64,000 nucleotides of DNA, taken from positions 4,244,501-4,308,500 of the forward strand of contig NZ_CP060713.1 in the NCBI RefSeq assembly GCF_014395785.1, read 5' to 3'. The notes under the pieces were generated by a model. The model searched no databases and was not told the DNA's origin. It saw nothing but the letters and a program-made list of their open reading frames with translations. Numbering within the stretch: the stretch's first letter is position 1; the number at the start of each line of letters is the position of its first letter. A program made the position numbers and the translations under genes. This DNA is from Nocardioides mesophilus. Its GTDB lineage: Bacteria > Actinomycetota > Actinomycetes > Propionibacteriales > Nocardioidaceae. Positions 1 through 64,000 of the stretch are shown here, in pieces.

Positions 1-659
1 ACCACGATCCAGGGCCGGTAGGCCACCAGCGTCTTGGCGGGCAGCACGCCGGCCAGGTTCAGCAGCACCACGAACAGCGGGATCTCGAAGGCGACCCCGA
101 AGACCAGCATCATCCGGGTGATGAACCGGAAGTAGTCCCCGAAGTCCACCAGGCTCTGGATCGAGGCCGGGGTGAAGCCGATCAGCACCTCCATGCCCTT
201 GGGCAGCACGTAGTAGCCGACCGCGACGCCGGCGACGAACAGCGGTCCCGCCACGACGGCGAAGAGCTTGGTCCAGCGCCGCTCGTGCGGGTGCAGGCCC
301 GGCATCACGAAGGCCCAGATCTGGTAGAGCCAGATCGGGCTGGTGAGCACCGCCGCCGCCATGGCGCTGATCTTCAGCTGCAGCATCAGCGAGGTCGCCA
401 CCCCGGTGACGACCGGCTCGGTGCGGACCCCTTGCTCCTTGAGCTTGGCGCGGGCGCTCTCGTAGGGGTCGAGCAGCAGGTTGAACAGCTGGTCGTAGAA
501 GAACCAGGCCACCACGATCCCGACGGTGAGCACCAGGGTGACGATCAGCAGCCGGGCGCGGAGCTCCCGGAGGTGGTCGGCGAGGGCCATCCGGCCGTCC
601 TCGCCGACCGGCTGCTGCGGCTTGACACGGAAAAGCCGCAGAACTCCTGCTGTGGACAT
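1..659 (-). CDS. tatC: Sec-independent protein translocase TatC (3' end outside window)
   Basis: TatC is the multispanning receptor of the twin-arginine translocon; it binds RR signal peptides and recruits TatA to export folded proteins. Reading down from the ATG at 659 the frame is open to the window edge, giving about 219 residues. The N-terminus contains MALADHLRELRARLL, the conserved cytosolic start of TatC, followed by hydrophobic segments (for example LLIVTLVLTVGIVVAWFFY). The periplasmic loop with E-x-F-x-x-Y-like spacing and the FRFITRMMLVFGVAFEIPLF stretch are typical. The C-terminal membrane segments are missing only because the window ends. It lies 24 nt after tatA, so the two are probably co-transcribed. 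Identification is firm. Confidence 0.96.
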   Translation of the reverse strand, partial: MSTAGVLRLFRVKPQQPVGEDGRMALADHLRELRARLLIVTLVLTVGIVVAWFFYDQLFNLLLDPYESARAKLKEQGVRTEPVVTGVATSLMLQLKISAMAAAVLTSPIWLYQIWAFVMPGLHPHERRWTKLFAVVAGPLFVAGVAVGYYVLPKGMEVLIGFTPASIQSLVDFGDYFRFITRMMLVFGVAFEIPLFVVLLNLAGVLPAKTLVAYRPWIV

Positions 660-683
660 CAGGCGAGGGAGGACCGGCGCGGA

Positions 684-986
684 TCAGCGCTCGGTGTCGT
701 GGCGGTACTGGTCGTCGGTGGTCTCGAAGTGACCCGCGGCCTCGGTCGTGCGCCGTGCCTCGATCTGGCGCTGCTCCTCGGTCTTGTACTTCGCGTTCTT
801 GTCGTCGTCCTCGTCGTCGAGCAGGCCCTTGGTCTCGGCCTTGAAGATCCGCAGCGCGCGGCCGCTCCCGCGGGCCAGCTCCGGCAGCTTCTTGGCACCG
901 AAGAGCAGCACCAGCACGAGGAGGATCAGCAAGATCTCGGTGGGGCCGAGGTTCATCGCCATGGGTACTGCGAGGGAGCTGCTCAT
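684..986 (-). CDS. tatA: Sec-independent protein translocase TatA
   Basis: TatA oligomerises to form the export conduit of the Tat system. The 100-residue protein has the standard plan: a short N-terminus, one membrane helix (LGPTEILLILLVLVLLF), the FGAKKLPELAR hinge, an amphipathic helix and an acidic, charged C-terminal tail (LLDDEDDDKN). The start at 986 has GAGG five nt upstream. Two internal Met codons (962, 956) would give the more usual MNLGPTEI start but lack a ribosome binding site. It stands between pafC and tatC, an order widely conserved in actinobacteria. Confidence 0.94.
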   Translation of the reverse strand: MSSSLAVPMAMNLGPTEILLILLVLVLLFGAKKLPELARGSGRALRIFKAETKGLLDDEDDDKNAKYKTEEQRQIEARRTTEAAGHFETTDDQYRHDTER

Positions 987-1035
987 GAGGTCCTCATCTA
1001 CGTCGTGGTCGCCGTTGCCATGGTAGCGCCCTGGC

Positions 1036-2004
1036 CTAGGTGTAGTGCGCCAGCGCGGCCACGGCCGTGCGGCGGACGTCGTCGGCGATCGCGGCGGGCT
1101 GCTCGACGCTCACCGAGGAGCCGAGCCGCAGCAGCAGCCGGGACAGCCAGGCCGGGTCGCCGACGCGCAGATCGACCCGCAGCCGGCCACCGGGGGCCTC
1201 CTCGACACGCTCGGTGGGGTAGTACTCGGCCACCCAGCGGGCCTGCGGCTCCAGCAGCAGGGTCACCAGCAGGTCCTCCGGCGAGGGCTGGAACAGCCCC
1301 GCGGACAGGTCGCGCGGCGCCACGTCGTGCTGCTGCGCGGGCGTGTCGAGCAGCTCCGCGGAGGAGATCCGGTCCAGGCGGAACAGCCGCTGCCCCTCCG
1401 CCGAGTGACACCACGCCTCGAGGTAGTCGTGGCCCTCTGCACTCACCAGCCGCAGGGGGTCGACGGTGCGGGCCGTGGACTCGTCGCGGGCCGGGACGTA
1501 GTAGTCCAGTCGGACCTGCACCCCGCGCTCGAGGGCCTGGCCGAGCCGGGAGCGTACGGCGGCCAGCCCGGAGTCCTGGGTCGGCAGGTGCACGTCGACG
1601 TGCGCGGCCAGCGCCGCCGCGTCGCCGGCCGCCGCCTCGAGCTTGCCCAGCGTGCGGTCCACCACCGGGCGGACCTCGGCGCCGCCGGTCTCCCGCAGCG
1701 CGCGGAGCGCGACGATCAGGGCCGACGCCTCCGAGCTGTCCAGCCGGAGCGGACGGGTCAGGTAGTCGGCGTTCGAGACCCGGATGACCCCCTCTCCCTC
1801 CAGGGCGTCCATGTCGACCTCGATCAGGTCACCCATGCCCAGCCCGGGCAGGCCGCAGAACCACAGCACGTTGAGGTCGCGGGCGATCTGGCCCGCCGAG
1901 ACGCCGAACTCCGCGGCGGCCTCCGCCACCGGAACCTCCCGCCGGGCCTGGATGTAGGGCACCAGCGCCAGCAGCCGGGCCACCTGTTCCCGGGCCCCGC
2001 TCAT
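1036..2004 (-). CDS. pafC: WYL-domain transcriptional regulator PafC
   Basis: PafC pairs with PafB to form the activator of the LexA-independent DNA damage response in mycobacteria (family knowledge). The 322-residue protein starts MSGAREQVARLLALVPYIQ, a winged-helix HTH over about residues 1-60, then a WYL domain near 150-230 (YLEAWCHSAEGQRLFRLDRI) and a WCX-like C-terminal part. Its ATG overlaps the pafB stop codon by 4 nt (ATGA), so translation is coupled and equimolar subunits are likely. Despite the name (proteasome accessory factor) the family role is transcriptional. Confidence 0.93.
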   Translation of the reverse strand: MSGAREQVARLLALVPYIQARREVPVAEAAAEFGVSAGQIARDLNVLWFCGLPGLGMGDLIEVDMDALEGEGVIRVSNADYLTRPLRLDSSEASALIVALRALRETGGAEVRPVVDRTLGKLEAAAGDAAALAAHVDVHLPTQDSGLAAVRSRLGQALERGVQVRLDYYVPARDESTARTVDPLRLVSAEGHDYLEAWCHSAEGQRLFRLDRISSAELLDTPAQQHDVAPRDLSAGLFQPSPEDLLVTLLLEPQARWVAEYYPTERVEEAPGGRLRVDLRVGDPAWLSRLLLRLGSSVSVEQPAAIADDVRRTAVAALAHYT

Positions 2005-3008
2005 GCCGCGCTCCCGGGGGCGGTCGCGATCCCGCGCAGCCGGGCGACGACCAGGTCGCGCACCTCGACGGGCGTCTCGACGACCACGTCGACGCCGTAG
2101 CCCAGCACTTCGTCGGCCAGCGCGTCCGTCGAGGCGAAAGCCACCTCGAGCCGGTCCCAGCCCTCGGTGCTCCCCGGGGCGATGCCGGCGCTCACCCCGG
2201 GCGCGGCCTCGGGAGCGGGACGGGCCCGTCGACGCAGCCCGTGGCCGGCGCCGGGCCGGACCCGCAGCACGGCGGAACGGTCCGCGGGGGCGGGCGCGAG
2301 CCGTCGGGTGAGCGCGCGGATGTCGGTGTCCGGCGGCACGTCGTAGCCGCCGGCCCGGCCCTCGCTGCGGACCTCTCCCTGCACCCGCGAGAGCCGGAAC
2401 AGCCGGACGTCCTCGCGGTCCACGTCGTGCCCGACGACGTACCAGCGGCCGTTGGAGGAGACGACCCCCCACGGCTGCAGGTGCCGGGTCGTGGTCTCCG
2501 GCGACCGGGAGGCGCGGTAGTCGAAGGAGACGGGGGTGTGGGTGCGGGTCGCGTCCCACAGCGCCTCGAAGGCCGGCTCGTCCGCGGTGAGCTGCGGCTG
2601 CACGACGTCGAGGGCCTCCCGGTCCACGGTCACGCCGGCCGCCTTGAGCTTGACGAGCGCGTCCGAGGTGGCCGCCGCCAGGCCGGCGTGCTGCCAGACA
2701 CGGGCCGCCAGGCCGACCACCGCGGCCTCGTCGGGCTCCAGGTCGATCTCGGGGAGCTCGAAGGCGGACCGCTCGATGCGGTAGCCCGGCTCGTCCTCGA
2801 AGGCGCGGTCGAGGTAGCCGACCTCGAGCGGGATGCCGAGGGAGCGGAGCTCCTCCTTGTCCCGCTCGAACATCTTCTCGAACGCCTCGTCGCCCGCCTC
2901 CCGGTAGTCCTCGATGACCTCGCGGATGCGGTCCTTGCCGACGTAGCTGCGGGCGACCAGGAGGGTGATGAGCAGGTTGAGCAGACGCTCGCTCTTGCGT
3001 GCCGTCAC
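2001..3008 (-). CDS. pafB: WYL-domain transcriptional regulator PafB
   Basis: PafB is the partner of PafC in the PafBC regulator. The 335-residue protein has an N-terminal HTH (MTARKSERLLNLLITLLVAR), a WYL domain at about 150-230 containing the NGRWYVVGHDVDREDVRLFR stretch, and a WCX-type end. The start is a GTG at 3008 with GAGGGGA upstream. pafB leads the pafBC-tatAC group; a TANNNT box lies about 60 nt upstream. The middle of the WYL/WCX linker is unusually rich in Arg, Ala and Pro (about residues 235-270). Identification is secure by sequence and by the pafC overlap. Confidence 0.93.
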   Translation of the reverse strand: MTARKSERLLNLLITLLVARSYVGKDRIREVIEDYREAGDEAFEKMFERDKEELRSLGIPLEVGYLDRAFEDEPGYRIERSAFELPEIDLEPDEAAVVGLAARVWQHAGLAAATSDALVKLKAAGVTVDREALDVVQPQLTADEPAFEALWDATRTHTPVSFDYRASRSPETTTRHLQPWGVVSSNGRWYVVGHDVDREDVRLFRLSRVQGEVRSEGRAGGYDVPPDTDIRALTRRLAPAPADRSAVLRVRPGAGHGLRRRARPAPEAAPGVSAGIAPGSTEGWDRLEVAFASTDALADEVLGYGVDVVVETPVEVRDLVVARLRGIATAPGSAA

Positions 3009-3069
3009 GTGATCCCCTCGTCTGGTCGCCGCTCCCGGACACCGACCCCCGGCCGGTCGCCCGCTGCGA

Positions 3070-3075
3070 AACCTA
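3070..3075 (-). promoter_or_regulatory. Possible -10 box for pafBC-tatAC
   Basis: On the minus strand this reads TAGGTT, an actinobacterial TANNNT -10 element, with about 60 nt of leader before the pafB GTG. I see no clear -35 and no RecA-NDp-type motif, so the sequence gives no sign of PafBC autoregulation. Confidence 0.3.
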
Positions 3076-3121
3076 CCTCAGCGGGTCACCGGCTCCCGGC
3101 GGCCCCACGCCGCGTGTGGAG

Positions 3122-4084
3122 TCAGGAGACGCCGAGCACGTCGACGACGAAGACCAGCGTCGAGTTGGCCGGGATGCCCTCGCGCGGCTGGTCGCCGTAG
3201 GCCTCCCCGGGCGGCGCGATGATCAAGACGCGGCTGCCGCGCTTGAGGCCCGGGATGGACTTGTCCCAGGCCGGGATCAGCCCGCCGACGCCGACCCCGA
3301 AAGCGGCCGGTTCACGGCTGTAGGACTCGTCGAACGGCTTCTTGGACCCGTAGACGGAGCCGAAGTAGTCGAAGGTCACCATCGAGCCGGCCCGGGCGGG
3401 CGGGCCCTCGCCCTCGATGAGCGGGATGACGGTCAGCTTCTGGGGTGCCTTCTCGGGCGCGGTCGACCAGTCGAAGCCGGTGACGGCGCCGTCCTTCTCG
3501 ATCACCGTGGGCGCGTCGGCCGGCGGTTCGAGCTGCTTGCCCTCCGGGCCGTCCAGCACCTCGGTCGGCGGCACCGAGACGATGTCGGCGACGAACACCG
3601 CCGTGTCGTCCGGCCCGATCTTCAGCTGCGGGGCGCCCTGAGCGCCCCAGACGTCGCTGGCCGGGGCGGTGATGGCCACCCGGCTGCCGGCGGGCTCGCC
3701 CACCACGGCGTCCAGGAGCACCTGGAAGAGCTGGCCCTCGCTCATCGTCACCTGGACGGGCGGGCCGGCGTCGTAGGTGTTGACGGCCTTCTGCCCGCTG
3801 GTGCCGTTGCCGATGTAGAGCTGCAGCAGCGCCACCTCGTTCGCCTTCACGGGGTCGCCGTCGCCGGTGGTCAGCACCTCCGACTTCACTCCGTCGGTCT
3901 TGACCGGCTTGTCCAGCTTGACCTCCAGGCCGGTGCCGACCTCGCCGTCGACGCTCACCCCGGCGAGGGCCTTGGTGTCGCTGGCGGTGTCGGCCTTCTC
4001 GGAGGATCCGGACCCACCCCCGCAGGCAGCGGTGGCGAGCAGGAGCACGGAGACGACGCTCATCGCGAGTGGGCGACGGGGCAC
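3122..4084 (-). CDS. Secreted FKBP-type peptidyl-prolyl isomerase lipoprotein
   Basis: Predicted peptidyl-prolyl cis-trans isomerase anchored outside the membrane. The GTG at 4084 has GAGG seven nt upstream and begins a twin-basic lipoprotein signal peptide (RRPLAMSVVSVLLLATAAC), with Cys as the likely lipidated residue, then a Gly/Ser linker. The C-terminal ~95 residues are a good FKBP domain (VTFDYFGSVYGSKKPFDESY, then GLIPAWDKSIPGLKRGSRV and FVVDVLGVS). The preceding ~150 residues look like a second, degenerate FKBP-like fold. It sits between pafB and pafA, which is usual in this order of bacteria; a role in folding Tat- or Sec-exported proteins is an inference. Confidence 0.88.
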   Translation of the reverse strand: MPRRPLAMSVVSVLLLATAACGGGSGSSEKADTASDTKALAGVSVDGEVGTGLEVKLDKPVKTDGVKSEVLTTGDGDPVKANEVALLQLYIGNGTSGQKAVNTYDAGPPVQVTMSEGQLFQVLLDAVVGEPAGSRVAITAPASDVWGAQGAPQLKIGPDDTAVFVADIVSVPPTEVLDGPEGKQLEPPADAPTVIEKDGAVTGFDWSTAPEKAPQKLTVIPLIEGEGPPARAGSMVTFDYFGSVYGSKKPFDESYSREPAAFGVGVGGLIPAWDKSIPGLKRGSRVLIIAPPGEAYGDQPREGIPANSTLVFVVDVLGVS

Positions 4085-4190
4085 GGGAACACCTCGAGAA
4101 AGTTTCGGTGGGGGGTCGGGCGCCACGATAGCCGGGACGGCCAAGCACTCCGTTCCCAGCGACCGGCGCGGAGGCCGGACGGGACGGAGG

Positions 4191-5552
4191 TCACATGCCT
4201 TCGATGAGCTTGTGCACCCGCTCGTCGTGCGCGCGGAACGGGTCCTTGCACAGGACGGTCCGCTGGGCCTGGTCGTTGAGCTTGAGGTGCACCCAGTCGA
4301 CGGTGAAGTCGCGCCGGCGCTCCTGCGCTCGCTTGATGAACTCGCCGCGCAGGCGGGCGCGGGTGGTCTGCGGCGGCAGCGTCTTCGCCTCGAAGATGCG
4401 CAGGTCGTCGGTGACCCGCGTGACCGCTCCGCGACGCTCGAGCAGGTAGTAGAGGCCGCGGCCGCGGTGGATGTCGTGGTAGGCCAGGTCGAGCTGCGCG
4501 ACCCGGGGATGGCTGAGCGGGAGGCCGTGCTGGGCGCGGTAGCGGTCGATCAGCTTCCACTTGATCACCCAGTCGATCTCGCGCTCGACCAGACCGAAGT
4601 CCCCGGACTCCACCGCCTTGAGCGTGCGTTCCCACAGGTCGAGCGTGCGCTCGATGACCGGCGTGCTGATCTCGCGGCGGTCGACGAAGTCGCGGGCGCG
4701 GGTGAGGTACTCCTGCTGGATGTCGAGCGCGCTTGCCTCGCGGCCGTTGGCCAGCCGCACCTTCCGGCGTCCGGTCATGTCGTGCGAGATCTCGCGGATC
4801 GCCCGGATCGGGTTCTCCATCGTGAGGTCGCGCATCACCACGCCCTCCTCGATCATCCGCAGCACCAGGTCGCAGGAGGACACCTTGAGCAGCGTCGTGG
4901 TCTCGCTCATGTTGGAGTCCCCGACGATGACGTGCAGGCGCCGGTAGCGCTCGGCGTCGGCGTGCGGCTCGTCGCGGGTGTTGATGATCGGCCGGCTGCG
5001 GGTGGTGGCGCTGGAGACGCCCTCCCAGATGTGCTCGGCGCGCTGGCTGACGGAGTACATCGCGCCGCGCGGGGTCTGGATCACCTTGCCGGCGCCGCAG
5101 ATGATCTGGCGCGTGACCAGGAACGGGATCAGCACGTCGGCGAGCTTGCTGAACTCCCCCTGCCGTCCGACGAGGTAGTTCTCGTGGCAGCCGTAGGAGT
5201 TTCCGGCCGAGTCGGTGTTGTTCTTGAACAGGTAGACGTCGCCGGCGATGCCCTCGTCGTGCAGGCGCCGCTCGGCGTCGACGAGCAGACCCTCGAGCAC
5301 CCGCTCCCCCGCCTTGTCGTGGGCGACCAGGTCGACGAGGTCGTCGCACTCGGGGGTGGCGTACTCCGGGTGGCTGCCGACGTCGAGGTAGAGCCGGGCG
5401 CCGTTGCGCAGGAACACGTTGCTGCTGCGGCCCCAGGAGACCACCTTGCGGAACAGGTAGCGGGCAACCTCGTCCGGCGAGAGGCGTCGCTGCCCGCGGA
5501 ACGTGCAGGTGACGCCGTACTCGTTCTCGATCCCGAAGATCCGGCGGTCCAC
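4191..5552 (-). CDS. pafA: Pup--protein ligase PafA
   Basis: PafA uses ATP to join the C-terminal glutamate of Pup to lysines of target proteins, marking them for the proteasome. The start chosen is the GTG at 5552 ([14 protein letters not shown]), giving 453 residues, matching the usual ~452; a longer ATG start at 5579 would add nine unsupported residues and cross the TAGGGT box. The nucleotide and metal-binding Glu (GIENEYG), the catalytic Asp at residue 57 ([12 protein letters not shown]), [12 protein letters not shown], and the C-terminal [20 protein letters not shown] block are all present. Transcription is probably leaderless. Confidence 0.97.
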
Positions 5553-5559
5553 GGGTCCC

Positions 5560-5565
5560 ACCCTA
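5560..5565 (-). promoter_or_regulatory. -10 box for leaderless pafA transcript
   Basis: TAGGGT on the minus strand, 7 nt before the pafA GTG. The distance leaves no room for a leader, so the mRNA should start at or next to the start codon. Confidence 0.6.
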
Positions 5566-5611
5566 GGCGCCGTACGCAACCCCCGTCAGCGACTCGCGGA
5601 ACCAGCCCCGC

Positions 5612-6466
5612 TCAGTCCAGCGGTGGACCGGACCGGTCCACCGGCGGCGAGACCGGGGGCGAAACCGGCGGGGCCACCGGCGAGTCGCTCTCCGCACTGG
5701 CGGCCGGGCCCTCGGCCGGCGCTCCCGACGGCAGCTCAGCGGCGGGGCCGGCCTCCGGACCGCCGTCACCGCTCCCTCCGAGGATCCGCTCGAGGCGCTC
5801 CTCGGTGAGCCGCTTGAACTTGCGCTGCTGGGTGCGGGTGCGGTCGAGGATCGCCACCTCGAGGTCCGAGGCCGGGATGACCCGGTCGCCGCTGTCGCTG
5901 TGACCGAGGGCCGCCACGGCGACCCGCAGCGCGTCGGCGAGCGATGCGCCCAGGACGAAGTGCTCCCGCAGGTGCGCGGTGACCGACTCCGCCGCGCCGC
6001 CCATCACTGCGAAGTCGTGCTCGTCGGCGACCTGGCCGTCGTAGGTGAGCCGGTAGATCTGGTCGTCGGCGACCGCGTCCCCGACCTCGGCGACGAAGAT
6101 CTCCACCTCGTAGGGCTTCTCGCCGCCGCTGGAGAAGATCGTGCCCAGGGTCTGCGCGTAGGCGTTCGCCAGGCCCCGGCCGGTCACGTCGCGGCGGTCG
6201 TAGGCGTAGCCGCGCATGTCGGCCAGCCGGACCCCGGCGATCCGGAGGTTCTCGAACTCGTTGTAGCGGCCCACCGCGGCGAACGCGATCCGGTCATAGA
6301 TCTCGCTGACCTTGTGCAGCGCCTGGGACGGGTTCTCCGAGACGAACATGATCCCGTCGGCGTACTGGATGACGGCGACCGAGCGGCCGCGGGCGATGCC
6401 CTTGCGGGCGAAGTCCGCCCGGTCCTTCATCAGCTGCTCGGGCGAGACGTAGAACGGCATCGTCAT
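5612..6466 (-). CDS. prcA: 20S proteasome alpha subunit PrcA
   Basis: PrcA forms the outer, gating rings of the bacterial 20S proteasome. The N-terminus [20 protein letters not shown] is the gate-forming segment of actinobacterial alpha subunits; the core fold continues to about residue 230. The C-terminal ~50 residues are a Gly/Pro/Ala/Glu-rich tail containing short [11 protein letters not shown] repeats, absent from the core fold and probably disordered. The ATG at 6466 has GAGGA six nt upstream; the next ATG (6460) would remove two residues. prcA follows prcB by 52 nt. Confidence 0.96.
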
Positions 6467-6518
6467 GGGTGATCCTCGCGTTCAGGAAGGGGCAGGCTCG
6501 ACGGCACGGTCGGCCGGA

Positions 6519-7358
6519 CTAGGTCAGGGAGGCCACGGGGCCGTCGGGGCGCTGCATGCGCGCGGCGATCACGCGGTCGGCGATGGCGGCGACCTCCTGG
6601 TCGGGCAGCCGGCGCAGCCCGTCCCCGGTGATCACGGTGACGACCGGGAAGATCCGCCGGGTCATGTCCGGCCCGCCGGTTGCCGAGTCGTCGTCGGCGG
6701 CGTCGTACAGCGCCTGCACCAGCGCGGTCACGCAGCCCTCCTCGTCGAGGTCCTCGCGGTAGAGCTTCTTCAGCGAGCCGCGAGCGAACAGCGACCCGGA
6801 GCCGACGGAGTGGAAGGCCGTCTCCTCGTAGCGGCCGCCGGTGACGTCGTAGGAGAAGATCCGGCCCTGCCGGCCGACGAGGTCGTAGCCGGCGAAGAGC
6901 GGCACCACGGCCAGGCCCTGCATCGCCATCCCGAGGTTGGAGCGGATCAGCGCGGCGAGCCGGTTCGCCTTGCCGTCCATCGACAGCGTCGTGCCCTCGA
7001 TCTTCTCGTAGTGCTCGAGCTCGGTCTGGAACAGCCGCACCATCTCCACCGCGAGGCCTGCGGCGCCGGCGATGCCCACGGCGGAGTACTCGTCGGCGGG
7101 GAAGACCTTCTGGATGTCGCGCTGGGCGATGATGTTGCCCATCGTCGCGCGCCGGTCACCGGCCATCACCACCCCGCCGGGGTACGTCGCCGCGACGATC
7201 GTGGTCCCGTGCGGAGCCAGCTCGGCGGCGTTCCCCTGGGGCAGCGAGCGGTGGCTGGGCAGCAGCTCGGGGGCCTGGTGGGCGAGGAACTCCGCGAACG
7301 AGGACGAACCGGGCGCGAGGAAGGCAGCGGAGAGCCGCCCGGAGAGACGATCGCTCAT
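6519..7358 (-). CDS. prcB: 20S proteasome beta subunit PrcB (Thr protease)
   Basis: PrcB is the catalytic subunit of the 20S core. It has a 51-residue propeptide (to ...LAPHG) that is cut autocatalytically to expose Thr52, the N-terminal nucleophile of [20 protein letters not shown]. The Asp and Lys/Arg partners of the active site (AGDRRAT, QKVF) are in place and the GSGS motif is near the middle ([12 protein letters not shown]). The 279-residue length fits the family. Its start is only 6 nt after the pup stop, so pup-prcB-prcA form one operon. Confidence 0.97.
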
Positions 7359-7364
7359 GGAGGC

Positions 7365-7562
7365 CTACTCGCCGCCCTTCTGGATGAACGACTTCACGAA
7401 GTCCTCGGCGTTGGTCTCCAGCACGTCGTCGATCTCGTCGAGGATCGCGTCGATGTCCTCGTCGAGCTGCTCCTTGCGGTCCGCGACCTCGCCGGCGGCC
7501 GCGACCTCCGGGGCCTCCTCGGACTCCGAGGACCTCTTGGGCTGCTTCTGCTCCTGTGCCAT
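7365..7562 (-). CDS. pup: Prokaryotic ubiquitin-like protein Pup, Glu-ending form
   Basis: Pup is the 65-residue, intrinsically disordered tag attached to substrates by PafA. The C-terminal half carries the conserved helical Mpa-binding region (EDIDAILDEIDDVLE) and the end is FVKSFIQKGGE. The last residue is already Glu rather than the Gln seen in mycobacterial Pup, so Dop deamidation is not required before ligation. A strong ribosome site (GGAGGAG, six nt spacing) precedes the ATG. It lies between dop and prcB in the usual order. Confidence 0.97.
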   Translation of the reverse strand: MAQEQKQPKRSSESEEAPEVAAAGEVADRKEQLDEDIDAILDEIDDVLETNAEDFVKSFIQKGGE

Positions 7563-7601
7563 GAGCGACTCCTCCGCGACGGTGGGACGACGCCTCCGAC
7601 C

Positions 7602-9110
7602 CTAGCCGGTCAACGCACGGAACAAGGCCTCTGCTGTGTCACAACGGTCGAGGAGTTCGCCGACGTGGGCGCGGCTGCCGCGCAGCGGGTCGACGGTGGG
7701 CACGCGCTGCAGCGACTCGCGGCCCGGCAGGTCGAAGATCACCGAGTCCCACGAGGCCGCCGCGATCTGGTCGGCGTACTGCTCCAGGCACCGACCCCGG
7801 AAGTAGGCGCGGGTGTCCTCGGGCGGTCGGTGCATCGCCTCGGCGACCTCGGCGTCACCGAGGAGGCGCTCGATCCGGCCCATCCCCACCAGCCGGTGGT
7901 AGAGCCCCTTGTCGGGCCGGATGTCGGCGTACTGCAGGTCGATCAGGTGCAGCTTCGCGTCGTCCCAGTCCAGGCCGTCGCGGTCGCGGTACTGCTGCAG
8001 GAGCTTGAGCTTGGCCACCCAGTCGAGCTCCCGGGCGCACAGGAACGGGTCCTCCTCCAACCGGTCCAGGAGCGACTGCCAGCGCGCCAGCACGTCCTGG
8101 GTCTGGGGGTCCGCGTCGGCGCCGTACCGGTCCTCGACGTACTTGCGGGCGAGGTCGAGGTACTCGCGCTGCAGCTGCACCGCGGTCAGCGTGCGGCCGT
8201 CCTCCATCCTCAGGAGGTGCCGCAGGGTCGGGTCGTGGGAGACCGCGCGCAGCGCGCGCACGGGCTGGTGCACCGCGAGGTCGCGGCCGATGAAGCGGTC
8301 CTCGATCATCGCCAGCACGAGCGAGGTCATGCCGACCTTCATGTACGTGGACACCTCGGCGAGGTTGGCGTCCCCGATGATCACGTGCAGGCGGCGATAC
8401 TTCTCCGGGTCGGCGTGCGGCTCGTCCCGGGTGTTGATGATCGGCCGCTTGAGGGTGGTCTCCAGACCTACCTCGACCTCGAAGTAGTCGGCGCGCTGGC
8501 TGAGCTGGAAGCCGTGGTCGCGGCCGTCCTGCCCGATCCCGACGCGGCCGGCACCGGTGATCACCTGCCGGCTGACGAAGAACGGCGTGAGGTGCCGCAC
8601 GATGTCACCGAACGGCGTGCTGCGGCGCATCAGGTAGTTCTCGTGCGCGCCGTACGACGCACCTTTGTTGTCGGTGTTGTTCTTGTAGAGCAGCAGCTGG
8701 GCTGCGCCGGGAAGGGCGCCGGCGAACCGGGCGGCGTCGAGCATCACCTGCTCCCCTGCCTTGTCCCACTTCACGATGTCGAGCGGCGTGGTGCACTCCG
8801 GCGTGGAGTACTCGGGGTGGGCGTGGTCGACGTAGAGGCGGGCCCCGTTGGTCAGGATGACGTTGGCGAGCCCGAGGTCCTCGTCGGTGAGCTGGGAGGG
8901 GTCGGCCACCTCGCGGGACATGTCGAAGCCGCGGGCGTCGCGCAGCGGCGACTCCTCCTCGAAGTCCCAGCGGGCACGACGGGCGCGCAGCGTCGAGGAG
9001 GCGTAGGCGTTGACCACCTGGGACGAAGCCACCATCGGGTTGGCGGTGGGCTGCCCCTGCACCGAGATGCCGAACTCGGTCTCGGTCCCCATCACCCGTC
9101 GCACGCTCAT
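7602..9110 (-). CDS. dop: Pup deamidase/depupylase Dop
   Basis: Dop removes Pup from substrates and, where needed, deamidates the Pup C-terminus. The 502-residue protein is a PafA homologue with [14 protein letters not shown] at the N-terminus, the extra Dop loop at about residues 45-75, and the catalytic Asp at residue 95 ([12 protein letters not shown]). [18 protein letters not shown] and the [20 protein letters not shown] segment complete the active site. Because this Pup ends in Glu, depupylation is probably the main job. The ATG at 9110 has a TANNNT box six nt upstream and no ribosome site, as expected for a leaderless mRNA. Confidence 0.97.
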
Positions 9111-9116
9111 GTCCCG

Positions 9117-9122
9117 AGACTA
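9117..9122 (-). promoter_or_regulatory. -10 box for leaderless dop transcript
   Basis: TAGTCT on the minus strand, 6 nt before the dop ATG. Confidence 0.6.
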
Positions 9123-9209
9123 CGCGGACGGCCGCACCGGTCCCTGGGGAACGCCCGGGCCCGGCGGCGCCGACCACCCGCCGTAGGCCCGGCGCCGACG
9201 AGCAGGCGC

Positions 9210-9215
9210 TAGCGT
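9210..9215 (+). promoter_or_regulatory. -10 box for leaderless YbaK-family gene
   Basis: TAGCGT six nt before the ATG at 9222, with no Shine-Dalgarno between them. It is divergent from the dop box about 90 nt away. Confidence 0.6.
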
Positions 9216-9221
9216 GCGCCC

Positions 9222-9692
9222 ATGACCGACGAGTCCCCCCGCGCCCTCGCCGCCGCCGAGGTGCTCGGCCTGGCCCACCAGGTGACCCGGCACGGCCCGG
9301 TGCGCTCGCTGGAGGAGGCGGCGGCCGCGCGCGGTCTCCCACCCGAGGCCATCGTGAAGACGCTGGTGGTGCGGCTCGCCGACGACGACTACCGGTTCGT
9401 CCTGGTCCCGGGCGGCCGGGAGATCGCCTGGCCGAAGCTGCGGGCAGTGCTCGGCGTGAACCGGCTCTCGATGCCGAGCGCCGAGGTGGCACTAGAGGTG
9501 ACCGGCTACGTGCGCGGCACGATCACCCCGCTGGGCAGCACCCACGCATGGCCGGTGATCGCCGACGAGCACGTGGCCGGTGCGGTCTCGATCGGCGGCG
9601 GCGGGCCCGGCGTGGCGCTCACCCTGGACGCGGCCGACCTGGTGGCGGCCCTCGACGCGACCGTCGCCGACGTGACCGAGCCGGCCGGCTGA
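9222..9692 (+). CDS. YbaK/EbsC-type aminoacyl-tRNA deacylase
   Basis: A 156-residue single-domain YbaK/ProX protein. Members hydrolyse mischarged tRNA, typically Cys-tRNA(Pro), after release from the synthetase. Family marks seen: IVKTLVVRLADDDYRFVLVP with the key Lys, PSAEVALEVTGYVRGTITPLG, and the Gly-rich AVSIGGGGPGVALTL strand near the C-terminus. The exact tRNA specificity cannot be read from the sequence. It is the only plus-strand gene inside the proteasome block and faces mpa; its last codons and stop lie in the left arm of a terminator hairpin shared with mpa. Confidence 0.88.
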   Translation: MTDESPRALAAAEVLGLAHQVTRHGPVRSLEEAAAARGLPPEAIVKTLVVRLADDDYRFVLVPGGREIAWPKLRAVLGVNRLSMPSAEVALEVTGYVRGTITPLGSTHAWPVIADEHVAGAVSIGGGGPGVALTLDAADLVAALDATVADVTEPAG

Positions 9693-9718
9693 CCCCGACG
9701 GGTCGGGCCGGCCGGCTC
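9678..9718. terminator. Bidirectional terminator between the YbaK-family gene and mpa
   Basis: GAGCCGGCCGGC at 9678-9689 pairs perfectly with GCCGGCCGGCTC at 9707-9718, and an inner GACCC/GGGTC stem closes on a CGAC loop. There is no U-tract on either strand. The left arm overlaps the end of the YbaK-family reading frame, whose stop codon is at 9690-9692. It can serve both convergent genes. Confidence 0.7.
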
Positions 9719-9729
9719 GCCTGCCTGGT

Positions 9730-11487
9730 CTAGAGGTACTGGCCGGTGTTGGAGACCGTGTCGATCGAGCGTCCCGGCTCGGTGCCCTGCTTGCCGGTGA
9801 TCAGCGTGCGGATGAAGACGATCCGCTCGCCCTTCTTGCCCGAGATCCGGGCCCAGTCGTCCGGGTTCGTGGTGTTGGGGAGGTCCTCGTTCTCCTTGAA
9901 CTCGTCCACGCAGGCCTGCAGCAGGTGGGTGACCCGCAGCCCCTTCTGCTGGGTCTCGAGCAGGTCCTTGATCGCCATCTTCTTGGCCCGGTCGACGATG
10001 TTCTGGATCATCGCGCCGGAGTTGAAGTCCTTGAAGTACAGGACCTCCTTGTCGCCGTTGGCGTAGGTGACCTCGAGGAACCTGTTCTCCTCGGTCTCTG
10101 TGTACATCCGCTCCACGGTGGCCTGGATCATCGCGGCCACGCACGCCTCCCGGTCCCCGCCGAACTCGGCGAGGTCCTCGGCGTGCAGCGGCAGCGAGGT
10201 GAGGAGGTACTTGGAGAAGATGTCGCGGGCCGACTCGGCGTCCGGCCGCTCGATCTTGATCTTCACGTCCAGGCGTCCGGGACGCAGGATCGCGGGGTCG
10301 ATCATGTCCTCGCGGTTCGAGGCGCCGATCACGATGACGTTCTCGAGGCCCTCGACGCCGTCGATCTCGCTGAGCAGCTGCGGCACGATCGTGTTCTCCA
10401 CGTCGGAGGAGACACCGGAGCCGCGGGTGCGGAACAGCGAGTCCATCTCGTCGAAGAACACGATGACCGGCGTGCCCTGGTTGGCCTTCTCCCGGGCCCG
10501 CTGGAAGACCAGCCGGATGTGCCGCTCGGTCTCGCCGACGTACTTGTTGAGCAGCTCGGGGCCCTTGATGTTGAGGAAGTAGGACTTCCCCTCCTGGCCG
10601 GTCTTGGCCGCCACCTTCTTGGCCAGCGAGTTCGCCACCGCCTTGGCGATCAAGGTCTTGCCGCAGCCGGGCGGGCCGTAGAGCAGCACGCCCTTGGGCG
10701 GCTTGAGCTGGTGCTCCTTGAACAGGTCGGGGTGCAGGTAGGGCAGCTCGACGGCGTCGCGGATCTGGTCGATCTGGCCGCGGAGGCCGCCGATGCTCTC
10801 GTAGGCGATGTCCGGGACCTCTTCGAGGACCAGCTCCTCGACCTCGGACTTCGGCACCTTCTCGTAGACGTAGCCCGAGCGGGAGTCCAGCAGCAGCGAG
10901 TCCCCCGCACGCAACGTGATGGCGCGCAGCGGCTCGGCGAGCCGGACCACGCGCTCCTCGTCCGCGTTGGCGATGACCAGGACCCGGTCGCCGTCGGCCA
11001 GGACCTCCTTGAGCATCACGACCTCGCCGATCTCCTCGTAGTCGAGGGCGGCGACGACGTTCAGGGCCTCGTTGAGCATGACCTCCTGGCCGCGGCGCAG
11101 GTCGGTGAGCTCGATGGTCGGGCTGACGTTCACCCGGAGCTTGCGCCCCCCGGTGAAGACGTCGATCGAGCCGTCCTCGTTGCTGCCCAGGAAGGTGCCG
11201 AAGCCGGCCGGCGGCTGCGCCAGCCGGTCGACCTCCTCCTTGAGGGTCATGATCTGGTCGCGGGCCTCCCGCAACGTCTGCGCCAGCCGCTCGTTCTGGC
11301 TGGTCACCGCCGCCAGCGAGCGCTGCGTCTCGGCGAGCCGCTGCTCCACCGAGCGCGAGTGGACCGGGCTCTCCGCGAGCCGGCGGCGCAGGTCCCTGAC
11401 CTCGTCCTCCAGGAAGCCGAGCTGGCTCTCCAGCTCGTCGCGCGTGCGCGATCCAGGCCTGTTCATGTCGTTGTCCGACGCGGGCAT
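9730..11487 (-). CDS. mpa: Proteasome-associated AAA+ ATPase Mpa/ARC
   Basis: Mpa binds pupylated proteins, unfolds them with ATP and threads them into the 20S core. The start chosen is the ATG at 11487 ([12 protein letters not shown]), preceded by GGAGGTGA; upstream Met-like starts lack this. Order of parts: N-terminal coiled coil that recognises Pup (about 15-75), two OB domains (about 75-220), then the AAA module with Walker [14 protein letters not shown] and Walker [13 protein letters not shown], and R-finger region. It ends in GQYL, a penultimate-Tyr tail of the kind that docks in the PrcA pockets. Length 585 residues. Confidence 0.97.
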
Positions 11488-11643
11488 GACAGTCACCTCC
11501 ACTGCAATGGACGTCTCGCCTGCGAGCGACACTACCCGCGCGGCGAAGCGTTGTGACAAGGAACGTCAGACGTGTCGGCGACCAATAGTTGTCTCGTCGT
11601 CGTCCTGTCCCCGGCCCGTGACCTGCCGCCGCGCGCGGGCCGC

Positions 11644-12651
11644 TCAGGCGTCGAACGGCTCCTCGGCCACGGCGGGCGGCAGGCCACCGGGGCGCGGACC
11701 GTCGTAGTCGACGCCGTACGCGCCCGGGGCGGGGCGCCGCTTGCGGACCGGGGCGGTCTCCCCCGGCGCCAGCCGGCGCGCGGTGACCAGGAAGCCGGTG
11801 TGCCCGACCATCTTGTGGCCGGGGCGGACGGCGAGCCCCTCGACGTGCCAGTCCCGCACGAGCGTCTCCCACGGGTGCGGCTCGGTGAAGCCGCCGTGGG
11901 CGCGCAGCGTCTCGACGGTCTTGCTCAGCTGGGTGGTGGTGGCGACGTACGCGCACACCATCCCGCCGGCGGCCAACGCCCGGGCGACCCGGTCCACGCA
12001 CTCCCAGGGCGCGAGCATGTCGAGCACGATCCGGTCGACCGACCCGTCCTCCTCCGCCATTGCCTCGACGAGGTCGCCGACGGTGAGCTGCCAGGCGGGG
12101 TGGTCGCCGTCGAAGAACTGGGTGACGTTGCGCCGGGCCACGTCGGCGAACTCCTGGCGGCGTTCGTACGACGAGACGCGGCCCTCCGGTCCGACGGCGC
12201 GCAGCAGCGAGCAGGTCAGCGCGCCGGAGCCCACCCCGGCCTCGACCACCCGCGCGCCCGGGAAGACGTCGGCCATCGCGACGATCTGGGCGGCGTCCTT
12301 GGGGTAGACGACCGCTGCCTGGCGGGGCATGGAGACCACGAACTCAGTGAGCAGCGGACGGAACACGAGGTACTCGCCCCCGGCGGAGGAGACGATGGTG
12401 AAGCCCTGCTCGCGGCCGATCAGGTCGTCGTGCTCGAGGTGCCCGCGGTTGGAGAAGAACCGCTTGCCGGCCTCGAGGCAGATGTTGTGGCGGCGTCCCT
12501 TGGTGTCGGTGAGCCGGACCCACTCGCCCTCCTGCAGCGGGCCACGTCTTACCCCGGACCAGGTCGGGTCGGGCAAGGTCGTGGCTGCGTCGGCGGGCTC
12601 CTCGGGGGCGTCCGGGGACAGGTCTGACGAGGGCTCGAGGGGGATGGGCAT
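11644..12651 (-). CDS. trmI: tRNA (adenine-58-N1)-methyltransferase TrmI
   Basis: TrmI uses S-adenosylmethionine to methylate N1 of A58 in the tRNA T-loop. The 335-residue protein has an N-terminal beta domain (EGEWVRLTDTKGRRHNICLE) and a Rossmann methyltransferase domain with motif I VVEAGVGSGALTCSLL, the acidic DRIVLDMLAPWECVD motif IV and the PHPWETLVRDWHVEGLAVRP C-terminal block typical of TrmI. The N-terminal 40 residues and the Pro-rich C-terminal 35 residues are extensions. It follows the site-2 protease gene by 31 nt on the same strand but has its own -10 box. Confidence 0.95.
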   Translation of the reverse strand: MPIPLEPSSDLSPDAPEEPADAATTLPDPTWSGVRRGPLQEGEWVRLTDTKGRRHNICLEAGKRFFSNRGHLEHDDLIGREQGFTIVSSAGGEYLVFRPLLTEFVVSMPRQAAVVYPKDAAQIVAMADVFPGARVVEAGVGSGALTCSLLRAVGPEGRVSSYERRQEFADVARRNVTQFFDGDHPAWQLTVGDLVEAMAEEDGSVDRIVLDMLAPWECVDRVARALAAGGMVCAYVATTTQLSKTVETLRAHGGFTEPHPWETLVRDWHVEGLAVRPGHKMVGHTGFLVTARRLAPGETAPVRKRRPAPGAYGVDYDGPRPGGLPPAVAEEPFDA

Positions 12652-12658
12652 GCGCCGG

Positions 12659-12664
12659 AGCCTA
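12659..12664 (-). promoter_or_regulatory. -10 box for leaderless trmI transcript
   Basis: TAGGCT on the minus strand, 7 nt before the trmI ATG. Confidence 0.55.
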
Positions 12665-12682
12665 TCGGGGGCGCCGCCGGCC

Positions 12683-13837
12683 TCAGGCGGCGCGGGCGAA
12701 GGCCCGGTCGACGTCCTCGGTGACCAGCACGCCGTAGACGGTGCCGTCCGGCTCGAGCAGGAGGTACTCAGATGCGGGCGTGCGCTGCATGGCCCGGATC
12801 AGCGGCTCGCCGACGAGGTCCGCCGCCAGGAACAGCCCGGGCTGCAGGGTGCGCGCCACCGAGCTGACCGGGATCCACGGACGCCGCTCGTCGGGGGTGG
12901 CCAGGACGGCGGCCTCGCTGACCACGGCGGTGGGACGACCGTCCTGACCGAGGACCAGGATGCTGCCGGCCCGCTCCTCCTGGGCCCTCCGGACAGCCTC
13001 GGAGAGCGGCTGGTCGCCGGGAACCTGCAGCGCCCGGCGGGCCAGCTGCCGGGCGGCGAGCACCGGCAGCCGGCGGCGGACCTTGGCCGAGACGATGGCG
13101 GCGGTCGCCCCGCTCCACAAGAAGGCGGCGATCACCAGCGCCAGGACGTAGTCGCTGATCAGCGTGGGCTGCCCGGTCACCAGCTCGCGGCCCAGCGGGT
13201 AGCCGAGGGCGGCCACGGCCGCGACCCGGCCGCCCCAGCCCGCCACGATCGTCGCGCGGTGCGGGTCGCCGGTGGCCTTCCACACGCCCGCGCGCAGCAC
13301 CCGGCCGCCGTCGAGCGGCAGGCCGGGCACGAGGTTCAGCACGCCGACGATCAGGTTGGCGGTGGCGAGCATCTCCACGGCCAGCTCCAGCAACCCGGAG
13401 GGCGTCACGGGGAGCAGCAGCAAGAAGACCAGCCCGATCGCGACCGAGGTCAGCGGGCCGACGACGGAGACGCCGAACTCGCGTCCGGGGGTGTCCGGCT
13501 CCCCGTCGATCTCGGTCACACCGCCGAGGAAATGCAGCGTGATGGACCGGACCGGAAGGCCGTAGCGCCGGGCCATCAGGGCGTGCGAGATCTCGTGCAG
13601 CAGCACCGAGAGGTAGAGCAGGACGGCGAAGGCGCCGCCGGCCACGTAGGTCCACGCCCCCAGCCCCGGGGCCACCTGCTCGATCGCGGGTGCGATGAGC
13701 ACCGAGATCAGGACCGCCACGATCAACCACGAGGACCGGACGAGGACGTCGATCCCCCCGACCTGGCCGATCCGGAGCGTGCCTGGTGGGCGCGTCGGCG
13801 CCGGCTGCCTGCTGGGGTCCGCCCCTGGTGATGCCAC
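12683..13837 (-). CDS. Site-2 family intramembrane metalloprotease with CBS domains (Rip3-like)
   Basis: A polytopic zinc protease that cuts membrane substrates. The HExxH motif is HEISHALMARR near residue 82, and the third zinc ligand is in NLVPGLPLDGGRVLR (the NPDG-type motif). About six hydrophobic segments surround these. After residue ~260 comes a pair of CBS-like repeats (SEAVRRAQEERAGSILVLG and the C-terminal EYLLLEPDGTVYGVL), the arrangement of mycobacterial Rip3. Substrate unknown. The start is GTG at 13837 with a TAGTTT box 6 nt upstream, divergent from the RecB-type nuclease gene. Confidence 0.9.
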   Translation of the reverse strand: MASPGADPSRQPAPTRPPGTLRIGQVGGIDVLVRSSWLIVAVLISVLIAPAIEQVAPGLGAWTYVAGGAFAVLLYLSVLLHEISHALMARRYGLPVRSITLHFLGGVTEIDGEPDTPGREFGVSVVGPLTSVAIGLVFLLLLPVTPSGLLELAVEMLATANLIVGVLNLVPGLPLDGGRVLRAGVWKATGDPHRATIVAGWGGRVAAVAALGYPLGRELVTGQPTLISDYVLALVIAAFLWSGATAAIVSAKVRRRLPVLAARQLARRALQVPGDQPLSEAVRRAQEERAGSILVLGQDGRPTAVVSEAAVLATPDERRPWIPVSSVARTLQPGLFLAADLVGEPLIRAMQRTPASEYLLLEPDGTVYGVLVTEDVDRAFARAA

Positions 13838-13843
13838 GCCCCC

Positions 13844-13849
13844 AAACTA
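13844..13849 (-). promoter_or_regulatory. -10 box for leaderless site-2 protease transcript
   Basis: TAGTTT on the minus strand, 6 nt before the GTG start. Confidence 0.55.
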
Positions 13850-13887
13850 TCGCGACGGTCCGTCCCGGTTCTGTCGGCGCGACCACC

Positions 13888-13893
13888 TAGGGT
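13888..13893 (+). promoter_or_regulatory. -10 box for leaderless RecB-type nuclease transcript
   Basis: TAGGGT, 7 nt before the ATG at 13901. It faces the site-2 protease box 38 bp away. Confidence 0.6.
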
Positions 13894-13900
13894 CGTCGAC

Positions 13901-14791
13901 ATGAGCACACACGTCACCGAGGGGACGGTCGTCGACGGGGTCGACGTCCTCGGGTCGCTCTCCCCGAGCCGGGCATCGGACTTCATGACCTGTCCGCTCC
14001 TGTTCCGCTTCCGCACCATCGACAAGCTGCCCGAGCCGTCCTCCCCGGACGCCGTGCGCGGCACCGTCGTGCACAAGGTGCTGGAGAACCTGTTCGACCT
14101 GCCGGCGGCGGAGCGCACCTCCGACCGGGCTTCCCGGATGCTCCAGCCGGCCTGGGAGGAGGTCCTCGAGGCCGATCCCCGGGTCGCGGAGATGTTCGGC
14201 CCCGAGGGGCCGGAGATCAGCGCCTGGATGGCCTCCTGCGGCGAGTCGCTGGAGCGCTACTTCACGCTCGAGGACCCGACCCGCCTCGAGCCGGCCGAGC
14301 GCGAGCTCTACGTCGAGACGCTGCTGGAGTCCCGGCTGCTGCTGCGCGGCTTCGTGGACCGCCTCGACGTCGCCCCGACCGGCGAGATCCGGGTGGTGGA
14401 CTACAAGACCGGCCGGTCCCCGGCCGAGGCCTTCGAGGCCAAGGCGCTCTTCCAGATGAAGTTCTACGCGCTGGTGATCTGGCGCACCCGGGGCGTGGTC
14501 CCGCGGATGCTGCAGCTGATCTACCTCGGCAACGGCGAGGTGCTGCGCTACTCCCCCGACGAGAGCGACCTGCTCGCCACGGAGCGCAAGGTCGAGGCGC
14601 TGTGGTCGGCGATCAAGCGCGCCCAGGAGTCCGGTGACTTCCAGCCCCGCCGGTCGGCGTTGTGCGGCTGGTGTGCCCACCAGGCGCTGTGTCCCGAGTG
14701 GGGCGGTACGACGCCACCGCTGCCCGAGCCGGTGGCGGTCGAGCCGGCGCCGGTCGATCTCGCCGCGGAGGGCTCGGCGGAGTTCTCCTGA
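13901..14791 (+). CDS. RecB-family PD-(D/E)XK exonuclease with Fe-S cysteines
   Basis: A 296-residue single-domain nuclease of the RecB/Cas4/AddB C-terminal type. The metal site is visible: His in GTVVHKVLENLF, Asp in LRGFVDRLDVAP, and the D-x-K pair in IRVVDYKTGRSP. One Cys near the N-terminus (DFMTCPLLFRFR) and three near the C-terminus (LCGWCAHQALCPEW) match the four-cysteine Fe-S clamp of this class. It has no helicase domain. The gene is a regular neighbour of trmI and mpa in actinobacteria (family knowledge); a repair role is likely but not shown by the sequence. Confidence 0.9.
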   Translation: MSTHVTEGTVVDGVDVLGSLSPSRASDFMTCPLLFRFRTIDKLPEPSSPDAVRGTVVHKVLENLFDLPAAERTSDRASRMLQPAWEEVLEADPRVAEMFGPEGPEISAWMASCGESLERYFTLEDPTRLEPAERELYVETLLESRLLLRGFVDRLDVAPTGEIRVVDYKTGRSPAEAFEAKALFQMKFYALVIWRTRGVVPRMLQLIYLGNGEVLRYSPDESDLLATERKVEALWSAIKRAQESGDFQPRRSALCGWCAHQALCPEWGGTTPPLPEPVAVEPAPVDLAAEGSAEFS

Positions 14792-14810
14792 CGCGACCGG
14801 ATCGCGCCCC

Positions 14811-14816
14811 TACGCT
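14811..14816 (+). promoter_or_regulatory. -10 box for leaderless Ddn-like gene
   Basis: TACGCT, 6 nt before the ATG at 14823. Confidence 0.5.
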
Positions 14817-14822
14817 CGGCCC

Positions 14823-15344
14823 ATGAGCGTGGCAGACGAGATGGACTACCGCTTCGGCACCGCCAACCGCGCCCAGCGAGCGCTCCAGGTGCTGGTGGCC
14901 TCCCGGGGCGGCGCCTGGTTCTTCTCGCGGGTCCTGCCGCCCCTGGATACCTGGGTGCAGCGCGTGAGCCACCACCGCCACACCGTGCCGGGCCTGCTGG
15001 CCGGGTTGCCGGTCGTGGACCTGACCACCACCGGCCGCAAGAGCGGGCTGCCCCGCACCACACACCTGATCGCGATCCCGCACCACGACACCCTTGCCCT
15101 GCTCGGCACGAACTTCGGGCAGCCGTCGACTCCCGCGTGGGTGCTGAACCTGGAGGCGGACCCGGTGGCGACGCTCTCCTACCGGGGCACCTCGGTGCAG
15201 GTCCTGGCCCGCCCGGCCACCGAGCCCGAGCAGGCCGAGGTGCTGGCCCGCTCGGAGAAGCTGTACATCGGGTACCGCAAGTACCAGACACGCATCACCG
15301 GCCGCCGGCTGCGGATCTTCGTGCTGGAGCAGGCGCGGAGCTGA
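14823..15344 (+). CDS. Nitroreductase/deazaflavin-dependent (Ddn-like) family protein
   Basis: A 173-residue split-barrel protein of the DUF385 class, which includes the F420-dependent Ddn reductase. The signature is PVVDLTTTGRKSGLPRTTHL (residues about 62-81), followed by the LLGTNFGQPSTPAWVLNLEA segment and an arginine-rich end. Members transfer hydride from F420H2 to quinones or nitro-compounds, and some bind flavin or heme instead. The substrate cannot be told from sequence. It is 31 nt after the nuclease gene on the same strand but has its own TANNNT box. Confidence 0.85.
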   Translation: MSVADEMDYRFGTANRAQRALQVLVASRGGAWFFSRVLPPLDTWVQRVSHHRHTVPGLLAGLPVVDLTTTGRKSGLPRTTHLIAIPHHDTLALLGTNFGQPSTPAWVLNLEADPVATLSYRGTSVQVLARPATEPEQAEVLARSEKLYIGYRKYQTRITGRRLRIFVLEQARS

Positions 15345-15376
15345 CCTGGCTCCGGTCTCCCGCGTGCTTCCGGGCG

Positions 15377-16102
15377 CTAGGACCAGCCGGGGTGGCCGGC
15401 CCGGCCCGGCAGCGCGAACAGCGAGAGCGCGTCGAGGCCGACCAGCGTCTCGGTGAGGATCCGGCGCTCGCCCGCCGGCACCGGCACGTGGTTGGGCACC
15501 ACCACGACCGAGCAGCCCGCGGCCACCGCGGAGCGGGCGCCGGTGGCGGAGTCCTCGATCGCCAGGGACCGGGTCGGGTCGACACCGAGCTTGGCGGCTG
15601 CGGTGAGGTAGGGCTCGGGGTGGGGCTTGCCCTGGGAGACCAGGTCACCGGTCACGACCACGTCGAAGACGTCTTCCGGGAGCCCGGCCAGGATCGGTGC
15701 GACGAACCGTTGGTACGACATCGTCACCAGGGCCAGCGGCACCTCGTGCGAGCGCAGGTCCTCGAGCAGCTCGCGGGCTCCCGCCCGCCACGGCACCTCG
15801 TCCAGCACACGTGCCACCACCCGGTCGAGGAGCTCCTCGACGATCACCGCGGCGTCGAGGTCGATGCCGGAGTGCTCGCGCAGGTAGCGACCCGAGTCGA
15901 GCAGGTCGTTGCCGACCAGGTTCATCGCGTGCTCGTGGCTCCAGGTGCCGCCGTGCTCCTCGACCAGGGCGTACTCGGCGTCGATCCAGTACGGCTCGGT
16001 GTCGACCAGGGTGCCGTCCATGTCCCACAGGACGGCCTGCGGCCGGCATTCACCCCTGTCCGGGTCCTGACCTGCCGGTTCGCGAGAAAGCGCGGTGCTC
16101 AG
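15377..16102 (-). CDS. HAD-superfamily phosphatase (beta-phosphoglucomutase-like)
   Basis: A haloacid-dehalogenase hydrolase. Motif I is VLWDMDGTLVDTEPYW, with a helical cap domain of about 80 residues, motif II in LALVTMSYQ, motif III Lys in SQGKPHPEPYL and motif IV in AIEDSATGARSAVAAG. Substrate unknown; small sugar phosphates are usual for this subgroup. The start is unusual: AAGGAGG is followed 6 nt later by CTG (16102) and no ATG or GTG is near. An ATG-started frame to 16243 exists but adds 47 residues with no family resemblance. A 229-bp region separates it from the divergent dehydrogenase gene and contains the short inverted repeat CGACTC-GAGTCG at 16284-16301. Confidence 0.85.
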   Translation of the reverse strand: MSTALSREPAGQDPDRGECRPQAVLWDMDGTLVDTEPYWIDAEYALVEEHGGTWSHEHAMNLVGNDLLDSGRYLREHSGIDLDAAVIVEELLDRVVARVLDEVPWRAGARELLEDLRSHEVPLALVTMSYQRFVAPILAGLPEDVFDVVVTGDLVSQGKPHPEPYLTAAAKLGVDPTRSLAIEDSATGARSAVAAGCSVVVVPNHVPVPAGERRILTETLVGLDALSLFALPGRAGHPGWS

Positions 16103-16331
16103 AATGCCCTCCTTGAGAGGTTCGTGCGACGGGCCGTGCGACGACCCACGATAGATCCACCATGCGCGAGAGTCGTCATCGTCAGGGCGCACCCCAGCAA
16201 CGTGCTGCGAACTCCCCTGTTGCCGGTCCATGCGCGTCCGCATGCATCCCCCTCGAATGGGTAGGACTCCTGCACACCCGCTACGACTCAGAAGCGAGTC
16301 GCGCGACGCGGCTACTGAAGGATGTCATCAA

Positions 16332-17402
16332 TTGCGCGCACTGACGGTGCAGCCGAGAACGCCCCGATCCCTACGGGTGGACGACGTCCCGGAGCCTGAG
16401 GCCGGCCCGGACGAGCTGCTGGTGCGAGGGCTGGCCGTCGGGGTCTGCGGGACCGACAAGGAGATCGTGCGCGGTGACTACGGGTGGGCGCCCCCCGGCC
16501 GGGACCGCTTGACGCTGGGTCACGAGTCCCTGGGACGGGTTGAGCACGCTCCGGATGGCAGCGGCTTCGTCGCGGGCGACCTGGTGGCCGGGGTCGTTCG
16601 CCGACCGGACCCGGAGCCGTGCGGCGCGTGCGCGCATGACGAGTGGGACATGTGCCGCAACGGGCGCTACACCGAGCGCGGGATCAAGGAGCTCGACGGC
16701 TACGCCAGCGAGCTGTGGACGGTTCCCGCTCACTTCGCCGTCAAGGTGGCCGCACACCTGGGGCTCACCGGTGTGCTGACCGAGCCCACCAGCGTGGTCG
16801 CCAAGGCCTGGGAGCAGGTCGACCGGATCGGGGAACGGGCCTGGTTCGAGCCGCGCACGGTGCTGGTGACCGGCGCGGGTCCGATCGGGCTGCTGGCCGC
16901 GCTGATCGGTGTCCAGCGCGGGCTCGACGTGCACGTGCTCGACCGACTCACCGACGGGCCCAAGCCCGACCTGGTGCGCGACCTCGGCGCCACCTACCAC
17001 CACTCCAGCGTCGAGGACGTCGCCCGGCAGCTGTGCCCGGACGTCGTCATCGAGGCGACCGGAGTCGGGCAGCTCGTCTTCGACGCCATCGCCTCCACCG
17101 GCTCCTACGGCATCGTCTGCCTTACCGGCGTGTCCTCCGGCGCTCGCCGGCTGCAGATCGACGCCCGCGCCCTGAACCGCGAGGTGGTGCTGGAGAACGA
17201 CGCGGTCGTGGGCTCGGTCAACGCGAACCTTCGTCACTACCACCTGGCGGCGGCCGCCCTCGCCGAGGCGGAACCCGAGTGGCTGCACCGGCTCATCACG
17301 ACCACGGTTCCCCTCGCCGAGGCGCCGACCGCGTTCGACCGGCCCCCGGGCGAGGACGTCAAGGTGGTCATCACCCTCGACGACAGCGTGCTTGCTTCCT
17401 GA
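16332..17402 (+). CDS. Glucose-1-dehydrogenase-like zinc alcohol dehydrogenase
   Basis: A medium-chain dehydrogenase. The catalytic zinc ligands are in GVCGTDKEIVRGDYG and LTLGHESLG; the structural zinc loop (PCGACAHDEWDMCRNG) has three cysteines. GRYTERGIKELDGYASE is a strong mark of the glucose dehydrogenase branch. The NAD(P) site is VLVTGAGPIGLLAALIG. The chosen start is TTG at 16332, nine nt after AAGGA, giving 356 residues, the usual family size; the first ATG is at 16230 and would add an unrelated 34 residues. It leads a short plus-strand group with the YrhK and AtoE genes. The actual sugar or alcohol is not certain. Confidence 0.85.
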   Translation: MRALTVQPRTPRSLRVDDVPEPEAGPDELLVRGLAVGVCGTDKEIVRGDYGWAPPGRDRLTLGHESLGRVEHAPDGSGFVAGDLVAGVVRRPDPEPCGACAHDEWDMCRNGRYTERGIKELDGYASELWTVPAHFAVKVAAHLGLTGVLTEPTSVVAKAWEQVDRIGERAWFEPRTVLVTGAGPIGLLAALIGVQRGLDVHVLDRLTDGPKPDLVRDLGATYHHSSVEDVARQLCPDVVIEATGVGQLVFDAIASTGSYGIVCLTGVSSGARRLQIDARALNREVVLENDAVVGSVNANLRHYHLAAAALAEAEPEWLHRLITTTVPLAEAPTAFDRPPGEDVKVVITLDDSVLAS

Positions 17403-17445
17403 TCCCGCTGCCGGGCGGCCTGTTCGACCAACCGAAGGAGCAGAT

Positions 17446-17706
17446 GTGTCGACCTCGACAGACAACCGGCAGCAAGCGACTCACCGACCGTGGATCGGGG
17501 CCGCCCTGCGGGACTTTCCCTGGGTCCACCTGGGCCTCGGCCTGACCGGGAACATGTTGTTCGTCGTCGGCAGCGTGATGTTCTTCTGGGAGGGCGTCAA
17601 GACCGCGGCGATCTGGCTGTTCGTGCTCGGCAGCCTCGGCATGCTGATCGGGTCGCTCGGGGAGCTGCTGGTCCGCGTCGAGAAGCACCGTCGCGACGAC
17701 CACTGA
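17446..17706 (+). CDS. YrhK-domain small membrane protein
   Basis: An 86-residue protein with two hydrophobic helices (LGLGLTGNMLFVVGSVMFFW and IWLFVLGSLGMLIGSLGEL) separated by EGVKTAA, which is the YrhK pattern. Function is not known for the family. GAAGGAG precedes the GTG start at 17446. It is 43 nt after the dehydrogenase and upstream of the AtoE transporter, so a membrane-associated accessory role is only a guess from context. Confidence 0.8.
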   Translation: MSTSTDNRQQATHRPWIGAALRDFPWVHLGLGLTGNMLFVVGSVMFFWEGVKTAAIWLFVLGSLGMLIGSLGELLVRVEKHRRDDH

Positions 17707-17788
17707 CGCGGTCGTCCCGATCGGGTCCAGAGCCTTCGCGGCGCCTCGCCGGTCCCTCGTCTGACCGGGGGCTGCCGGACTCGGAACC

Positions 17789-17817
17789 TTGACACAGGTG
17801 CGAGGCACCTCGATGGT
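17789..17817 (+). promoter_or_regulatory. atoE promoter with palindromic operator candidate
   Basis: TTGACA at 17789-17794 is a consensus -35. AGGTGC-GAG-GCACCT at 17796-17810 is a perfect inverted repeat lying in the spacer, and a weak -10 (GATGGT at 17812-17817) follows at 17-bp spacing. A repressor bound here would block the promoter. No regulator gene lies adjacent. Confidence 0.5.
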
Positions 17818-17858
17818 TGGCGATGTCCGCTTCGCCGTCAGGACGAGGAGAGTCCGTC

Positions 17859-19250
17859 ATGTCCGGTTCCAGCTCCGAGACCGAAGCTCCGCAGCGACCG
17901 TCGTCGGGACTCTCGGCCGCCATGCGGCCGGTGAACTCCGTGGTCGAGCGCTACATCCCCAGCGCCTTGGTCTTCGCCATCGTCCTGACCTTCCTCGTGG
18001 CGATCCTCGCGCTGCTGCTGACCGATGCCGGCCCGGTCGACGTCGTGAAGGGATGGGGCGAGGGGCTTTCCGGCCTGCTGGCGTTCATGACCCAGATGGC
18101 ACTGATCCTCCTGCTGGGCCACACCCTGGCCAACACCGGACCGGTGCGCAGAGGGTTGGCGTCGCTCGGCGGCCTGCCCAGGACCGCCTTGCAGGCGTAC
18201 CTCTTCGTCTTCGTGGTCGCCGCCGTCGCGTCCCTGATCACCTGGGGCCTCGGCCTGGTGGTCGGCGTGCTGCTCGCGGTGCAGGTGGCTCGGCAGGGTC
18301 GTGAGAAGGGGCTCGAGCTGCACTTCCCGCTGCTGGTCGCAGCCGGGTACTCCGGCTACGTCATCTGGCACATGGGCTACTCCGGCTCCGGCACTCTGAC
18401 CGCGGCTACTGAGGGCTCGTTCATCGCTGAGCAGCTCGGCCGGACCATCCCGATCAGTGAGACCACCTTCGCCTGGTGGAACATTGTCGCGATCATCGCC
18501 ACGATCGTCGTGGTCGGCATCGGACTCGCCCTGGTGGCGCCGCGCGCCGGTGACCGGATCGTGGAGCTGAAGGCGGAAGCGCGGTTCGGCGCCGACACGG
18601 CCGTCGAGGACGAGGTCGTCACCCCGGCCGACCGGGTGGATGCCAATCGCGTGCCCACGCTGCTGGTGGGTCTGATGCTGGTCGCCTACCTGGTGATCCA
18701 CTACGCGGAGGGCGGCACGGCGACCCTGGACATCGTCAACTGGACCTTCCTGGCGCTGGTCTTCCTGCTGGTGCGCAGCCCGCTCGAGCTGATCGGCCTG
18801 GTCAAGGATGCGGCGTCGAACGTGGGCGAGATCCTGCTGCAGTTCCCGCTCTACGCGGGCATCATGGGGATCATGGCCACCTCGGGCCTGATCACCGTCT
18901 TCTCCGACTTCATGGTCGAGACAGCCGGTCCGACGACGTTCGGTCTGCTGGCCTTCCTCTCGGCGGGCGTGGTGAACCTCTTCGTTCCCTCCGGCGGCGG
19001 CCAGTTCGCGGTCCAGGGCCCGGTGATGCTCGATGCCGGGGCACGGCTGGGTGTCGACCCGTCCGTGACGATTATGGCCATCGCCTACGGCGACCAGTGG
19101 ACCAACATGATCCAGCCCTTCTGGGCGCTGCCGGTGCTCGCCATCTCAGGGCTGAAGATCCGCGACATTCTCGGCTACACCATGGTGACCCTGATCGCGT
19201 CCGGTCTGGTGTTCGGCACGACGATGCTGCTCCTCGGGCTGGCGAGCTAG
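17859..19250 (+). CDS. Short-chain fatty acid transporter, AtoE/TIGR00366 type
   Basis: A 463-residue integral membrane protein with about ten to twelve hydrophobic segments. Conserved family stretches include GWGEGLSGLLAFMTQMALIL, AAGYSGYVIWHMGYSGSG and VNLFVPSGGGQFAVQGPVML, the last being the signature P-S-G-G-G-Q loop. AtoE members move short-chain fatty acids such as acetoacetate or butyrate. The ATG at 17859 has GAGGAG eight nt upstream; an in-frame ATG at 17817 lies over the promoter. It has its own palindrome-bearing promoter and a terminator just after the stop. Confidence 0.9.
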   Translation: MSGSSSETEAPQRPSSGLSAAMRPVNSVVERYIPSALVFAIVLTFLVAILALLLTDAGPVDVVKGWGEGLSGLLAFMTQMALILLLGHTLANTGPVRRGLASLGGLPRTALQAYLFVFVVAAVASLITWGLGLVVGVLLAVQVARQGREKGLELHFPLLVAAGYSGYVIWHMGYSGSGTLTAATEGSFIAEQLGRTIPISETTFAWWNIVAIIATIVVVGIGLALVAPRAGDRIVELKAEARFGADTAVEDEVVTPADRVDANRVPTLLVGLMLVAYLVIHYAEGGTATLDIVNWTFLALVFLLVRSPLELIGLVKDAASNVGEILLQFPLYAGIMGIMATSGLITVFSDFMVETAGPTTFGLLAFLSAGVVNLFVPSGGGQFAVQGPVMLDAGARLGVDPSVTIMAIAYGDQWTNMIQPFWALPVLAISGLKIRDILGYTMVTLIASGLVFGTTMLLLGLAS

Positions 19251-19781
19251 GCGGTCTCTGAGCGCGCGCTCGGCGCGTCTCAGTTCTCGCTCCAGGAGCA
19301 GCGGTCCGCCGCCGCACTGGTTCTCCCGACGACCCCAAGCGAGTCCGCGGACGCCGGTTCGCGCTCGAGTAAGCGACGGCTTCACGCCATTGAGCCGAAC
19401 TCCTGCTCCAGGTGCTTGGCCAGCCCCCTGGCGGGCGGGCTGCGGCCCGGTCAGCTGTTCGCGCAGCCTGGACAGCGCGGCCTTCCGCTTCGCCAGTTCT
19501 TTCGGGCCGGTTTCTGCCCACAGCTCGAGCCCCACTTCGGAGTCGATGACGCCGACGGCGCGGCGCTTCACGTCCTCGTCCAGGCGCCCGACCTGGTGCT
19601 GAGCGGCCGCCAGCGCCAGCCACAGCACGTGTGCTTCGTCCTGGTCGAGTCGCTCGTACTCGGCGATGACCCGGCGAGTGGCCTCCTCGTCTGAGACTTG
19701 GTCCTCGAGAAGCTCCCGGTAGTCGCCGCGCACGTCAGCGGCGGTGTCGTCCGAGAAGATGGCTGGTCCCCAAGCACCCAT
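19146..19781 (-). CDS. DUF4259-like protein; 3' part probably out of frame
   Basis: The N-terminal ~120 residues (MGAWGPAIFSDDTAADVRGD, then HVLWLALAAAQHQVGRL) look like the DUF4259 / MGAWG family of unknown function. After LTGPQPARQG the frame becomes Arg/Gly/Gln-rich, runs antisense through the atoE 3' end and its terminator, and loses any protein character. Removing one base from the five-C run at 19424-19428 gives QGLAKHLEQEFGSMA and a stop at 19382-19384, so the natural product is more likely 132 residues (19382-19781). The frameshift may be real or a sequencing error. Confidence 0.6.
   Translation of the reverse strand: MGAWGPAIFSDDTAADVRGDYRELLEDQVSDEEATRRVIAEYERLDQDEAHVLWLALAAAQHQVGRLDEDVKRRAVGVIDSEVGLELWAETGPKELAKRKAALSRLREQLTGPQPARQGAGQAPGAGVRLNGVKPSLTRARTGVRGLAWGRRENQCGGGPLLLERELRRAERALRDRLARQPEEQHRRAEHQTGRDQGHHGVAENVADLQP
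19258..19283 (+). terminator. Terminator after atoE-type gene
   Basis: CTGAGCGCGC pairs with GCGCG-T-CTCAG around a GCTCG loop with a single bulged T, and TTCTCGCT follows. It begins 8 nt after the stop codon. Confidence 0.6.
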
Positions 19782-19852
19782 GGCGTCATCTTGCCCGGTC
19801 CGCCGCTGCCGGCAGTGCCACCCTCGGAACGCAACACACCTTGTTGCCGGAC

Positions 19853-20632
19853 TCAGCCCTCGCTGAGCTCGGCGAGGAACGCCCGGCCACGCTCGCTCGT
19901 CGGGTGCTCCAGCACCTGCTCCGGCGTGCCTTGCTCCGCGATCCCGCTGTCGGCCATGAGCACGACACGGTCGGCGGCCCGGCGGGCGAACCGCATCTCG
20001 TGGGTCACGACCACCATCGTCATCCCGTCGTCGGCCAGGGTGCGCATCACCTGCAGCACCTCCCCCACCAGCTCCGGGTCGAGTGCCGAGGTCGGCTCGT
20101 CGAAGAGCATCACCTCGGGATCCATGGCAAGGGCCCGCGCGATGGCGACCCGCTGCTGCTGGCCGCCGGAGAGCTTGTCGGGGTAGGCGTCGGCCTTGTC
20201 CGGCAGCCCCACCCGCTCCAGCAGTCTCTCCGCACGCTCGCGCGCCTCTTCCTTCGACCGGCCGAGCACGTCGACCTGCGCCATCATGAGGTTGTCGATC
20301 ACCTTCAGGTGCGGGAAGAGGTTGAAGGACTGGAAGACCATCCCGATCCGGCTCCGGATCTGGTTGAGGTGCTTCTCCTGGTAGACCAGCTCCTCCCCGG
20401 CGAACCGGATGGTGCCCGACTGGATGCGCTCGAGGCCGTTGATGCAGCGCAGCAGCGTGCTCTTGCCGGCACCCGAGGGGCCGATCAGCACGACCACCTC
20501 TCCGCGGTCGACCTCCAGGTCAACTCCTTGGAGCACGACCGTGTCGCCGTACTTCTTGACGATGTCCCGCATCTCGACGAGTGGCTCGCCCGCGCGGTCT
20601 GCGGGAAGCGCGGACGTCTGGGGGCTCCTCAT
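19853..20632 (-). CDS. Polar amino acid ABC transporter ATP-binding protein
   Basis: ATPase of a GlnQ/HisP-type importer. Walker A is [15 protein letters not shown], the Q-loop is [14 protein letters not shown], the ABC signature is [16 protein letters not shown], Walker B is [14 protein letters not shown], and the switch His is in [10 protein letters not shown]. At 259 residues it has the family size. The ATG at 20632 is 5 nt after the permease stop, so the two are translated together. With the binding protein it forms a three-gene cassette; substrate (amino acid) is inferred from family. Confidence 0.94.
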
Positions 20633-20637
20633 GCCGG

Positions 20638-21291
20638 TCACCTCCGGTGGGCGTTGAGTCGGTGCTCGAGGCGGTTCACCAGGAAGGTGAGCGCCAGCAC
20701 GATGGCCAGGTAGTAGAGCGAGACGATGAGGTACATCGTCAACGGCTCGTAGGTCGACGCCGCCTCGTTGCGTGCCGTGAGGAAGAGCTCCTGCATCCCG
20801 ATGAAGGCGACCAGCGACGAGTCCTTGACCGCGATGATGAACTGGCTGCCCAGCACCGGGAGGATCGCCCGCAGGGCGAGTGGCGCACGCACCCGACGCA
20901 GCGTCTTCACACGCGACATGCCCAGGGACCGGGAAGCCTCGTTGAGCTCGGTGGGCACCGACTGGAAGCCCGAGCGGACGATCTCCGCGATGTAGGCGGC
21001 GTTGTGGATTCCCAACGCGATGGCGCCGGCCCAGAACTTCTCGAGCGTCAGGATCTCGGCGATGCCGAAGTAGAGCACGAAGATCTGCGCGATCAGCGGT
21101 GTCCCACGGATCAGGCCGATGAACCCGGTCGCGACCAGGCGCAGGGCCGCGACCGTGCTCATCGACATCGCCGCCACCACCGACCCGAGCACCATGGCGA
21201 AGGCCAGCGCGACGGCCGTGAGCCTCAGCGTCACCCACGTCGCTTCGAGGAAGATCGGCGCCGTGTCGACGAGATAGTCAAAGAAGTTCAT
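20638..21291 (-). CDS. Polar amino acid ABC transporter permease
   Basis: A 217-residue inner-membrane component with five hydrophobic helices. The coupling loop [20 protein letters not shown] is the EAA motif that contacts the ATPase, and [13 protein letters not shown] is typical of HisM/GlnP permeases. The ATG follows the binding-protein gene by 4 nt. One permease is encoded, so a homodimer is expected. Confidence 0.93.
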
Positions 21292-21295
21292 GACG

Positions 21296-22111
21296 TCAGG
21301 AGATGTCCTGTCCGAACCACTTCTTGCTGATCTCGGCGTAGGTGCCGTCCTTCTTGATCGCGGCCAGCGCGTCGTTGAGCTCGTCGACGAGAGCGGCGTT
21401 CCCCTCGTCGACCGCGAAGGCCGGCTCCTCGGTGTACAGCGGGTCCCCGCACGGCCGGAGGTCCCGGTCGGTCTGCTCGATCTGGTAGAGCCCGACCAGT
21501 CGATCGGTCATCGCACCATCGAGTCGGCCTGCGTCCACGTCCTGCAGCGCGGTGACGTCGGAGGTGAACGTCACGATCTCGCCGGCCAGATCCTTGTCCT
21601 CGAGGAACGACTGGTAGGTCGTGCCGGAGGCAACACCGACCTTGGGCGAGTCCATCTCGGTCGGGTCCTGGCAGTCACTGTCGTTCGGCACGAACATCGT
21701 CGCACCCGAGGTGTAGTAGCTGTCGGTGAAGTCGACGGCCTTGTCGCGCTCCTCGGTGGGGGTCATGGACGCGATCAGCACGTCGTAGCGCTGGCTCTTC
21801 ACCCCCTGGATGAGGGTGTCGAAGGCACCCGTCTCGGTCTTGAGCTCAAGACCCATCTCGTCGGCGATCGCGGCACCGATGTCGTAGTCGAAACCGGTGA
21901 GCTTGTTGTCCTCGAAGTAGCTGAACGGCTGGAACTCGCCGCTCATGGCCACGACGAGCTCACCGTCGTTGATCAGTCGCGGCCCGTCTGATGCCGAGGC
22001 GCCGCCGTCATCGCCGCAGGCCGACAGTGTCAGAAGGGCGGCGGCTGCGAGAGCCGCGACCACCCCGCTCCGGCGTCGTCGGTTCATCGCCCTGCTGGTG
22101 GATTTCCTCAT
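21296..22111 (-). CDS. Amino acid ABC transporter substrate-binding lipoprotein
   Basis: A family-3 solute-binding protein. The ATG at 22111 has AGGA five nt upstream; it opens a signal peptide with a twin-Arg-rich head and the lipobox LLTLSAC. The mature part has the family opening LVVAMSGEFQPFSYFEDNKL, then FDYDIGAAIADEMGLELK and YDVLIASMTPTEERDKAVDF. The last is the ligand-site signature. The amino acid specificity cannot be read off. It is the first gene of the cassette, so the promoter should lie in 22112-22400. Confidence 0.93.
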   Translation of the reverse strand: MRKSTSRAMNRRRRSGVVAALAAAALLTLSACGDDGGASASDGPRLINDGELVVAMSGEFQPFSYFEDNKLTGFDYDIGAAIADEMGLELKTETGAFDTLIQGVKSQRYDVLIASMTPTEERDKAVDFTDSYYTSGATMFVPNDSDCQDPTEMDSPKVGVASGTTYQSFLEDKDLAGEIVTFTSDVTALQDVDAGRLDGAMTDRLVGLYQIEQTDRDLRPCGDPLYTEEPAFAVDEGNAALVDELNDALAAIKKDGTYAEISKKWFGQDIS

Positions 22112-22454
22112 CAATGTCCTGCCTCCGTTCGGCATTCCCCGCGCGGTGGCGGGGCCGAGAGTCGCGCTTCGGTCAGGTTTGGGAGGTTATCGGCTCCGCC
22201 GGCCGGGCCGCGTCGGCCGGGGCTGACCTCCGGCCGATCGTGGCGTGGATCGGAGTACGCGCACGGTGCGGATCCCTGCGCCACAAGGCCCTGACCCGCG
22301 CAGCACATCCGGAAAACTGTTATCCGGTTGTTACTTTCGCGTGGGCCCGCAGGGCCTCAGCCCCGTCCGGGAACCTGCAGATGCGCCGACTCGGCGGGTT
22401 CGGTGAGCCGACCCCGACCCGTTTCCTGGGACGGGGTCGGCGCCGGAGCCGCGG
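22112..22454. other. Intergenic region between metH and the amino acid ABC cassette
   Basis: No convincing ORF. On the minus strand it must hold the promoter of the binding-protein gene; a TANNNT-like TAACCT is visible about 80 nt upstream of that ATG, without a good -35. CCGGA...TCCGG around the AT-richer stretch near 22310-22335 is a weak palindrome. The metH-proximal end carries the metH terminator. Confidence 0.45.
22407..22441 (-). terminator. metH terminator hairpin
   Basis: GCCGACCCCG (22407-22416) pairs with CGGGGTCGGC (22432-22441); an inner CCC/GGG stem follows an A-A mismatch. It begins 14 nt after the metH stop. There is no long U-tract. Confidence 0.65.
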
Positions 22455-26198
<3,744 letters not shown>

Positions 26199-26357
26199 TG
26201 GGCTCCTCGGGAGGTCTTGAGACGGTATGGGTCCCCGGAGCCGGCCGGACATGGACGGACCGGGACCCGTCAAGAGTAGGTCGCGATCCGGCGGCGCCAC
26301 ATCCGGGACCGCATCCTGACATGTGCGGCGGCGGCGGCCAGGGAGCCGGTCGTGACC

Positions 26358-26363
26358 TAGGCT
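26358..26363 (+). promoter_or_regulatory. -10 box for leaderless PAC2 gene
   Basis: TAGGCT, 6 nt before the GTG at 26370. The intervening GGTGAG is too close to act as a ribosome site. Confidence 0.55.
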
Positions 26364-26369
26364 GGTGAG

Positions 26370-27221
26370 GTGATCGAGATCGAAGAGGTGCCGGAGCTCC
26401 GCTCCCCCGTCCTCATCGCCGCGTTCGAGGGCTGGAACGACGCCGCCGACGCCGCCTCCTCCGTGATCGACCACCTGATCAAGGTCTGGGACGCCCGGGT
26501 GGTGGCGGCCATCGATCCCGAGGAGTTCTACGACTTCCAGGTGAACCGCCCCATCGTCGGCAGCCACGACGACGGCATGCGCCGGATCACCTGGCCCTCC
26601 ACCCAGCTCTCGGTCGCCTCGCCCCCCGGAGCGCTGCGCGACGTGGTGCTGCTGCGCGGCATCGAGCCGAACATGCGCTGGCGGCAGTTCTGCGCCGAGC
26701 TGCTGGCCGGCGCCGACGAGCTCGGCGTGGAGCTCGTGGTCACGCTCGGCGCGCTGCTGGCCGACACCCCGCACACCCGGCCGATCCCGGTGACCGGGAC
26801 GGCCTCGGAGCCCGACCTGGCCGACCGGCTCAAGCTGGAGCAGTCGAACTACGAGGGGCCGACCGGCATCGTCGGGGTCTTCCAGGACGCGTGCTCGCAG
26901 CTGGACATCCCGGCCGTCTCCTACTGGGCCGCGGTGCCTCACTACGTCGCCCAGCCGCCGTGCCCCAAGGCCACGCTGGCGTTGGTCGGCCAGCTCGAGG
27001 ACCTGCTGGAGGTCAGCATCCCGCTCGGCGACCTCCCCGAGGAGAGCCGGGCCTGGGAGCGCGGTGTCGACGAGCTCGCCGAGGAGGACGAGGAGATCGG
27101 CGACTACGTCCGCGCGCTCGAGGAGACCCGCGACACCGCGGAGCTGCCGGAGGCCAGCGGCGAGGCGATCGCCCGCGAGTTCGAGCGCTACCTGAAGCGG
27201 CGCGACACCGGCGACGACTGA
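26370..27221 (+). CDS. PAC2-family protein
   Basis: A 283-residue protein of the PAC2 fold, named after a eukaryotic proteasome assembly chaperone. The signature is near the N-terminus: [20 protein letters not shown], then [19 protein letters not shown] and [19 protein letters not shown]. The C-terminal ~60 residues are acidic and helical. Bacterial function is not established; an assembly role for PrcAB, encoded in the same window, is a possibility and nothing more. It lies between divergently placed metH and convergent mshC, as in other actinobacteria. Confidence 0.9.
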
Positions 27222-27223
27222 GC

Positions 27224-27239
27224 CCCGACGGCGCTCGGG
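27224..27239. terminator. Short hairpin between convergent PAC2 and mshC genes
   Basis: CCCGA and TCGGG flank a CGGCGC loop in the 25-nt gap. The stem is only five pairs, so this is a weak call. Confidence 0.3.
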
Positions 27240-27246
27240 CCGTTCC

Positions 27247-28491
27247 TCAGAGCAGGAGGCCGAGCCGCGCGTCGAGCAGCCGGCGTACGACGTCGCCGGC
27301 ACCGGTCTCGGAGCCGCCGCCCGCCGTCAGCGTCTCGCGGGCCCAGCCCCGGACCGCGTCGACGGCGGTCGGCGCGTCCAGGTCCTCGGCCAGGGCCGCC
27401 CGCACCGCGGCCACCAGCGGGGCGCTCGGCGCACCGGAGGGCAGGGCCACGGCGCCCCGGAGCTGCTCGACCGCGGCCGCCGCCTCGCGGAGGTCCTCGT
27501 CGGTCCACTCCCAATCGCTGCGGTAGTGGTGGCGCAGCAGGGCCAGCCGGATCACCATCGGGTCCACGCCGGCCTCGCGCAGCCGGGAGACGAGCACCAG
27601 GTTGCCCTTCGACTTCGACATCTTCTCGCCCTCGTAGCCCACCATCCCGGCGTGCACGTAGGCGTGGGCGAACTCCTGGCCCTCGACGGCGGCGTGCGCC
27701 TCGGCGGCACTCATCTCGTGGTGCGGGAAGACCAGGTCGCTGCCGCCGCCCTGCACGTCGACGGTGCCGTCGAGGTGGTGCAGCGCGATCGCGGAGCACT
27801 CGACGTGCCACCCCGGCCGGCCGCGGCCGAGCGAGGTGTCCCAGGCGGGCTCCCCGGGGCGTTCGGCCTGCCAGAGCAGGCAGTCGAGCGGATGCTTCTT
27901 GCCGGCCCGGTCGGGGTCACCGCCGCGGTCGGCGTACACCGCGAGCATCTGCTCCTCGGTCCAGCGCGACACCTCGCCGAACCGGGGGTCGGCGTGCACG
28001 GAGAAGTAGAGGTCGCCGTCGACGTCGTAGGCGGTGCCGTTGTCCTTGAGCCGGCGCACCATGTCCACGATCAGCGGGATCGACTCCACCGCACCGACGT
28101 AGGCGTCGGGCGAGAGCACCCGCAGCGCGCTCATGTCCTCGCGGAACAGCTCGGTCTCGCGCTCGGCGAGCTCGCGCCAGTCGGCGCCGGTCGCGGTCGC
28201 CCGCTCCAGCAGCGGGTCGTCGACGTCGGTGACGTTCTGGACGTAACGGACGGCGTGGCCGGCGTCGCGCCAGGCCCGGTTGAGCAGGTCGAACCCCACG
28301 AACGTGGCGGCGTGACCCATGTGGGTGGCGTCGTAGGGGGTGATCCCGCAGACGTAGAGCCGGGCGGCACCGTCGGGGCCGGCCGGCACGCTGTCGACGA
28401 GCCCACCGCGCGAGGAGTCGTGCACCCGCACCGTCGGGGCGACCCCCAGGTCGTCCAGGTCCGGCACGTCCGGGCTCGTCCACGCTCGCAT
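27247..28491 (-). CDS. mshC: Cysteine--GlcN-Ins ligase MshC (mycothiol biosynthesis)
   Basis: MshC joins cysteine to glucosaminyl-inositol with ATP, the third stage of mycothiol synthesis. It is a cysteinyl-tRNA-synthetase-like catalytic domain of 414 residues without the tRNA-binding end. The class I motifs are [13 protein letters not shown] (HIGH-type) and [14 protein letters not shown] (KMSKS). The zinc ligands typical of the fold are in [21 protein letters not shown]. Length and N-terminal [17 protein letters not shown] match MshC rather than CysS. It shows the organism makes mycothiol. Transcription looks leaderless. Confidence 0.95.
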
Positions 28492-28497
28492 GCGGGC

Positions 28498-28503
28498 AGC
28501 CTA
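28498..28503 (-). promoter_or_regulatory. -10 box for leaderless mshC transcript
   Basis: TAGGCT on the minus strand, exactly 6 nt before the mshC ATG. Confidence 0.6.
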
Positions 28504-28538
28504 ACCAACCGCCGGTGGCCGCTTCCGGGCGGACCGCC

Positions 28539-29351
28539 TCAGAACGCGGGCCAGGGGATCGAGGGCCAGCGGCCCGACGGGACCGGCATCCGGCGCCGGC
28601 CCAGCAGCAGCGTGACCCGGCGCAGCAGGGCGGTGAGCTCCTCCCGCGCGAGCAGCCGTTCCAGCCGGGTCCGCAGCGGGGACCCCTCGGTGCTGAGCTC
28701 CGCGGCGAGCGCCTCGAGCGCGGGGAGGTCGGCGGCGGCCAGCGGCTCGCCGGCCCATCCCCACAGGACGGTCCGCAGCTTGTCGTCGACGTGGAAGCAG
28801 ACGCCGTGGTCGACGCCGTGCCGGTGCCCCTCCGTCATCGCCAGCACGTGGCCGCCCTTGCGGTCGGCGTTGTTGACGACCGCGTCGAAGACCGCCATCC
28901 GCCGCAACGCCACCGAGTCCTCGTGCACGAGCGCCACCGGCCGGTCCTCGCCGTCGAAGGCGTCCAGCACGTGCAGGTAGCCGGCCGGCAGCGCGTCGGG
29001 GCGCACCAGGTCGACCGGGTCCTGGCCGGGGTCCGGCTCCCGCCACGCCTGCACCATGCCGGGCCCGGCGGGGCCGTCGCGCAGCACCGTGGGCGGCACC
29101 ACGTCCCAGCCGAGCGCCACCGAGACGACGTACGCCGCCACCTCGCGCCGGGCAAGGGTGCCGTCCGGGAAGTCCCACAACGGCTTCTCCCCGGCGACCG
29201 GCTTGTAGACGCACGCCGTGGACACCCCGGCCGCCGACCGGACGGAGGCGTAGAAGGTGGCGTTCGACGCCGGCATGATCCGGCCCTCGATCACCACCTC
29301 GCCGTCCAGCAGCGGGCCGGCGCCGGCCTCGAGCCCGCTGAGCTCCGACAT
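28539..29351 (-). CDS. SCO1664-family (PI3/4-kinase-like) protein
   Basis: A 270-residue protein of a conserved actinobacterial family related in fold to phosphatidylinositol kinases. Recognisable stretches are CVYKPVAGEKPLWDFPDGTL, a Lys-containing nucleotide-site strand, and the catalytic-type MAVFDAVVNNADRKGGHVLA with HGVDHGVCFH. No activity has been shown to my knowledge. It starts 14 nt after the DUF3090 stop, and the pair is usually found together next to mshC, so a functional link to DUF3090 is plausible. Confidence 0.8.
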   Translation of the reverse strand: MSELSGLEAGAGPLLDGEVVIEGRIMPASNATFYASVRSAAGVSTACVYKPVAGEKPLWDFPDGTLARREVAAYVVSVALGWDVVPPTVLRDGPAGPGMVQAWREPDPGQDPVDLVRPDALPAGYLHVLDAFDGEDRPVALVHEDSVALRRMAVFDAVVNNADRKGGHVLAMTEGHRHGVDHGVCFHVDDKLRTVLWGWAGEPLAAADLPALEALAAELSTEGSPLRTRLERLLAREELTALLRRVTLLLGRRRMPVPSGRWPSIPWPAF

Positions 29352-29365
29352 CACGACCAGCCCGC

Positions 29366-29944
29366 TCAGCCGGCGGTCCGGCGGAAGCCGTTGGCGCGGG
29401 GGCACAGGTGGCCGGCCGGGTCCATCGGACCACCGCAGAACGGACACGGCTGCCGGCCGGCCGAGACGACGCTCTGGGCGCGCTTGCTGAAGGCCCGGGC
29501 CAGGCCGGCGGGCAGGCGGACCAGCAGCACCTCCTCGGGCTCCGGCTCGTCGATCTCCTCCTCGGGCGTGCCCGGCTCGGCGACGCCCTCCTCGGTGTAG
29601 GGGAAGACCTCGAGGACCAGCCGCTCGTCGCCCGGGTCCCACGACAGCGTCATGGTGCCGGCGCGGAACTCCTCGACGATCGGCTGCTCGAGCGGGGCGT
29701 TGTCCTCCAGGGAGACCGGGGAGACCGCGGGGATGGTCGGCTCGCCGCCGGTGCTGCGCAGCAGCTCGTCGAGCAGCTCCTCGATGCGCTCGGCCAGGAC
29801 CAGCACCTGCTGCTTCTCCAGCGCCACGCTGGTCACGCGGTTGCCGGAGCGGGCCTGCAGGAAGAAGGTGCGCTGCCCGGGAGGGCCGACCGTGCCCGCC
29901 ACGAAGCGTTCGGGCGGGTCGAAGCTGTGGATCACCGATGCCAT
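29366..29944 (-). CDS. DUF3090 family protein with zinc-ribbon C-terminus
   Basis: A 192-residue protein of unknown function conserved in actinobacteria. The body starts MASVIHSFDPPERFVAGTVG and continues GQRTFFLQARSGNRVTSVAL; the C-terminus is a zinc-ribbon-like CPFCGGPMDPAGHLCPR, which suits metal binding. The ATG has a TAGGCT box 6 nt upstream that overlaps the 3' end of the phosphatase gene, so this gene may be transcribed both from its own start and by read-through. Confidence 0.88.
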   Translation of the reverse strand: MASVIHSFDPPERFVAGTVGPPGQRTFFLQARSGNRVTSVALEKQQVLVLAERIEELLDELLRSTGGEPTIPAVSPVSLEDNAPLEQPIVEEFRAGTMTLSWDPGDERLVLEVFPYTEEGVAEPGTPEEEIDEPEPEEVLLVRLPAGLARAFSKRAQSVVSAGRQPCPFCGGPMDPAGHLCPRANGFRRTAG

Positions 29945-29950
29945 GGTGCG

Positions 29951-29956
29951 AGCCTA
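29951..29956 (-). promoter_or_regulatory. -10 box for leaderless DUF3090 gene
   Basis: TAGGCT on the minus strand, 6 nt before the ATG. It overlaps the stop codon of the phosphatase gene upstream. Confidence 0.5.
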
Positions 29957-30700
29957 GGGGGTGCCCGAAGTGGCCGGTTCCGCCCGGGGCGCGGGGTCCG
30001 CACCCGCACCGCCGCCCACCGCCGCGTCGCTGCTGAGCGCCCGCCGTCGTGCCTTCCGCTTCGGTGGCCGCAGGTGCGCGAGGTCGCCGGAGGTGGTGTT
30101 GGTGGCCATCACGAACGGTCGGTGCGGGGTGTAGCGGACCACGGAGAGCGATGCCGGGTCCACGACGATCCGCTGGAACTCGTCGAGGTGCGCGCCGAGA
30201 GCGTCGGCGAGGATCGCCTTGATCACGTCGCCGTGGCTGACCGCCACCCAGACGGCGTCCGGTCCGTGCTCGGCCTCCACGCGGGCGTCCCAGCGGCGTA
30301 CGGCGGCCACCGCGCGCGCCGACATCTCCGCCATCCCCTCGCCGTCGGGGAAGACCGCGGCACTCGGGTGCGCCTGGACCGTGCCCCAGAGCTTCTCCTT
30401 GGCCAGGGTCTTGAGCTCGCGGTTGGTCCAGCTGCCGTAGTCGCACTCGAGCAGTCCGCGTTCGGCGCTCACCCGCAGCCGGGCCGGCTGGGCGGCGTTG
30501 ATCTCCCGGGCCGTCTCGCGGCAGCGCTCCAACGGGCTGCTCACGAGCGCGGCGAGCGGCAGCCCCGAGAGCCGCACCCCCACCGCACGTGCCTGCTCCA
30601 GGCCGTGGTCGTCGAGGTGCACGCCCTTGCTGCGCCCGGCCAGCACGCCGGTCGCATTCGCGGTGGTGCGGCCGTGTCGGGCCAGGATCATCGTTGCCAT
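29954..30700 (-). CDS. Histidine phosphatase (MSMEG_4193 type)
   Basis: A phosphoglycerate-mutase-like phosphatase of 248 residues. The phospho-histidine motif is MILARHGRTTANATGVLAGR at the N-terminus; the second catalytic His is in VAVSHGDVIKAILADALG and the acid in GLLECDYGSWTNRELKTL. Substrate is unknown. The C-terminal ~50 residues are a basic, Ala-rich tail. It is divergent from corA with only 33 bp between the start codons. The frame upstream of the ATG is open to 31630, but that part is antisense to corA. Confidence 0.9.
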   Translation of the reverse strand: MATMILARHGRTTANATGVLAGRSKGVHLDDHGLEQARAVGVRLSGLPLAALVSSPLERCRETAREINAAQPARLRVSAERGLLECDYGSWTNRELKTLAKEKLWGTVQAHPSAAVFPDGEGMAEMSARAVAAVRRWDARVEAEHGPDAVWVAVSHGDVIKAILADALGAHLDEFQRIVVDPASLSVVRYTPHRPFVMATNTTSGDLAHLRPPKRKARRRALSSDAAVGGGAGADPAPRAEPATSGTP

Positions 30701-30708
30701 GGAACCCG

Positions 30709-30714
30709 AGCGTA
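30709..30714 (-). promoter_or_regulatory. -10 box for leaderless histidine phosphatase transcript
   Basis: TACGCT on the minus strand, 8 nt before the ATG at 30700. Confidence 0.5.
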
Positions 30715-30720
30715 GTGGCC

Positions 30721-30726
30721 TAGCCT
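30721..30726 (+). promoter_or_regulatory. -10 box for leaderless corA transcript
   Basis: TAGCCT, 7 nt before the corA ATG. It stands back to back with the phosphatase box, six bases apart. Confidence 0.55.
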
Positions 30727-30733
30727 CAGAGCC

Positions 30734-31714
<981 letters not shown>

Positions 31715-31754
31715 CCGGGCCGGCGCGCGGCCGACCCAGGTCAGGTCATCCTGG

Positions 31755-32579
31755 TCAGGCGGTGAGCGCGCCGGTCGCGAGCAGCAGCAGCGTGGCGCCG
31801 CCGAGCAGGATCCGGTAGATCACGAACGGCAGGTAGGACCGGGTGGCGACGTAGCGCAGCAGCCACGCGATGGCGGCGTACCCGACGACGAAGGAGACGA
31901 TCGTCGCGACCACGGTCGGGGCGACGCCGTACGGGTTGTCCTGGCCCGGGATGTCCTTGAGCTCGAAGAGCCCGGCGCCGACCACGGCCGGGATGGCGAG
32001 CAGGAACGCGAACCGGGTGGCGGCCTCGCGGTCGTAGTTGAGGAACCGGGCCATGCTGATCGTCGCGCCGGAGCGGGAGACCCCGGGCACCAGCGCGGCC
32101 GCCTGGGCCAGGCCGAGGTAGACCGAGTGCTTGAGCGTCATCCGCTCGATCGGCCGGTCGGTGCGCCCGACCCGGTCCGCGACGCCGAGGATGACACCCA
32201 GCACCACCAGCGTGGTGCCGATGATCCAGAGGTTGCGGAAGTCCTGCTCGATCACGTCCTTGAGCAGGACGCCGAGCACCACGATCGGCAGCGAGCCGAC
32301 GATGATGTACCAGCCCATGCGCGAGTCGAGCTCGCCGCGCAGCTCGGGCAGGTACAACGACCGCAGCCAGGTCCGGCCGATCCGCCAGATGTCCTTGCGG
32401 AAGTAGATCAGCACCGCCAGCTCGGTGCCGATCTGGATCACCGCGGTGAAGGCCGCGCCCGGATCCCCCCACCCGAACAGCTCCGGGAAGATCCGCAGGT
32501 GCGCCGAGCTCGAGATCGGCAGGAACTCGGTGAGCCCCTGGATGAGGCCGAGGACGACGGCCTGGAAGAAGTCGGACAC
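31755..32579 (-). CDS. uppP: Undecaprenyl-diphosphatase UppP (BacA)
   Basis: UppP dephosphorylates undecaprenyl diphosphate to recycle the cell-wall lipid carrier. The GTG at 32579 gives 274 residues with about eight membrane helices. Both signature motifs are present: QGLTEFLPISSSAHLRIF near the N-terminus, with the catalytic Glu and Ser run, and PGVSRSGATISMARF near residue 170. Upstream ATG starts would add residues without a ribosome site. It is divergent from an aldo/keto reductase and convergent with corA. Confidence 0.95.
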   Translation of the reverse strand: MSDFFQAVVLGLIQGLTEFLPISSSAHLRIFPELFGWGDPGAAFTAVIQIGTELAVLIYFRKDIWRIGRTWLRSLYLPELRGELDSRMGWYIIVGSLPIVVLGVLLKDVIEQDFRNLWIIGTTLVVLGVILGVADRVGRTDRPIERMTLKHSVYLGLAQAAALVPGVSRSGATISMARFLNYDREAATRFAFLLAIPAVVGAGLFELKDIPGQDNPYGVAPTVVATIVSFVVGYAAIAWLLRYVATRSYLPFVIYRILLGGATLLLLATGALTA

Positions 32580-32611
32580 ACCGGTTCCTGTTCTGTGCGA
32601 CGGCGCGGGAC

Positions 32612-32617
32612 ACCCTA
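32612..32617 (-). promoter_or_regulatory. -10 box for uppP
   Basis: TAGGGT on the minus strand, 32 nt before the GTG, so uppP should have a short leader that includes AGGAA. Its -35 position would overlap the divergent reductase -10 box. Confidence 0.45.
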
Positions 32618-32635
32618 CGCGCACGACCGGGCGGC

Positions 32636-32641
32636 TAGGTT
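32636..32641 (+). promoter_or_regulatory. -10 box for leaderless aldo/keto reductase gene
   Basis: TAGGTT, 6 nt before the ATG at 32648. Confidence 0.55.
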
Positions 32642-32647
32642 GACGCC

Positions 32648-33595
32648 ATGCAGCAGCGCTACCTGGGTCGCACCGGGCTCAAGGTGTCCCGGCTGGGTCT
32701 GGGCACCCTGACCTGGGGGCGGGACACCGACGAGCACGAGGCCCGCGACCAGCTCCTGGGGTTCGTGGACGCGGGCGGCACCCTCGTCGACACCGCTGCC
32801 GGCTACGGCGACGGTGCCTCCGAGGAGCTGCTGGGCAGCCTGCTCGGAGAGGTGGTCGACCGTGACGAGCTGGTGATCGCCACCAAGGCCGGCGTCAGCA
32901 GGGTCCGCGGCGAGCGCGAGTCCAACGCCTCCCGCGGCGCGCTGATCCGCTCCCTGGACACCTCGCTGCGGCGGCTGGGCGTCGACCACGTCGACCTGTG
33001 GCAGGTGCACACCTGGGTCGACGACACCCCGCTGGAGGAGACGCTGGGCGCGCTGGACTACGCGGTCAGCACCGGCCGGGCGGCGTACGTCGGGGTGTCG
33101 AACTACACCGGCTGGCAGAGCGCGCAGGCGGCCACGTGGCAGCGGGCGCTGCCGGGACGGGCCGTGCTGGCCTCGACCCAGGTGGAGTACTCCCTGCTCA
33201 ACCGGCGGCCCGAGGCCGAGGTCCTGCCGGCGGCCGCCGCCCTCGGGCTCGGCGTGCTGCCGTGGTCACCGCTGGGCCGCGGGGTGCTGACCGGGAAGTA
33301 CCGCACCGGCACGCCGGCCGACTCCCGCGCCGCCTCGTCACACTTCGCCAGCTTCGTCGGCAGCTACCTCGACGACCGCGCCGGGCGGATCGTCGAGGCT
33401 GTCGTGCGCGCCGCGGAGGGGCTGGACTGGAGCCCCATCGAGGTGGCGCTCGCCTGGGTCCGGGACCGGCCGGGGGTGACCGCGCCGATCGTGGGTGCCC
33501 GCACCGCCGCGCAGCTCAAGGGCTCGCTCGGGGTCGAGGAGCTGACCCTCCCGCCGGAGCTCGTCGCCGCCCTGGACGACGTCTCCGCGCCGTGA
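32648..33595 (+). CDS. Aldo/keto reductase (YdhF/Tas-like group)
   Basis: A 315-residue TIM-barrel NADPH reductase. The opening YLGRTGLKVSRLGLGTLTWG is typical. The catalytic tetrad is visible as Asp/Tyr in VDTAAGYGDGASEELLG, Lys in VIATKAGVSRV and His in DLWQVHTWVDD. The C-terminal cofactor loop is in TAPIVGARTAAQLKGSLGV. The substrate cannot be inferred. It does not appear to form an operon; the next gene begins 52 nt later and is small. Confidence 0.88.
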   Translation: MQQRYLGRTGLKVSRLGLGTLTWGRDTDEHEARDQLLGFVDAGGTLVDTAAGYGDGASEELLGSLLGEVVDRDELVIATKAGVSRVRGERESNASRGALIRSLDTSLRRLGVDHVDLWQVHTWVDDTPLEETLGALDYAVSTGRAAYVGVSNYTGWQSAQAATWQRALPGRAVLASTQVEYSLLNRRPEAEVLPAAAALGLGVLPWSPLGRGVLTGKYRTGTPADSRAASSHFASFVGSYLDDRAGRIVEAVVRAAEGLDWSPIEVALAWVRDRPGVTAPIVGARTAAQLKGSLGVEELTLPPELVAALDDVSAP

Positions 33596-33647
33596 CCCCG
33601 ACGGCAGCTGCCGCCCTTGCCGGACATCCGTGGACCGGCATGTCACC

Positions 33648-33899
33648 ATGAGGAGCATGTCCTCCGCCTCGGTCCACACCACCGGCGCCAGCCGGGCGCT
33701 GCGCAGCGGCCCCGAGTTCGAGTTCGAGCGGCTCACCATCTCGCGAGAGTTCTCCCGCAACTTCGTCACCCGGATGCTGGTGGAGCGGGCCGAACGAGGC
33801 GGCTGGGAGCTCGACCGGCTCAGGCTGTTCCCCGACGGCACCCGCAAGGTGGTGCTGCGCCGCAAGATCATCCGGCAACGGCCCACCCTCTACGTCTGA
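33648..33899 (+). CDS. DUF5703-family small protein
   Basis: An 83-residue basic protein with the actinobacterial DUF5703 look: EFEFERLTISREFSRNFVTR followed by RGGWELDRLRLFPDGTRKVV and LRRKIIRQ. The shape suggests a small beta-rich domain. Function is unknown. Two ATGs are possible (33648 and 33657); GAGGA lies too close to the second. It converges with the M20 peptidase gene, ten nt away. Confidence 0.75.
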   Translation: MRSMSSASVHTTGASRALRSGPEFEFERLTISREFSRNFVTRMLVERAERGGWELDRLRLFPDGTRKVVLRRKIIRQRPTLYV

Positions 33900-33909
33900 G
33901 CTGCCCGGT

Positions 33910-35238
33910 CTACGCCCGGTCCAGGAACCGGTCGAACACCCGGGCACCGAACTCGAGCGCGTCGGTGGGCACCCGCTCGTCCACGCCGTGGAACAGCGCG
34001 GTGAAGTCGAGGTCCGCCGGCAGCCGCAGCGGCGCGAAGCCGAAGCAGCGGATCCCCAGCTTGGCCCAGTGCTTGGCGTCGGTGCCGCCGGACATGAGGT
34101 ACGGCGCCACGCGGGCGCCCGGGTCCTCGGCCAGCAGCGAGCCCGTGATCGCGTCGACCAGGTCGCCGTCGAAGGTGGTCTCCAGGCCCGCCTGCTTGCT
34201 CACGAAGTCGATCCGCACGTCGTCACCGGTCAGCTCGGCCAGCGTGGCGAGGAACTCGTCCTCGTAGCCGGGCAGGAACCGCCCGTCGACGTGGGCCGTG
34301 GCCTCACCGGGGACGACGTTCACCTTGTAGCCGGCGCCGAGCATCGTCGGGTTGGTGGTGTTCTTGATGACCGCGCCGAGCATCCGGGCGGCCGAGCCGA
34401 ACTCCTCCACCAGCGCCTCGGCGTTCTCCGGCGTGGCCTCGGTCCCGGCGACCTCGCCGACCGCGGAGAGCAGCACCTGCATCGACGGTGTCAGCCGCAC
34501 CGGCCACTCGTGCCGGCCGATCCTGGCCACCGCCTCCGCCAGCCGGGTGACCGCGTTGTCCGGGTGGCGCATCGATCCGTGGCCGGCGTTGCCGGTGGCG
34601 GTCAGCCGCATCCACGCCATGCCCTTCTCGGCCGCCTCGATCAGGTAGAACCGCTGGCCGCGCACGGTGGCGCTGAAGCCGCCCACCTCGCCGATGGCCT
34701 CGCGACAGCCCTCGAGCAGGTCGGGCCGCTTCAGGACGATCTGCTCGGCGCCCTGGTGGCCACCGGCCTCCTCGTCGGCGGTGAAGCAGAGCACCGTCGG
34801 CCGCTCGGGGAGCGCCCCGGCCCGGGTCCGGGCCCGCACGACCGAGAGCAGCATCGCGTCGAAGTCCTTCATGTCGACGGCGCCGCGGCCCCAGACGTAG
34901 CCGTTCGCGATGTCGCCGGAGAACGGGTGCACCCGCCAGTCGTCGGCGTCCGCGGGCACCACGTCGAGGTGCCCGTGCAGCAGCAGCGGGTCCCGTTGGT
35001 CGTTGCCGGTGCCGCCCCAGCGGGCGACGACGTTCGTGCGTCCGGCGGTGCCCTCGAACAGCTCGGACTCGATGCCGACCTCGTCGAGGAGGGCGGCCAC
35101 GTGCTCGGCGGCCTTCCGCTCCCCCGGTCCGGAGCCGTCGCCGTAGTTGGTCGTGTCGATCCGGATCAGGTCCCGGCAGATCTCCACGACCTCGGCGGCA
35201 GGGTCATAGGTCCTGGCGGCGTCGCTGTGGGTGCTCAT
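33910..35238 (-). CDS. M20/M25/M40-family zinc peptidase
   Basis: A 442-residue metallohydrolase of the ArgE/DapE/CPG2 superfamily. Zinc ligands appear in LLLHGHLDVVPADADDW, GRGAVDMKDFDAMLLS and CFTADEEAGGHQGAE, the last with the catalytic Glu pair. The dimerisation domain follows (about 190-320) and the final His is in SGGTDAKHWAKLGIRCFGF. Members hydrolyse dipeptides or acyl-amino acids; this one cannot be narrowed further. No clear promoter was found. Confidence 0.9.
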   Translation of the reverse strand: MSTHSDAARTYDPAAEVVEICRDLIRIDTTNYGDGSGPGERKAAEHVAALLDEVGIESELFEGTAGRTNVVARWGGTGNDQRDPLLLHGHLDVVPADADDWRVHPFSGDIANGYVWGRGAVDMKDFDAMLLSVVRARTRAGALPERPTVLCFTADEEAGGHQGAEQIVLKRPDLLEGCREAIGEVGGFSATVRGQRFYLIEAAEKGMAWMRLTATGNAGHGSMRHPDNAVTRLAEAVARIGRHEWPVRLTPSMQVLLSAVGEVAGTEATPENAEALVEEFGSAARMLGAVIKNTTNPTMLGAGYKVNVVPGEATAHVDGRFLPGYEDEFLATLAELTGDDVRIDFVSKQAGLETTFDGDLVDAITGSLLAEDPGARVAPYLMSGGTDAKHWAKLGIRCFGFAPLRLPADLDFTALFHGVDERVPTDALEFGARVFDRFLDRA

Positions 35239-35300
35239 CCGCCCATCCTGACACCGTTGTGGTGGCTGTGCCCGATGCGAAGTTCGGCGGCGACCTTTGC

Positions 35301-35306
35301 TACAGT
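35301..35306 (+). promoter_or_regulatory. Possible tRNA-Leu -10 box
   Basis: TACAGT in an otherwise GC-rich stretch, about 55 bp upstream of the mature tRNA. No convincing -35. Confidence 0.3.
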
Positions 35307-35361
35307 TACGGCCGCACTCACGGCTGCATCTCGGTCGTGCAGTCGCGGAGACACATACCCG

Positions 35362-35448
35362 GTCCGGGTGGCGGAATAGGCAGACGCGCTAGCTTGAGGT
35401 GCTAGTCCTCGTATAGAGGGTGGGGGTTCAAGTCCCCCTCGGACACCA
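35362..35448 (+). tRNA. tRNA-Leu (anticodon GAG)
   Basis: Class II tRNA of 87 nt with encoded CCA. The acceptor stem is GTCCGGG with CTCGGAC, including one G-U pair. The anticodon arm is CTAGC, loop TTGAGGT, GCTAG, which puts GAG at positions 34-36. A variable arm (CCTCGTATAGAGG) and the T-arm GGGGGTTCAAGTCCCCC complete the cloverleaf. The gene is followed by a strong hairpin terminator. Confidence 0.95.
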
Positions 35449-35453
35449 TCGTG

Positions 35454-35487
35454 AGGTCCCATCACCAGTCGCCTGGTGGTGGGACCT
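35454..35487 (+). terminator. tRNA-Leu terminator
   Basis: AGGTCCCATCACCAG and CTGGTGGTGGGACCT form a 15-pair stem with one G-U pair and a TCGC tetraloop, starting 6 nt after the tRNA CCA end. Confidence 0.8.
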
Positions 35488-35533
35488 TCGTGCGTCCGCG
35501 GCAGGAGCGTCCTTGACGCGAGTCGCGCCCATC

Positions 35534-35566
35534 AGAACCGCCCCCTCTCATGGCGGGGGCGGTTCT
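35534..35566 (-). terminator. Terminator of the 35.6-36.8 kb minus-strand genes
   Basis: AGAACCGCCCCC and GGGGGCGGTTCT form a perfect 12-pair stem with a nine-base loop, 22 nt past the stop of the minus-strand gene. It can also stop plus-strand read-through from the tRNA. Confidence 0.7.
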
Positions 35567-35588
35567 CACGATGCGGTGCGGCGCGTGG

Positions 35589-36236
35589 TCAGTCCTGCTT
35601 GCGCTGCTGCTGCTTGGCCTCGACGAGCCCGCTGAGGCGCTGGGCGTCGGCGCGGGCCTCATCGGCAGCCTGCTTGGTCTTGCGCGCGTCGTCGAGCTCG
35701 ACCTTCGCCTTGTTCCGGGCGGCCTTCTGCTTCACCGCGGCGGCGGACTCGACGCGTTGCTTGCCCTTCTCGGCGGTGGCGGTGCGGCTGGCAGCCCGGG
35801 TGTTGGCGGCCGCCTTCTTCTTCGCTGCCGACTCCGCAGCCCGGGCCTTGGCGTCCTGCTTGCCGCGCGTCTCGGCGACGTCGGCCTCCACGAGACCGGA
35901 GGCGGCCCGCTGCTGGGCCGCCTTGCGCTTCCGCGCGGCTGCCTGACGGCCGGCGGTGGCCGTCGCGCGCGCCTGCTCACGCCGCGTGGAGGCGTCCTCC
36001 TCCAGGCGGGCAGCGGTGGCGAGCATGTCGGAGCGGGTGATGCGCTCGGTCCCGCGCTGGGCGAGGTCGCGGTTGCGAAGCACCGCGCCGGCGACCTTGT
36101 CGGCCGAGCCGATGGCCCGGTCCAGGACCACCGCCGGGCCGGAACCATCTTGGAGCCTGGTGCTCAGGCTCTTGTCCACGAGGACGAGCGGGAGGCGGGC
36201 CAGCTCGTAGGGAAGGGCGATGAGGTGCTTGATCAT
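35589..36236 (-). CDS. Ala/Lys/Arg-rich helical protein, unknown function
   Basis: A 215-residue protein. The first ~60 residues (MIKHLIALPYELARLPLVLV) form a moderately hydrophobic helix that may touch the membrane. From residue ~75 it is one long charged helix rich in Ala, Lys, Arg, Glu and Gln, likely coiled coil or disordered. Automated annotation may call it an IF-2-like protein because of this composition; I see no translation-factor domain. It starts 8 nt after the CsbD-like gene, so the two form an operon and probably act together. Confidence 0.75.
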   Translation of the reverse strand: MIKHLIALPYELARLPLVLVDKSLSTRLQDGSGPAVVLDRAIGSADKVAGAVLRNRDLAQRGTERITRSDMLATAARLEEDASTRREQARATATAGRQAAARKRKAAQQRAASGLVEADVAETRGKQDAKARAAESAAKKKAAANTRAASRTATAEKGKQRVESAAAVKQKAARNKAKVELDDARKTKQAADEARADAQRLSGLVEAKQQQRKQD

Positions 36237-36244
36237 GGTGGTCC

Positions 36245-36778
36245 TCAGTTCTGGGTCTGGGCGCGCAGCTGCGCGGCCTGCTGGTCGGCTGCGGTGGCCT
36301 CGCGCTCGAGGCGGAGCTTCTCGGCGGCGGCCTGCTGCTCGGTGGTGGTCGCGTCCTCGGCGATGGCTTCGGCCTCCTGGATCCGGGACTCGGCGAGCTC
36401 GTCGGCGCGCTGCTCGGCAGCGCGCTCGCCGACGGCCCCCTGCAGCTCGGCCTCACGGTCGGCGACGGCGTGCTCGTTGTCGCGCTGCGCCGCGACCGCG
36501 GATTCCTCGCGCTCCGCCTGGGCGCGCGCCGCGGCCTTCTGCTGGGCCGCCTCGCGGTTGGTCGCGTTGATCGCCTGGGCCGCCTCTGCCCACTTGGTGT
36601 CGGCGAGGGCCTCGTCGGCGACGGCTTCCTTGCGGTTGCGCGCCTCTGCCTGCTGGAGCTGGCCCTCCTCGACCAGGCCGTCCTTGCCGGTCACGGCGCC
36701 GGCCACCTCTTTGGCCTTGCCCGCGACGCTGTCCAACAGTCCCTCGCGGGCCTCTGATGCTGCCTTGTCGTTGCTCAT
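36245..36778 (-). CDS. CsbD-like stress protein with long helical tail
   Basis: The ATG at 36778 gives 177 residues. The N-terminal ~35 residues (GLLDSVAGKAKEVAGAVTGK, then DGLVEEGQLQQAEAR) match the CsbD type of small stress proteins. The rest is an Ala/Glu/Arg/Gln helix with heptad-like spacing. CsbD proteins are often under general stress sigma control, but I see no such promoter here. GGGGGG stands upstream as a weak ribosome site. Paired with the downstream helical protein. Confidence 0.78.
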   Translation of the reverse strand: MSNDKAASEAREGLLDSVAGKAKEVAGAVTGKDGLVEEGQLQQAEARNRKEAVADEALADTKWAEAAQAINATNREAAQQKAAARAQAEREESAVAAQRDNEHAVADREAELQGAVGERAAEQRADELAESRIQEAEAIAEDATTTEQQAAAEKLRLEREATAADQQAAQLRAQTQN

Positions 36779-36885
36779 GACCCCCCGGTGCCCCAGAATG
36801 GTCCCTGACACCCGAGGACGCCTGTGAGTTGGCACTCAAGTGAGCACGTCGACTGACAGCGGCCGCCGCGACGAGGCGTGCCCGG

Positions 36886-37410
36886 CTACCGCAAGTCGAG
36901 CGCCAGTTGGACCTCGACGAGGGCTGGGTTGCTCGGGAGGGGCTTGCGGGCGCCGGTCTCGGAGAATCCAGCTCGCCGGTAGAGCCTCGTGGCCGCATGG
37001 TTGCCCCGTGTCACCCACAGCATCAACGTGGTGGCGCCGTCGCGCAGAGCCCAGTCCTGCACCGCAGCGAGGAGCGCCGTCGAAGCACCGGCTCCCCGGT
37101 GCCTGGGGTGGAGCCACATCGCGATGAGCTTGCGTTCGTCGCGACTCGTCCCGTTCACCCCGGCCGCGATTCCGATCGGATCCCCGTCCTGGAAGGCGAG
37201 AAACGTAGCCGTGTCTCGGCACCAATCGCGCCAGTCCGCCTCGTCGTACTCGCCCTCTTCCTCAAGAGTCGACCCGAAGGCACTGGGTGACTCCGCCAGC
37301 GCAGCGAGCCGAACCGTCTTGACGTGCTCCCAGTCGGCTTCATCGGCGCACCCGACCACGAGTCCGGCGTGCGTGGCCAGGTCGCTGGTGGGTTGCTCCT
37401 CGACGTCCAT
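36886..37410 (-). CDS. GNAT-family N-acetyltransferase
   Basis: A GNAT-fold acetyltransferase of about 174 residues from the ATG at 37410; alternative starts at 37419 (ATG) and 37446 (GTG) cannot be excluded because none has a clear ribosome site. The acetyl-CoA loop is IAMWLHPRHRGAGASTALLA and motif B is GNHAATRLYRRAGFSETGAR. The N-terminal half has ESPSAFGSTLEEEGEYDEAD, common in RimI-like members acting on small molecules. Substrate unknown. Confidence 0.85.
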   Translation of the reverse strand: MDVEEQPTSDLATHAGLVVGCADEADWEHVKTVRLAALAESPSAFGSTLEEEGEYDEADWRDWCRDTATFLAFQDGDPIGIAAGVNGTSRDERKLIAMWLHPRHRGAGASTALLAAVQDWALRDGATTLMLWVTRGNHAATRLYRRAGFSETGARKPLPSNPALVEVQLALDLR

Positions 37411-37481
37411 GCACAGCATCGTGCCCGAAGAGGCCACACTCGCCACCGACCCAGCGGCGGAAGTGGACCTGGAAACGACGA

Positions 37482-38279
37482 TCAGCGGCCGCCGAGGGCG
37501 TCCAGCGTCGCCATGTCCTGGTCGGTGAGGGTGAACCCGGCGACGTCGGCATTGGATCGGATCCGGTCGGGTTGGACCGACTTGGGGATGACGATCACTT
37601 CATGCTGCAGGTGCCAGCGAATGATCACCTGCGCCGCCGTACGCCCGGTCCGCTCCGCGATCTCCAGAACTGCCGGGTGCTCGAGGGTGCCACCCCGCAG
37701 GGCGCTGTAGCCCTCGAGCGCGATGTCGCGGGCACGGTGCTCGGCCAGCGTCTCGGCGTCGAAGAGCAGCGGGCTCCACTCGATCTGGTTGACGGCCGGC
37801 GCCGCGCCGGTCGCCTTCGTGACGTCGTCGATGAGCGACACGTCGAAGTTGCTGACGCCGATCTCGCGGGCGAGACCCGCGTCGCGGGCCTCGACGAACG
37901 CGCGCCACATGTCGACGTTGACCGTCGCCTCCCCCGGCCAGTGGATCAGCCAGAGGTCGACATGGTCGGTCTGCAGCAGCTCGAGACTCTCGCGGAGGGT
38001 CTCGAGCTCCCGGCCCGCCCGGTCGGGCGGGCACTTGGTGGTGATGAAGACGTCGTCGCGCGGCACCCCGCTGTCGGCCAGCGCGCGGCCGACCTCGCCC
38101 TCGTTGCCGTAGACCGTCGCCGTGTCCAGGTGACGGTAGCCGCTCTCGAGTGCGGCCGAGGTCGCACGCACCGCATCCTGGCCCTTGATCTGCCACGTGC
38201 CGAAGCCCAGGAGTGGAATCCGGGCGCCCTCGGTGAGCGTCATGGTGAGGTCGGGAAGCTTGGGAGCGTTGTCGGTCAT
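37482..38279 (-). CDS. Aldo/keto reductase (2,5-diketogluconate reductase-like)
   Basis: A 265-residue AKR5-type reductase. Family motifs: GFGTWQIKGQDAVRATSAAL, the tetrad Asp/Tyr in YRHLDTATVYGNEGEVGRAL, Lys in VFITTKCPPDRAG, His in VDLWLIHWPGE, and the cofactor-binding VIPKSVQPDRIRSNADVAGF. Probable NADPH-dependent carbonyl reduction; substrate not known. The ATG has a TAGCAT box 6 nt upstream, so the mRNA is likely leaderless. Convergence with GNAT is not seen: both lie on the minus strand with a 71-nt gap. Confidence 0.9.
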   Translation of the reverse strand: MTDNAPKLPDLTMTLTEGARIPLLGFGTWQIKGQDAVRATSAALESGYRHLDTATVYGNEGEVGRALADSGVPRDDVFITTKCPPDRAGRELETLRESLELLQTDHVDLWLIHWPGEATVNVDMWRAFVEARDAGLAREIGVSNFDVSLIDDVTKATGAAPAVNQIEWSPLLFDAETLAEHRARDIALEGYSALRGGTLEHPAVLEIAERTGRTAAQVIIRWHLQHEVIVIPKSVQPDRIRSNADVAGFTLTDQDMATLDALGGR

Positions 38280-38285
38280 GTCGCG

Positions 38286-38291
38286 ATGCTA
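38286..38291 (-). promoter_or_regulatory. -10 box for leaderless aldo/keto reductase gene
   Basis: TAGCAT on the minus strand, 6 nt before the ATG at 38279. Confidence 0.5.
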
Positions 38292-38375
38292 GTCACAGCC
38301 TGCCAGGCGCCTCTTCGCCGCGGCCCTCGGCGCCGGGAACCCGAGGAGGCCCGTTCGGTTCGCGAGGAGGAAAAT

Positions 38376-39095
38376 GTGCCGGTGGACGTTCACGTGGGGC
38401 TGTGTGGTTGGACGATCTCGCAGGCGTCGTATGTGCGTCGCTTCCCGCTGCTCGAGGTGCAGCACACGTTCTACGAACCGCCGAAGGACGCCGTGCTGGC
38501 GCGGTGGCGGGCACAGGTGCCCGCCGGCTTCGAGTTCACGATCAAGGCGTGGCAGCTGGTCACGCACGAGTCCACCAGCCCCACCTACCGCCGTCTGAAG
38601 CAGCCCCTGCCGGACAGCGCCCGGGGACAGGTCGGCGCCTTCCGGACGACGCCTCCGGTCCTTGCGGCCTGGCAGCGGACCCTCGAGTGCGCCCGCGCTC
38701 TGCGGGCCACCGCCGTGCTGCTGCAGTGCCCGAAGAGCTTCCGCCCCACGACCGACAACGTCCGCCGGCTGCGCACCTTCGTGTCGCAGGTCGAGCGGCC
38801 GGCCGGGCGGCTGCTGTGGGAGCCTCGCGGGGAATGGCCCACCGGGCTGCTCGTGGAGCTCTGCGCCGAGCTGGACCTGGTTCACGTCGTCGACCCGATG
38901 CAGAACGAGACGGTGACGCCGGAGCAGACCTACTACCGGCTGCACGGCACGACCGGTGCCCGGCATGTCCACAGCGACGACGAGCTGCGCCGGTTGCGCG
39001 ACCTGGTCGACGGCCGGCCGTCGCCGTACGTCCTCTTCAACAACCTCCCCCGCACCAGCGACGCAGAGCGGTTCCGCGCACTGCTCCGGAACTAG
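38376..39095 (+). CDS. DUF72 family protein (YecE-like TIM barrel)
   Basis: A 239-residue DUF72 protein. The N-terminus VGLCGWTISQASYVRRFPLL and the FYEPPKDAVLARWRAQVPAG block are typical, and YYRLHGTTGARH near the C-terminus is the usual R-x-H-G motif. Family function is unknown; a TIM-barrel hydrolase or a metal-cofactor role has been suggested. The start is GTG at 38376 with GAGGAGG five nt upstream, the strongest ribosome site in the area. Confidence 0.88.
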   Translation: MPVDVHVGLCGWTISQASYVRRFPLLEVQHTFYEPPKDAVLARWRAQVPAGFEFTIKAWQLVTHESTSPTYRRLKQPLPDSARGQVGAFRTTPPVLAAWQRTLECARALRATAVLLQCPKSFRPTTDNVRRLRTFVSQVERPAGRLLWEPRGEWPTGLLVELCAELDLVHVVDPMQNETVTPEQTYYRLHGTTGARHVHSDDELRRLRDLVDGRPSPYVLFNNLPRTSDAERFRALLRN

Positions 39096-39141
39096 GCCCT
39101 GGTCGACCACCACGTGACGACCCTCGGGGCGCCTCAGACAG

Positions 39142-40296
39142 TCAAGCGGGAGAGGGGCCGTTGGTGGTGAGTCGGGTCCCGGTCCCTGCACCAGGGTCAG
39201 GCTCGAGCTCGATCGCCACCGTCGTCTCGAACAGGGGCGTGACCCACGCCGTCCGTTCGTCGGAGTCGATGAACAGGGCTCGGACGAGCAGCGTCATCGG
39301 CACTGCGAGCAATGCCCCGAGCGGACCGAGGAGGAAGGTCCAGACGACCAGGGACATGAAGGTCATCTCCGCGCTGAGGCCCACAGTGGCACCGACGTAA
39401 CGGGGTTGGATGAAGGTCTGGATGGTGACGTTCAGGACGCTGTAGATGACGATCACGAGCAGCATTCGCTCCCATCCCCCCTCCAGCAACCCCAGGAGCG
39501 CGGGCGGGACGACACCGATGACGAAGCCGATGTTGGGAACGAAGTTCGTGATGAACGAGAAGAACCCCCACACCAGCGGAAGCGGGATGCCGAGCATCCA
39601 GAGGGCGCCGGTGTCCAGCACGGCGACGATGGCCCCGAACAGGGCCGTCACCACGAGGTAGCGCTGGGTGCCGGTGACGAACCGGCCGAGCGAGTGGGCG
39701 AGCTCGGGCTTCGACCGGCTCAGCGCCGCCATCCGCGGTCCGAAGCCCGGCACAGCGGTCACGAAGAAGAACATGACCGTCACCAGGAAGAAGAGGCTGC
39801 CCGCAGCACCGGTGATCGCCCCGAGCACATCGGTGAGCGCACTGACGAGCGTGGACGGCTCGATCTTCTTCAGAGCATCGGCGGTCGTCCCACCGCTGAG
39901 GTCGAGAGACGACATCCACCCGTTCAACTCGGCGGTGAGTTCCTTGCTCCGCCCGGCATATTGCGGCAGCAGGTTGACGAACCGGACCAGGCAGACGACG
40001 GTGCCGGCGAGGAGCGAGAGCAAGATGGCATACGCGGCGACCAGGGCAGTCGTGGTGGCCAACCACCCCGGCCAACCGTGACGACGCGCCCAAGTGCCGA
40101 TCGGCAGCACGGCGATGGTCAGGGCGAGCGCGAGCATGGCGGGTGCGATGATCCCGGCCGCTCCCTTGATGCCGGCACCGACGGCAACGGCACCGGCGGC
40201 CCCGAGCAGCACGATCAGGGAGCGTGGCAGCGCGGAGCGGGGGGTGGTGGACCCTGCCTCCGGTGCTGCCCGGGCCGGGGGCTGCTGCGACGACAT
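39142..40296 (-). CDS. AI-2E family (PerM/TqsA) membrane protein
   Basis: A 384-residue membrane protein with about seven to eight helices. It contains a soluble middle segment (about 100-180) and the FSFITNFVPNIGFVIGVVPP, GATVGLSAEMTFMSLVVWTF and GPLGALLAVPMTLLVRALF blocks of the AI-2E family. Homologues export autoinducer-2 or act as antiporters; the bacterial actinobacterial function is open. GGTGGG precedes the ATG at 40296. It converges with the DUF72 gene. Confidence 0.9.
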   Translation of the reverse strand: MSSQQPPARAAPEAGSTTPRSALPRSLIVLLGAAGAVAVGAGIKGAAGIIAPAMLALALTIAVLPIGTWARRHGWPGWLATTTALVAAYAILLSLLAGTVVCLVRFVNLLPQYAGRSKELTAELNGWMSSLDLSGGTTADALKKIEPSTLVSALTDVLGAITGAAGSLFFLVTVMFFFVTAVPGFGPRMAALSRSKPELAHSLGRFVTGTQRYLVVTALFGAIVAVLDTGALWMLGIPLPLVWGFFSFITNFVPNIGFVIGVVPPALLGLLEGGWERMLLVIVIYSVLNVTIQTFIQPRYVGATVGLSAEMTFMSLVVWTFLLGPLGALLAVPMTLLVRALFIDSDERTAWVTPLFETTVAIELEPDPGAGTGTRLTTNGPSPA

Positions 40297-40394
40297 GAAC
40301 CCACCGTACGGAAGTTCTCACTTGCGCGACATGAGGTGTTCTCGTCAGATCACATGGCCTCCCGGCTCGAACCGCGAGAGCGCTGGACCGCGTG

Positions 40395-41927
40395 TCAGCT
40401 CCGGTCGCGGCCGCGCTTGGGAAGCTTCGGCAAGGTCGAGGCACCGCCGTGCAGCATCGTGACCAGCTGCGCGACCCGGCTGTCGGTCTTGGCGTCACGG
40501 CTGAACGAGGTGAGCAGCATCGGCGGCTTGAACCGCTGCCGGGCGATCGCCTTGGCGTAGGTGAACTCCCGCAGGCCGTCGGCGCCGTGGATCCGGCCGA
40601 AGCCGGAGTCGCCGACCCCGCCGAACGGCAGGGACGGGATCGCGGCGAACGAGATCACGGAGTTGACCGAGGTCATGCCCGAGCGGATCCGCCGGGCGAG
40701 CTCCATGCCGCGCTTCTCCGAGAAGACGGTCGCCCCGAGGCCGTAGCGGGTGGCGTTGGTCAGCTCCACCGCCTCGTCCATCGACCGCACCTTCTTGACC
40801 GTCAGCGTCGGCCCGAAGGTCTCCTCGGTCACCGCCGTGGACTCCTCCGGTACGTCGACCAGCACGGTCGGCTGCACGAACCGCTCGCCTACAGCGTCCG
40901 CACCGCCGACCACCGCCCGACCGCCGCGGGCCAGAGCGTCGTCGATGTGCGCCCGGATGATCCCGATCTGCGAGGGCATCGTGATCGGCCCGAGCTTCGC
41001 CTCCAGGTCGGTGTCGGCGCGAAGGTCGCGGGTCTTGTCGACGACGGAGGAGAGGAACCGGTCGTACACCTTCTCGTGCACGTAGACCCGCTCCACGCCG
41101 ATGCAGGTCTGCCCGGCGTTGGACATCCCGCCCCACACCGCCGCGTCCGCCGCGGCCTCGACGTCGGCGTCCTCGTCGACGAGCAGCGCATCCTTGCCGC
41201 CGGCCTCGATGACCACCGGGGTCAGCGTCTCCGCGCAGGTGGCCATCACCTTCTTGCCGGTGCCGGTCGAGCCGGTGAACGCGACCTTGTCCACGCCGGA
41301 GCGGCACAGCGCCGAGCCGGTGTCACCGAACCCGGTGACCACCTGCAGCACCGGATGCGCCGGGCACACCTCGGCGAAGGAGTCGGCCAGCCAGGTACCG
41401 ACGCCGGGGGCGAACTCGCTCGGCTTGAACACCACCGCGTTTCCGGCCGCCAGCGCATAGATCACCGATCCCATCGGCGTGAACACCGGGTAGTTCCAGG
41501 GACCGATCACGCCGACCACCCCGAGCGGGTGGTACTCCAGCGTGGCGGACTGGTTGGCCATCAGCATCCCGGGGCTGACCCGGTGCGGGCCGAGCACCTT
41601 GCGCGCATGCTTCGTCGCCCACGCCAGGTGGTCGATGGCCAGCACGATCTCCAGCATGGCGTCGGAGTGCGGCTTGCCCATCTCCCGGTGCACGACGTCG
41701 GCGAGCTGGGCCATCCGCCGGGTCAGCACCGCGCGCCACTGCGTGAGGCGCTCGGAACGCTCGGCGTGCGGCAGGGCCGACCACCACGCTGCGGCTCCTC
41801 GCGCGCGGGCCACGGCGGCGTGCACGTCGGCCTCGGAGTGCACGGCGTACACCCCGACGACGTCCCCGTTGGCGGGGTTGCGGACCTCGAAAGTCTGCTG
41901 CTGGACGTGTTCGTCGGTGAGGGTCAT
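40395..41927 (-). CDS. Aldehyde dehydrogenase (succinate-semialdehyde type)
   Basis: NAD(P)+-dependent oxidation of an aldehyde to the acid. The 510-residue protein has the cofactor fold TGSTGTGKKVMATCAE, catalytic Glu in VVIEAGGKDALLVDEDAD, catalytic Cys in SNAGQTCIGVERVYV and EETFGPTLTVKKV near the C-terminus. The last ~40 residues are a basic extension (PKLPKRGRDRS). Its ATG overlaps the stop of the GMC oxidoreductase by 4 nt (ATGA), which argues that it oxidises the aldehyde made by that enzyme. It is the last gene of the liv-led operon. Confidence 0.93.
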   Translation of the reverse strand: MTLTDEHVQQQTFEVRNPANGDVVGVYAVHSEADVHAAVARARGAAAWWSALPHAERSERLTQWRAVLTRRMAQLADVVHREMGKPHSDAMLEIVLAIDHLAWATKHARKVLGPHRVSPGMLMANQSATLEYHPLGVVGVIGPWNYPVFTPMGSVIYALAAGNAVVFKPSEFAPGVGTWLADSFAEVCPAHPVLQVVTGFGDTGSALCRSGVDKVAFTGSTGTGKKVMATCAETLTPVVIEAGGKDALLVDEDADVEAAADAAVWGGMSNAGQTCIGVERVYVHEKVYDRFLSSVVDKTRDLRADTDLEAKLGPITMPSQIGIIRAHIDDALARGGRAVVGGADAVGERFVQPTVLVDVPEESTAVTEETFGPTLTVKKVRSMDEAVELTNATRYGLGATVFSEKRGMELARRIRSGMTSVNSVISFAAIPSLPFGGVGDSGFGRIHGADGLREFTYAKAIARQRFKPPMLLTSFSRDAKTDSRVAQLVTMLHGGASTLPKLPKRGRDRS

Positions 41928-43501
41928 CGGGAGCTCCTGATCAGGTCGGCCGCCTTCTCGGCGACCATGATGGTCGGTGCGTTGGTGTTGCCGCGGGGCA
42001 CCACCGGCATGACGGAGGCATCCACCACGCGGAGGGCCTCCACCCCGCGGACCTTCAGCTCGGGGTCCACGACCGCCTGCTCCCCCGAGCCCATCGCGCA
42101 GGTGCCGACCGGGTGGTACAGCGTCTGGGTGTTGCGGCGCAGGTGCTCGGTCAGGTCCTCGTCGGTCGGCGACGGCCCGGGCATCCACGCCGACTTGATG
42201 TACGCCGCCAGCGGCCCCTGCGCCACGACGTCGAGGATCCGCTTGCAGCCCTCGCGCATCGCGTCCAGGTCGGCGGGGTCGTCGTAGTAGCCCGCGTCGA
42301 TCTCCGGGTGCCAGGTCGGGTCCGCCGAGCGCAGCCGCAGGCTGCCGCGGCTCTGCACGGACACCAGCGTGGGGCCGGCGGTGAAGCAGCGCGCCACCGG
42401 CTCGTGCAGCCCGTTGTCGTAGAACGCGCCCGGCGCCGCATGCACCTGCAGGTCAGGAGCCGGCAGGTCGTCACGGGTGGCGAAGAACGCCCCGCCCTCA
42501 CCGATGTTGGAGGCCAGCGGACCGGTGCCGCGCAGCTTCCACCGCAGCAGGTTGGGCAGGGACGGGGCGTCCGCGATGTCCGTCGTGCCCTGGGTGTGCC
42601 ACAGCATCGGCGCGGCCGGGTGGTCGTGCAGGTTCTGGCCCACGCCGGCGAGGTCCGCGACGACGTCGATGCCGTGCTCGCGCAGGTGCGTGGCCGGGCC
42701 GATGCCGGAGAGCATCAGCAGCTGCGGGCTGTTCACCGCTCCCCCGCAGACCAGCACCTCGGCCTCGGCCCGGACGTGCTCGGTGCGGCCCGCGCGCCGG
42801 TAGGTGACGCCGACGGCACGGCCGTTCTCGACGTCGATGCGGCTGGTGAGCGCCTGGGTGCGGACGGTGAGGTTCGACCGGTCCAGCGCCGGCCGGAGGT
42901 AGGCGTCGGCCACCGACCAGCGACGCCCGCGCTTGCAGGTGACCTGGTACAGCCCCGCGCCCTCCTGCTCCGCGCCGTTGAAGTCGTCGTTGCGCTTGTG
43001 ACCCGCGACGACCGCCGACTCGACCCACGCCTCGGTGAGCTCGTGGGTGAACGTCCGGTCCTCGACGTGCAGCGGTCCGCCCTGGCCGTGGTAGGGCGCC
43101 CCGAGCCGCTGGTTGTCCTCGGCCTTGATGAAGTACGGCAGCACGTCGTCGTAGCCCCAGCCGACCGCGCCGTGGCCGTCACGCCAGCCGTCGTAGTCGA
43201 CGCGGTTGCCACGGATGTAGATCATCGCGTTCATCGACGAGCAGCCGCCCAGCGCCTTCATCCGCGGCCAGTAGGCGCGCCGGTTGTGCAGCTGCTTCTG
43301 CTCGCTGGTGGTGTAGTTCCAGTCCCAGCGCGTCTTGAACAGCGACGAGAACGCCGCCGGGATGCGGATCTCGTCGGCGTCGTCCTCACCTCCGGCCTCC
43401 AGGAGCAGAACCCGGGTGCCGGGGTCCTCGCTCAGCCGCGCCGCCAGCACCGCTCCCGCGCTGCCCGCCCCCACCACGATGTAGTCGAACGACTCCGTCA
43501 C
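41924..43501 (-). CDS. GMC-family FAD alcohol dehydrogenase/oxidase
   Basis: A glucose-methanol-choline oxidoreductase of 525 residues that oxidises a primary alcohol. The FAD site is IVVGAGSAGAVLAARLSEDP, the second GMC signature is PRMKALGGCSSMNAMIYIRG, and the catalytic His and Asn are in LYHPVGTCAMGSG and RGNTNAPTIMVAE. Choline dehydrogenase, PEG dehydrogenase and aliphatic alcohol dehydrogenases share these. The GTG at 43501 has GAGGAGG five nt upstream. Choline specificity is not indicated: no BetB-type partner or choline transporter is present. Confidence 0.92.
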   Translation of the reverse strand: MTESFDYIVVGAGSAGAVLAARLSEDPGTRVLLLEAGGEDDADEIRIPAAFSSLFKTRWDWNYTTSEQKQLHNRRAYWPRMKALGGCSSMNAMIYIRGNRVDYDGWRDGHGAVGWGYDDVLPYFIKAEDNQRLGAPYHGQGGPLHVEDRTFTHELTEAWVESAVVAGHKRNDDFNGAEQEGAGLYQVTCKRGRRWSVADAYLRPALDRSNLTVRTQALTSRIDVENGRAVGVTYRRAGRTEHVRAEAEVLVCGGAVNSPQLLMLSGIGPATHLREHGIDVVADLAGVGQNLHDHPAAPMLWHTQGTTDIADAPSLPNLLRWKLRGTGPLASNIGEGGAFFATRDDLPAPDLQVHAAPGAFYDNGLHEPVARCFTAGPTLVSVQSRGSLRLRSADPTWHPEIDAGYYDDPADLDAMREGCKRILDVVAQGPLAAYIKSAWMPGPSPTDEDLTEHLRRNTQTLYHPVGTCAMGSGEQAVVDPELKVRGVEALRVVDASVMPVVPRGNTNAPTIMVAEKAADLIRSSR

Positions 43502-43586
43502 AGCTGCCTCCTCAGGCTCTTCCTCGCAACGTAGCGCGGCGCGCCCCATGGGCGGGCAAGGATACGTCCAGCAGCGGCGGCCGCCC

Positions 43587-44768
43587 CTAGCCGAGATGTC
43601 CGCGCACCGAGGCGTGTCCCTTGAGCAGGTTGCGGGCAATGGTCCGGCGCTGGATCTCGTCGGTGCCCTCGTAGATCCGCAGCAGCCGCAGCTCGCGGTA
43701 CCACCGCTCCACCGGCAGCTCCCGGGTGTAGCCCATGCCGCCGTGCATCTGCAGGACCCGGTCGACGACCTCGTTGGCCTTCTGACCGCCGTAGAGCTTC
43801 GCCATGGACTGTGACTGACGTGAGTCGAGGCCGGCATCGACCTGCCACGCTGCGCAGAGCACCAACCAGCGCAGCGCCTCGATCTCTACAGCGGAGTCCG
43901 CGACCATCCACTGGATAGCCTGTCGGTCCGCGATCGGCTCGCCGAACGTGACCCGGGTGCGCGCGTGCTCCATGCCCATCTCGACGAGCCGCTCACAGGC
44001 ACCGAGCGCACGCGCCGGCAGCATGTAGCGGCCCTTCCCGATCCAGCGCATCGCCAGCTGGAAGCCCCGGCCCTCCTCGCCCAGGATCGCGGTGTGTGGC
44101 ACGCGCACGTCCTCGAAGACGAGCGCGGCCGGTCCCCACTCCCCCATCGTCTCGATGTGCTCCGACCTCCAGCCGCTGTCCCGGTCGACGAGGAAGCACG
44201 TCACGGACTCGTCAGTGCGTCCCTGGCGATGCTTCTGGGCGTCCGTGACCGCGAAGACCATGCAGAAGTCGGCCTCCTGGCCGCCGGTGATGAACGTCTT
44301 CTCGCCATTGATCACCCACTCGTCGCCGTCGCGCTCGGCGCGGGCGCTGATGGCGCGGGCGTCCGAGCCGGCACCGGGCTCGGTGATCGCGAAGCAGCTC
44401 CGGCGCTCCCCGGCGATGGTGGGCAGCAGGTGGCGCTGCTTCTGCTCGTCGTTGCCGAGGTAAAGGATGTTGTCCGCGTCGCCACCGAACTTGAACGGCA
44501 CGAACGACCGACCGAGCTCGGTCTCGACGAGGGCGTTCATCACGGCGCCGAGCCCCATCCCGCCGTACTCCTCCGGCGTGTGCACACCGAAGAAGCCCGA
44601 CTGTTGCGCCTTGGCCTGCAGCCCCCGGAGCTCTTCCCTGCTCAGGCCCGGCTCGTGCCGGCGCTCCCGGGCCAGCACGTCCGGCTCGAGCGGCATCACC
44701 TCCTTGCGCACGAAGGTGCGCACCCAGTCCCGGATCTCCCGCTCCTCCTCGCTCAGGCTCAGGTCCAT
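43587..44768 (-). CDS. Acyl-CoA dehydrogenase
   Basis: FAD enzyme making 2-enoyl-CoA. The ATG at 44768 gives 393 residues with a helical N-terminal domain, CFAITEPGAGSDARAISARA in the FAD/substrate region, and the catalytic Glu in RIYEGTDEIQRRTIARNLLK. QMHGGMGYTRELPVERWYRE precedes it. It begins 4 nt after the acyl-CoA ligase stop, so the product of the ligase is the probable substrate. Chain length cannot be told. Confidence 0.93.
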   Translation of the reverse strand: MDLSLSEEEREIRDWVRTFVRKEVMPLEPDVLARERRHEPGLSREELRGLQAKAQQSGFFGVHTPEEYGGMGLGAVMNALVETELGRSFVPFKFGGDADNILYLGNDEQKQRHLLPTIAGERRSCFAITEPGAGSDARAISARAERDGDEWVINGEKTFITGGQEADFCMVFAVTDAQKHRQGRTDESVTCFLVDRDSGWRSEHIETMGEWGPAALVFEDVRVPHTAILGEEGRGFQLAMRWIGKGRYMLPARALGACERLVEMGMEHARTRVTFGEPIADRQAIQWMVADSAVEIEALRWLVLCAAWQVDAGLDSRQSQSMAKLYGGQKANEVVDRVLQMHGGMGYTRELPVERWYRELRLLRIYEGTDEIQRRTIARNLLKGHASVRGHLG

Positions 44769-44772
44769 CGGC

Positions 44773-46314
44773 TCACACCTCCTCGGGCGTGGGCCCGGAG
44801 GGGGCCGCGGACGCTGGTACGGCGGTGCCGAACTGCGCCCGCAGCTCGCGCTTGAGGACCTTGTGGCTCGGGCCCATCGGCAGCGCGTCCACGATCTCGA
44901 GGTGCCGGGGGTACTTGTGCCGGCCGAGCTGCTCGCGCGACCATGCGACGAGCTCGTCGCTGTCGAGCGATGCGCCGTCGTGGACGATGACCACGGCACA
45001 GACCTCCTCGCCCTTCTCGTCGTCGGGGATGCCGATCACCGCCACCTGGGCGACGGCGGGATGGCGCATGAGCACCTCCTCGACCTCGCGCGGGTAGACG
45101 TTGAAGCCACCGCGGATGATCAGGTCCTTCTTCCGGTCCACGATGGTGATGAAGCCCTCGGAGTCCTTGGTGCCGATGTCACCGGTCCGGAACCAGCCGT
45201 CCACGATCGCCTGGTCGGTCGCTTCGGGGTTGTCGAGATAGCCGGCGAAGACGTTGTGCCCGCGGATCACGATCTCGCCGAGCTCACCGGTGCCGAGCAG
45301 CACGATCCGGTCGTCGAGCGTCTCGTCGGCGATCTCCACCTCGACGCCCCAGATCGGATGTCCGACCGTGCCGGCACGGGTCCCGAACCAGGGCTGGTTC
45401 ACGGTGGCGGTCGGCGAGGTCTCGGAGAGCCCGTAGCCCTCGTACACCGTGGTGTCGAATGCCTTTTCGAACTGCTCCAGCACGGCGACCGGCAGCGACG
45501 CCCCGCCGGAGACACAGTCCCGCAGGCGCGGCAGCACGTCGGCGGACCGGGCGGCCTCCAGCAGCTGGACGTACATGGTCGGAACGCCGAAGAACAACGT
45601 CGCCTGCTCCCGGTACATCACCTCGATCGCGGCAGCGGCGTCGAAGCGCGGCTGCAGCAGCAGGGTGGCTCCCACCCGGAAGGTCGAGTTCATCGACACG
45701 GTCTGGCCGAAGGTGTGGAACAACGGCAGGCAGCCCATGACGACGTCCTCACGACGGATGGGGTTCGCGTCGAAGGCGTTGACCGTCGAGTTCATGACCA
45801 GGTTGAGGTGGGTGAGCACCGCGCCCTTGGGGCGGCCCGTGGTGCCGCTGGTGTAGAAGATGACCGCCGGGTCCTCCGCCTCCCTGGTCGCGTAGGTGGG
45901 CACCGGCTCGCCGTGACCGAAACCCTCCACCGGCCAGGCCTCGATCCCGGCCGAGGCTGCGGCCTGGACCGCCACCGCGGCGTAGCTCTCCTCGTAGAGC
46001 AGCGCCTGCGCCCCGGAGTGGCCCAGGATGTAAGCCGCCTCGTCCCCGTTGAGCAGGGTCGGCACCGGCACCACCGTTCCCCCGGCCGCCAGGATGCCGT
46101 AGTAGCCGCGGATGAAGTCGACCACGTTCGGCGCGAGCAGCCCTACCCGGGTGCCGGGGGCGATGCCGCGGGCGAGGAGCGCGGCGGCGTAGCGGCGGGC
46201 GTCACGCCACAGGTCCGCATACGTCACCCGCAGGTCACCCTCGACGACGGCGACCTTCTCAGGGGTACGGCGGGCGGGCTCGGCCAGCACGGCGGCCAGC
46301 GACAGCGAGGTCAT
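44773..46314 (-). CDS. Acyl-CoA ligase (fatty-acid--CoA synthetase type)
   Basis: An ANL-family enzyme of 513 residues that activates a carboxylic acid with ATP and CoA. AMP-binding motif YTSGTTGRPKGAVLTHLNLV, the GYGLSETSPTATVN motif, GWFRTGDIGTKDSEGF, and the catalytic Lys in GPSHKVLKRELRAQFG are clear. Upstream in the same operon are Liv-type transport genes; downstream are acyl-CoA dehydrogenase, GMC oxidoreductase and aldehyde dehydrogenase. The neighbours suggest that it activates the acid formed by the last two. Confidence 0.93.
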   Translation of the reverse strand: MTSLSLAAVLAEPARRTPEKVAVVEGDLRVTYADLWRDARRYAAALLARGIAPGTRVGLLAPNVVDFIRGYYGILAAGGTVVPVPTLLNGDEAAYILGHSGAQALLYEESYAAVAVQAAASAGIEAWPVEGFGHGEPVPTYATREAEDPAVIFYTSGTTGRPKGAVLTHLNLVMNSTVNAFDANPIRREDVVMGCLPLFHTFGQTVSMNSTFRVGATLLLQPRFDAAAAIEVMYREQATLFFGVPTMYVQLLEAARSADVLPRLRDCVSGGASLPVAVLEQFEKAFDTTVYEGYGLSETSPTATVNQPWFGTRAGTVGHPIWGVEVEIADETLDDRIVLLGTGELGEIVIRGHNVFAGYLDNPEATDQAIVDGWFRTGDIGTKDSEGFITIVDRKKDLIIRGGFNVYPREVEEVLMRHPAVAQVAVIGIPDDEKGEEVCAVVIVHDGASLDSDELVAWSREQLGRHKYPRHLEIVDALPMGPSHKVLKRELRAQFGTAVPASAAPSGPTPEEV

Positions 46315-46349
46315 GGGATCCTCCAGGAAGGGTGTGGTGTCGCGGACGA

Positions 46350-46378
46350 GCCGTCCGACGCGGAAGCGACCGGACGGC
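46350..46378 (-). terminator. Internal hairpin between livK and acyl-CoA ligase
   Basis: GCCGTCCG and CGGACGGC form an 8-pair stem, with CGC/GCG closing a GGAA loop inside. It has no U-tract. In a nine-gene operon it may lower expression of the enzyme genes relative to the transport genes, or protect an mRNA 3' end. Confidence 0.4.
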
Positions 46379-46406
46379 CCGTCAGCCTGTCAGCAGGATC
46401 GACCGG

Positions 46407-47747
46407 TCAGCCGACCGGCTCGATCTCGGGGAGTCCGCTCTCCGCCGGGGCGTCATCACTCTGCCCGGAGGTGTCCTCCTCGATGGGGGCATCCCCGATG
46501 TCGGTGACGAGGACCGGGGTCAGCTCCTTGCCGACCCCGCCCTTCAGCTCGACGATCCGCATGCCGGAGATCCCCAGGTGGCTGTCCTCGCTGAACCGGA
46601 ACGGAGCCAGCTCGGGGCCGGGCCAGCTGGTGTCCCACTGCTCGACCGCATCGACGATGCCCTCCCGGGTCGGGTCCGGTCCGGCCGCCATCAGCGCCTG
46701 CACGAAGGCGTAGGCCTTCGACATGCCGTAGACCCGGTAGTTCGTGAGGTCGCCCTGGTCGCCGTACTCGTCCCAGACCTTCTGCCACAGCTGGATCCAC
46801 GGGTCGTCCTCGGAGTCCACGCCCGGGATGTACTCGGTGGTGAGCACGCCGTCGAGCGGGGCGGCTCCGTCGACCGCGCCCTCGGAGAACTTCGAGAGCA
46901 GCGAGCCGACCAGGTTCGGGTCGGAGCCGATGTTGGCGTAGAACCACTTCGGCTTGTAGTTGAGCTTCATCGCCACCAGCTGGCTGAGCGCGGTGTACGA
47001 CGGGGTGTTGAAGCTGAGCACGAGGTCGGCGCCCTTGGCCTGCAGGCCGGCGATCTGCGGCGCCACGTCGGTGTTGCCCGAGGTGTAGCGCTCCACCCCG
47101 ACGATCTGCTTGTCGAGGAACCGGCGCACCCCCTTCTCGCTGTCCCGGCCGAGGTCGTCGTCCTGCAGGAACAGACCCACCTTCGCGTCGGGCATGTTCT
47201 CGGCGACGTACTGGCCGATGATCTTGCCCTCGCTCTCGTAGTCGGGCTGCCAGCCGAACGTGAACGGCTTCTCCTCCGGCTGGTCACCCCACTGGATCGA
47301 GCCCGACGAGACGAACAGGTCCGGGACCTGCTCGGAGTTCAGGAAGTCCACGACCGCCGCGTGGGTCGGCGTGCCGAGACCACCGACCATCGCGAAGATC
47401 TCGTCCTTGAGCACGAGCTCGTTGGTGACCTGGCTGGTGTTCGTCGGGTTGTAGCCGTCGTCGCGGACCAGGAACTCGATCTTGCGACCGTCCACGCCGC
47501 CTTGCGCGTTGACGTAGTCGAAGTAGGCCTTCATGCCCGTGGGAATCTCGCTGTAACCCGGGGCGGCCACACCGGTGAGCGGGAAGTGCGCTCCGATCGT
47601 CACCGTGTCCTCGGTGATGCCGACGTCGGAGGAGCCGGCCTCCCCCTTGCTCTGCTCACGCGTCTCACCCGCGCCGCAGGCGGCGACCAGCGCTCCCGCC
47701 GTGATGACGCTGGTGGCCAGCGTCATGGTCCTGGTCCATCTCCTCAT
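46407..47747 (-). CDS. Branched-chain-type ABC transporter substrate-binding lipoprotein
   Basis: A periplasmic-binding (type I, LivK-like) protein. The ATG at 47747 follows GGAGG; the signal peptide is MRRWTRTMTLATSVITAG with a lipobox ending GALVAAC. The mature part has VTIGAHFPLTGVAAPGYSEI and KAYFDYVNAQGGVDGRKIEF, which are family hallmarks. Such proteins bind amino acids but also aromatic acids, amides and other carboxylates, so the substrate is open. Linked enzymes suggest an alcohol or acid. It ends with an acidic, Ser/Glu-rich tail. Confidence 0.92.
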   Translation of the reverse strand: MRRWTRTMTLATSVITAGALVAACGAGETREQSKGEAGSSDVGITEDTVTIGAHFPLTGVAAPGYSEIPTGMKAYFDYVNAQGGVDGRKIEFLVRDDGYNPTNTSQVTNELVLKDEIFAMVGGLGTPTHAAVVDFLNSEQVPDLFVSSGSIQWGDQPEEKPFTFGWQPDYESEGKIIGQYVAENMPDAKVGLFLQDDDLGRDSEKGVRRFLDKQIVGVERYTSGNTDVAPQIAGLQAKGADLVLSFNTPSYTALSQLVAMKLNYKPKWFYANIGSDPNLVGSLLSKFSEGAVDGAAPLDGVLTTEYIPGVDSEDDPWIQLWQKVWDEYGDQGDLTNYRVYGMSKAYAFVQALMAAGPDPTREGIVDAVEQWDTSWPGPELAPFRFSEDSHLGISGMRIVELKGGVGKELTPVLVTDIGDAPIEEDTSGQSDDAPAESGLPEIEPVG

Positions 47748-47817
47748 GTGTCCTGCCTCCTGTTGGTTCCACACCTGATCCCGGACCGTCCTGGACGGTC
47801 TCGGACTTCCCGAGCTG

Positions 47818-48870
47818 TCACGTGGTCTCTCGGCGGCTCCTACGCCAGCCCCGCAGGCTGCCGACGATCCCCGCCGGGGCGAGCAGGATCACCAGCACCA
47901 TCACCAGGCCGTAGACGAGTGGAGCCAGCTCGGCCGACTGGACGTCGCTGAGCCCCAGGTCGTGGCCGACGCCGGTGACGACCTGCGGGAGGAAGGTCAG
48001 CAGGGCCGCGCCGATCAACGCGCCGAGCAGGCTGCCCAGACCACCGAGCACCACCGCGGTCAGCAGGGTCAGCGACAGCGTCAGCGTGAAGCCGCTCGGC
48101 GCCGTGATCCGCACCGCCATCGCCATCACAGCCCCGGCCAGACCGGCACAACCGGCACTGACCAGGAAGGCGAGCACCCGGGCTCGGCCCAGGTTGATGC
48201 CCGCGAGCTCGGCCGCGACCTCGTCGTCGCGGACCGCCCGCCAGACCCGTCCGACCCGGCTGCGTGACAGGTTGGCCAGCAGCACGAAGGTGACGATCAG
48301 TGCGAGCCAGCCGATGTAGGCGACGTACTTGCTGGCGGTGACGTCGTGGGCGGTCAGGAAGAAGACGGCGTCGGCGAACCAGCCCGGGACGTCGGGCACC
48401 CGCACGTTGAGGCCCTGCTCGCCGCCCAGCGAGTCGCCGAAGAAGATCGCCATCCCAGGGACGGCGACCGCCAGCGCCAGGGTCGCGCCCGCGAGATAGG
48501 GGCCGTGCAACCGGGCGGCGGCGACCCCGACGAGAGCCCCGACGAGCAGCGCCACGACCGTGGCGACCAGCAGCACCCCCACGACGGGCAGTACCGGCTC
48601 GGCCTCCCGGTAGAGCAGCGCGGTCGAGTAGGCCCCGAACGCCATGAACGCGCCATGACCGAGCGAGATCTGGCCGTTGAGACCGGTCAGCACGGTCAGT
48701 CCGCCGGCGGCGATGCCGAGATAGGCCATCGCCGCGAACTGGGCGTTGCGGAAGGTGCTGGTGCTCTCCAGCACCAGGATCACCACCACGAGGCCGATCA
48801 GGGCGACCGCCAGGTGCCGCAGGAGCGTGGACCGGGAGACCCTGTGCAGGGGGGCGGCGAGCATCGACAT
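47818..48870 (-). CDS. livM: Branched-chain-type ABC transporter permease (LivM)
   Basis: A 350-residue permease with about ten hydrophobic segments. NGQISLGHGAFMAFGAYSTA is the LivM/LivH signature, and VWRAVRDDEVAAELAGINLG is the ATPase-coupling loop. ATG at 48870 stands 1 nt after the LivH stop, showing tight coupling. It carries a basic C-terminal tail (RGWRRSRRETT). Confidence 0.92.
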   Translation of the reverse strand: MSMLAAPLHRVSRSTLLRHLAVALIGLVVVILVLESTSTFRNAQFAAMAYLGIAAGGLTVLTGLNGQISLGHGAFMAFGAYSTALLYREAEPVLPVVGVLLVATVVALLVGALVGVAAARLHGPYLAGATLALAVAVPGMAIFFGDSLGGEQGLNVRVPDVPGWFADAVFFLTAHDVTASKYVAYIGWLALIVTFVLLANLSRSRVGRVWRAVRDDEVAAELAGINLGRARVLAFLVSAGCAGLAGAVMAMAVRITAPSGFTLTLSLTLLTAVVLGGLGSLLGALIGAALLTFLPQVVTGVGHDLGLSDVQSAELAPLVYGLVMVLVILLAPAGIVGSLRGWRRSRRETT

Positions 48871-48871
48871 G

Positions 48872-49750
48872 TCAGACCCTCCGCGCAGCGGCGTGGGAGA
48901 ACAGGCCGCCCGGTTTGAGCAGCAGCACCAGCATCAGGATCACCAACGCTGCCAGGGCCACCACCTCGGATCCGACATAGCCGCTGACGAAGCTCAGCGA
49001 GACCCCCAGCAGCAACCCCCCGACCACGGCTCCGAGCGGGCTGTCCAGGCCGCCCAGCACCGCCGCCACGAACCCGTAGACGACCACCGAGTCCATGTAG
49101 GACGGGTGCACCAGGCTGCCTCCCGCGATGAGCAGCCCCGACAGCGATCCGACGAGCGCCGCCAGGGCCCAGCCCAGCGTGAGCATCCGGCCGACGCGGA
49201 CGCCGAGCAGCCGGGCGACCTCGGCGTTGTAGGCCGAGGCCCGCATTCGCAGCCCGAGGTCGGTGAACCGGAACAGCGCGACCAGCAGCCCCATCACGAC
49301 GAGCACTGCCACGATCGTGAACATCCCGAATCCGGTCAGCGCGACGTTCAGCTCACCGACCTCGAAGCCCCGCAGACCGAAGGGCGCCGGGAAGGAGCGG
49401 TAACGGGAACCGAAGAGCACCGCCGCCAGCGCATGGATGACGATGAACAGCCCCAGGGTGAGGATCACCGCGTTGATCTCGGACTTGCCCTCGACCGGGC
49501 GCACGAAGACCCGCTCGACGAGCGCGCCGAGCACCAGACCGGAGACCAGCGCGACCACGAAGGCGAGCCAGTAGGAGAGGCCCGCGTCGATGAGCAGCAG
49601 CGCGACGTAGGTGGTGATCATCGCCATGGGTGCCTGCGCGAAGTTGACGATCCGCGTCGAACGCCAGATGAGCACGAGCGCGAGGGCGAACGCGGCGTAG
49701 ACGAAGCCGAGGGTCAGCCCGGTCAACGCGGTGGTGAGCAACTGCTGCAC
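48872..49750 (-). CDS. livH: Branched-chain-type ABC transporter permease (LivH)
   Basis: A 292-residue permease with about eight helices. FALALVLIWRSTRIVNFAQA at residues 21-40 is the LivH signature and LRMRASAYNAEVARLLGVRV the coupling loop. GTG start at 49750 with GGAG five nt upstream. It forms the heterodimeric channel with LivM. Confidence 0.92.
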   Translation of the reverse strand: MQQLLTTALTGLTLGFVYAAFALALVLIWRSTRIVNFAQAPMAMITTYVALLLIDAGLSYWLAFVVALVSGLVLGALVERVFVRPVEGKSEINAVILTLGLFIVIHALAAVLFGSRYRSFPAPFGLRGFEVGELNVALTGFGMFTIVAVLVVMGLLVALFRFTDLGLRMRASAYNAEVARLLGVRVGRMLTLGWALAALVGSLSGLLIAGGSLVHPSYMDSVVVYGFVAAVLGGLDSPLGAVVGGLLLGVSLSFVSGYVGSEVVALAALVILMLVLLLKPGGLFSHAAARRV

Positions 49751-49777
49751 GAGATCTCCCGAGATCGCGGGTGGAGG

Positions 49778-50518
49778 TCAGAAACCGAGGTAGGCGTGGC
49801 GGAGCTTCTCGTCCGCTGCGAGGACGGCCGCCTCGTCGTGGACCACGAGCCGGCCGAGGTTCAGCACGACGCCGAAGTCGGCGATGGACAGGGCGCTGCG
49901 CGCGTTCTGCTCGACCAGCAGCACGGTGAGTCCGTCGGACTCCACCAACGACCTGAGCAGGTCGAAGATCTGTCCCACCACCCGCGGTGCGAGGCCCAGC
50001 GACGGCTCGTCGAGAAGCAGGATCTTGGGCGTGGCCATCAGTGCCCGGCCGATCACCAGCATCTGCCGTTCCCCGCCCGACAGCACGTGCGCGATCGCGT
50101 TGCGTCGGTCGCTGAGCACCGGGAACAGCGTGAACACCCGGTCCAGCGGCGCGGCCTGCGACCGGGCGGAGCGACCCAGCCCGCCGAGACGGAGGTTCTC
50201 CTCGACGGTGAGCTCCGTGATCACGCCGCGGCCCTCGGGCACGTGGGCCAGCCCGAGACCGGACATGGCCTCGGTCGGGGTGCGCACCAGGTCGGCGCCC
50301 TCCAGCTCGGCGCTCCCGTGCGTGGGCCGGACCAGGCCGGAGAGGGTGCGCAGCAGCGTGGTCTTCCCCGCCCCGTTGGCACCGAGCACCGCGGTGATCT
50401 TGCCTCTCGGGGCCGAGAACGTCAGCCGGTCGAGGGCCGTGACAGCTCCGTAGCTGGTGGTGAGCTCGCGTACGTCGAGCATGGTCGGCAGGGTCGGCAT
50501 GGGCGGCATGGGCGGCAT
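49778..50518 (-). CDS. livF: Branched-chain-type ABC transporter ATPase (LivF)
   Basis: A 246-residue ATPase. Walker A AVLGANGAGKTTLLRTL, signature LSGGERQMLVIGRAL, Walker B ILLLDEPSLGLAPRV and the LivF-type VLLVEQNARSALSIADFGVV are all present. The N-terminus MPPMPPMPTLPTML is encoded by near-perfect 9-bp repeats and offers several start codons (50518, 50509, 50500, 50482). GAGGAG eight nt before 50518 supports the first. It starts 2 nt after the LivG stop. Confidence 0.92.
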   Translation of the reverse strand: MPPMPPMPTLPTMLDVRELTTSYGAVTALDRLTFSAPRGKITAVLGANGAGKTTLLRTLSGLVRPTHGSAELEGADLVRTPTEAMSGLGLAHVPEGRGVITELTVEENLRLGGLGRSARSQAAPLDRVFTLFPVLSDRRNAIAHVLSGGERQMLVIGRALMATPKILLLDEPSLGLAPRVVGQIFDLLRSLVESDGLTVLLVEQNARSALSIADFGVVLNLGRLVVHDEAAVLAADEKLRHAYLGF

Positions 50519-50520
50519 GG

Positions 50521-51354
50521 TCAGCGCTCCTCTCCGATGGCGACGTCCTGGTGCGTGTGCGGGACCTCGTCGCCGAGGTAGGCCGCCAGCACCGCCGGGT
50601 CGTCCCGGATCTCTTCGGGCCGACCGCGCGCGATCACCTTGCCGAAGTCGAGCACGACGATCCGGTCGCAGACGCTCATCACCAGATCCATGTGGTGCTC
50701 GACGAGCATCACCGACATCCGGTCGGTGAGCCCGCGGATCAGCTCGCCCAGCTCGGCCATCTCGTCGTTGGAGAGCCCGGACGCCGGCTCGTCGAGAAGC
50801 AGGAGCTCGGGCTCGCTGACCCTCGCGCGGGCCAGGGCGACCCGCTTGCGGACCGGGTACGGCAGGCTGGACGGCAGGTGCCCGGCGTACGCCTCGATGC
50901 CGAGCTCGGAGAGGACCGTCCGGGCCCGATCCTCCAGAGCCGCCTCGTCCTTGGCGCTGCGCGGCAGCGCGAGCAGGCTCGAGAGGAAGCTCGCGCGGGC
51001 GTGCCGGTCCGCACCGACCATGACGTTGTCGAGGACGCTCATCTGGTCGAAGAGGCCGAGGCCCTGCAGCGTCCTGCCGATGCCCAGGCCGGCGAGCTGG
51101 TGCGGCCGCAGCCGGTCGAGCTCGCGGCCCTGCCACGTCAGGGTGCCGGTGTCCGGCTGCACGAATCCGCAGGCCACGTTGAACAAGGTGGTCTTGCCGG
51201 CGCCGTTGGGCCCGATCACCCCGAGAACCTGGTGCCGGGCCACCTCCAGACCCACGCCGTCGAGCGCGACGATGCCCCCGAAGCCGACCCCGATCCCGGA
51301 CATCGTGAACACCGGCGCGGCGCTCGCCGGGTCCTCGGCAGGGGAAGTGCTCAC
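50521..51354 (-). CDS. livG: Branched-chain-type ABC transporter ATPase (LivG)
   Basis: First gene of the liv-led operon. From the GTG at 51354 it has 277 residues: Walker A GVIGPNGAGKTTLFNVACGF, Walker B LLLLDEPASGLSNDEMAELG, LVEHHMDLVMSVCDRIVVLD and the LivG-type C-terminal PEEIRDDPAVLAAYLGDE. The ABC signature is degenerate: the family LSYG-x-Q/R is YPVRKRVALARARV here. The ATG at 51303 is an alternative start but would drop a short acidic leader only. Divergent from the PucR gene. Confidence 0.9.
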   Translation of the reverse strand: MSTSPAEDPASAAPVFTMSGIGVGFGGIVALDGVGLEVARHQVLGVIGPNGAGKTTLFNVACGFVQPDTGTLTWQGRELDRLRPHQLAGLGIGRTLQGLGLFDQMSVLDNVMVGADRHARASFLSSLLALPRSAKDEAALEDRARTVLSELGIEAYAGHLPSSLPYPVRKRVALARARVSEPELLLLDEPASGLSNDEMAELGELIRGLTDRMSVMLVEHHMDLVMSVCDRIVVLDFGKVIARGRPEEIRDDPAVLAAYLGDEVPHTHQDVAIGEER

Positions 51355-51424
51355 GCGGTCGCTCCCTGGGTGCTGTGGCTGGTGTGACGGGCCCCACTTT
51401 GGTCGCTGCGCACAGAAAGGGATA

Positions 51425-51439
51425 TGGGCGCTGCGCCCA
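51425..51439. promoter_or_regulatory. Palindromic operator candidate in the liv/pucR divergent region
   Basis: TGGGCG-CTG-CGCCCA is a perfect inverted repeat between livG and pucR. On the minus strand it separates TTGTCT from TATCCC, elements that look like weak -35 and -10 boxes of the liv operon. The position suits PucR, but which protein binds is inference. Confidence 0.45.
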
Positions 51440-51515
51440 AGACAAGTCGTGCGAAACGCCCCAACAGCCCCACCAGGGGTAGTCAAACTGTGCGCGGAGT
51501 GCGAACCTGGCCCGC

Positions 51516-52790
51516 ATGGTCCAGCCCCCCGCTCCGCGCGGCCCCGCGCCCGCGCGGCCCCCGGAACCGGCTGCCGACGCCCTCGAGCGCCAGATCCGGC
51601 GCGCCTGGGCATCCCTGGTCGACCGCGCGGACGCCATCGCCGACGACATCTCGCTGACGCTGTTCGAGAAGGACCGCGAGTGGTACGACAAGGCCGGCCA
51701 GGACCTCCGCGCCGACGTCCGCAGCAGCACCCGCGAGCACGTCCGCCGCGGCATCCTCACCATGGCCGGGCGCGCCGAGCCGGGCAAGCGGGCCACCGAC
51801 GTGTGGCGCGAGACCGGTCGGCGGCGGGCCCGGCAGGGCGTGCCGATGGAGCTGGTGCTGAACGCCTACAGCCTCGGCACCCGGGTGCTCTGGGAGGCGC
51901 TGCTCGAGCAGGGCAACCGCCAGGACCTCGGCGTCGACGACCACGTGCTGCTGATGGCCGGCCAGCGGATCTGGAACGCCCTCGACGTCCAGAACACCAT
52001 CCTGGTGGAGTCCTACCGCCGCGAGGCCGCCCGGCTGGAGCGGCGCGACCTGCAGCGCCAGCAGAGCTTCCTCGACGGCTTGGTCGAGGGCAGGGGCGCC
52101 GACCCCGAGTTCGCGCGCGAGGCCGCTGAGAACCTGGGCGTCGGGGTGGACGAACCGGTCGCCTGCGTGGTGGCGCCGTTCGACGAGTCCCTGGACGAGC
52201 CGCTCCGCGCTCCGGAGGACCGGCTCGAGCGAGCCGGTCGGGTCTCGCACTGGCACGTGCGCGGGGGTGCCTACTTCGGGTTGGTGCCGCTCGGCGAGGT
52301 CGGCCACGACGACCTGCTGGAGATGCTCACCCAGATCGCCGCCGGGCGCGTCGGCGTGGCGATGGCGCCGGACGGCATCGCCGGCTTCGCCTCGGCCTAC
52401 CTGCTCGCCACCCGGGTCGCCCAGACGGTGCCCCGCGGCCAGACGCAGGTCGTGGCCGTCACCGACCGGCTCCCCGAGGTGTTGTTGAGCGCCAGCCCCG
52501 AGGTCGCCTCGCTGGTGGTCGAGGAGTCGGTGGGCCCCCTGCTCGCACAGCCGCAGCACCAGGCGGACGTGCTGATCGAGACGCTGCTGGCACTGCTCGA
52601 GCACAACGGGTCGCCGACGCACGCCGCCGAGGTGCTGTACTGCCACCGCAACACCGTGATCTATCGGACCAAGCAGATCGAGCAGCTCACCGGCCGCAGC
52701 CTCCAGGTGCCGCGCGACCGGCTCATGCTCGTGCTCGGCCTCATCGCGACCGGTCGCTCCCAGCAGCGCTCCGCGGCGATCCAGGGGTGA
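51516..52790 (+). CDS. PucR/CdaR-family transcriptional regulator
   Basis: A 424-residue regulator. The N-terminal ~170 residues are helical (sensor-like, RsbR-type appearance), the middle is GGDEF-like CdaR sensor sequence (about 190-320), and the C-terminal HTH_30 domain reads NGSPTHAAEVLYCHRNTVIY followed by RTKQIEQLTGRSL. Members sense a pathway substrate and control nearby catabolic genes. It is divergent from the nine-gene liv operon, its most likely target. It converges with the glutaryl-CoA-dehydrogenase-like gene. Confidence 0.9.
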   Translation: MVQPPAPRGPAPARPPEPAADALERQIRRAWASLVDRADAIADDISLTLFEKDREWYDKAGQDLRADVRSSTREHVRRGILTMAGRAEPGKRATDVWRETGRRRARQGVPMELVLNAYSLGTRVLWEALLEQGNRQDLGVDDHVLLMAGQRIWNALDVQNTILVESYRREAARLERRDLQRQQSFLDGLVEGRGADPEFAREAAENLGVGVDEPVACVVAPFDESLDEPLRAPEDRLERAGRVSHWHVRGGAYFGLVPLGEVGHDDLLEMLTQIAAGRVGVAMAPDGIAGFASAYLLATRVAQTVPRGQTQVVAVTDRLPEVLLSASPEVASLVVEESVGPLLAQPQHQADVLIETLLALLEHNGSPTHAAEVLYCHRNTVIYRTKQIEQLTGRSLQVPRDRLMLVLGLIATGRSQQRSAAIQG

Positions 52791-52814
52791 GCCCGCCGAT
52801 CCGCCGGTCGCGGG

Positions 52815-53987
52815 TCACCTGAAGGCGCTCACCCCGGTGAGGGCCTGCCCGATCATCAGCTGGTGCACCTCGGAGGTCCCCTCGTAGGTGAGCACCGACT
52901 CGAGGTTGTTGGCGTGCCGCAGCACCGGGTACTCCAGGGTGATGCCGTTGGCCCCCAGCAGCGTCCGGCACTCGCGGGCGATCGCGATCGCCTCGCGGAC
53001 GTTGTTGAGCTTGCCCAGGCTGACCTGCTCCGGACGCAGCGTCCCGGCGTCCTTGAGCCGCCCCAGCTGGAGCGCCAGCAGCATGCCCTTGCCGAGCTCG
53101 AGGGTCATGTCGGCGAGCTTGGCCTGGGTCAGCTGGTAGCCGGCCAGCGGCTTGTCGAAGATCCGTCGGTCCCCGGTGTAGGCGATGGCGCTCTCCAGGC
53201 AGTCACGGGCGGCGCCGAGGGCACCGAAGACGATGCCGTAGCGGGCCTCGTTGAGGCAGGACAGCGGTCCGGACAGACCCTTCGCCTCCGGCAGCATCGC
53301 GGAGTCGGGCAGCCGGACGTCCTCGAGCACCAGCTCGGCGGTGACCGAGGCGCGCAGTGAGAGCTTCTTCTTGATCTCCGGCGCGGAGAACCCGGGCGTG
53401 CTGGTCGGCACCACGAACCCGCGGACCTTGTCGTCGGTCTGCGCCCACACGATCGCCACGTCGGCCACCGAGCCGTTCGTGATCCACATCTTGGTGCCGT
53501 TCAGCACCCAGTCGCTGCCGTCGCGGCGGGCCCGGGTGCGCATCCCGCCGGGGTCCGAGCCGAAGTCCGGCTCGGTCAGCCCGAAGCACCCGATGGCCTC
53601 CCCGGTCGCCATCCGCGGCAGCCACTCCTGCTTCTGCTCCTCGCTGCCCCACCGCCAGAGGGCGAACATCGCCAGCGACCCCTGCACGGAGACCAGCGAG
53701 CGCAACCCCGAGTCGGCCGCCTCGAGCTCCATGCAGGCCAGGCCGTACGCCGTGGCGCTCGTCCCCGCGCAGCCGTAGCCCTCGAGGTGCATGCCGAGCA
53801 GCCCCATCGACCCGAGCTCGCGGGCCAGCTCGCGCGCCGGGATCGTCGCGGTCTCGTACCAGTCGGCGACGCGCGGCTTGACCTTGTCCTCGACGTACTT
53901 GCGCACCGTGTCGCGGATCGCCCGGTCCTCCTCGCCGATCAGGGCGTCGGTGCCGAAGAGGTCGAGCGGGGTGTGGGTGGTAGCCAC
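52815..53987 (-). CDS. Acyl-CoA dehydrogenase, glutaryl-CoA dehydrogenase-like
   Basis: The GTG at 53987 (AGGAG six nt upstream) gives 390 residues. The C-terminus HANNLESVLTYEGTSEVHQL with LLGANGITLEYPVLR resembles glutaryl-CoA dehydrogenase; the catalytic Glu is in YEGT. CFGLTEPDFGSDPGGMRTRA is the FAD-region motif with the D-F-G variant seen in that subgroup. The arginine that binds the second carboxylate in true glutaryl-CoA dehydrogenase cannot be assigned with confidence here, so the substrate may be another acyl-CoA. Confidence 0.88.
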   Translation of the reverse strand: MATTHTPLDLFGTDALIGEEDRAIRDTVRKYVEDKVKPRVADWYETATIPARELARELGSMGLLGMHLEGYGCAGTSATAYGLACMELEAADSGLRSLVSVQGSLAMFALWRWGSEEQKQEWLPRMATGEAIGCFGLTEPDFGSDPGGMRTRARRDGSDWVLNGTKMWITNGSVADVAIVWAQTDDKVRGFVVPTSTPGFSAPEIKKKLSLRASVTAELVLEDVRLPDSAMLPEAKGLSGPLSCLNEARYGIVFGALGAARDCLESAIAYTGDRRIFDKPLAGYQLTQAKLADMTLELGKGMLLALQLGRLKDAGTLRPEQVSLGKLNNVREAIAIARECRTLLGANGITLEYPVLRHANNLESVLTYEGTSEVHQLMIGQALTGVSAFR

Positions 53988-54000
53988 GAGATTCTCCTGG

Positions 54001-54030
54001 TGTGTCGGGGTGTGTCGGGGTGTGTCGGGG
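54001..54030. repeat. Three tandem copies of a 10-bp unit
   Basis: TGTGTCGGGG occurs three times in a row, exactly, in the 80-nt gap between the two acyl-CoA dehydrogenase genes. No spacer structure, so not CRISPR; a slippage-prone microrepeat within a transcribed leader. Confidence 0.85.
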
Positions 54031-54067
54031 TGGTGGTCGCGGTGGGTGCCGGATCGGATGGGGTGAG

Positions 54068-55221
54068 TCAGACGAACGCGTTGACGCCGGTCTCGGCGCG
54101 GCCGACGAGCAGCTTCTGGATCTGGCTCGTGCCTTCGTAGAGCGTCATGACGCGGGCGTCGCGCATGTACTTCTGGACGGGGTACTCGTCGACGTAGCCG
54201 TAGCCGCCGAACACCTGGATCGCCAGGTTGGCGGCCCGCACGGCTGCCTCGGAGGCGAAGTACTTCGCCTTGGAAGCGGCCACGCCGAACGGCTCGCCGC
54301 GGTCGATGAGGTCGGCCGCCCGCCACACCAGCAGCCGTGCCGCGTCGGCGTCGACCGAGATGTCGGCGATCATGTCCTGGACGAGCTGGAACGAAGCGAG
54401 CGGTCGGCCGAACTGCTGACGCTCCCGGCTGTAGGAGACGGCCGCGTCCAGGCACCCCGCGATGATCCCGACGCAGCCGGCCGCGACCGACACCCGCCCC
54501 TTGTCCAGGGAGTGCATCGCGATCTTGAAGCCGTCTCCCTCGGCGCCGAGCCTCGTCGAGGCCGGCACCCGCATCGCGTCGAAGGCGAGCTCGGCGGTCG
54601 CCTGGCCCCGCAGCCCGAGCTTGCCCTTGATCTCGGTGCGGGAGAAGCCGAGGGTCTCGGTGGGGACCAGGAACGCGGAGACCCCTTCGGCCCGGGGCCG
54701 CCGGTGCGCGCGAACAGCAGGCACACGTCGGCCCAGGTGCCGTTGGTGATGAAGATCTTGGAGCCGTCGACGACGTAGTCGTCCCCGTCACGGACGGCCC
54801 GGGTGCGCAGGTTGCCGGCGTCGGAGCCGGTGTCCGGCTCGGTGAGGGCGAAGCAGCCGAGGCTGCGGCCGGTCGCGATGCCCGGCAGCCACTGCTGCTT
54901 CTGCGCCTCGGTCCCGTGCGACAGGATCACCTTGCCGACCAGCCCGTTGGACACCGAGACGATCCCGCGGACCGAGGAGTCGGCGCGGCCGAGCTCCTCC
55001 ATCGCCACGCAGTAGGTGAGGTTGTCGGCACCGATGCCGCCGTACTCCTCGGGGATGGTCAGACCGAAGAAGCCGAGGTCACCCATCTTGGGGATGACCG
55101 CGGTGTCCACCGACTCGACGCGGTCCCACTCGGTGCGGTGCGGCACCACCTCGCGGTCGAGGAACTCGCGGGCCAGCCGCTGGAAGCTGCGCTGGTCGTC
55201 AGTCAGGCTCAGGTCCACCAC
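54068..55221 (-). pseudogene. Acyl-CoA dehydrogenase interrupted by a one-base frameshift
   Basis: The 5' frame (from 55221) encodes MVDLSLTDDQRSFQRLAREF through CFALTEPDTGSDAGNLRTRA to WADVCLLFARTGGPG. Near 54691-54700 it leaves the family sequence. The next frame resumes at once with RAEGVSAFLVPTETLGFSRT and continues to MTLYEGTSQIQKLLVGRAE, with the catalytic Glu, and a stop at 54068. One extra base at the C/G run would restore a normal 384-residue enzyme; total length 1154 nt is one short of a multiple of three. Either a sequencing error or a recent inactivation. Confidence 0.85.
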
Positions 55222-55239
55222 AGAAGTCCTCCGAGAGTT

Positions 55240-55256
55240 ACCAAACAGTGTTAGGT
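55240..55256. promoter_or_regulatory. TetR operator candidate
   Basis: ACCAAACA-G-TGTTAGGT is a 17-bp palindrome with 7 of 8 matching positions in its arms. It is 19 bp from the acyl-CoA dehydrogenase start and 51 bp from the divergent TetR start, and lies in the only AT-rich stretch of the area. Autoregulation and control of the dehydrogenases are inferred. Confidence 0.6.
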
Positions 55257-55306
55257 TTTGCTCACGCTAACCGCAACCCGCTGGTCATGGCAAGGAGTAC
55301 GACGCG

Positions 55307-55942
55307 ATGGGCCGTCCGCGCACCCCGCTGCTGAACCGCGAGCTGATCCGCGACACGGCGCTGCGGCTCATCGACGCCGACGGGCTCGCAGCCCTGTCGA
55401 TGCGCCGGCTGGCCCAAGAGCTCGGCGTCCAGGCCGCGTCGCTCTACAGCCACTACCCGACCAAGGACGACGTCCTCGACGCCGTGGCCAACCTGCTCAC
55501 CGCGGACGTCGACACCTCGGGATTCGCCGGAGGCGACTGGCGGGCCGGCCTGCTCATCTGGGGACGGGCCTACCACGCCGCGCTGTCCGCGCATCCGAAC
55601 GCGGTGCCGGTGGTCGCCTCGGGCACCGGGCGCCGGGAGAGGTTCCTGGCGATGGCGGACGCGGTCCACGGCGGTCTGGTCGGCGCCGGCTGGCCGCCCC
55701 GCTACGCCACGATGATCGCCGGCTCGGTGAAGTACCTCGTGATCGGGGCGACCTCGACGCCGTTCGGCAGCGGCTTCGCCGACGACGTCCAGGTCTACCT
55801 GGACCGGTACCCCAACCTCACCCAGGCGCACCGACTGGCCGAGCAGGCCGAGCGCATCGACACCGACAGCTTCGAGCTCGGCCTCGAGGCGCTGGTGCGC
55901 GGCCTCGAGGACGTCTACGCGGCCGTGGGCCGGCAGCGGTAG
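55307..55942 (+). CDS. TetR-family transcriptional regulator
   Basis: A 211-residue repressor. The HTH is LIRDTALRLIDADGLAALSM, RRLAQELGVQAASLYSHYPT (about 14-55), and the C-terminal domain is TetR_C-like (LLIWGRAYHAALSAHPNAVP). AAGGAG precedes the ATG. It is divergent from the frameshifted acyl-CoA dehydrogenase and convergent with the next dehydrogenase cluster, so the first is the better target candidate. The ligand is probably an acyl-CoA, by family habit rather than direct evidence. Confidence 0.9.
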   Translation: MGRPRTPLLNRELIRDTALRLIDADGLAALSMRRLAQELGVQAASLYSHYPTKDDVLDAVANLLTADVDTSGFAGGDWRAGLLIWGRAYHAALSAHPNAVPVVASGTGRRERFLAMADAVHGGLVGAGWPPRYATMIAGSVKYLVIGATSTPFGSGFADDVQVYLDRYPNLTQAHRLAEQAERIDTDSFELGLEALVRGLEDVYAAVGRQR

Positions 55943-55956
55943 CGGCAGCGGGCCGG

Positions 55957-57105
55957 TCAGGGCAGCGGAAGGTCCACCAGCCGGCTGAGGTGCAGCCGGT
56001 GTGCGGCCGGGGTGCCGAGCGCGATCTGGTCGGTCTTGGCGCGTTTGAGGTACAGGTGGGCCGGGTGCTCCCAGGTCATCCCCAGCCCGCCGTGCAGCTG
56101 CACGCACTCCTCGGCAGCCCTCACCGCGACGTCCGCGCAGTACGCCTGCGCGAGGGAGGCGGCCAGCTCCGCGTCCGGATGGTTCGCCGCGGTCGCCGCA
56201 GCGGCGTGTCGCGCCGCCGCCCGGGCGGACTCCACGACGACGTACAGGTCGGCGAGCCGGTGCTTCAGCGCCTGGAACCCGCCCAGCACCCGCCCGAACT
56301 GCCGGCGCTGCTGGAGGTAGGCGACCGTGGTGTCCAAGCACCACTGCGCGATCCCGAGCTGCTCGGAGGCGAGCAGGGCCGCCCCCACGGTCAGCGTCTG
56401 CCGCAGCGCCCGGGCGCCGTCCTCGACGCCGACCACGAGAGTCGAGCCGGCGCCGGCGAGCTCGACGTCGGCCACCTGGCGGGTCATGTCCAGGGAGAGG
56501 ACCGGGTGGACCCGGGCGGCCGCCGTCTCGACCAGGTGCAGCTCCACGCCGGCGGACGTCGCCACCGGAACCAGCAACGCGTCCGCCTCGAGAGCGCCGG
56601 CCACCGAGGTGACGCGTCCCTCCAGTCCCCGCTCCCCCGCGAGCACCGACGGCCGGACCGCGAACGCGGCAGCGGACAGGGGTACGACGAGCGCGGCCGT
56701 CCGCTCCCCCGCCGCCAGCGCCGCAAGAAGCTCGCCGCGGGCACCCGGCCCGGGACCGGGCTGCGAGCCGGGCCCGTCGGGCAGCAGCGCGAGGGTGGCG
56801 AGCACCGAGCTGGTCAGGAACGGGACCGGCGCCACGGCGCGGCCGAGCTCCTCCAGCACGACGGCCGCCTCCCGGGCCGAGGCACCGGCACCGCCGGCGG
56901 CCTCCGGGACCAGCAGTCCGGCCAGTCCGAGCTCCGCGCCGACGAGCGGCCACAGCGACCCGACCAGCGACCGGTCCCCGTCGTAGAGGGCCACCACGTC
57001 TGCCGGGGCGCAGCGGTCGTCGAGCAGGCTCCGGAGGCTCGCGCGCAGCGAGTCCTCGACGTCGGTGTAGAGCAGGTCGAGGTCGTCGGTCGTCGCGTGC
57101 GTCAT
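55957..57105 (-). CDS. Acyl-CoA dehydrogenase-like protein, probable non-canonical subunit
   Basis: A 382-residue FadE-type protein. The N-terminal half is Ala/Gly-rich and lacks the T-E-P-x-x-G-S-D motif of classic enzymes. The middle has YLQQRRQFGRVLGGFQALKH and the C-terminus CVQLHGGLGMTWEHPAHLYL, then KTDQIALGTPAAHRLHLSRL instead of a Y-E-G-T type Glu site. This is the pattern of one partner in mycobacterial alpha2-beta2 steroid-type dehydrogenases. It overlaps the next dehydrogenase by 4 nt, which supports pairing. Confidence 0.87.
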   Translation of the reverse strand: MTHATTDDLDLLYTDVEDSLRASLRSLLDDRCAPADVVALYDGDRSLVGSLWPLVGAELGLAGLLVPEAAGGAGASAREAAVVLEELGRAVAPVPFLTSSVLATLALLPDGPGSQPGPGPGARGELLAALAAGERTAALVVPLSAAAFAVRPSVLAGERGLEGRVTSVAGALEADALLVPVATSAGVELHLVETAAARVHPVLSLDMTRQVADVELAGAGSTLVVGVEDGARALRQTLTVGAALLASEQLGIAQWCLDTTVAYLQQRRQFGRVLGGFQALKHRLADLYVVVESARAAARHAAAATAANHPDAELAASLAQAYCADVAVRAAEECVQLHGGLGMTWEHPAHLYLKRAKTDQIALGTPAAHRLHLSRLVDLPLP

Positions 57106-58295
57106 CGGGGCAGGTCCTTCCAGGCGATGTCCTTGTCGACCCGGGGCTCAGGGGGCAGTCCGAGCACCCGCTCGGCGACGATGTTGCGCAAGATCTCCGA
57201 GGTGCCGCCCTCGATCGAGTTGCCCTTGGCCCGCAGGTACCGGTATCCGGCGCCACGGCCGGTGAACTCGACGGTCTCGGGCCGGACCATGGTCCAGTCG
57301 TCGTAGCGCAGCCCGTCCTCACCGAGCAGCTCCAGCTCCAGCCCGGACAGCTGCTGGGCCAGCCGTGCGAAGCTCAGCTTCATCGCCGAGCCCTCCGGTC
57401 CCGGCGCCCCGACCGCCAGCTTCTGCTGCAGCCTGCGGCCGGTCAACCGGGCCACCTCCGCCTCCACCCACAGCGAGACCAGGCGCGCGTGCAGCTGCGG
57501 GGTGCGCAGCTCGGGGTGCTCACGCCAGGTGGTCGCCACCACCCCCGCCATCCCGCTCTCGCGCGGCGCCGCGCCGCCGCCGATCGCGACGCGCTCGCTC
57601 ATCAGGGTCGCGGTGGCCACCCTCCACCCGTCGCCCTCCGCACCCACCCGCTGCGCGTCCGGGATCCGCACGTCGGTGAGGAACACCTCGTTGAACTCGG
57701 CCTCGCCGGTCATCTGCCGCAGCGGACGAACCTCGACGCCAGGGTCGCTCATGTCGCACACGAAGTAGGTCAGGCCGGCGTGCTTGGGCACCGCCGGGTC
57801 GGTGCGAGCCACGAGGATCGCCCACCGGGCACGGTGCGCGCTGGAGGTCCACACCTTCTGCCCGTTGACCACCCAGTCCTCGCCCGAACGCACTGCCCGG
57901 GTGCCCAGCGCCGCGAGGTCGGACCCGGCGCCAGGCTCGCTGAACAGCTGGCACCAGACCTCCTCACCGGTCCACAGCGGCTCCAGGAAGCGGCGCTGCT
58001 GCTCCTCGGTGCCGAACGCCAGGAGCGTCGGTGCCGCCATGCCGAGGCCGATCCCGTTGCGTCGCGGGTCGTTGTCGGGCGCCCCCGCGGTCGCGAGCAG
58101 CTGGTCGACGTACGTCTGGTCCGACGCGGGCAGCCCGAGCCCACCGAGGCCCTCCGGGAAGTGCACCCAGGCCAGGCCGGCCGCGAACCGGGCCCGCAGG
58201 AAGGCCGGACGCTCGGTGGAGCGTGGGTCGTAGCCGGCGAGCAGGGCCTCGACCCGCGCGCGCAGCCCCTCATGGCGGTCCGTGCCGCCGCTCAC
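57102..58295 (-). CDS. Acyl-CoA dehydrogenase, probable catalytic partner
   Basis: GTG start at 58295 gives 397 residues. WCQLFSEPGAGSDLAALGTR carries the FAD-domain motif, and YLRAKGNSIEGGTSEILRNI the Glu of the active site, as in FadE proteins of side-chain degradation. It overlaps both neighbours by 4 nt (GTGA upstream, ATGA downstream), suggesting co-translation with the 382-residue protein as a heteromeric enzyme. Branched or cyclic acyl-CoA substrates are a fair inference. Confidence 0.9.
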   Translation of the reverse strand: MSGGTDRHEGLRARVEALLAGYDPRSTERPAFLRARFAAGLAWVHFPEGLGGLGLPASDQTYVDQLLATAGAPDNDPRRNGIGLGMAAPTLLAFGTEEQQRRFLEPLWTGEEVWCQLFSEPGAGSDLAALGTRAVRSGEDWVVNGQKVWTSSAHRARWAILVARTDPAVPKHAGLTYFVCDMSDPGVEVRPLRQMTGEAEFNEVFLTDVRIPDAQRVGAEGDGWRVATATLMSERVAIGGGAAPRESGMAGVVATTWREHPELRTPQLHARLVSLWVEAEVARLTGRRLQQKLAVGAPGPEGSAMKLSFARLAQQLSGLELELLGEDGLRYDDWTMVRPETVEFTGRGAGYRYLRAKGNSIEGGTSEILRNIVAERVLGLPPEPRVDKDIAWKDLPR

Positions 58296-59530
58296 GCCGA
58301 CCCGTCCGCACGCCGGGCCGCCTGCCGCCTGAGCTCGTTGCGGGCCAGCGCGTTCTTGTGCACCTCGTCGGGCCCGTCGGCGAACCGCAGCGTCCGGATG
58401 CCGGCGAACGCAGAGGCGAGCGGGAAGTCCTGCGACAGCCCGCCCGCTCCGTGCACCTGGATCGCCTTGTCCAGGATCCACTCGACGGTCTGGGGGGTCG
58501 CGATCTTGATCGCCTGGATCTCGGTGTGGGCACCGCGGTTGCCGACGGTGTCCATCAGCCAGGCGGTCTTGAGCACCAGCAGCCGCAGCTGCTCCAACCG
58601 CACCCGCGACTCCGCGATCCAGTCCCGGACCACGCCCTGCTCGGCGATCGGCTTGCCGAACGCCACCCGGTCCGAGGCCCGGTCGCACATCAGCTCGATC
58701 GCACGCTCGGCCACCCCGATCGAGCGCATGCAGTGGTGGATCCGGCCTGGGCCGAGCCGCGCCTGCGCGATCGCGAAGCCGTCGCCCTCGTCGCCGATCA
58801 GGTTCGCGGCGGGAACCCTGACGTCGCGGAGCTCGAGCTCGGCGTGCCCGCCGTGGTCGCGGTCGTCGTAGCCGAAGACCTCCATCCCGCGCTTGACCTC
58901 GACACCGGGGGTGTCCCGGGGAACCAGGATCTGGCTCTGCTGCCGGTGCCGGTCGGCGGACGGGTCGGTCTTGCCCATCACGATCAGGATCCGTGCGTCC
59001 GGGTTCATCGCGCCGGTGATCCACCACTTGCGGCCGTTGATGACGTAGTCGTCGCCGTCCCGCTCGATCCGGGTGGCGATGTTGGTGGCGTCGGAGGAGG
59101 CGACGCCGGGCTCGGTCATCGCGAACGAGGACCGGATCTCGCCGGCGAGCAACGGCTGCAGCCACTGCCGCTTCTGCTCGTCGGTGCCGAACATCGCCAG
59201 CACCTCCATGTTGCCGGTGTCCGGTGCCGAGCAGTTCAGGGCGGCCGGGGCGAGGTGGCCGCTGCGGCCGCTTATCTCCGCCAGCGGCGCGTATTGCAGG
59301 TTGGTCAGTCCGGCGCCGTGCTCGCCGGGGAGGAAGAGGTTCCACAGTCCGCTTGACTTCGCCTCGGCGCGCAGCTCGGCGAGCACCGGCACCCGGCTCC
59401 ACGCCCAGGGGTCCTCGAGCGCGGCCAGCTGCTCGGCGAACACCCGCTCGGCCGGGTAGACGTGCTCGGCCATGAACGAGAGCAGCTCCGTACGGAGCTC
59501 CTCGGTCCTGGCGTCGTGGTCGAAGTCCAT
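58292..59530 (-). CDS. ACAD10/11-like acyl-CoA dehydrogenase family protein
   Basis: A 412-residue enzyme of the ACAD10/11 branch. MTEPGVASSDATNIATRIER replaces the usual T-E-P-x-x-G-S-D with A-S-S-D, and the C-terminus has RTLRFADGPDEVHKNALARN, where the usual Y-E-G-T Glu is replaced by Asp in A-D-G-P-D-E-V-H. In the branch I know, these enzymes eliminate phosphate from 4-phosphoacyl-CoA instead of simply oxidising. The phosphotransferase gene overlaps it by one base, matching a split version of the human kinase-dehydrogenase fusion. Confidence 0.92.
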   Translation of the reverse strand: MDFDHDARTEELRTELLSFMAEHVYPAERVFAEQLAALEDPWAWSRVPVLAELRAEAKSSGLWNLFLPGEHGAGLTNLQYAPLAEISGRSGHLAPAALNCSAPDTGNMEVLAMFGTDEQKRQWLQPLLAGEIRSSFAMTEPGVASSDATNIATRIERDGDDYVINGRKWWITGAMNPDARILIVMGKTDPSADRHRQQSQILVPRDTPGVEVKRGMEVFGYDDRDHGGHAELELRDVRVPAANLIGDEGDGFAIAQARLGPGRIHHCMRSIGVAERAIELMCDRASDRVAFGKPIAEQGVVRDWIAESRVRLEQLRLLVLKTAWLMDTVGNRGAHTEIQAIKIATPQTVEWILDKAIQVHGAGGLSQDFPLASAFAGIRTLRFADGPDEVHKNALARNELRRQAARRADGSA

Positions 59531-60561
59531 CAGCTGTTCTCCTTCATCGAGGTGATGCCGGCGGCGATCAGCGGTTCCACGACGGCACCGACGGTGTCGA
59601 AGCCGGTGCCGACGGTCTGGCCGTGCGTGTAGCGGTAGTGGATGCCCTCCAGGATCACCGCGATCTTGAAGGAGGCGAGCCCGAGGTAGAACCCCATGGC
59701 GGACAGGTCGCGCCCGCTCATGTCGGCGTAGCGGCGCAGCAGGTCCTCCTCGCCCAGGAAACCCGGGGCGGTGGAGGCGTCCGCGACCACGTAGCCGCTG
59801 CCGAGCCGGGCCATCCGCTGGTAGACCACCAGCAGCGCGACGTCTGTCAGCGGGTCACCGAGGGTGGCCATCTCCCAGTCGATGACTGCCGCCACCCGGT
59901 CCGCGTCGTCGACGAGGAGGTTGTCGAGCCGGTAGTCACCGTGCACGATCCCGGGCGCCGACACCGGAGTGGGCGACTGCTCGAGCAACCCGTGCAGCTC
60001 CTCGGCGCCGGCGAGCGGACGGCTGCGGGAGGAGTCCAGCTGCTGCTTCCAGCGGCGTACCTGGCGGGTCAGGAACCCGTCGGGCCGGCCGAAGCCGTCG
60101 AGCCCGACCGCCACCGGGTCGACCTGGTGCAACCCGGCCAGGGTGTCGATCATCCGGGTCGAGATCGCGGTCACGCGATCGGCACCGAGCCGCTCGAGCT
60201 GGTCGGCCCGACGGTACGGCGTCCCCGGAACCCGCTCCATCACGTAGAAGGGCGCGCCGATCACGCCCGGGTCCTGGCACAGGCCGTAGGTCCGCGGGAC
60301 CGGGACCTCGGTGTCCTGCAGGGCGGTCATCACCCGGTGCTCGCGCGCCATGTCGTGGGCGGTGGCCAGCACGTGGCCCAGCGGCGGTCGCCGCACGATC
60401 CAGCTGCTAGCGCAGTCACCGACCTCATAGGTGAGGTTGGACTTCCCCCCGGCGATGAGCTGCGCGCGCAGCGGCCCTCGGGGCGTCGCGGGCAGGTGCC
60501 GGGCCAGCCGGTCGAGATCCAGCCCCGGCACGGCCGCCCGGTCCGACGTGCCCCCGTCCAC
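59530..60561 (-). CDS. Phosphotransferase family (APH/ACAD-kinase-like) protein
   Basis: A 343-residue kinase of the aminoglycoside-phosphotransferase fold. Catalytic motifs: IVHGDYRLDNLLVDDADRVA (Brenner-type H-G-D-x-x-x-D-N) and AVIDWEMATLGDPLTDVALL for metal binding; the N-terminal nucleotide site is LIAGGKSNLTYEVG. It resembles the kinase half of ACAD10/11 and bacterial LvaA (4-hydroxyacyl-CoA kinase of levulinate catabolism) rather than drug kinases. Resistance is not implied. Stop and next start share a base (TGATG). Confidence 0.9.
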   Translation of the reverse strand: MDGGTSDRAAVPGLDLDRLARHLPATPRGPLRAQLIAGGKSNLTYEVGDCASSWIVRRPPLGHVLATAHDMAREHRVMTALQDTEVPVPRTYGLCQDPGVIGAPFYVMERVPGTPYRRADQLERLGADRVTAISTRMIDTLAGLHQVDPVAVGLDGFGRPDGFLTRQVRRWKQQLDSSRSRPLAGAEELHGLLEQSPTPVSAPGIVHGDYRLDNLLVDDADRVAAVIDWEMATLGDPLTDVALLVVYQRMARLGSGYVVADASTAPGFLGEEDLLRRYADMSGRDLSAMGFYLGLASFKIAVILEGIHYRYTHGQTVGTGFDTVGAVVEPLIAAGITSMKENS

Positions 60562-60601
60562 CCTCAGGCCACCGGCACCGGGTCGGTCCCGCGGAAGGCT
60601 C

Positions 60602-61357
60602 TCATGCGCGGGGGCCGCCGGCGACGTAGACGACCTGGCCGGAGACGAACGACGCCTCCTCGCGGGCGAAGAAGGAGACCATCGCGGCGATGTCCTCGGG
60701 CTTGCCGGTGCGCGCGACCGGGATCTCCTTGGCCGCGGCCGCCTTGAAGTCCTCGAACGGCACGCCCACGCGCGCGGCGGTGGCCGCGGTCATCTCGGTC
60801 TCGATGAAGCCCGGGGCGATCGCGTTCGCGGTGACCCCGAACTTGCCGAGCTCGATCGCCAGCGTCTTGGTGAACCCCTGCATGCCTGCCTTCGCCGCGG
60901 CGTAGTTGGCCTGGCCCCGGTTGCCGAGCGCGGAGGTGCTGGACAGGTTGACGATGCGGCCCCACTTGGCGTCGATCATGTGCTTCTGGCTGGCCCGGCT
61001 CATGAGGAACGCGCCGCGCAGGTGCACGTTCATCACGGCGTCCCAGTCGTCGACCGTCATCTTGAACAGCAGGTTGTCGCGGGTGATGCCGGCGTTGTTC
61101 ACCAGCACGGTGGGCGCCCCGAGCTCCTCCGCGACGCGCGTGACCGCGGCCTCGACACCTGCCTCGTCGGCGACGTCGACACCGACGGCGAGCGCCTTGC
61201 CGCCCGCACCCTCGATCGCGTCGACGACCGGCCGGCAGGCGGCCTCGTCGAGGTCGAGGACCGCGACCGCGAACCCGTCCTCGCTGAGCCTCCTGGCGAC
61301 GGCGGCCCCGATGCCGCGGGCGGCTCCGGTGACGATGGCGGTGCGCTGGTCGGTCAT
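60602..61357 (-). CDS. SDR family oxidoreductase (FabG-like)
   Basis: A 251-residue short-chain dehydrogenase. Cofactor motif VTGAARGIGAAVARRLSEDG, NNAG in TVLVNNAGITRDNLLF, catalytic Ser-Tyr-Lys in NLSSTSALGNRGQANYAAAK and the C-terminal ASFVSGQVVYVAGGPRA are those of 3-oxoacyl reductases. Here, in a catabolic set, it may oxidise a 3-hydroxyacyl-CoA. It begins with ATG at 61357, overlapping the upstream SDR stop by 4 nt, and ends 40 nt before the phosphotransferase start. Confidence 0.91.
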   Translation of the reverse strand: MTDQRTAIVTGAARGIGAAVARRLSEDGFAVAVLDLDEAACRPVVDAIEGAGGKALAVGVDVADEAGVEAAVTRVAEELGAPTVLVNNAGITRDNLLFKMTVDDWDAVMNVHLRGAFLMSRASQKHMIDAKWGRIVNLSSTSALGNRGQANYAAAKAGMQGFTKTLAIELGKFGVTANAIAPGFIETEMTAATAARVGVPFEDFKAAAAKEIPVARTGKPEDIAAMVSFFAREEASFVSGQVVYVAGGPRA

Positions 61358-62163
61358 GACTGCTCCTTCTGGTGGGTCTGGTGGGTGTGGTCCAAACGTT
61401 GCTGCAGCTTGCGCATCCCGGCAAGCCACTGGTCGGTGTGCCCGGCGCGGAACTCGTAGTAGGCCTGCACCTCCGGGTGCGGCAGGATCAGGAACCGGTC
61501 GTCCTGCAGGCCCTGCCACACCGCCTCGGCGACGTCCTCGGGCTGCAGGACGGTGTCGTGGCTCAACAGGTCGCGCAGCGGTCCCGCGTTGCCGAGCATC
61601 CGGGTGTCGACCCCTTGCGGGCAGATCGCCTGCACGGTGATCCCGCGGTGTCCATAGGTGGCGGAGAGCCACTCCGCGAACGCCACCGCGGCGTGCTTGC
61701 TGACCGAGTACGGCGCGCCGCCGAGCATCGTCAGCAGGCCGGCCGCCGACGCGGTGACGACCATCCGCCCCGCTCCGGCCTCCAGCCAGACGGGCACGAG
61801 GCGCTGCGCGGCGCGCACGTGCGCCATCACGTTGACCTCGATCGCCGTCGCCCAGTCCTCGGCCGGGGTGTCGAGACCGCGTCCCACGTCGACACCGGCG
61901 TTGGCGAAGTAGACGTCGATCGCTCCCAGCCGGTCCCGGGCCGCTTCGACCAGGGCGCTGACGCCGGCCTCGGAGGCGGCGTCGCCGGGCACCGCCGTAC
62001 CCCCGATCTCCGCGGCCACGGAGGCTGCCGCGTCCGCGTCGAGGTCGTTGACCACCACCCGGGCCCCTTCGGCCGCCATCCTCGCCGCGATCGCCCGGCC
62101 GATGCCGTGGCCGGCGCCGGTCACCACGACCCCCGCACCGCGCACGTCCACCTCAGGCACCAC
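61354..62163 (-). CDS. SDR family oxidoreductase
   Basis: A 269-residue short-chain dehydrogenase. VVVTGAGHGIGRAIAARMAA is the cofactor motif, DVYFANAGVDVGRGL the NNAG variant, and the active site is in ASAAGLLTMLGGAPYSVSKH. Residues 200-269 are atypical (RDLLSHDTVLQPEDVAEAVW), so the substrate pocket differs from the other two SDRs. Substrate is not evident. It is joined to its neighbours by overlaps of 4 and 11 nt. Confidence 0.9.
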   Translation of the reverse strand: MVPEVDVRGAGVVVTGAGHGIGRAIAARMAAEGARVVVNDLDADAAASVAAEIGGTAVPGDAASEAGVSALVEAARDRLGAIDVYFANAGVDVGRGLDTPAEDWATAIEVNVMAHVRAAQRLVPVWLEAGAGRMVVTASAAGLLTMLGGAPYSVSKHAAVAFAEWLSATYGHRGITVQAICPQGVDTRMLGNAGPLRDLLSHDTVLQPEDVAEAVWQGLQDDRFLILPHPEVQAYYEFRAGHTDQWLAGMRKLQQRLDHTHQTHQKEQS

Positions 62164-62907
62164 CGGTCAGGGTCACGCCGCCGTCGACCACGAGGATCTG
62201 GCCGGTCATCCAGCCGGCGTCGTCGGAGAGCAGGAACGCGACGACGCTGCCGACGTCGTCGGGCACGCCGAGCCGCTTGAGGGGGTACGCCGAGGCGACC
62301 TCCTCCTCACGCCCCTCGTAGAGCGCCGTGGCGAACCGGGTCTTCACGACAGCCGGTGCCACCGCGTTCACCCGGATGTCCGGGCCGAGCTCGACGGCGA
62401 GCTCCTGGGTGAGGTGCGCGAGCATCGCCTTGCTCGCGCCGTAGAAGCCGATCCCCGGGGCCGGCCTGAGCCCGGCGACCGAGGAGACGTTCACGACGGA
62501 TCCTCCGTGCTCGGCCATCCAGCCGCGGTGCACCTGCTGCACCCAGGACAGCGCGGCGAGACAGTTGACCTCGACGATCTTGCGGGCGGCGTCGAGGTCG
62601 AGCTCGACGAGCGGACCGTAGACCGGGTTGATCCCGGTGTTGTTGACCAGCAGGTCCACGCTGCCGAACGCCTCCAGCGTCCGCTTGACCGTGTCGGCCT
62701 GGTGCTCGACGTCGTCGCCCTTGCCGGCCACGGCGAGCGCGTGCTCCGCTCCCCGAGCCGCTGCACGGCCTCGTCGAGCGCCTCCTGCTTGCGGGCGGTG
62801 ATCACCACCTTGGCCCCGTCGGCCACCAGCCGCTCGGCCACGCCGAGGCCGATGCCGCGACTGGCCCCGGTGACGATCGCGACCTTGCCCTCGAGCCGGC
62901 CGCTCAC
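62153..62907 (-). pseudogene. SDR family oxidoreductase with a one-base frameshift
   Basis: GTG at 62907 begins [20 protein letters not shown], a normal SDR N-terminus, through [18 protein letters not shown]. The frame is lost at the four-C run 62752-62755; the other frame resumes as [20 protein letters not shown] and proceeds with [10 protein letters not shown], the FYGASKAMLAHLTQELAVEL active site and TGQILVVDGGVTLTGGA. Adding one base to the run restores a normal 251-residue enzyme (755 nt is one short of 756). The N-terminal part overlaps the thiolase stop by 4 nt. Error or recent lesion; raw reads would tell. Confidence 0.85.
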
Positions 62908-64000
62908 GACAGCCGCTCCAGGACCATCGCCATCCCCTGGCCCCCGCCGACGCACATGGTCTCGAGACCGAACTGCTTGTCGTGCCACTGCAGCGAGTTG
63001 ATCAGCGTGCTCGTGAGCCGGGCACCGGTCATCCCGAAGGGGTGGCCGACGGCGATCGCGCCACCGTTGACGTTCAGCTTGTCGAAGTCGATCCCGAGCT
63101 CGCGGGCGGAGGGGATCACCTGCGCCGCGAACGCCTCGTTGATCTCGACCAGGTCGATGTCGTCGATGCTCATCCCCGCCCGGGCGAGCGCCTGCCTCGA
63201 GGCCTCGACCGGCCCCAGGCCCATGATCTCCGGCGACAGGCCGGTGACCCCGGTGGAGACGACCCGCGCCAGTGGCGTCAGCCCCAGCTCGGCGGCCTTG
63301 GTGTCCGACATGACCACCAGCGCGGCCGCGCCGTCGTTGAGCGCGCAGCAGTTGCCGGCGGTGACGGTGCCGTCCGGGCGGAACACCGGCTCGAGCTGCG
63401 AGACCTTCTCCAGGGTGACTCCCGCGCGGGGGCCGTCGTCGGTGGCGACCACGGTGCCGTCGGGCAGCGTCACCGGCGTGATGTCGCGCGCCCAGAAGCC
63501 GCTCGCGATCGCCTTCTCGGCGAGGTTCTGGCTCCGCACCCCGAACTCGTCCTGGTCCTGCCGGCTGACGCCCTTGAGCTGGGCGACGTTCTCGGCGGTC
63601 TGCCCCATCGCGATGTAGGCGTCGGGGAGCAGCCCGTCCTCGCGGGGGTCCGACCACGTGCCGCCGCCGGCTGCGAGCCGCTCGGTGCGCGACAGCGCCT
63701 CGGCGAACAGCGGGTTCCGGGTGTCCGGAAGGCTGTCGGAGCTGCCGCGGGAGAAGCGGCTGACGGTCTCGACACCGGCGGAGATGAACACCTCACCCTC
63801 GCCGGCCTTGATCGCGTGCATGGCCATCCGGGTGGTCTGCAGGCTCGAGGAGCAGTAGCGGGTGACGGTGGTGCCGGGCAGGTGGTCCATGCCGGCGAGC
63901 ACCGCGACGATCCGGCCCAGGTTGAAGCCCTGCTCGCCGCCGGGAAGGCCGCAGCCCAGCATCAGGTCGTCGATGTCGTGCGCGTCGAGGGCCGGGACCT
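62904..64000 (-). CDS. Acetyl-CoA acetyltransferase (thiolase), 5' end outside window
   Basis: The reading frame enters from the right edge ([16 protein letters not shown]) and runs to 62904, giving about 365 residues of a ~390-400-residue enzyme. The acyl-accepting Cys is in [16 protein letters not shown], the catalytic His in [19 protein letters not shown] and the second Cys in [17 protein letters not shown]. It is the first gene visible of the overlapped minus-strand series, followed by the SDR with a 4-nt overlap. It would release acetyl-CoA or propionyl-CoA from 3-oxoacyl-CoA. Confidence 0.94.

Follow-up and report, generated by a model that had tools for sequence, protein, structure and literature searches.

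The row of nine same-strand genes described here, from Nocardioides mesophilus, is best read, at a probability of roughly 0.55, as a mosaic of three modules: a Liv-family ABC importer, a set of acid-activating and acid-oxidising enzymes, and a GMC oxidoreductase–aldehyde dehydrogenase pair, with a carboxylate feeding a route like those of the lva operon and ACAD11. Gene neighbourhoods in relatives suggest that the conserved partner of the liv genes lies to the right of the row, in the form of a 4-hydroxyacyl-CoA module of the ACAD11 type, and the imported carboxylate is probably a 4-hydroxy or 4-oxo acid.

Results

Gene content and spacing of the locus

The window, by which we mean the whole stretch of DNA analysed, spans 64,000 nt of N. 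mesophilus (GCF_014395785.1, NZ_CP060713.1, positions 4,244,501 to 4,308,500 of the forward strand). Our annotation agrees with the gene list of an earlier, sequence-only reading, in which livGFHMK, an AMP-forming acyl-CoA ligase (ACS), an acyl-CoA dehydrogenase (ACAD), a GMC oxidoreductase and an aldehyde dehydrogenase (ALDH) follow one another in this order on the minus strand, with outer limits at 51354 and 40395 (Table 1). Domain scores exceed the Pfam cut-offs for every one of the nine. Among solved structures, those nearest to the ligase are fatty-acyl- and feruloyl-CoA synthetases and FadD13, and those closest to the ACAD, which carries the canonical catalytic-Glu stretch YEGTDEI, are short- and medium-chain ACADs.

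The same reading had described overlaps or short gaps throughout. The spacing itself is as described, with gaps of 2 nt (livG–livF), 27 nt (livF–livH), 1 nt (livH–livM), 70 nt (livM–livK), 92 nt (livK–ligase), 4 nt (ligase–ACAD) and 85 nt (ACAD–GMC) and a 4-nt GMC–ALDH overlap, but the 92-nt gap 3' of livK contains a strong hairpin. It folds with −36.4 kcal/mol, a value equalled by one of 300 random windows, and the whole gap stretch has a folding z of −2.9. Hairpins of −34.4 kcal/mol or below occur in 21 of 33 loci, a count that takes in loci with the next gene directly behind livK, so that the misses are partly non-comparable. We regard the hairpin as a likely terminator or attenuator; because transcription would stop there and end the liv operon, co-transcription of all nine genes is doubtful. 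A hairpin scan of the ACAD–GMC gap revealed none that was strong, and a promoter scan of the locus detected no promoter.

Table 1. Features of the locus, with window positions, strand and basis of assignment.
Feature	Position	Strand	Basis or remark
ALDH	40395..41927	-	PF00171; nearest NCBIfam model PRK09407, sub-cut-off
GMC oxidoreductase	41924..43501	-	PF00732, PF05199; nearest solved structure 8b7s
ACAD	43587..44768	-	PF00441, PF02770, PF02771
AMP-forming acyl-CoA ligase (ACS)	44773..46314	-	PF00501, PF13193
Strong hairpin in the livK–ligase gap (terminator or attenuator likely)	46315..46406	-	folding energy
livK, substrate-binding lipoprotein	46407..47747	-	PF13458; lipobox LVAAC (by eye)
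livM, permease	47818..48870	-	PF02653
livH, permease	48872..49750	-	PF02653
livF, ABC ATPase	49778..50518	-	PF00005; best NCBIfam model LivF, sub-cut-off
livG, ABC ATPase	50521..51354	-	PF00005, PF12399; start and Shine-Dalgarno present
Divergent PucR/CdaR-type regulator	51516..52790	+	PF13556, PF17853
ACAD a	52815..53981 (start approximate)	-	
ACAD b	54071..55218	-	split over two reading frames near 54690
TetR-family regulator	55307..55942	+	PF00440, PF02909
ACAD c	55957..57105	-	best NCBIfam model IpdE2, sub-cut-off
ACAD d	57102..58283 (start approximate)	-	
ACAD11-type dehydrogenase (LvaC-like half)	58292..59530	-	8v3u, E 1.4e-140
APH-fold kinase (LvaA-like half of ACAD11)	59530..60561	-	8v3u, E 1.8e-39
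Short-chain dehydrogenase (SDR) 1	60602..61342 (start approximate)	-	PF13561
SDR 2	61354..62163	-	PF00106
SDR 3	62153..62907	-	split over two reading frames near 62750
Thiolase	62904..63998 (may run past window)	-	PF00108, PF02803

The importer genes and the divergent regulator

The operon encodes a pair of ATPases, a pair of permeases with the BPD_transp_2 domain and one binding protein of type I, and domains, gene set and binding-protein fold bear out the earlier assignment to the Liv-type ABC importers (HAAT family). A first livK model, built from 14 close sequences, had a pLDDT of 48 and was left out of the fold search; the second, from 23 more diverse sequences (pLDDT 87.9), adopts a type I binding-protein fold. 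Its top VIA match is valine-bound 3lkb (Z 40.7, 22% identity), next to 4n03, titled a fatty acid ABC transporter binding protein (Z 40.5, 21% identity). Since the two tie, the modelled fold fits a fatty-acid-binding and a valine-binding structure equally well and leaves the ligand undecided.

The locus shares its five-gene importer and type I fold with Liv-type importers that include the fatty-acid-binding 4n03 and aromatic-acid-binding proteins of R. palustris, and differs from them in its PucR neighbour and lipid-catabolic context. A PucR homologue adjoins liv in 19 of the 32 relative loci compared. Two observations count against the three-module reading: the livK relatives of one group (g21) are without PucR, and in two loci from other families (L220 and L221, livK 67%) PucR and liv stand alone, with no ligase, kinase or ACAD within about 20 kb.

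Linkage across relatives

We surveyed 294 genomes of the family, counting genes as linked when they lay within 20 kb of each other. livK and the ligase are linked in all eight genomes that have both, and liv, ligase and ACAD are contiguous in three, in keeping with the earlier view that uptake, CoA activation and acyl-CoA dehydrogenation form one unit. In several genomes, drawn from different genera, the ligase gene directly adjoins livK (at about 30 nt in G014 and about 10 nt in G199), and in two loci without liv (L206, L207) it abuts the same ACAD11-type cluster. Among the matches listed, the ligase and the ACAD11-type gene are linked in 7/7 genomes with both, and livK and the ACAD11-type gene in 33 of 41, the other eight having them further apart than 20 kb. 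Twenty-nine of these 33, again among the matches listed, belong to one genus and four do not, so shared descent inflates the count. livK relatives of less than 61% identity, which account for 9 of 79 genomes, form a separate tally, and in none of the five with both genes is livK linked to an ACAD11-type gene among the matches listed. The downstream flank of liv varies among genomes, whereas the ACAD/kinase flank stays constant.

The alcohol half of the sequence-only reading, which had placed GMC and ALDH in the same pathway, is not supported by these comparisons, and the hairpin parts liv from the enzymes. GMC is linked to livK in 1 of 34 genomes with both, and to the ACAD11-type gene in 1 of 67 among the matches listed; in each case the genome is that of N. 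mesophilus itself. Nocardioides jiangsuensis has no GMC–ALDH pair at the corresponding locus. No orthologue of liv, ligase, ACAD or PucR lies near GMC in any of 47 named loci, while an ALDH homologue accompanies it in 46 of them, within 300 bp in 39. ACAD orthologues elsewhere neighbour other ABC transporters, a desaturase, an epimerase, an amidase and a pterin-binding enzyme, a set that outlines no clear pathway, and the homologues returned by plasmid searches were mostly distant.

An ACAD11- and lva-like cluster beside the liv genes

The regulator and the ACAD/kinase/SDR/thiolase cluster to the right of the nine genes were absent from the sequence-only reading. In our alignments the kinase keeps the catalytic Asp, Asn+5 and the Arg of the RQV stretch, and the ACAD11-type dehydrogenase keeps the HCMR motif, the upstream Arg and the catalytic Asp. 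The diagnostic kinase and ACAD residues are the same as those of mammalian ACAD10/ACAD11 (8v3u, 8v3v), as named in the available part of PMC12440821. Mammalian ACAD11 is described there as one fused protein, whereas here two separate adjoining genes are predicted to phosphorylate 4-hydroxyacyl-CoA and eliminate the phosphate. The thiolase scores over the cut-off of PRK07851 (acetyl-CoA C-acetyltransferase). Two genes of the cluster, ACAD b and SDR 3, are frame-split in N. mesophilus, a further observation against the three-module reading.

The levulinate route, as set out in the available part of PMC6692424, consists of the LvaE ligase, LvaD reductase, LvaA kinase and LvaC ACAD, which in Pseudomonas putida/P. 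citronellolis are encoded (LvaABCDE) with the transporters LvaFG, LvaG being an ActP homologue. All of these enzyme types are present here, with an SDR as putative LvaD counterpart, and they are likewise clustered with a transporter. From what that part of the paper describes, the systems differ in the transporter (ActP-like in lva, a Liv-type ABC system adjoining the ligase here), in the regulators (sigma-54 type versus PucR and TetR types) and in the extra ACADs and thiolase of the present locus.

Proposed route and its implications

In the three-module reading, livGFHMK and the divergent PucR-type regulator would make up a Liv-family importer, to which the ligase would have been appended, joined in a few genomes by the ACAD, for activation and oxidation of the acid taken up. 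These enzymes and the right-hand cluster would together form a catabolic unit. The carboxylate would be imported and converted to its acyl-CoA, any 4-oxo group being turned into a 4-hydroxy group by a short-chain dehydrogenase. The kinase would phosphorylate the 4-hydroxyacyl-CoA and the ACAD11-type enzyme would eliminate the phosphate, giving a 2-enoyl-CoA that enters beta-oxidation, with the thiolase completing it. GMC–ALDH would be an independent alcohol-to-acid unit attached downstream in the N. mesophilus lineage, and its substrate need not be the compound handled by liv and the ligase.

The reading shifts the search for a substrate from alcohols to carboxylic acids oxygenated at carbon 4, and names the importer family. 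If it is true, Nocardioides liv operons of this type need no annotation as amino-acid transporters, and a two-gene bacterial ACAD11 with its own importer would offer a simple system for a reaction recently assigned in mammals. A tidy same-strand row of genes can be a lineage-specific mosaic.

Alternative readings

It is unlikely that the nine genes form one operon that imports an alcohol and oxidises it to enoyl-CoA by way of the aldehyde, the acid and the acyl-CoA. Contiguity on one strand, the closeness of ligase to ACAD and of GMC to ALDH, and the ACAD–GMC gap without a strong hairpin all speak for it, and the enzyme classes could act in that order; yet its parts lack conserved linkage, a strong hairpin follows livK, and GMC–ALDH occurs without liv, ligase or ACAD orthologues in many actinobacterial genera. 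Sphingomonads carry a PEG operon in which a GMC dehydrogenase, an ALDH and an acyl-CoA ligase lie together; here the same three enzymes belong to modules that lie apart in all the relatives we examined. We hold improbable a complete route in N. mesophilus that would lead to central metabolism from a 1,4-diol, lactol or 4-hydroxy-alcohol taken up from outside, in which the Liv-type importer would bring in the substrate under PucR regulation, GMC and ALDH would yield a 4-hydroxy acid, the ligase its CoA ester, and the ACAD11-type kinase–dehydrogenase pair would strip the 4-hydroxyl via a phosphate. With its Liv-family ABC importer such a route would be without precedent, as far as our literature searches show; those on the nine-gene set returned nothing usable.

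That liv encodes nothing more than a transporter of branched-chain amino acids or peptides, set beside lipid genes through inherited order, seems to us rather unlikely. The best NCBIfam matches of the liv proteins (LivF, LivG, LivM and urea/LivH-type permeases, all sub-cut-off), the top rank of valine-bound 3lkb, the concentration of linked cases in one genus and the two solitary PucR–liv loci would suit it. Against it stand the ligase abutting livK in different genera, the constant ACAD/kinase flank beside a variable downstream one, and an identity of just 22–24% to E. coli LivJ/LivK, at which the alignment is weak and the amino-acid clamp not readable. Very improbable is a GMC–ALDH pair devoted to choline-to-betaine or chloramphenicol-type oxidation and unrelated to its surroundings. 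The nearest NCBIfam models of GMC are choline dehydrogenases, its nearest solved structures are 8b7s, a chloramphenicol-inactivating oxidoreductase, and 9lq0, an oxygen-dependent choline dehydrogenase, and the available part of PMC13400229 places ChdA (ALDH) and ChdB (GMC) together in the chloramphenicol cluster of Nocardia testacea CS1, likewise an adjoining pair in an actinobacterium. However, GMC scores 489.7 bits against the BetA equivalog (cut-off 732.1), 8b7s is only distantly related, and the other chd-type genes described in that part of the paper were not seen among the annotated window genes. A BCCT family search in 58 relatives, made for the choline pathway, placed no BCCT gene beside the GMC orthologue; such genes adjoin a 40–41% identical paralogue in two genomes, G029 and G045, as judged by eye from the gene positions.

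Against the mycofactocin-linked MftG equivalog, GMC scores 322.7 bits, below the cut-off of 387.45. Its pair with ALDH has no fixed partner in the named loci, where seven of nine scanned neighbouring proteins received an assignment and two did not; the neighbour types are a ligase, a phosphodiesterase, a berberine-type oxidase, a gyrase, a monooxygenase, a ZIP protein and a Na/H exchanger.

Gene content and the ACAD11/lva-like cluster

The nine genes lie in the place and order that the sequence-only reading had described, with livG, livF, livH, livM, livK, AMP-forming acyl-CoA ligase, ACAD, GMC and ALDH following one another in a genome that is a single contig of 4.49 Mb. All nine proteins pass Pfam cut-offs; of the NCBIfam models shown, none has its cut-off reached by any of them, which warrants naming to family level only. 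On the opposite strand, a PucR/CdaR-type regulator starts 161 nt from the row.

Features of the window by position
Feature	Positions	Strand
Pupylation-proteasome locus	4191-11565	
PF02667 protein	17793-19250	
Methionine synthase region	22455-28500	
tRNA-Leu(gag)	35361-35447	
Nine-gene row, livG to ALDH	51354-40395	minus
ACAD b	54068-55221	
ACAD11-type gene (dehydrogenase)	58292-59530	
APH-fold kinase	59530-60561	
SDR 3	62153-62907	

To the right of the row, a dehydrogenase matches the dehydrogenase half of ACAD11 (8v3u, E 1.4e-140) and an APH-fold protein the kinase half (8v3u, E 1.8e-39). The diagnostic ACAD11 residues named in the accessible part of PMC12440821 (HCMR motif, upstream Arg and ACAD Asp; Asp, Asn and Arg of the kinase) are all kept in our alignments, where the chain index is one below the numbering of that text; no place was found in these alignments for its Arg86. 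A bacterial counterpart, as described in the accessible part of PMC6692424, comprises the LvaE ligase, LvaD reductase, LvaA kinase and LvaC ACAD with an ActP-like transporter. Ligase, kinase and ACAD are likewise present in the window, together with a thiolase and three short-chain dehydrogenases as candidate LvaD counterparts; a Liv-type importer replaces the ActP-like transporter. ACAD11 appears here as two separate bacterial genes, kinase and dehydrogenase, adjoined by extra ACADs, short-chain dehydrogenases and the thiolase. Both ACAD b and SDR 3 are split over two frames near short G runs, pointing either to assembly errors or to decay of the cluster in this genome; relatives carry both counterparts in a single frame. 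The published literature, mostly its freely readable part, offered mammalian ACAD10/11 and Pseudomonas levulinate work, and by titles and abstract openings no actinobacterial combination with a Liv-type importer was found.

Gene linkage in the family

Gene places were counted in 294 genomes of the family, with matches to livK in 79, GMC in 134, the ligase in 14, ACAD in 21 and the ACAD11-type gene in 266. For these counts livK was taken at at least 61% identity (70 genomes) with a distance limit of 20 kb, and ACAD11-type counts cover the best of the 266 matches, those listed. Within this distance livK lies near the ligase in 8/8 genomes with both and near ACAD in 4/9, while among the ACAD11-type matches listed that gene lies near the ligase in 7/7 and near livK in 33/41. 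GMC is found near livK in 1/34 and, among the ACAD11-type matches listed, near that gene in 1/67, the single case being our own genome each time. PucR, liv, ligase and ACAD are contiguous in G000, G029 and G271, and in two loci that lack liv (L206, L207) the ligase directly adjoins the corresponding ACAD/kinase cluster. Upstream of PucR, the ACAD and kinase genes are conserved in the fetched relatives; past livK the flank varies.

Judged by these neighbourhoods, the locus is best seen as the putative importer and ligase of an ACAD11/lva-like acid pathway, to which GMC-ALDH would have been attached in the lineage of this genome. The sequence-only reading of a single operon for alcohol uptake and oxidation to enoyl-CoA holds in part: the link between importer and ligase is kept, now in a probable acid pathway, and GMC-ALDH, near livK only here among the 34 genomes with both, is not supported as a shared part. 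Counting against the acid pathway, one genus supplies 29 of the 33 genomes with livK-ACAD11-type linkage, loci of another genus group (g21) have liv without PucR and without a right-hand-type cluster, and in L220 and L221, from two other families, the fetched DNA shows PucR-liv with no ligase, kinase or ACAD. The g21 liv operon (L179, L180, L189, L193, L194) has other neighbours, conserved on both sides. Within a few kb of more distant liv genes lie an ACAD homologue (68%; L223, L224) and a kinase homologue (47%; L226).

The GMC-ALDH pair

A search for the GMC protein in named genomes yielded 47 loci with at least 55% identity, including Nocardioides, Aeromicrobium, Amycolatopsis, Mycolicibacterium, Rhodococcus, Nocardia and Pseudonocardia, with varying surroundings. 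An ALDH homologue (at least 60% identity) is present in 46, within 300 bp in 39, and homologues of liv, ligase or ACAD (at least 45%) or PucR (at least 35%) in 0/47; by this pattern across many genera, GMC-ALDH is an old independent unit. Among solved enzymes GMC comes closest to a chloramphenicol-inactivating oxidoreductase and an oxygen-dependent choline dehydrogenase, and its scores fall below the BetA and MftG cut-offs. In Nocardia testacea, adjacent ALDH and GMC were proposed to serve chloramphenicol (PMC13400229, accessible part), a case suggesting that such pairs take varied alcohols and assigning no substrate to the window's pair. A second GMC clade, 40-41% identical, adjoins BCCT-type transporters in L151 (G029) and G045 and is the likelier choline dehydrogenase.

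Transcription and the LivK ligand

The 92-nt livK-ligase gap holds a hairpin whose -36.4 kcal/mol was matched by 1/300 random 110-nt windows (z = -2.9 for the stretch), with none comparable in the livM-livK (70 nt), ACAD-GMC (85 nt) and ALDH-AI2E (98 nt) gaps. Since a hairpin at least as strong as -34.4 kcal/mol follows livK in 21/33 loci, ours included, some of them operons ending there, the window looks to have retained a liv terminator. The hairpin has no U-tract, and actinobacterial terminators may do without one. This apparent terminator lowers the likelihood of a nine-gene transcript, which is still possible by read-through, and says nothing against ligase, ACAD, GMC and ALDH as one transcript.

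A good LivK model from 23 sequences (pLDDT 87.9) has two best structural matches that tie: valine-bound 3lkb, at Z 40.7 and rmsd 2.7 over 363 residues, and 4n03, whose title names a fatty acid ABC transporter binding protein, at Z 40.5 and rmsd 2.6 over 366 residues. Aromatic-acid binders come next at 34 to 37. The predicted fold would therefore be compatible with amino acids, fatty acids or aromatic acids alike, and our hypothesis of acid import by liv rests on gene linkage.

Elsewhere in the window

Another possible acid importer is a short-chain fatty acid transporter family protein (PF02667). Between tRNA-Leu(gag), left of the operon, and ALDH lie genes for an AI-2E family protein and an aldo-keto reductase, and the fetched loci contain no homologue of either above 40% identity. 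The pupylation-proteasome locus comprises a proteasomal ATPase with two Pup-ligase family proteins, and a cobalamin-dependent methionine synthase stands beside a cysteinyl-tRNA synthetase family protein, possibly the mycothiol ligase.
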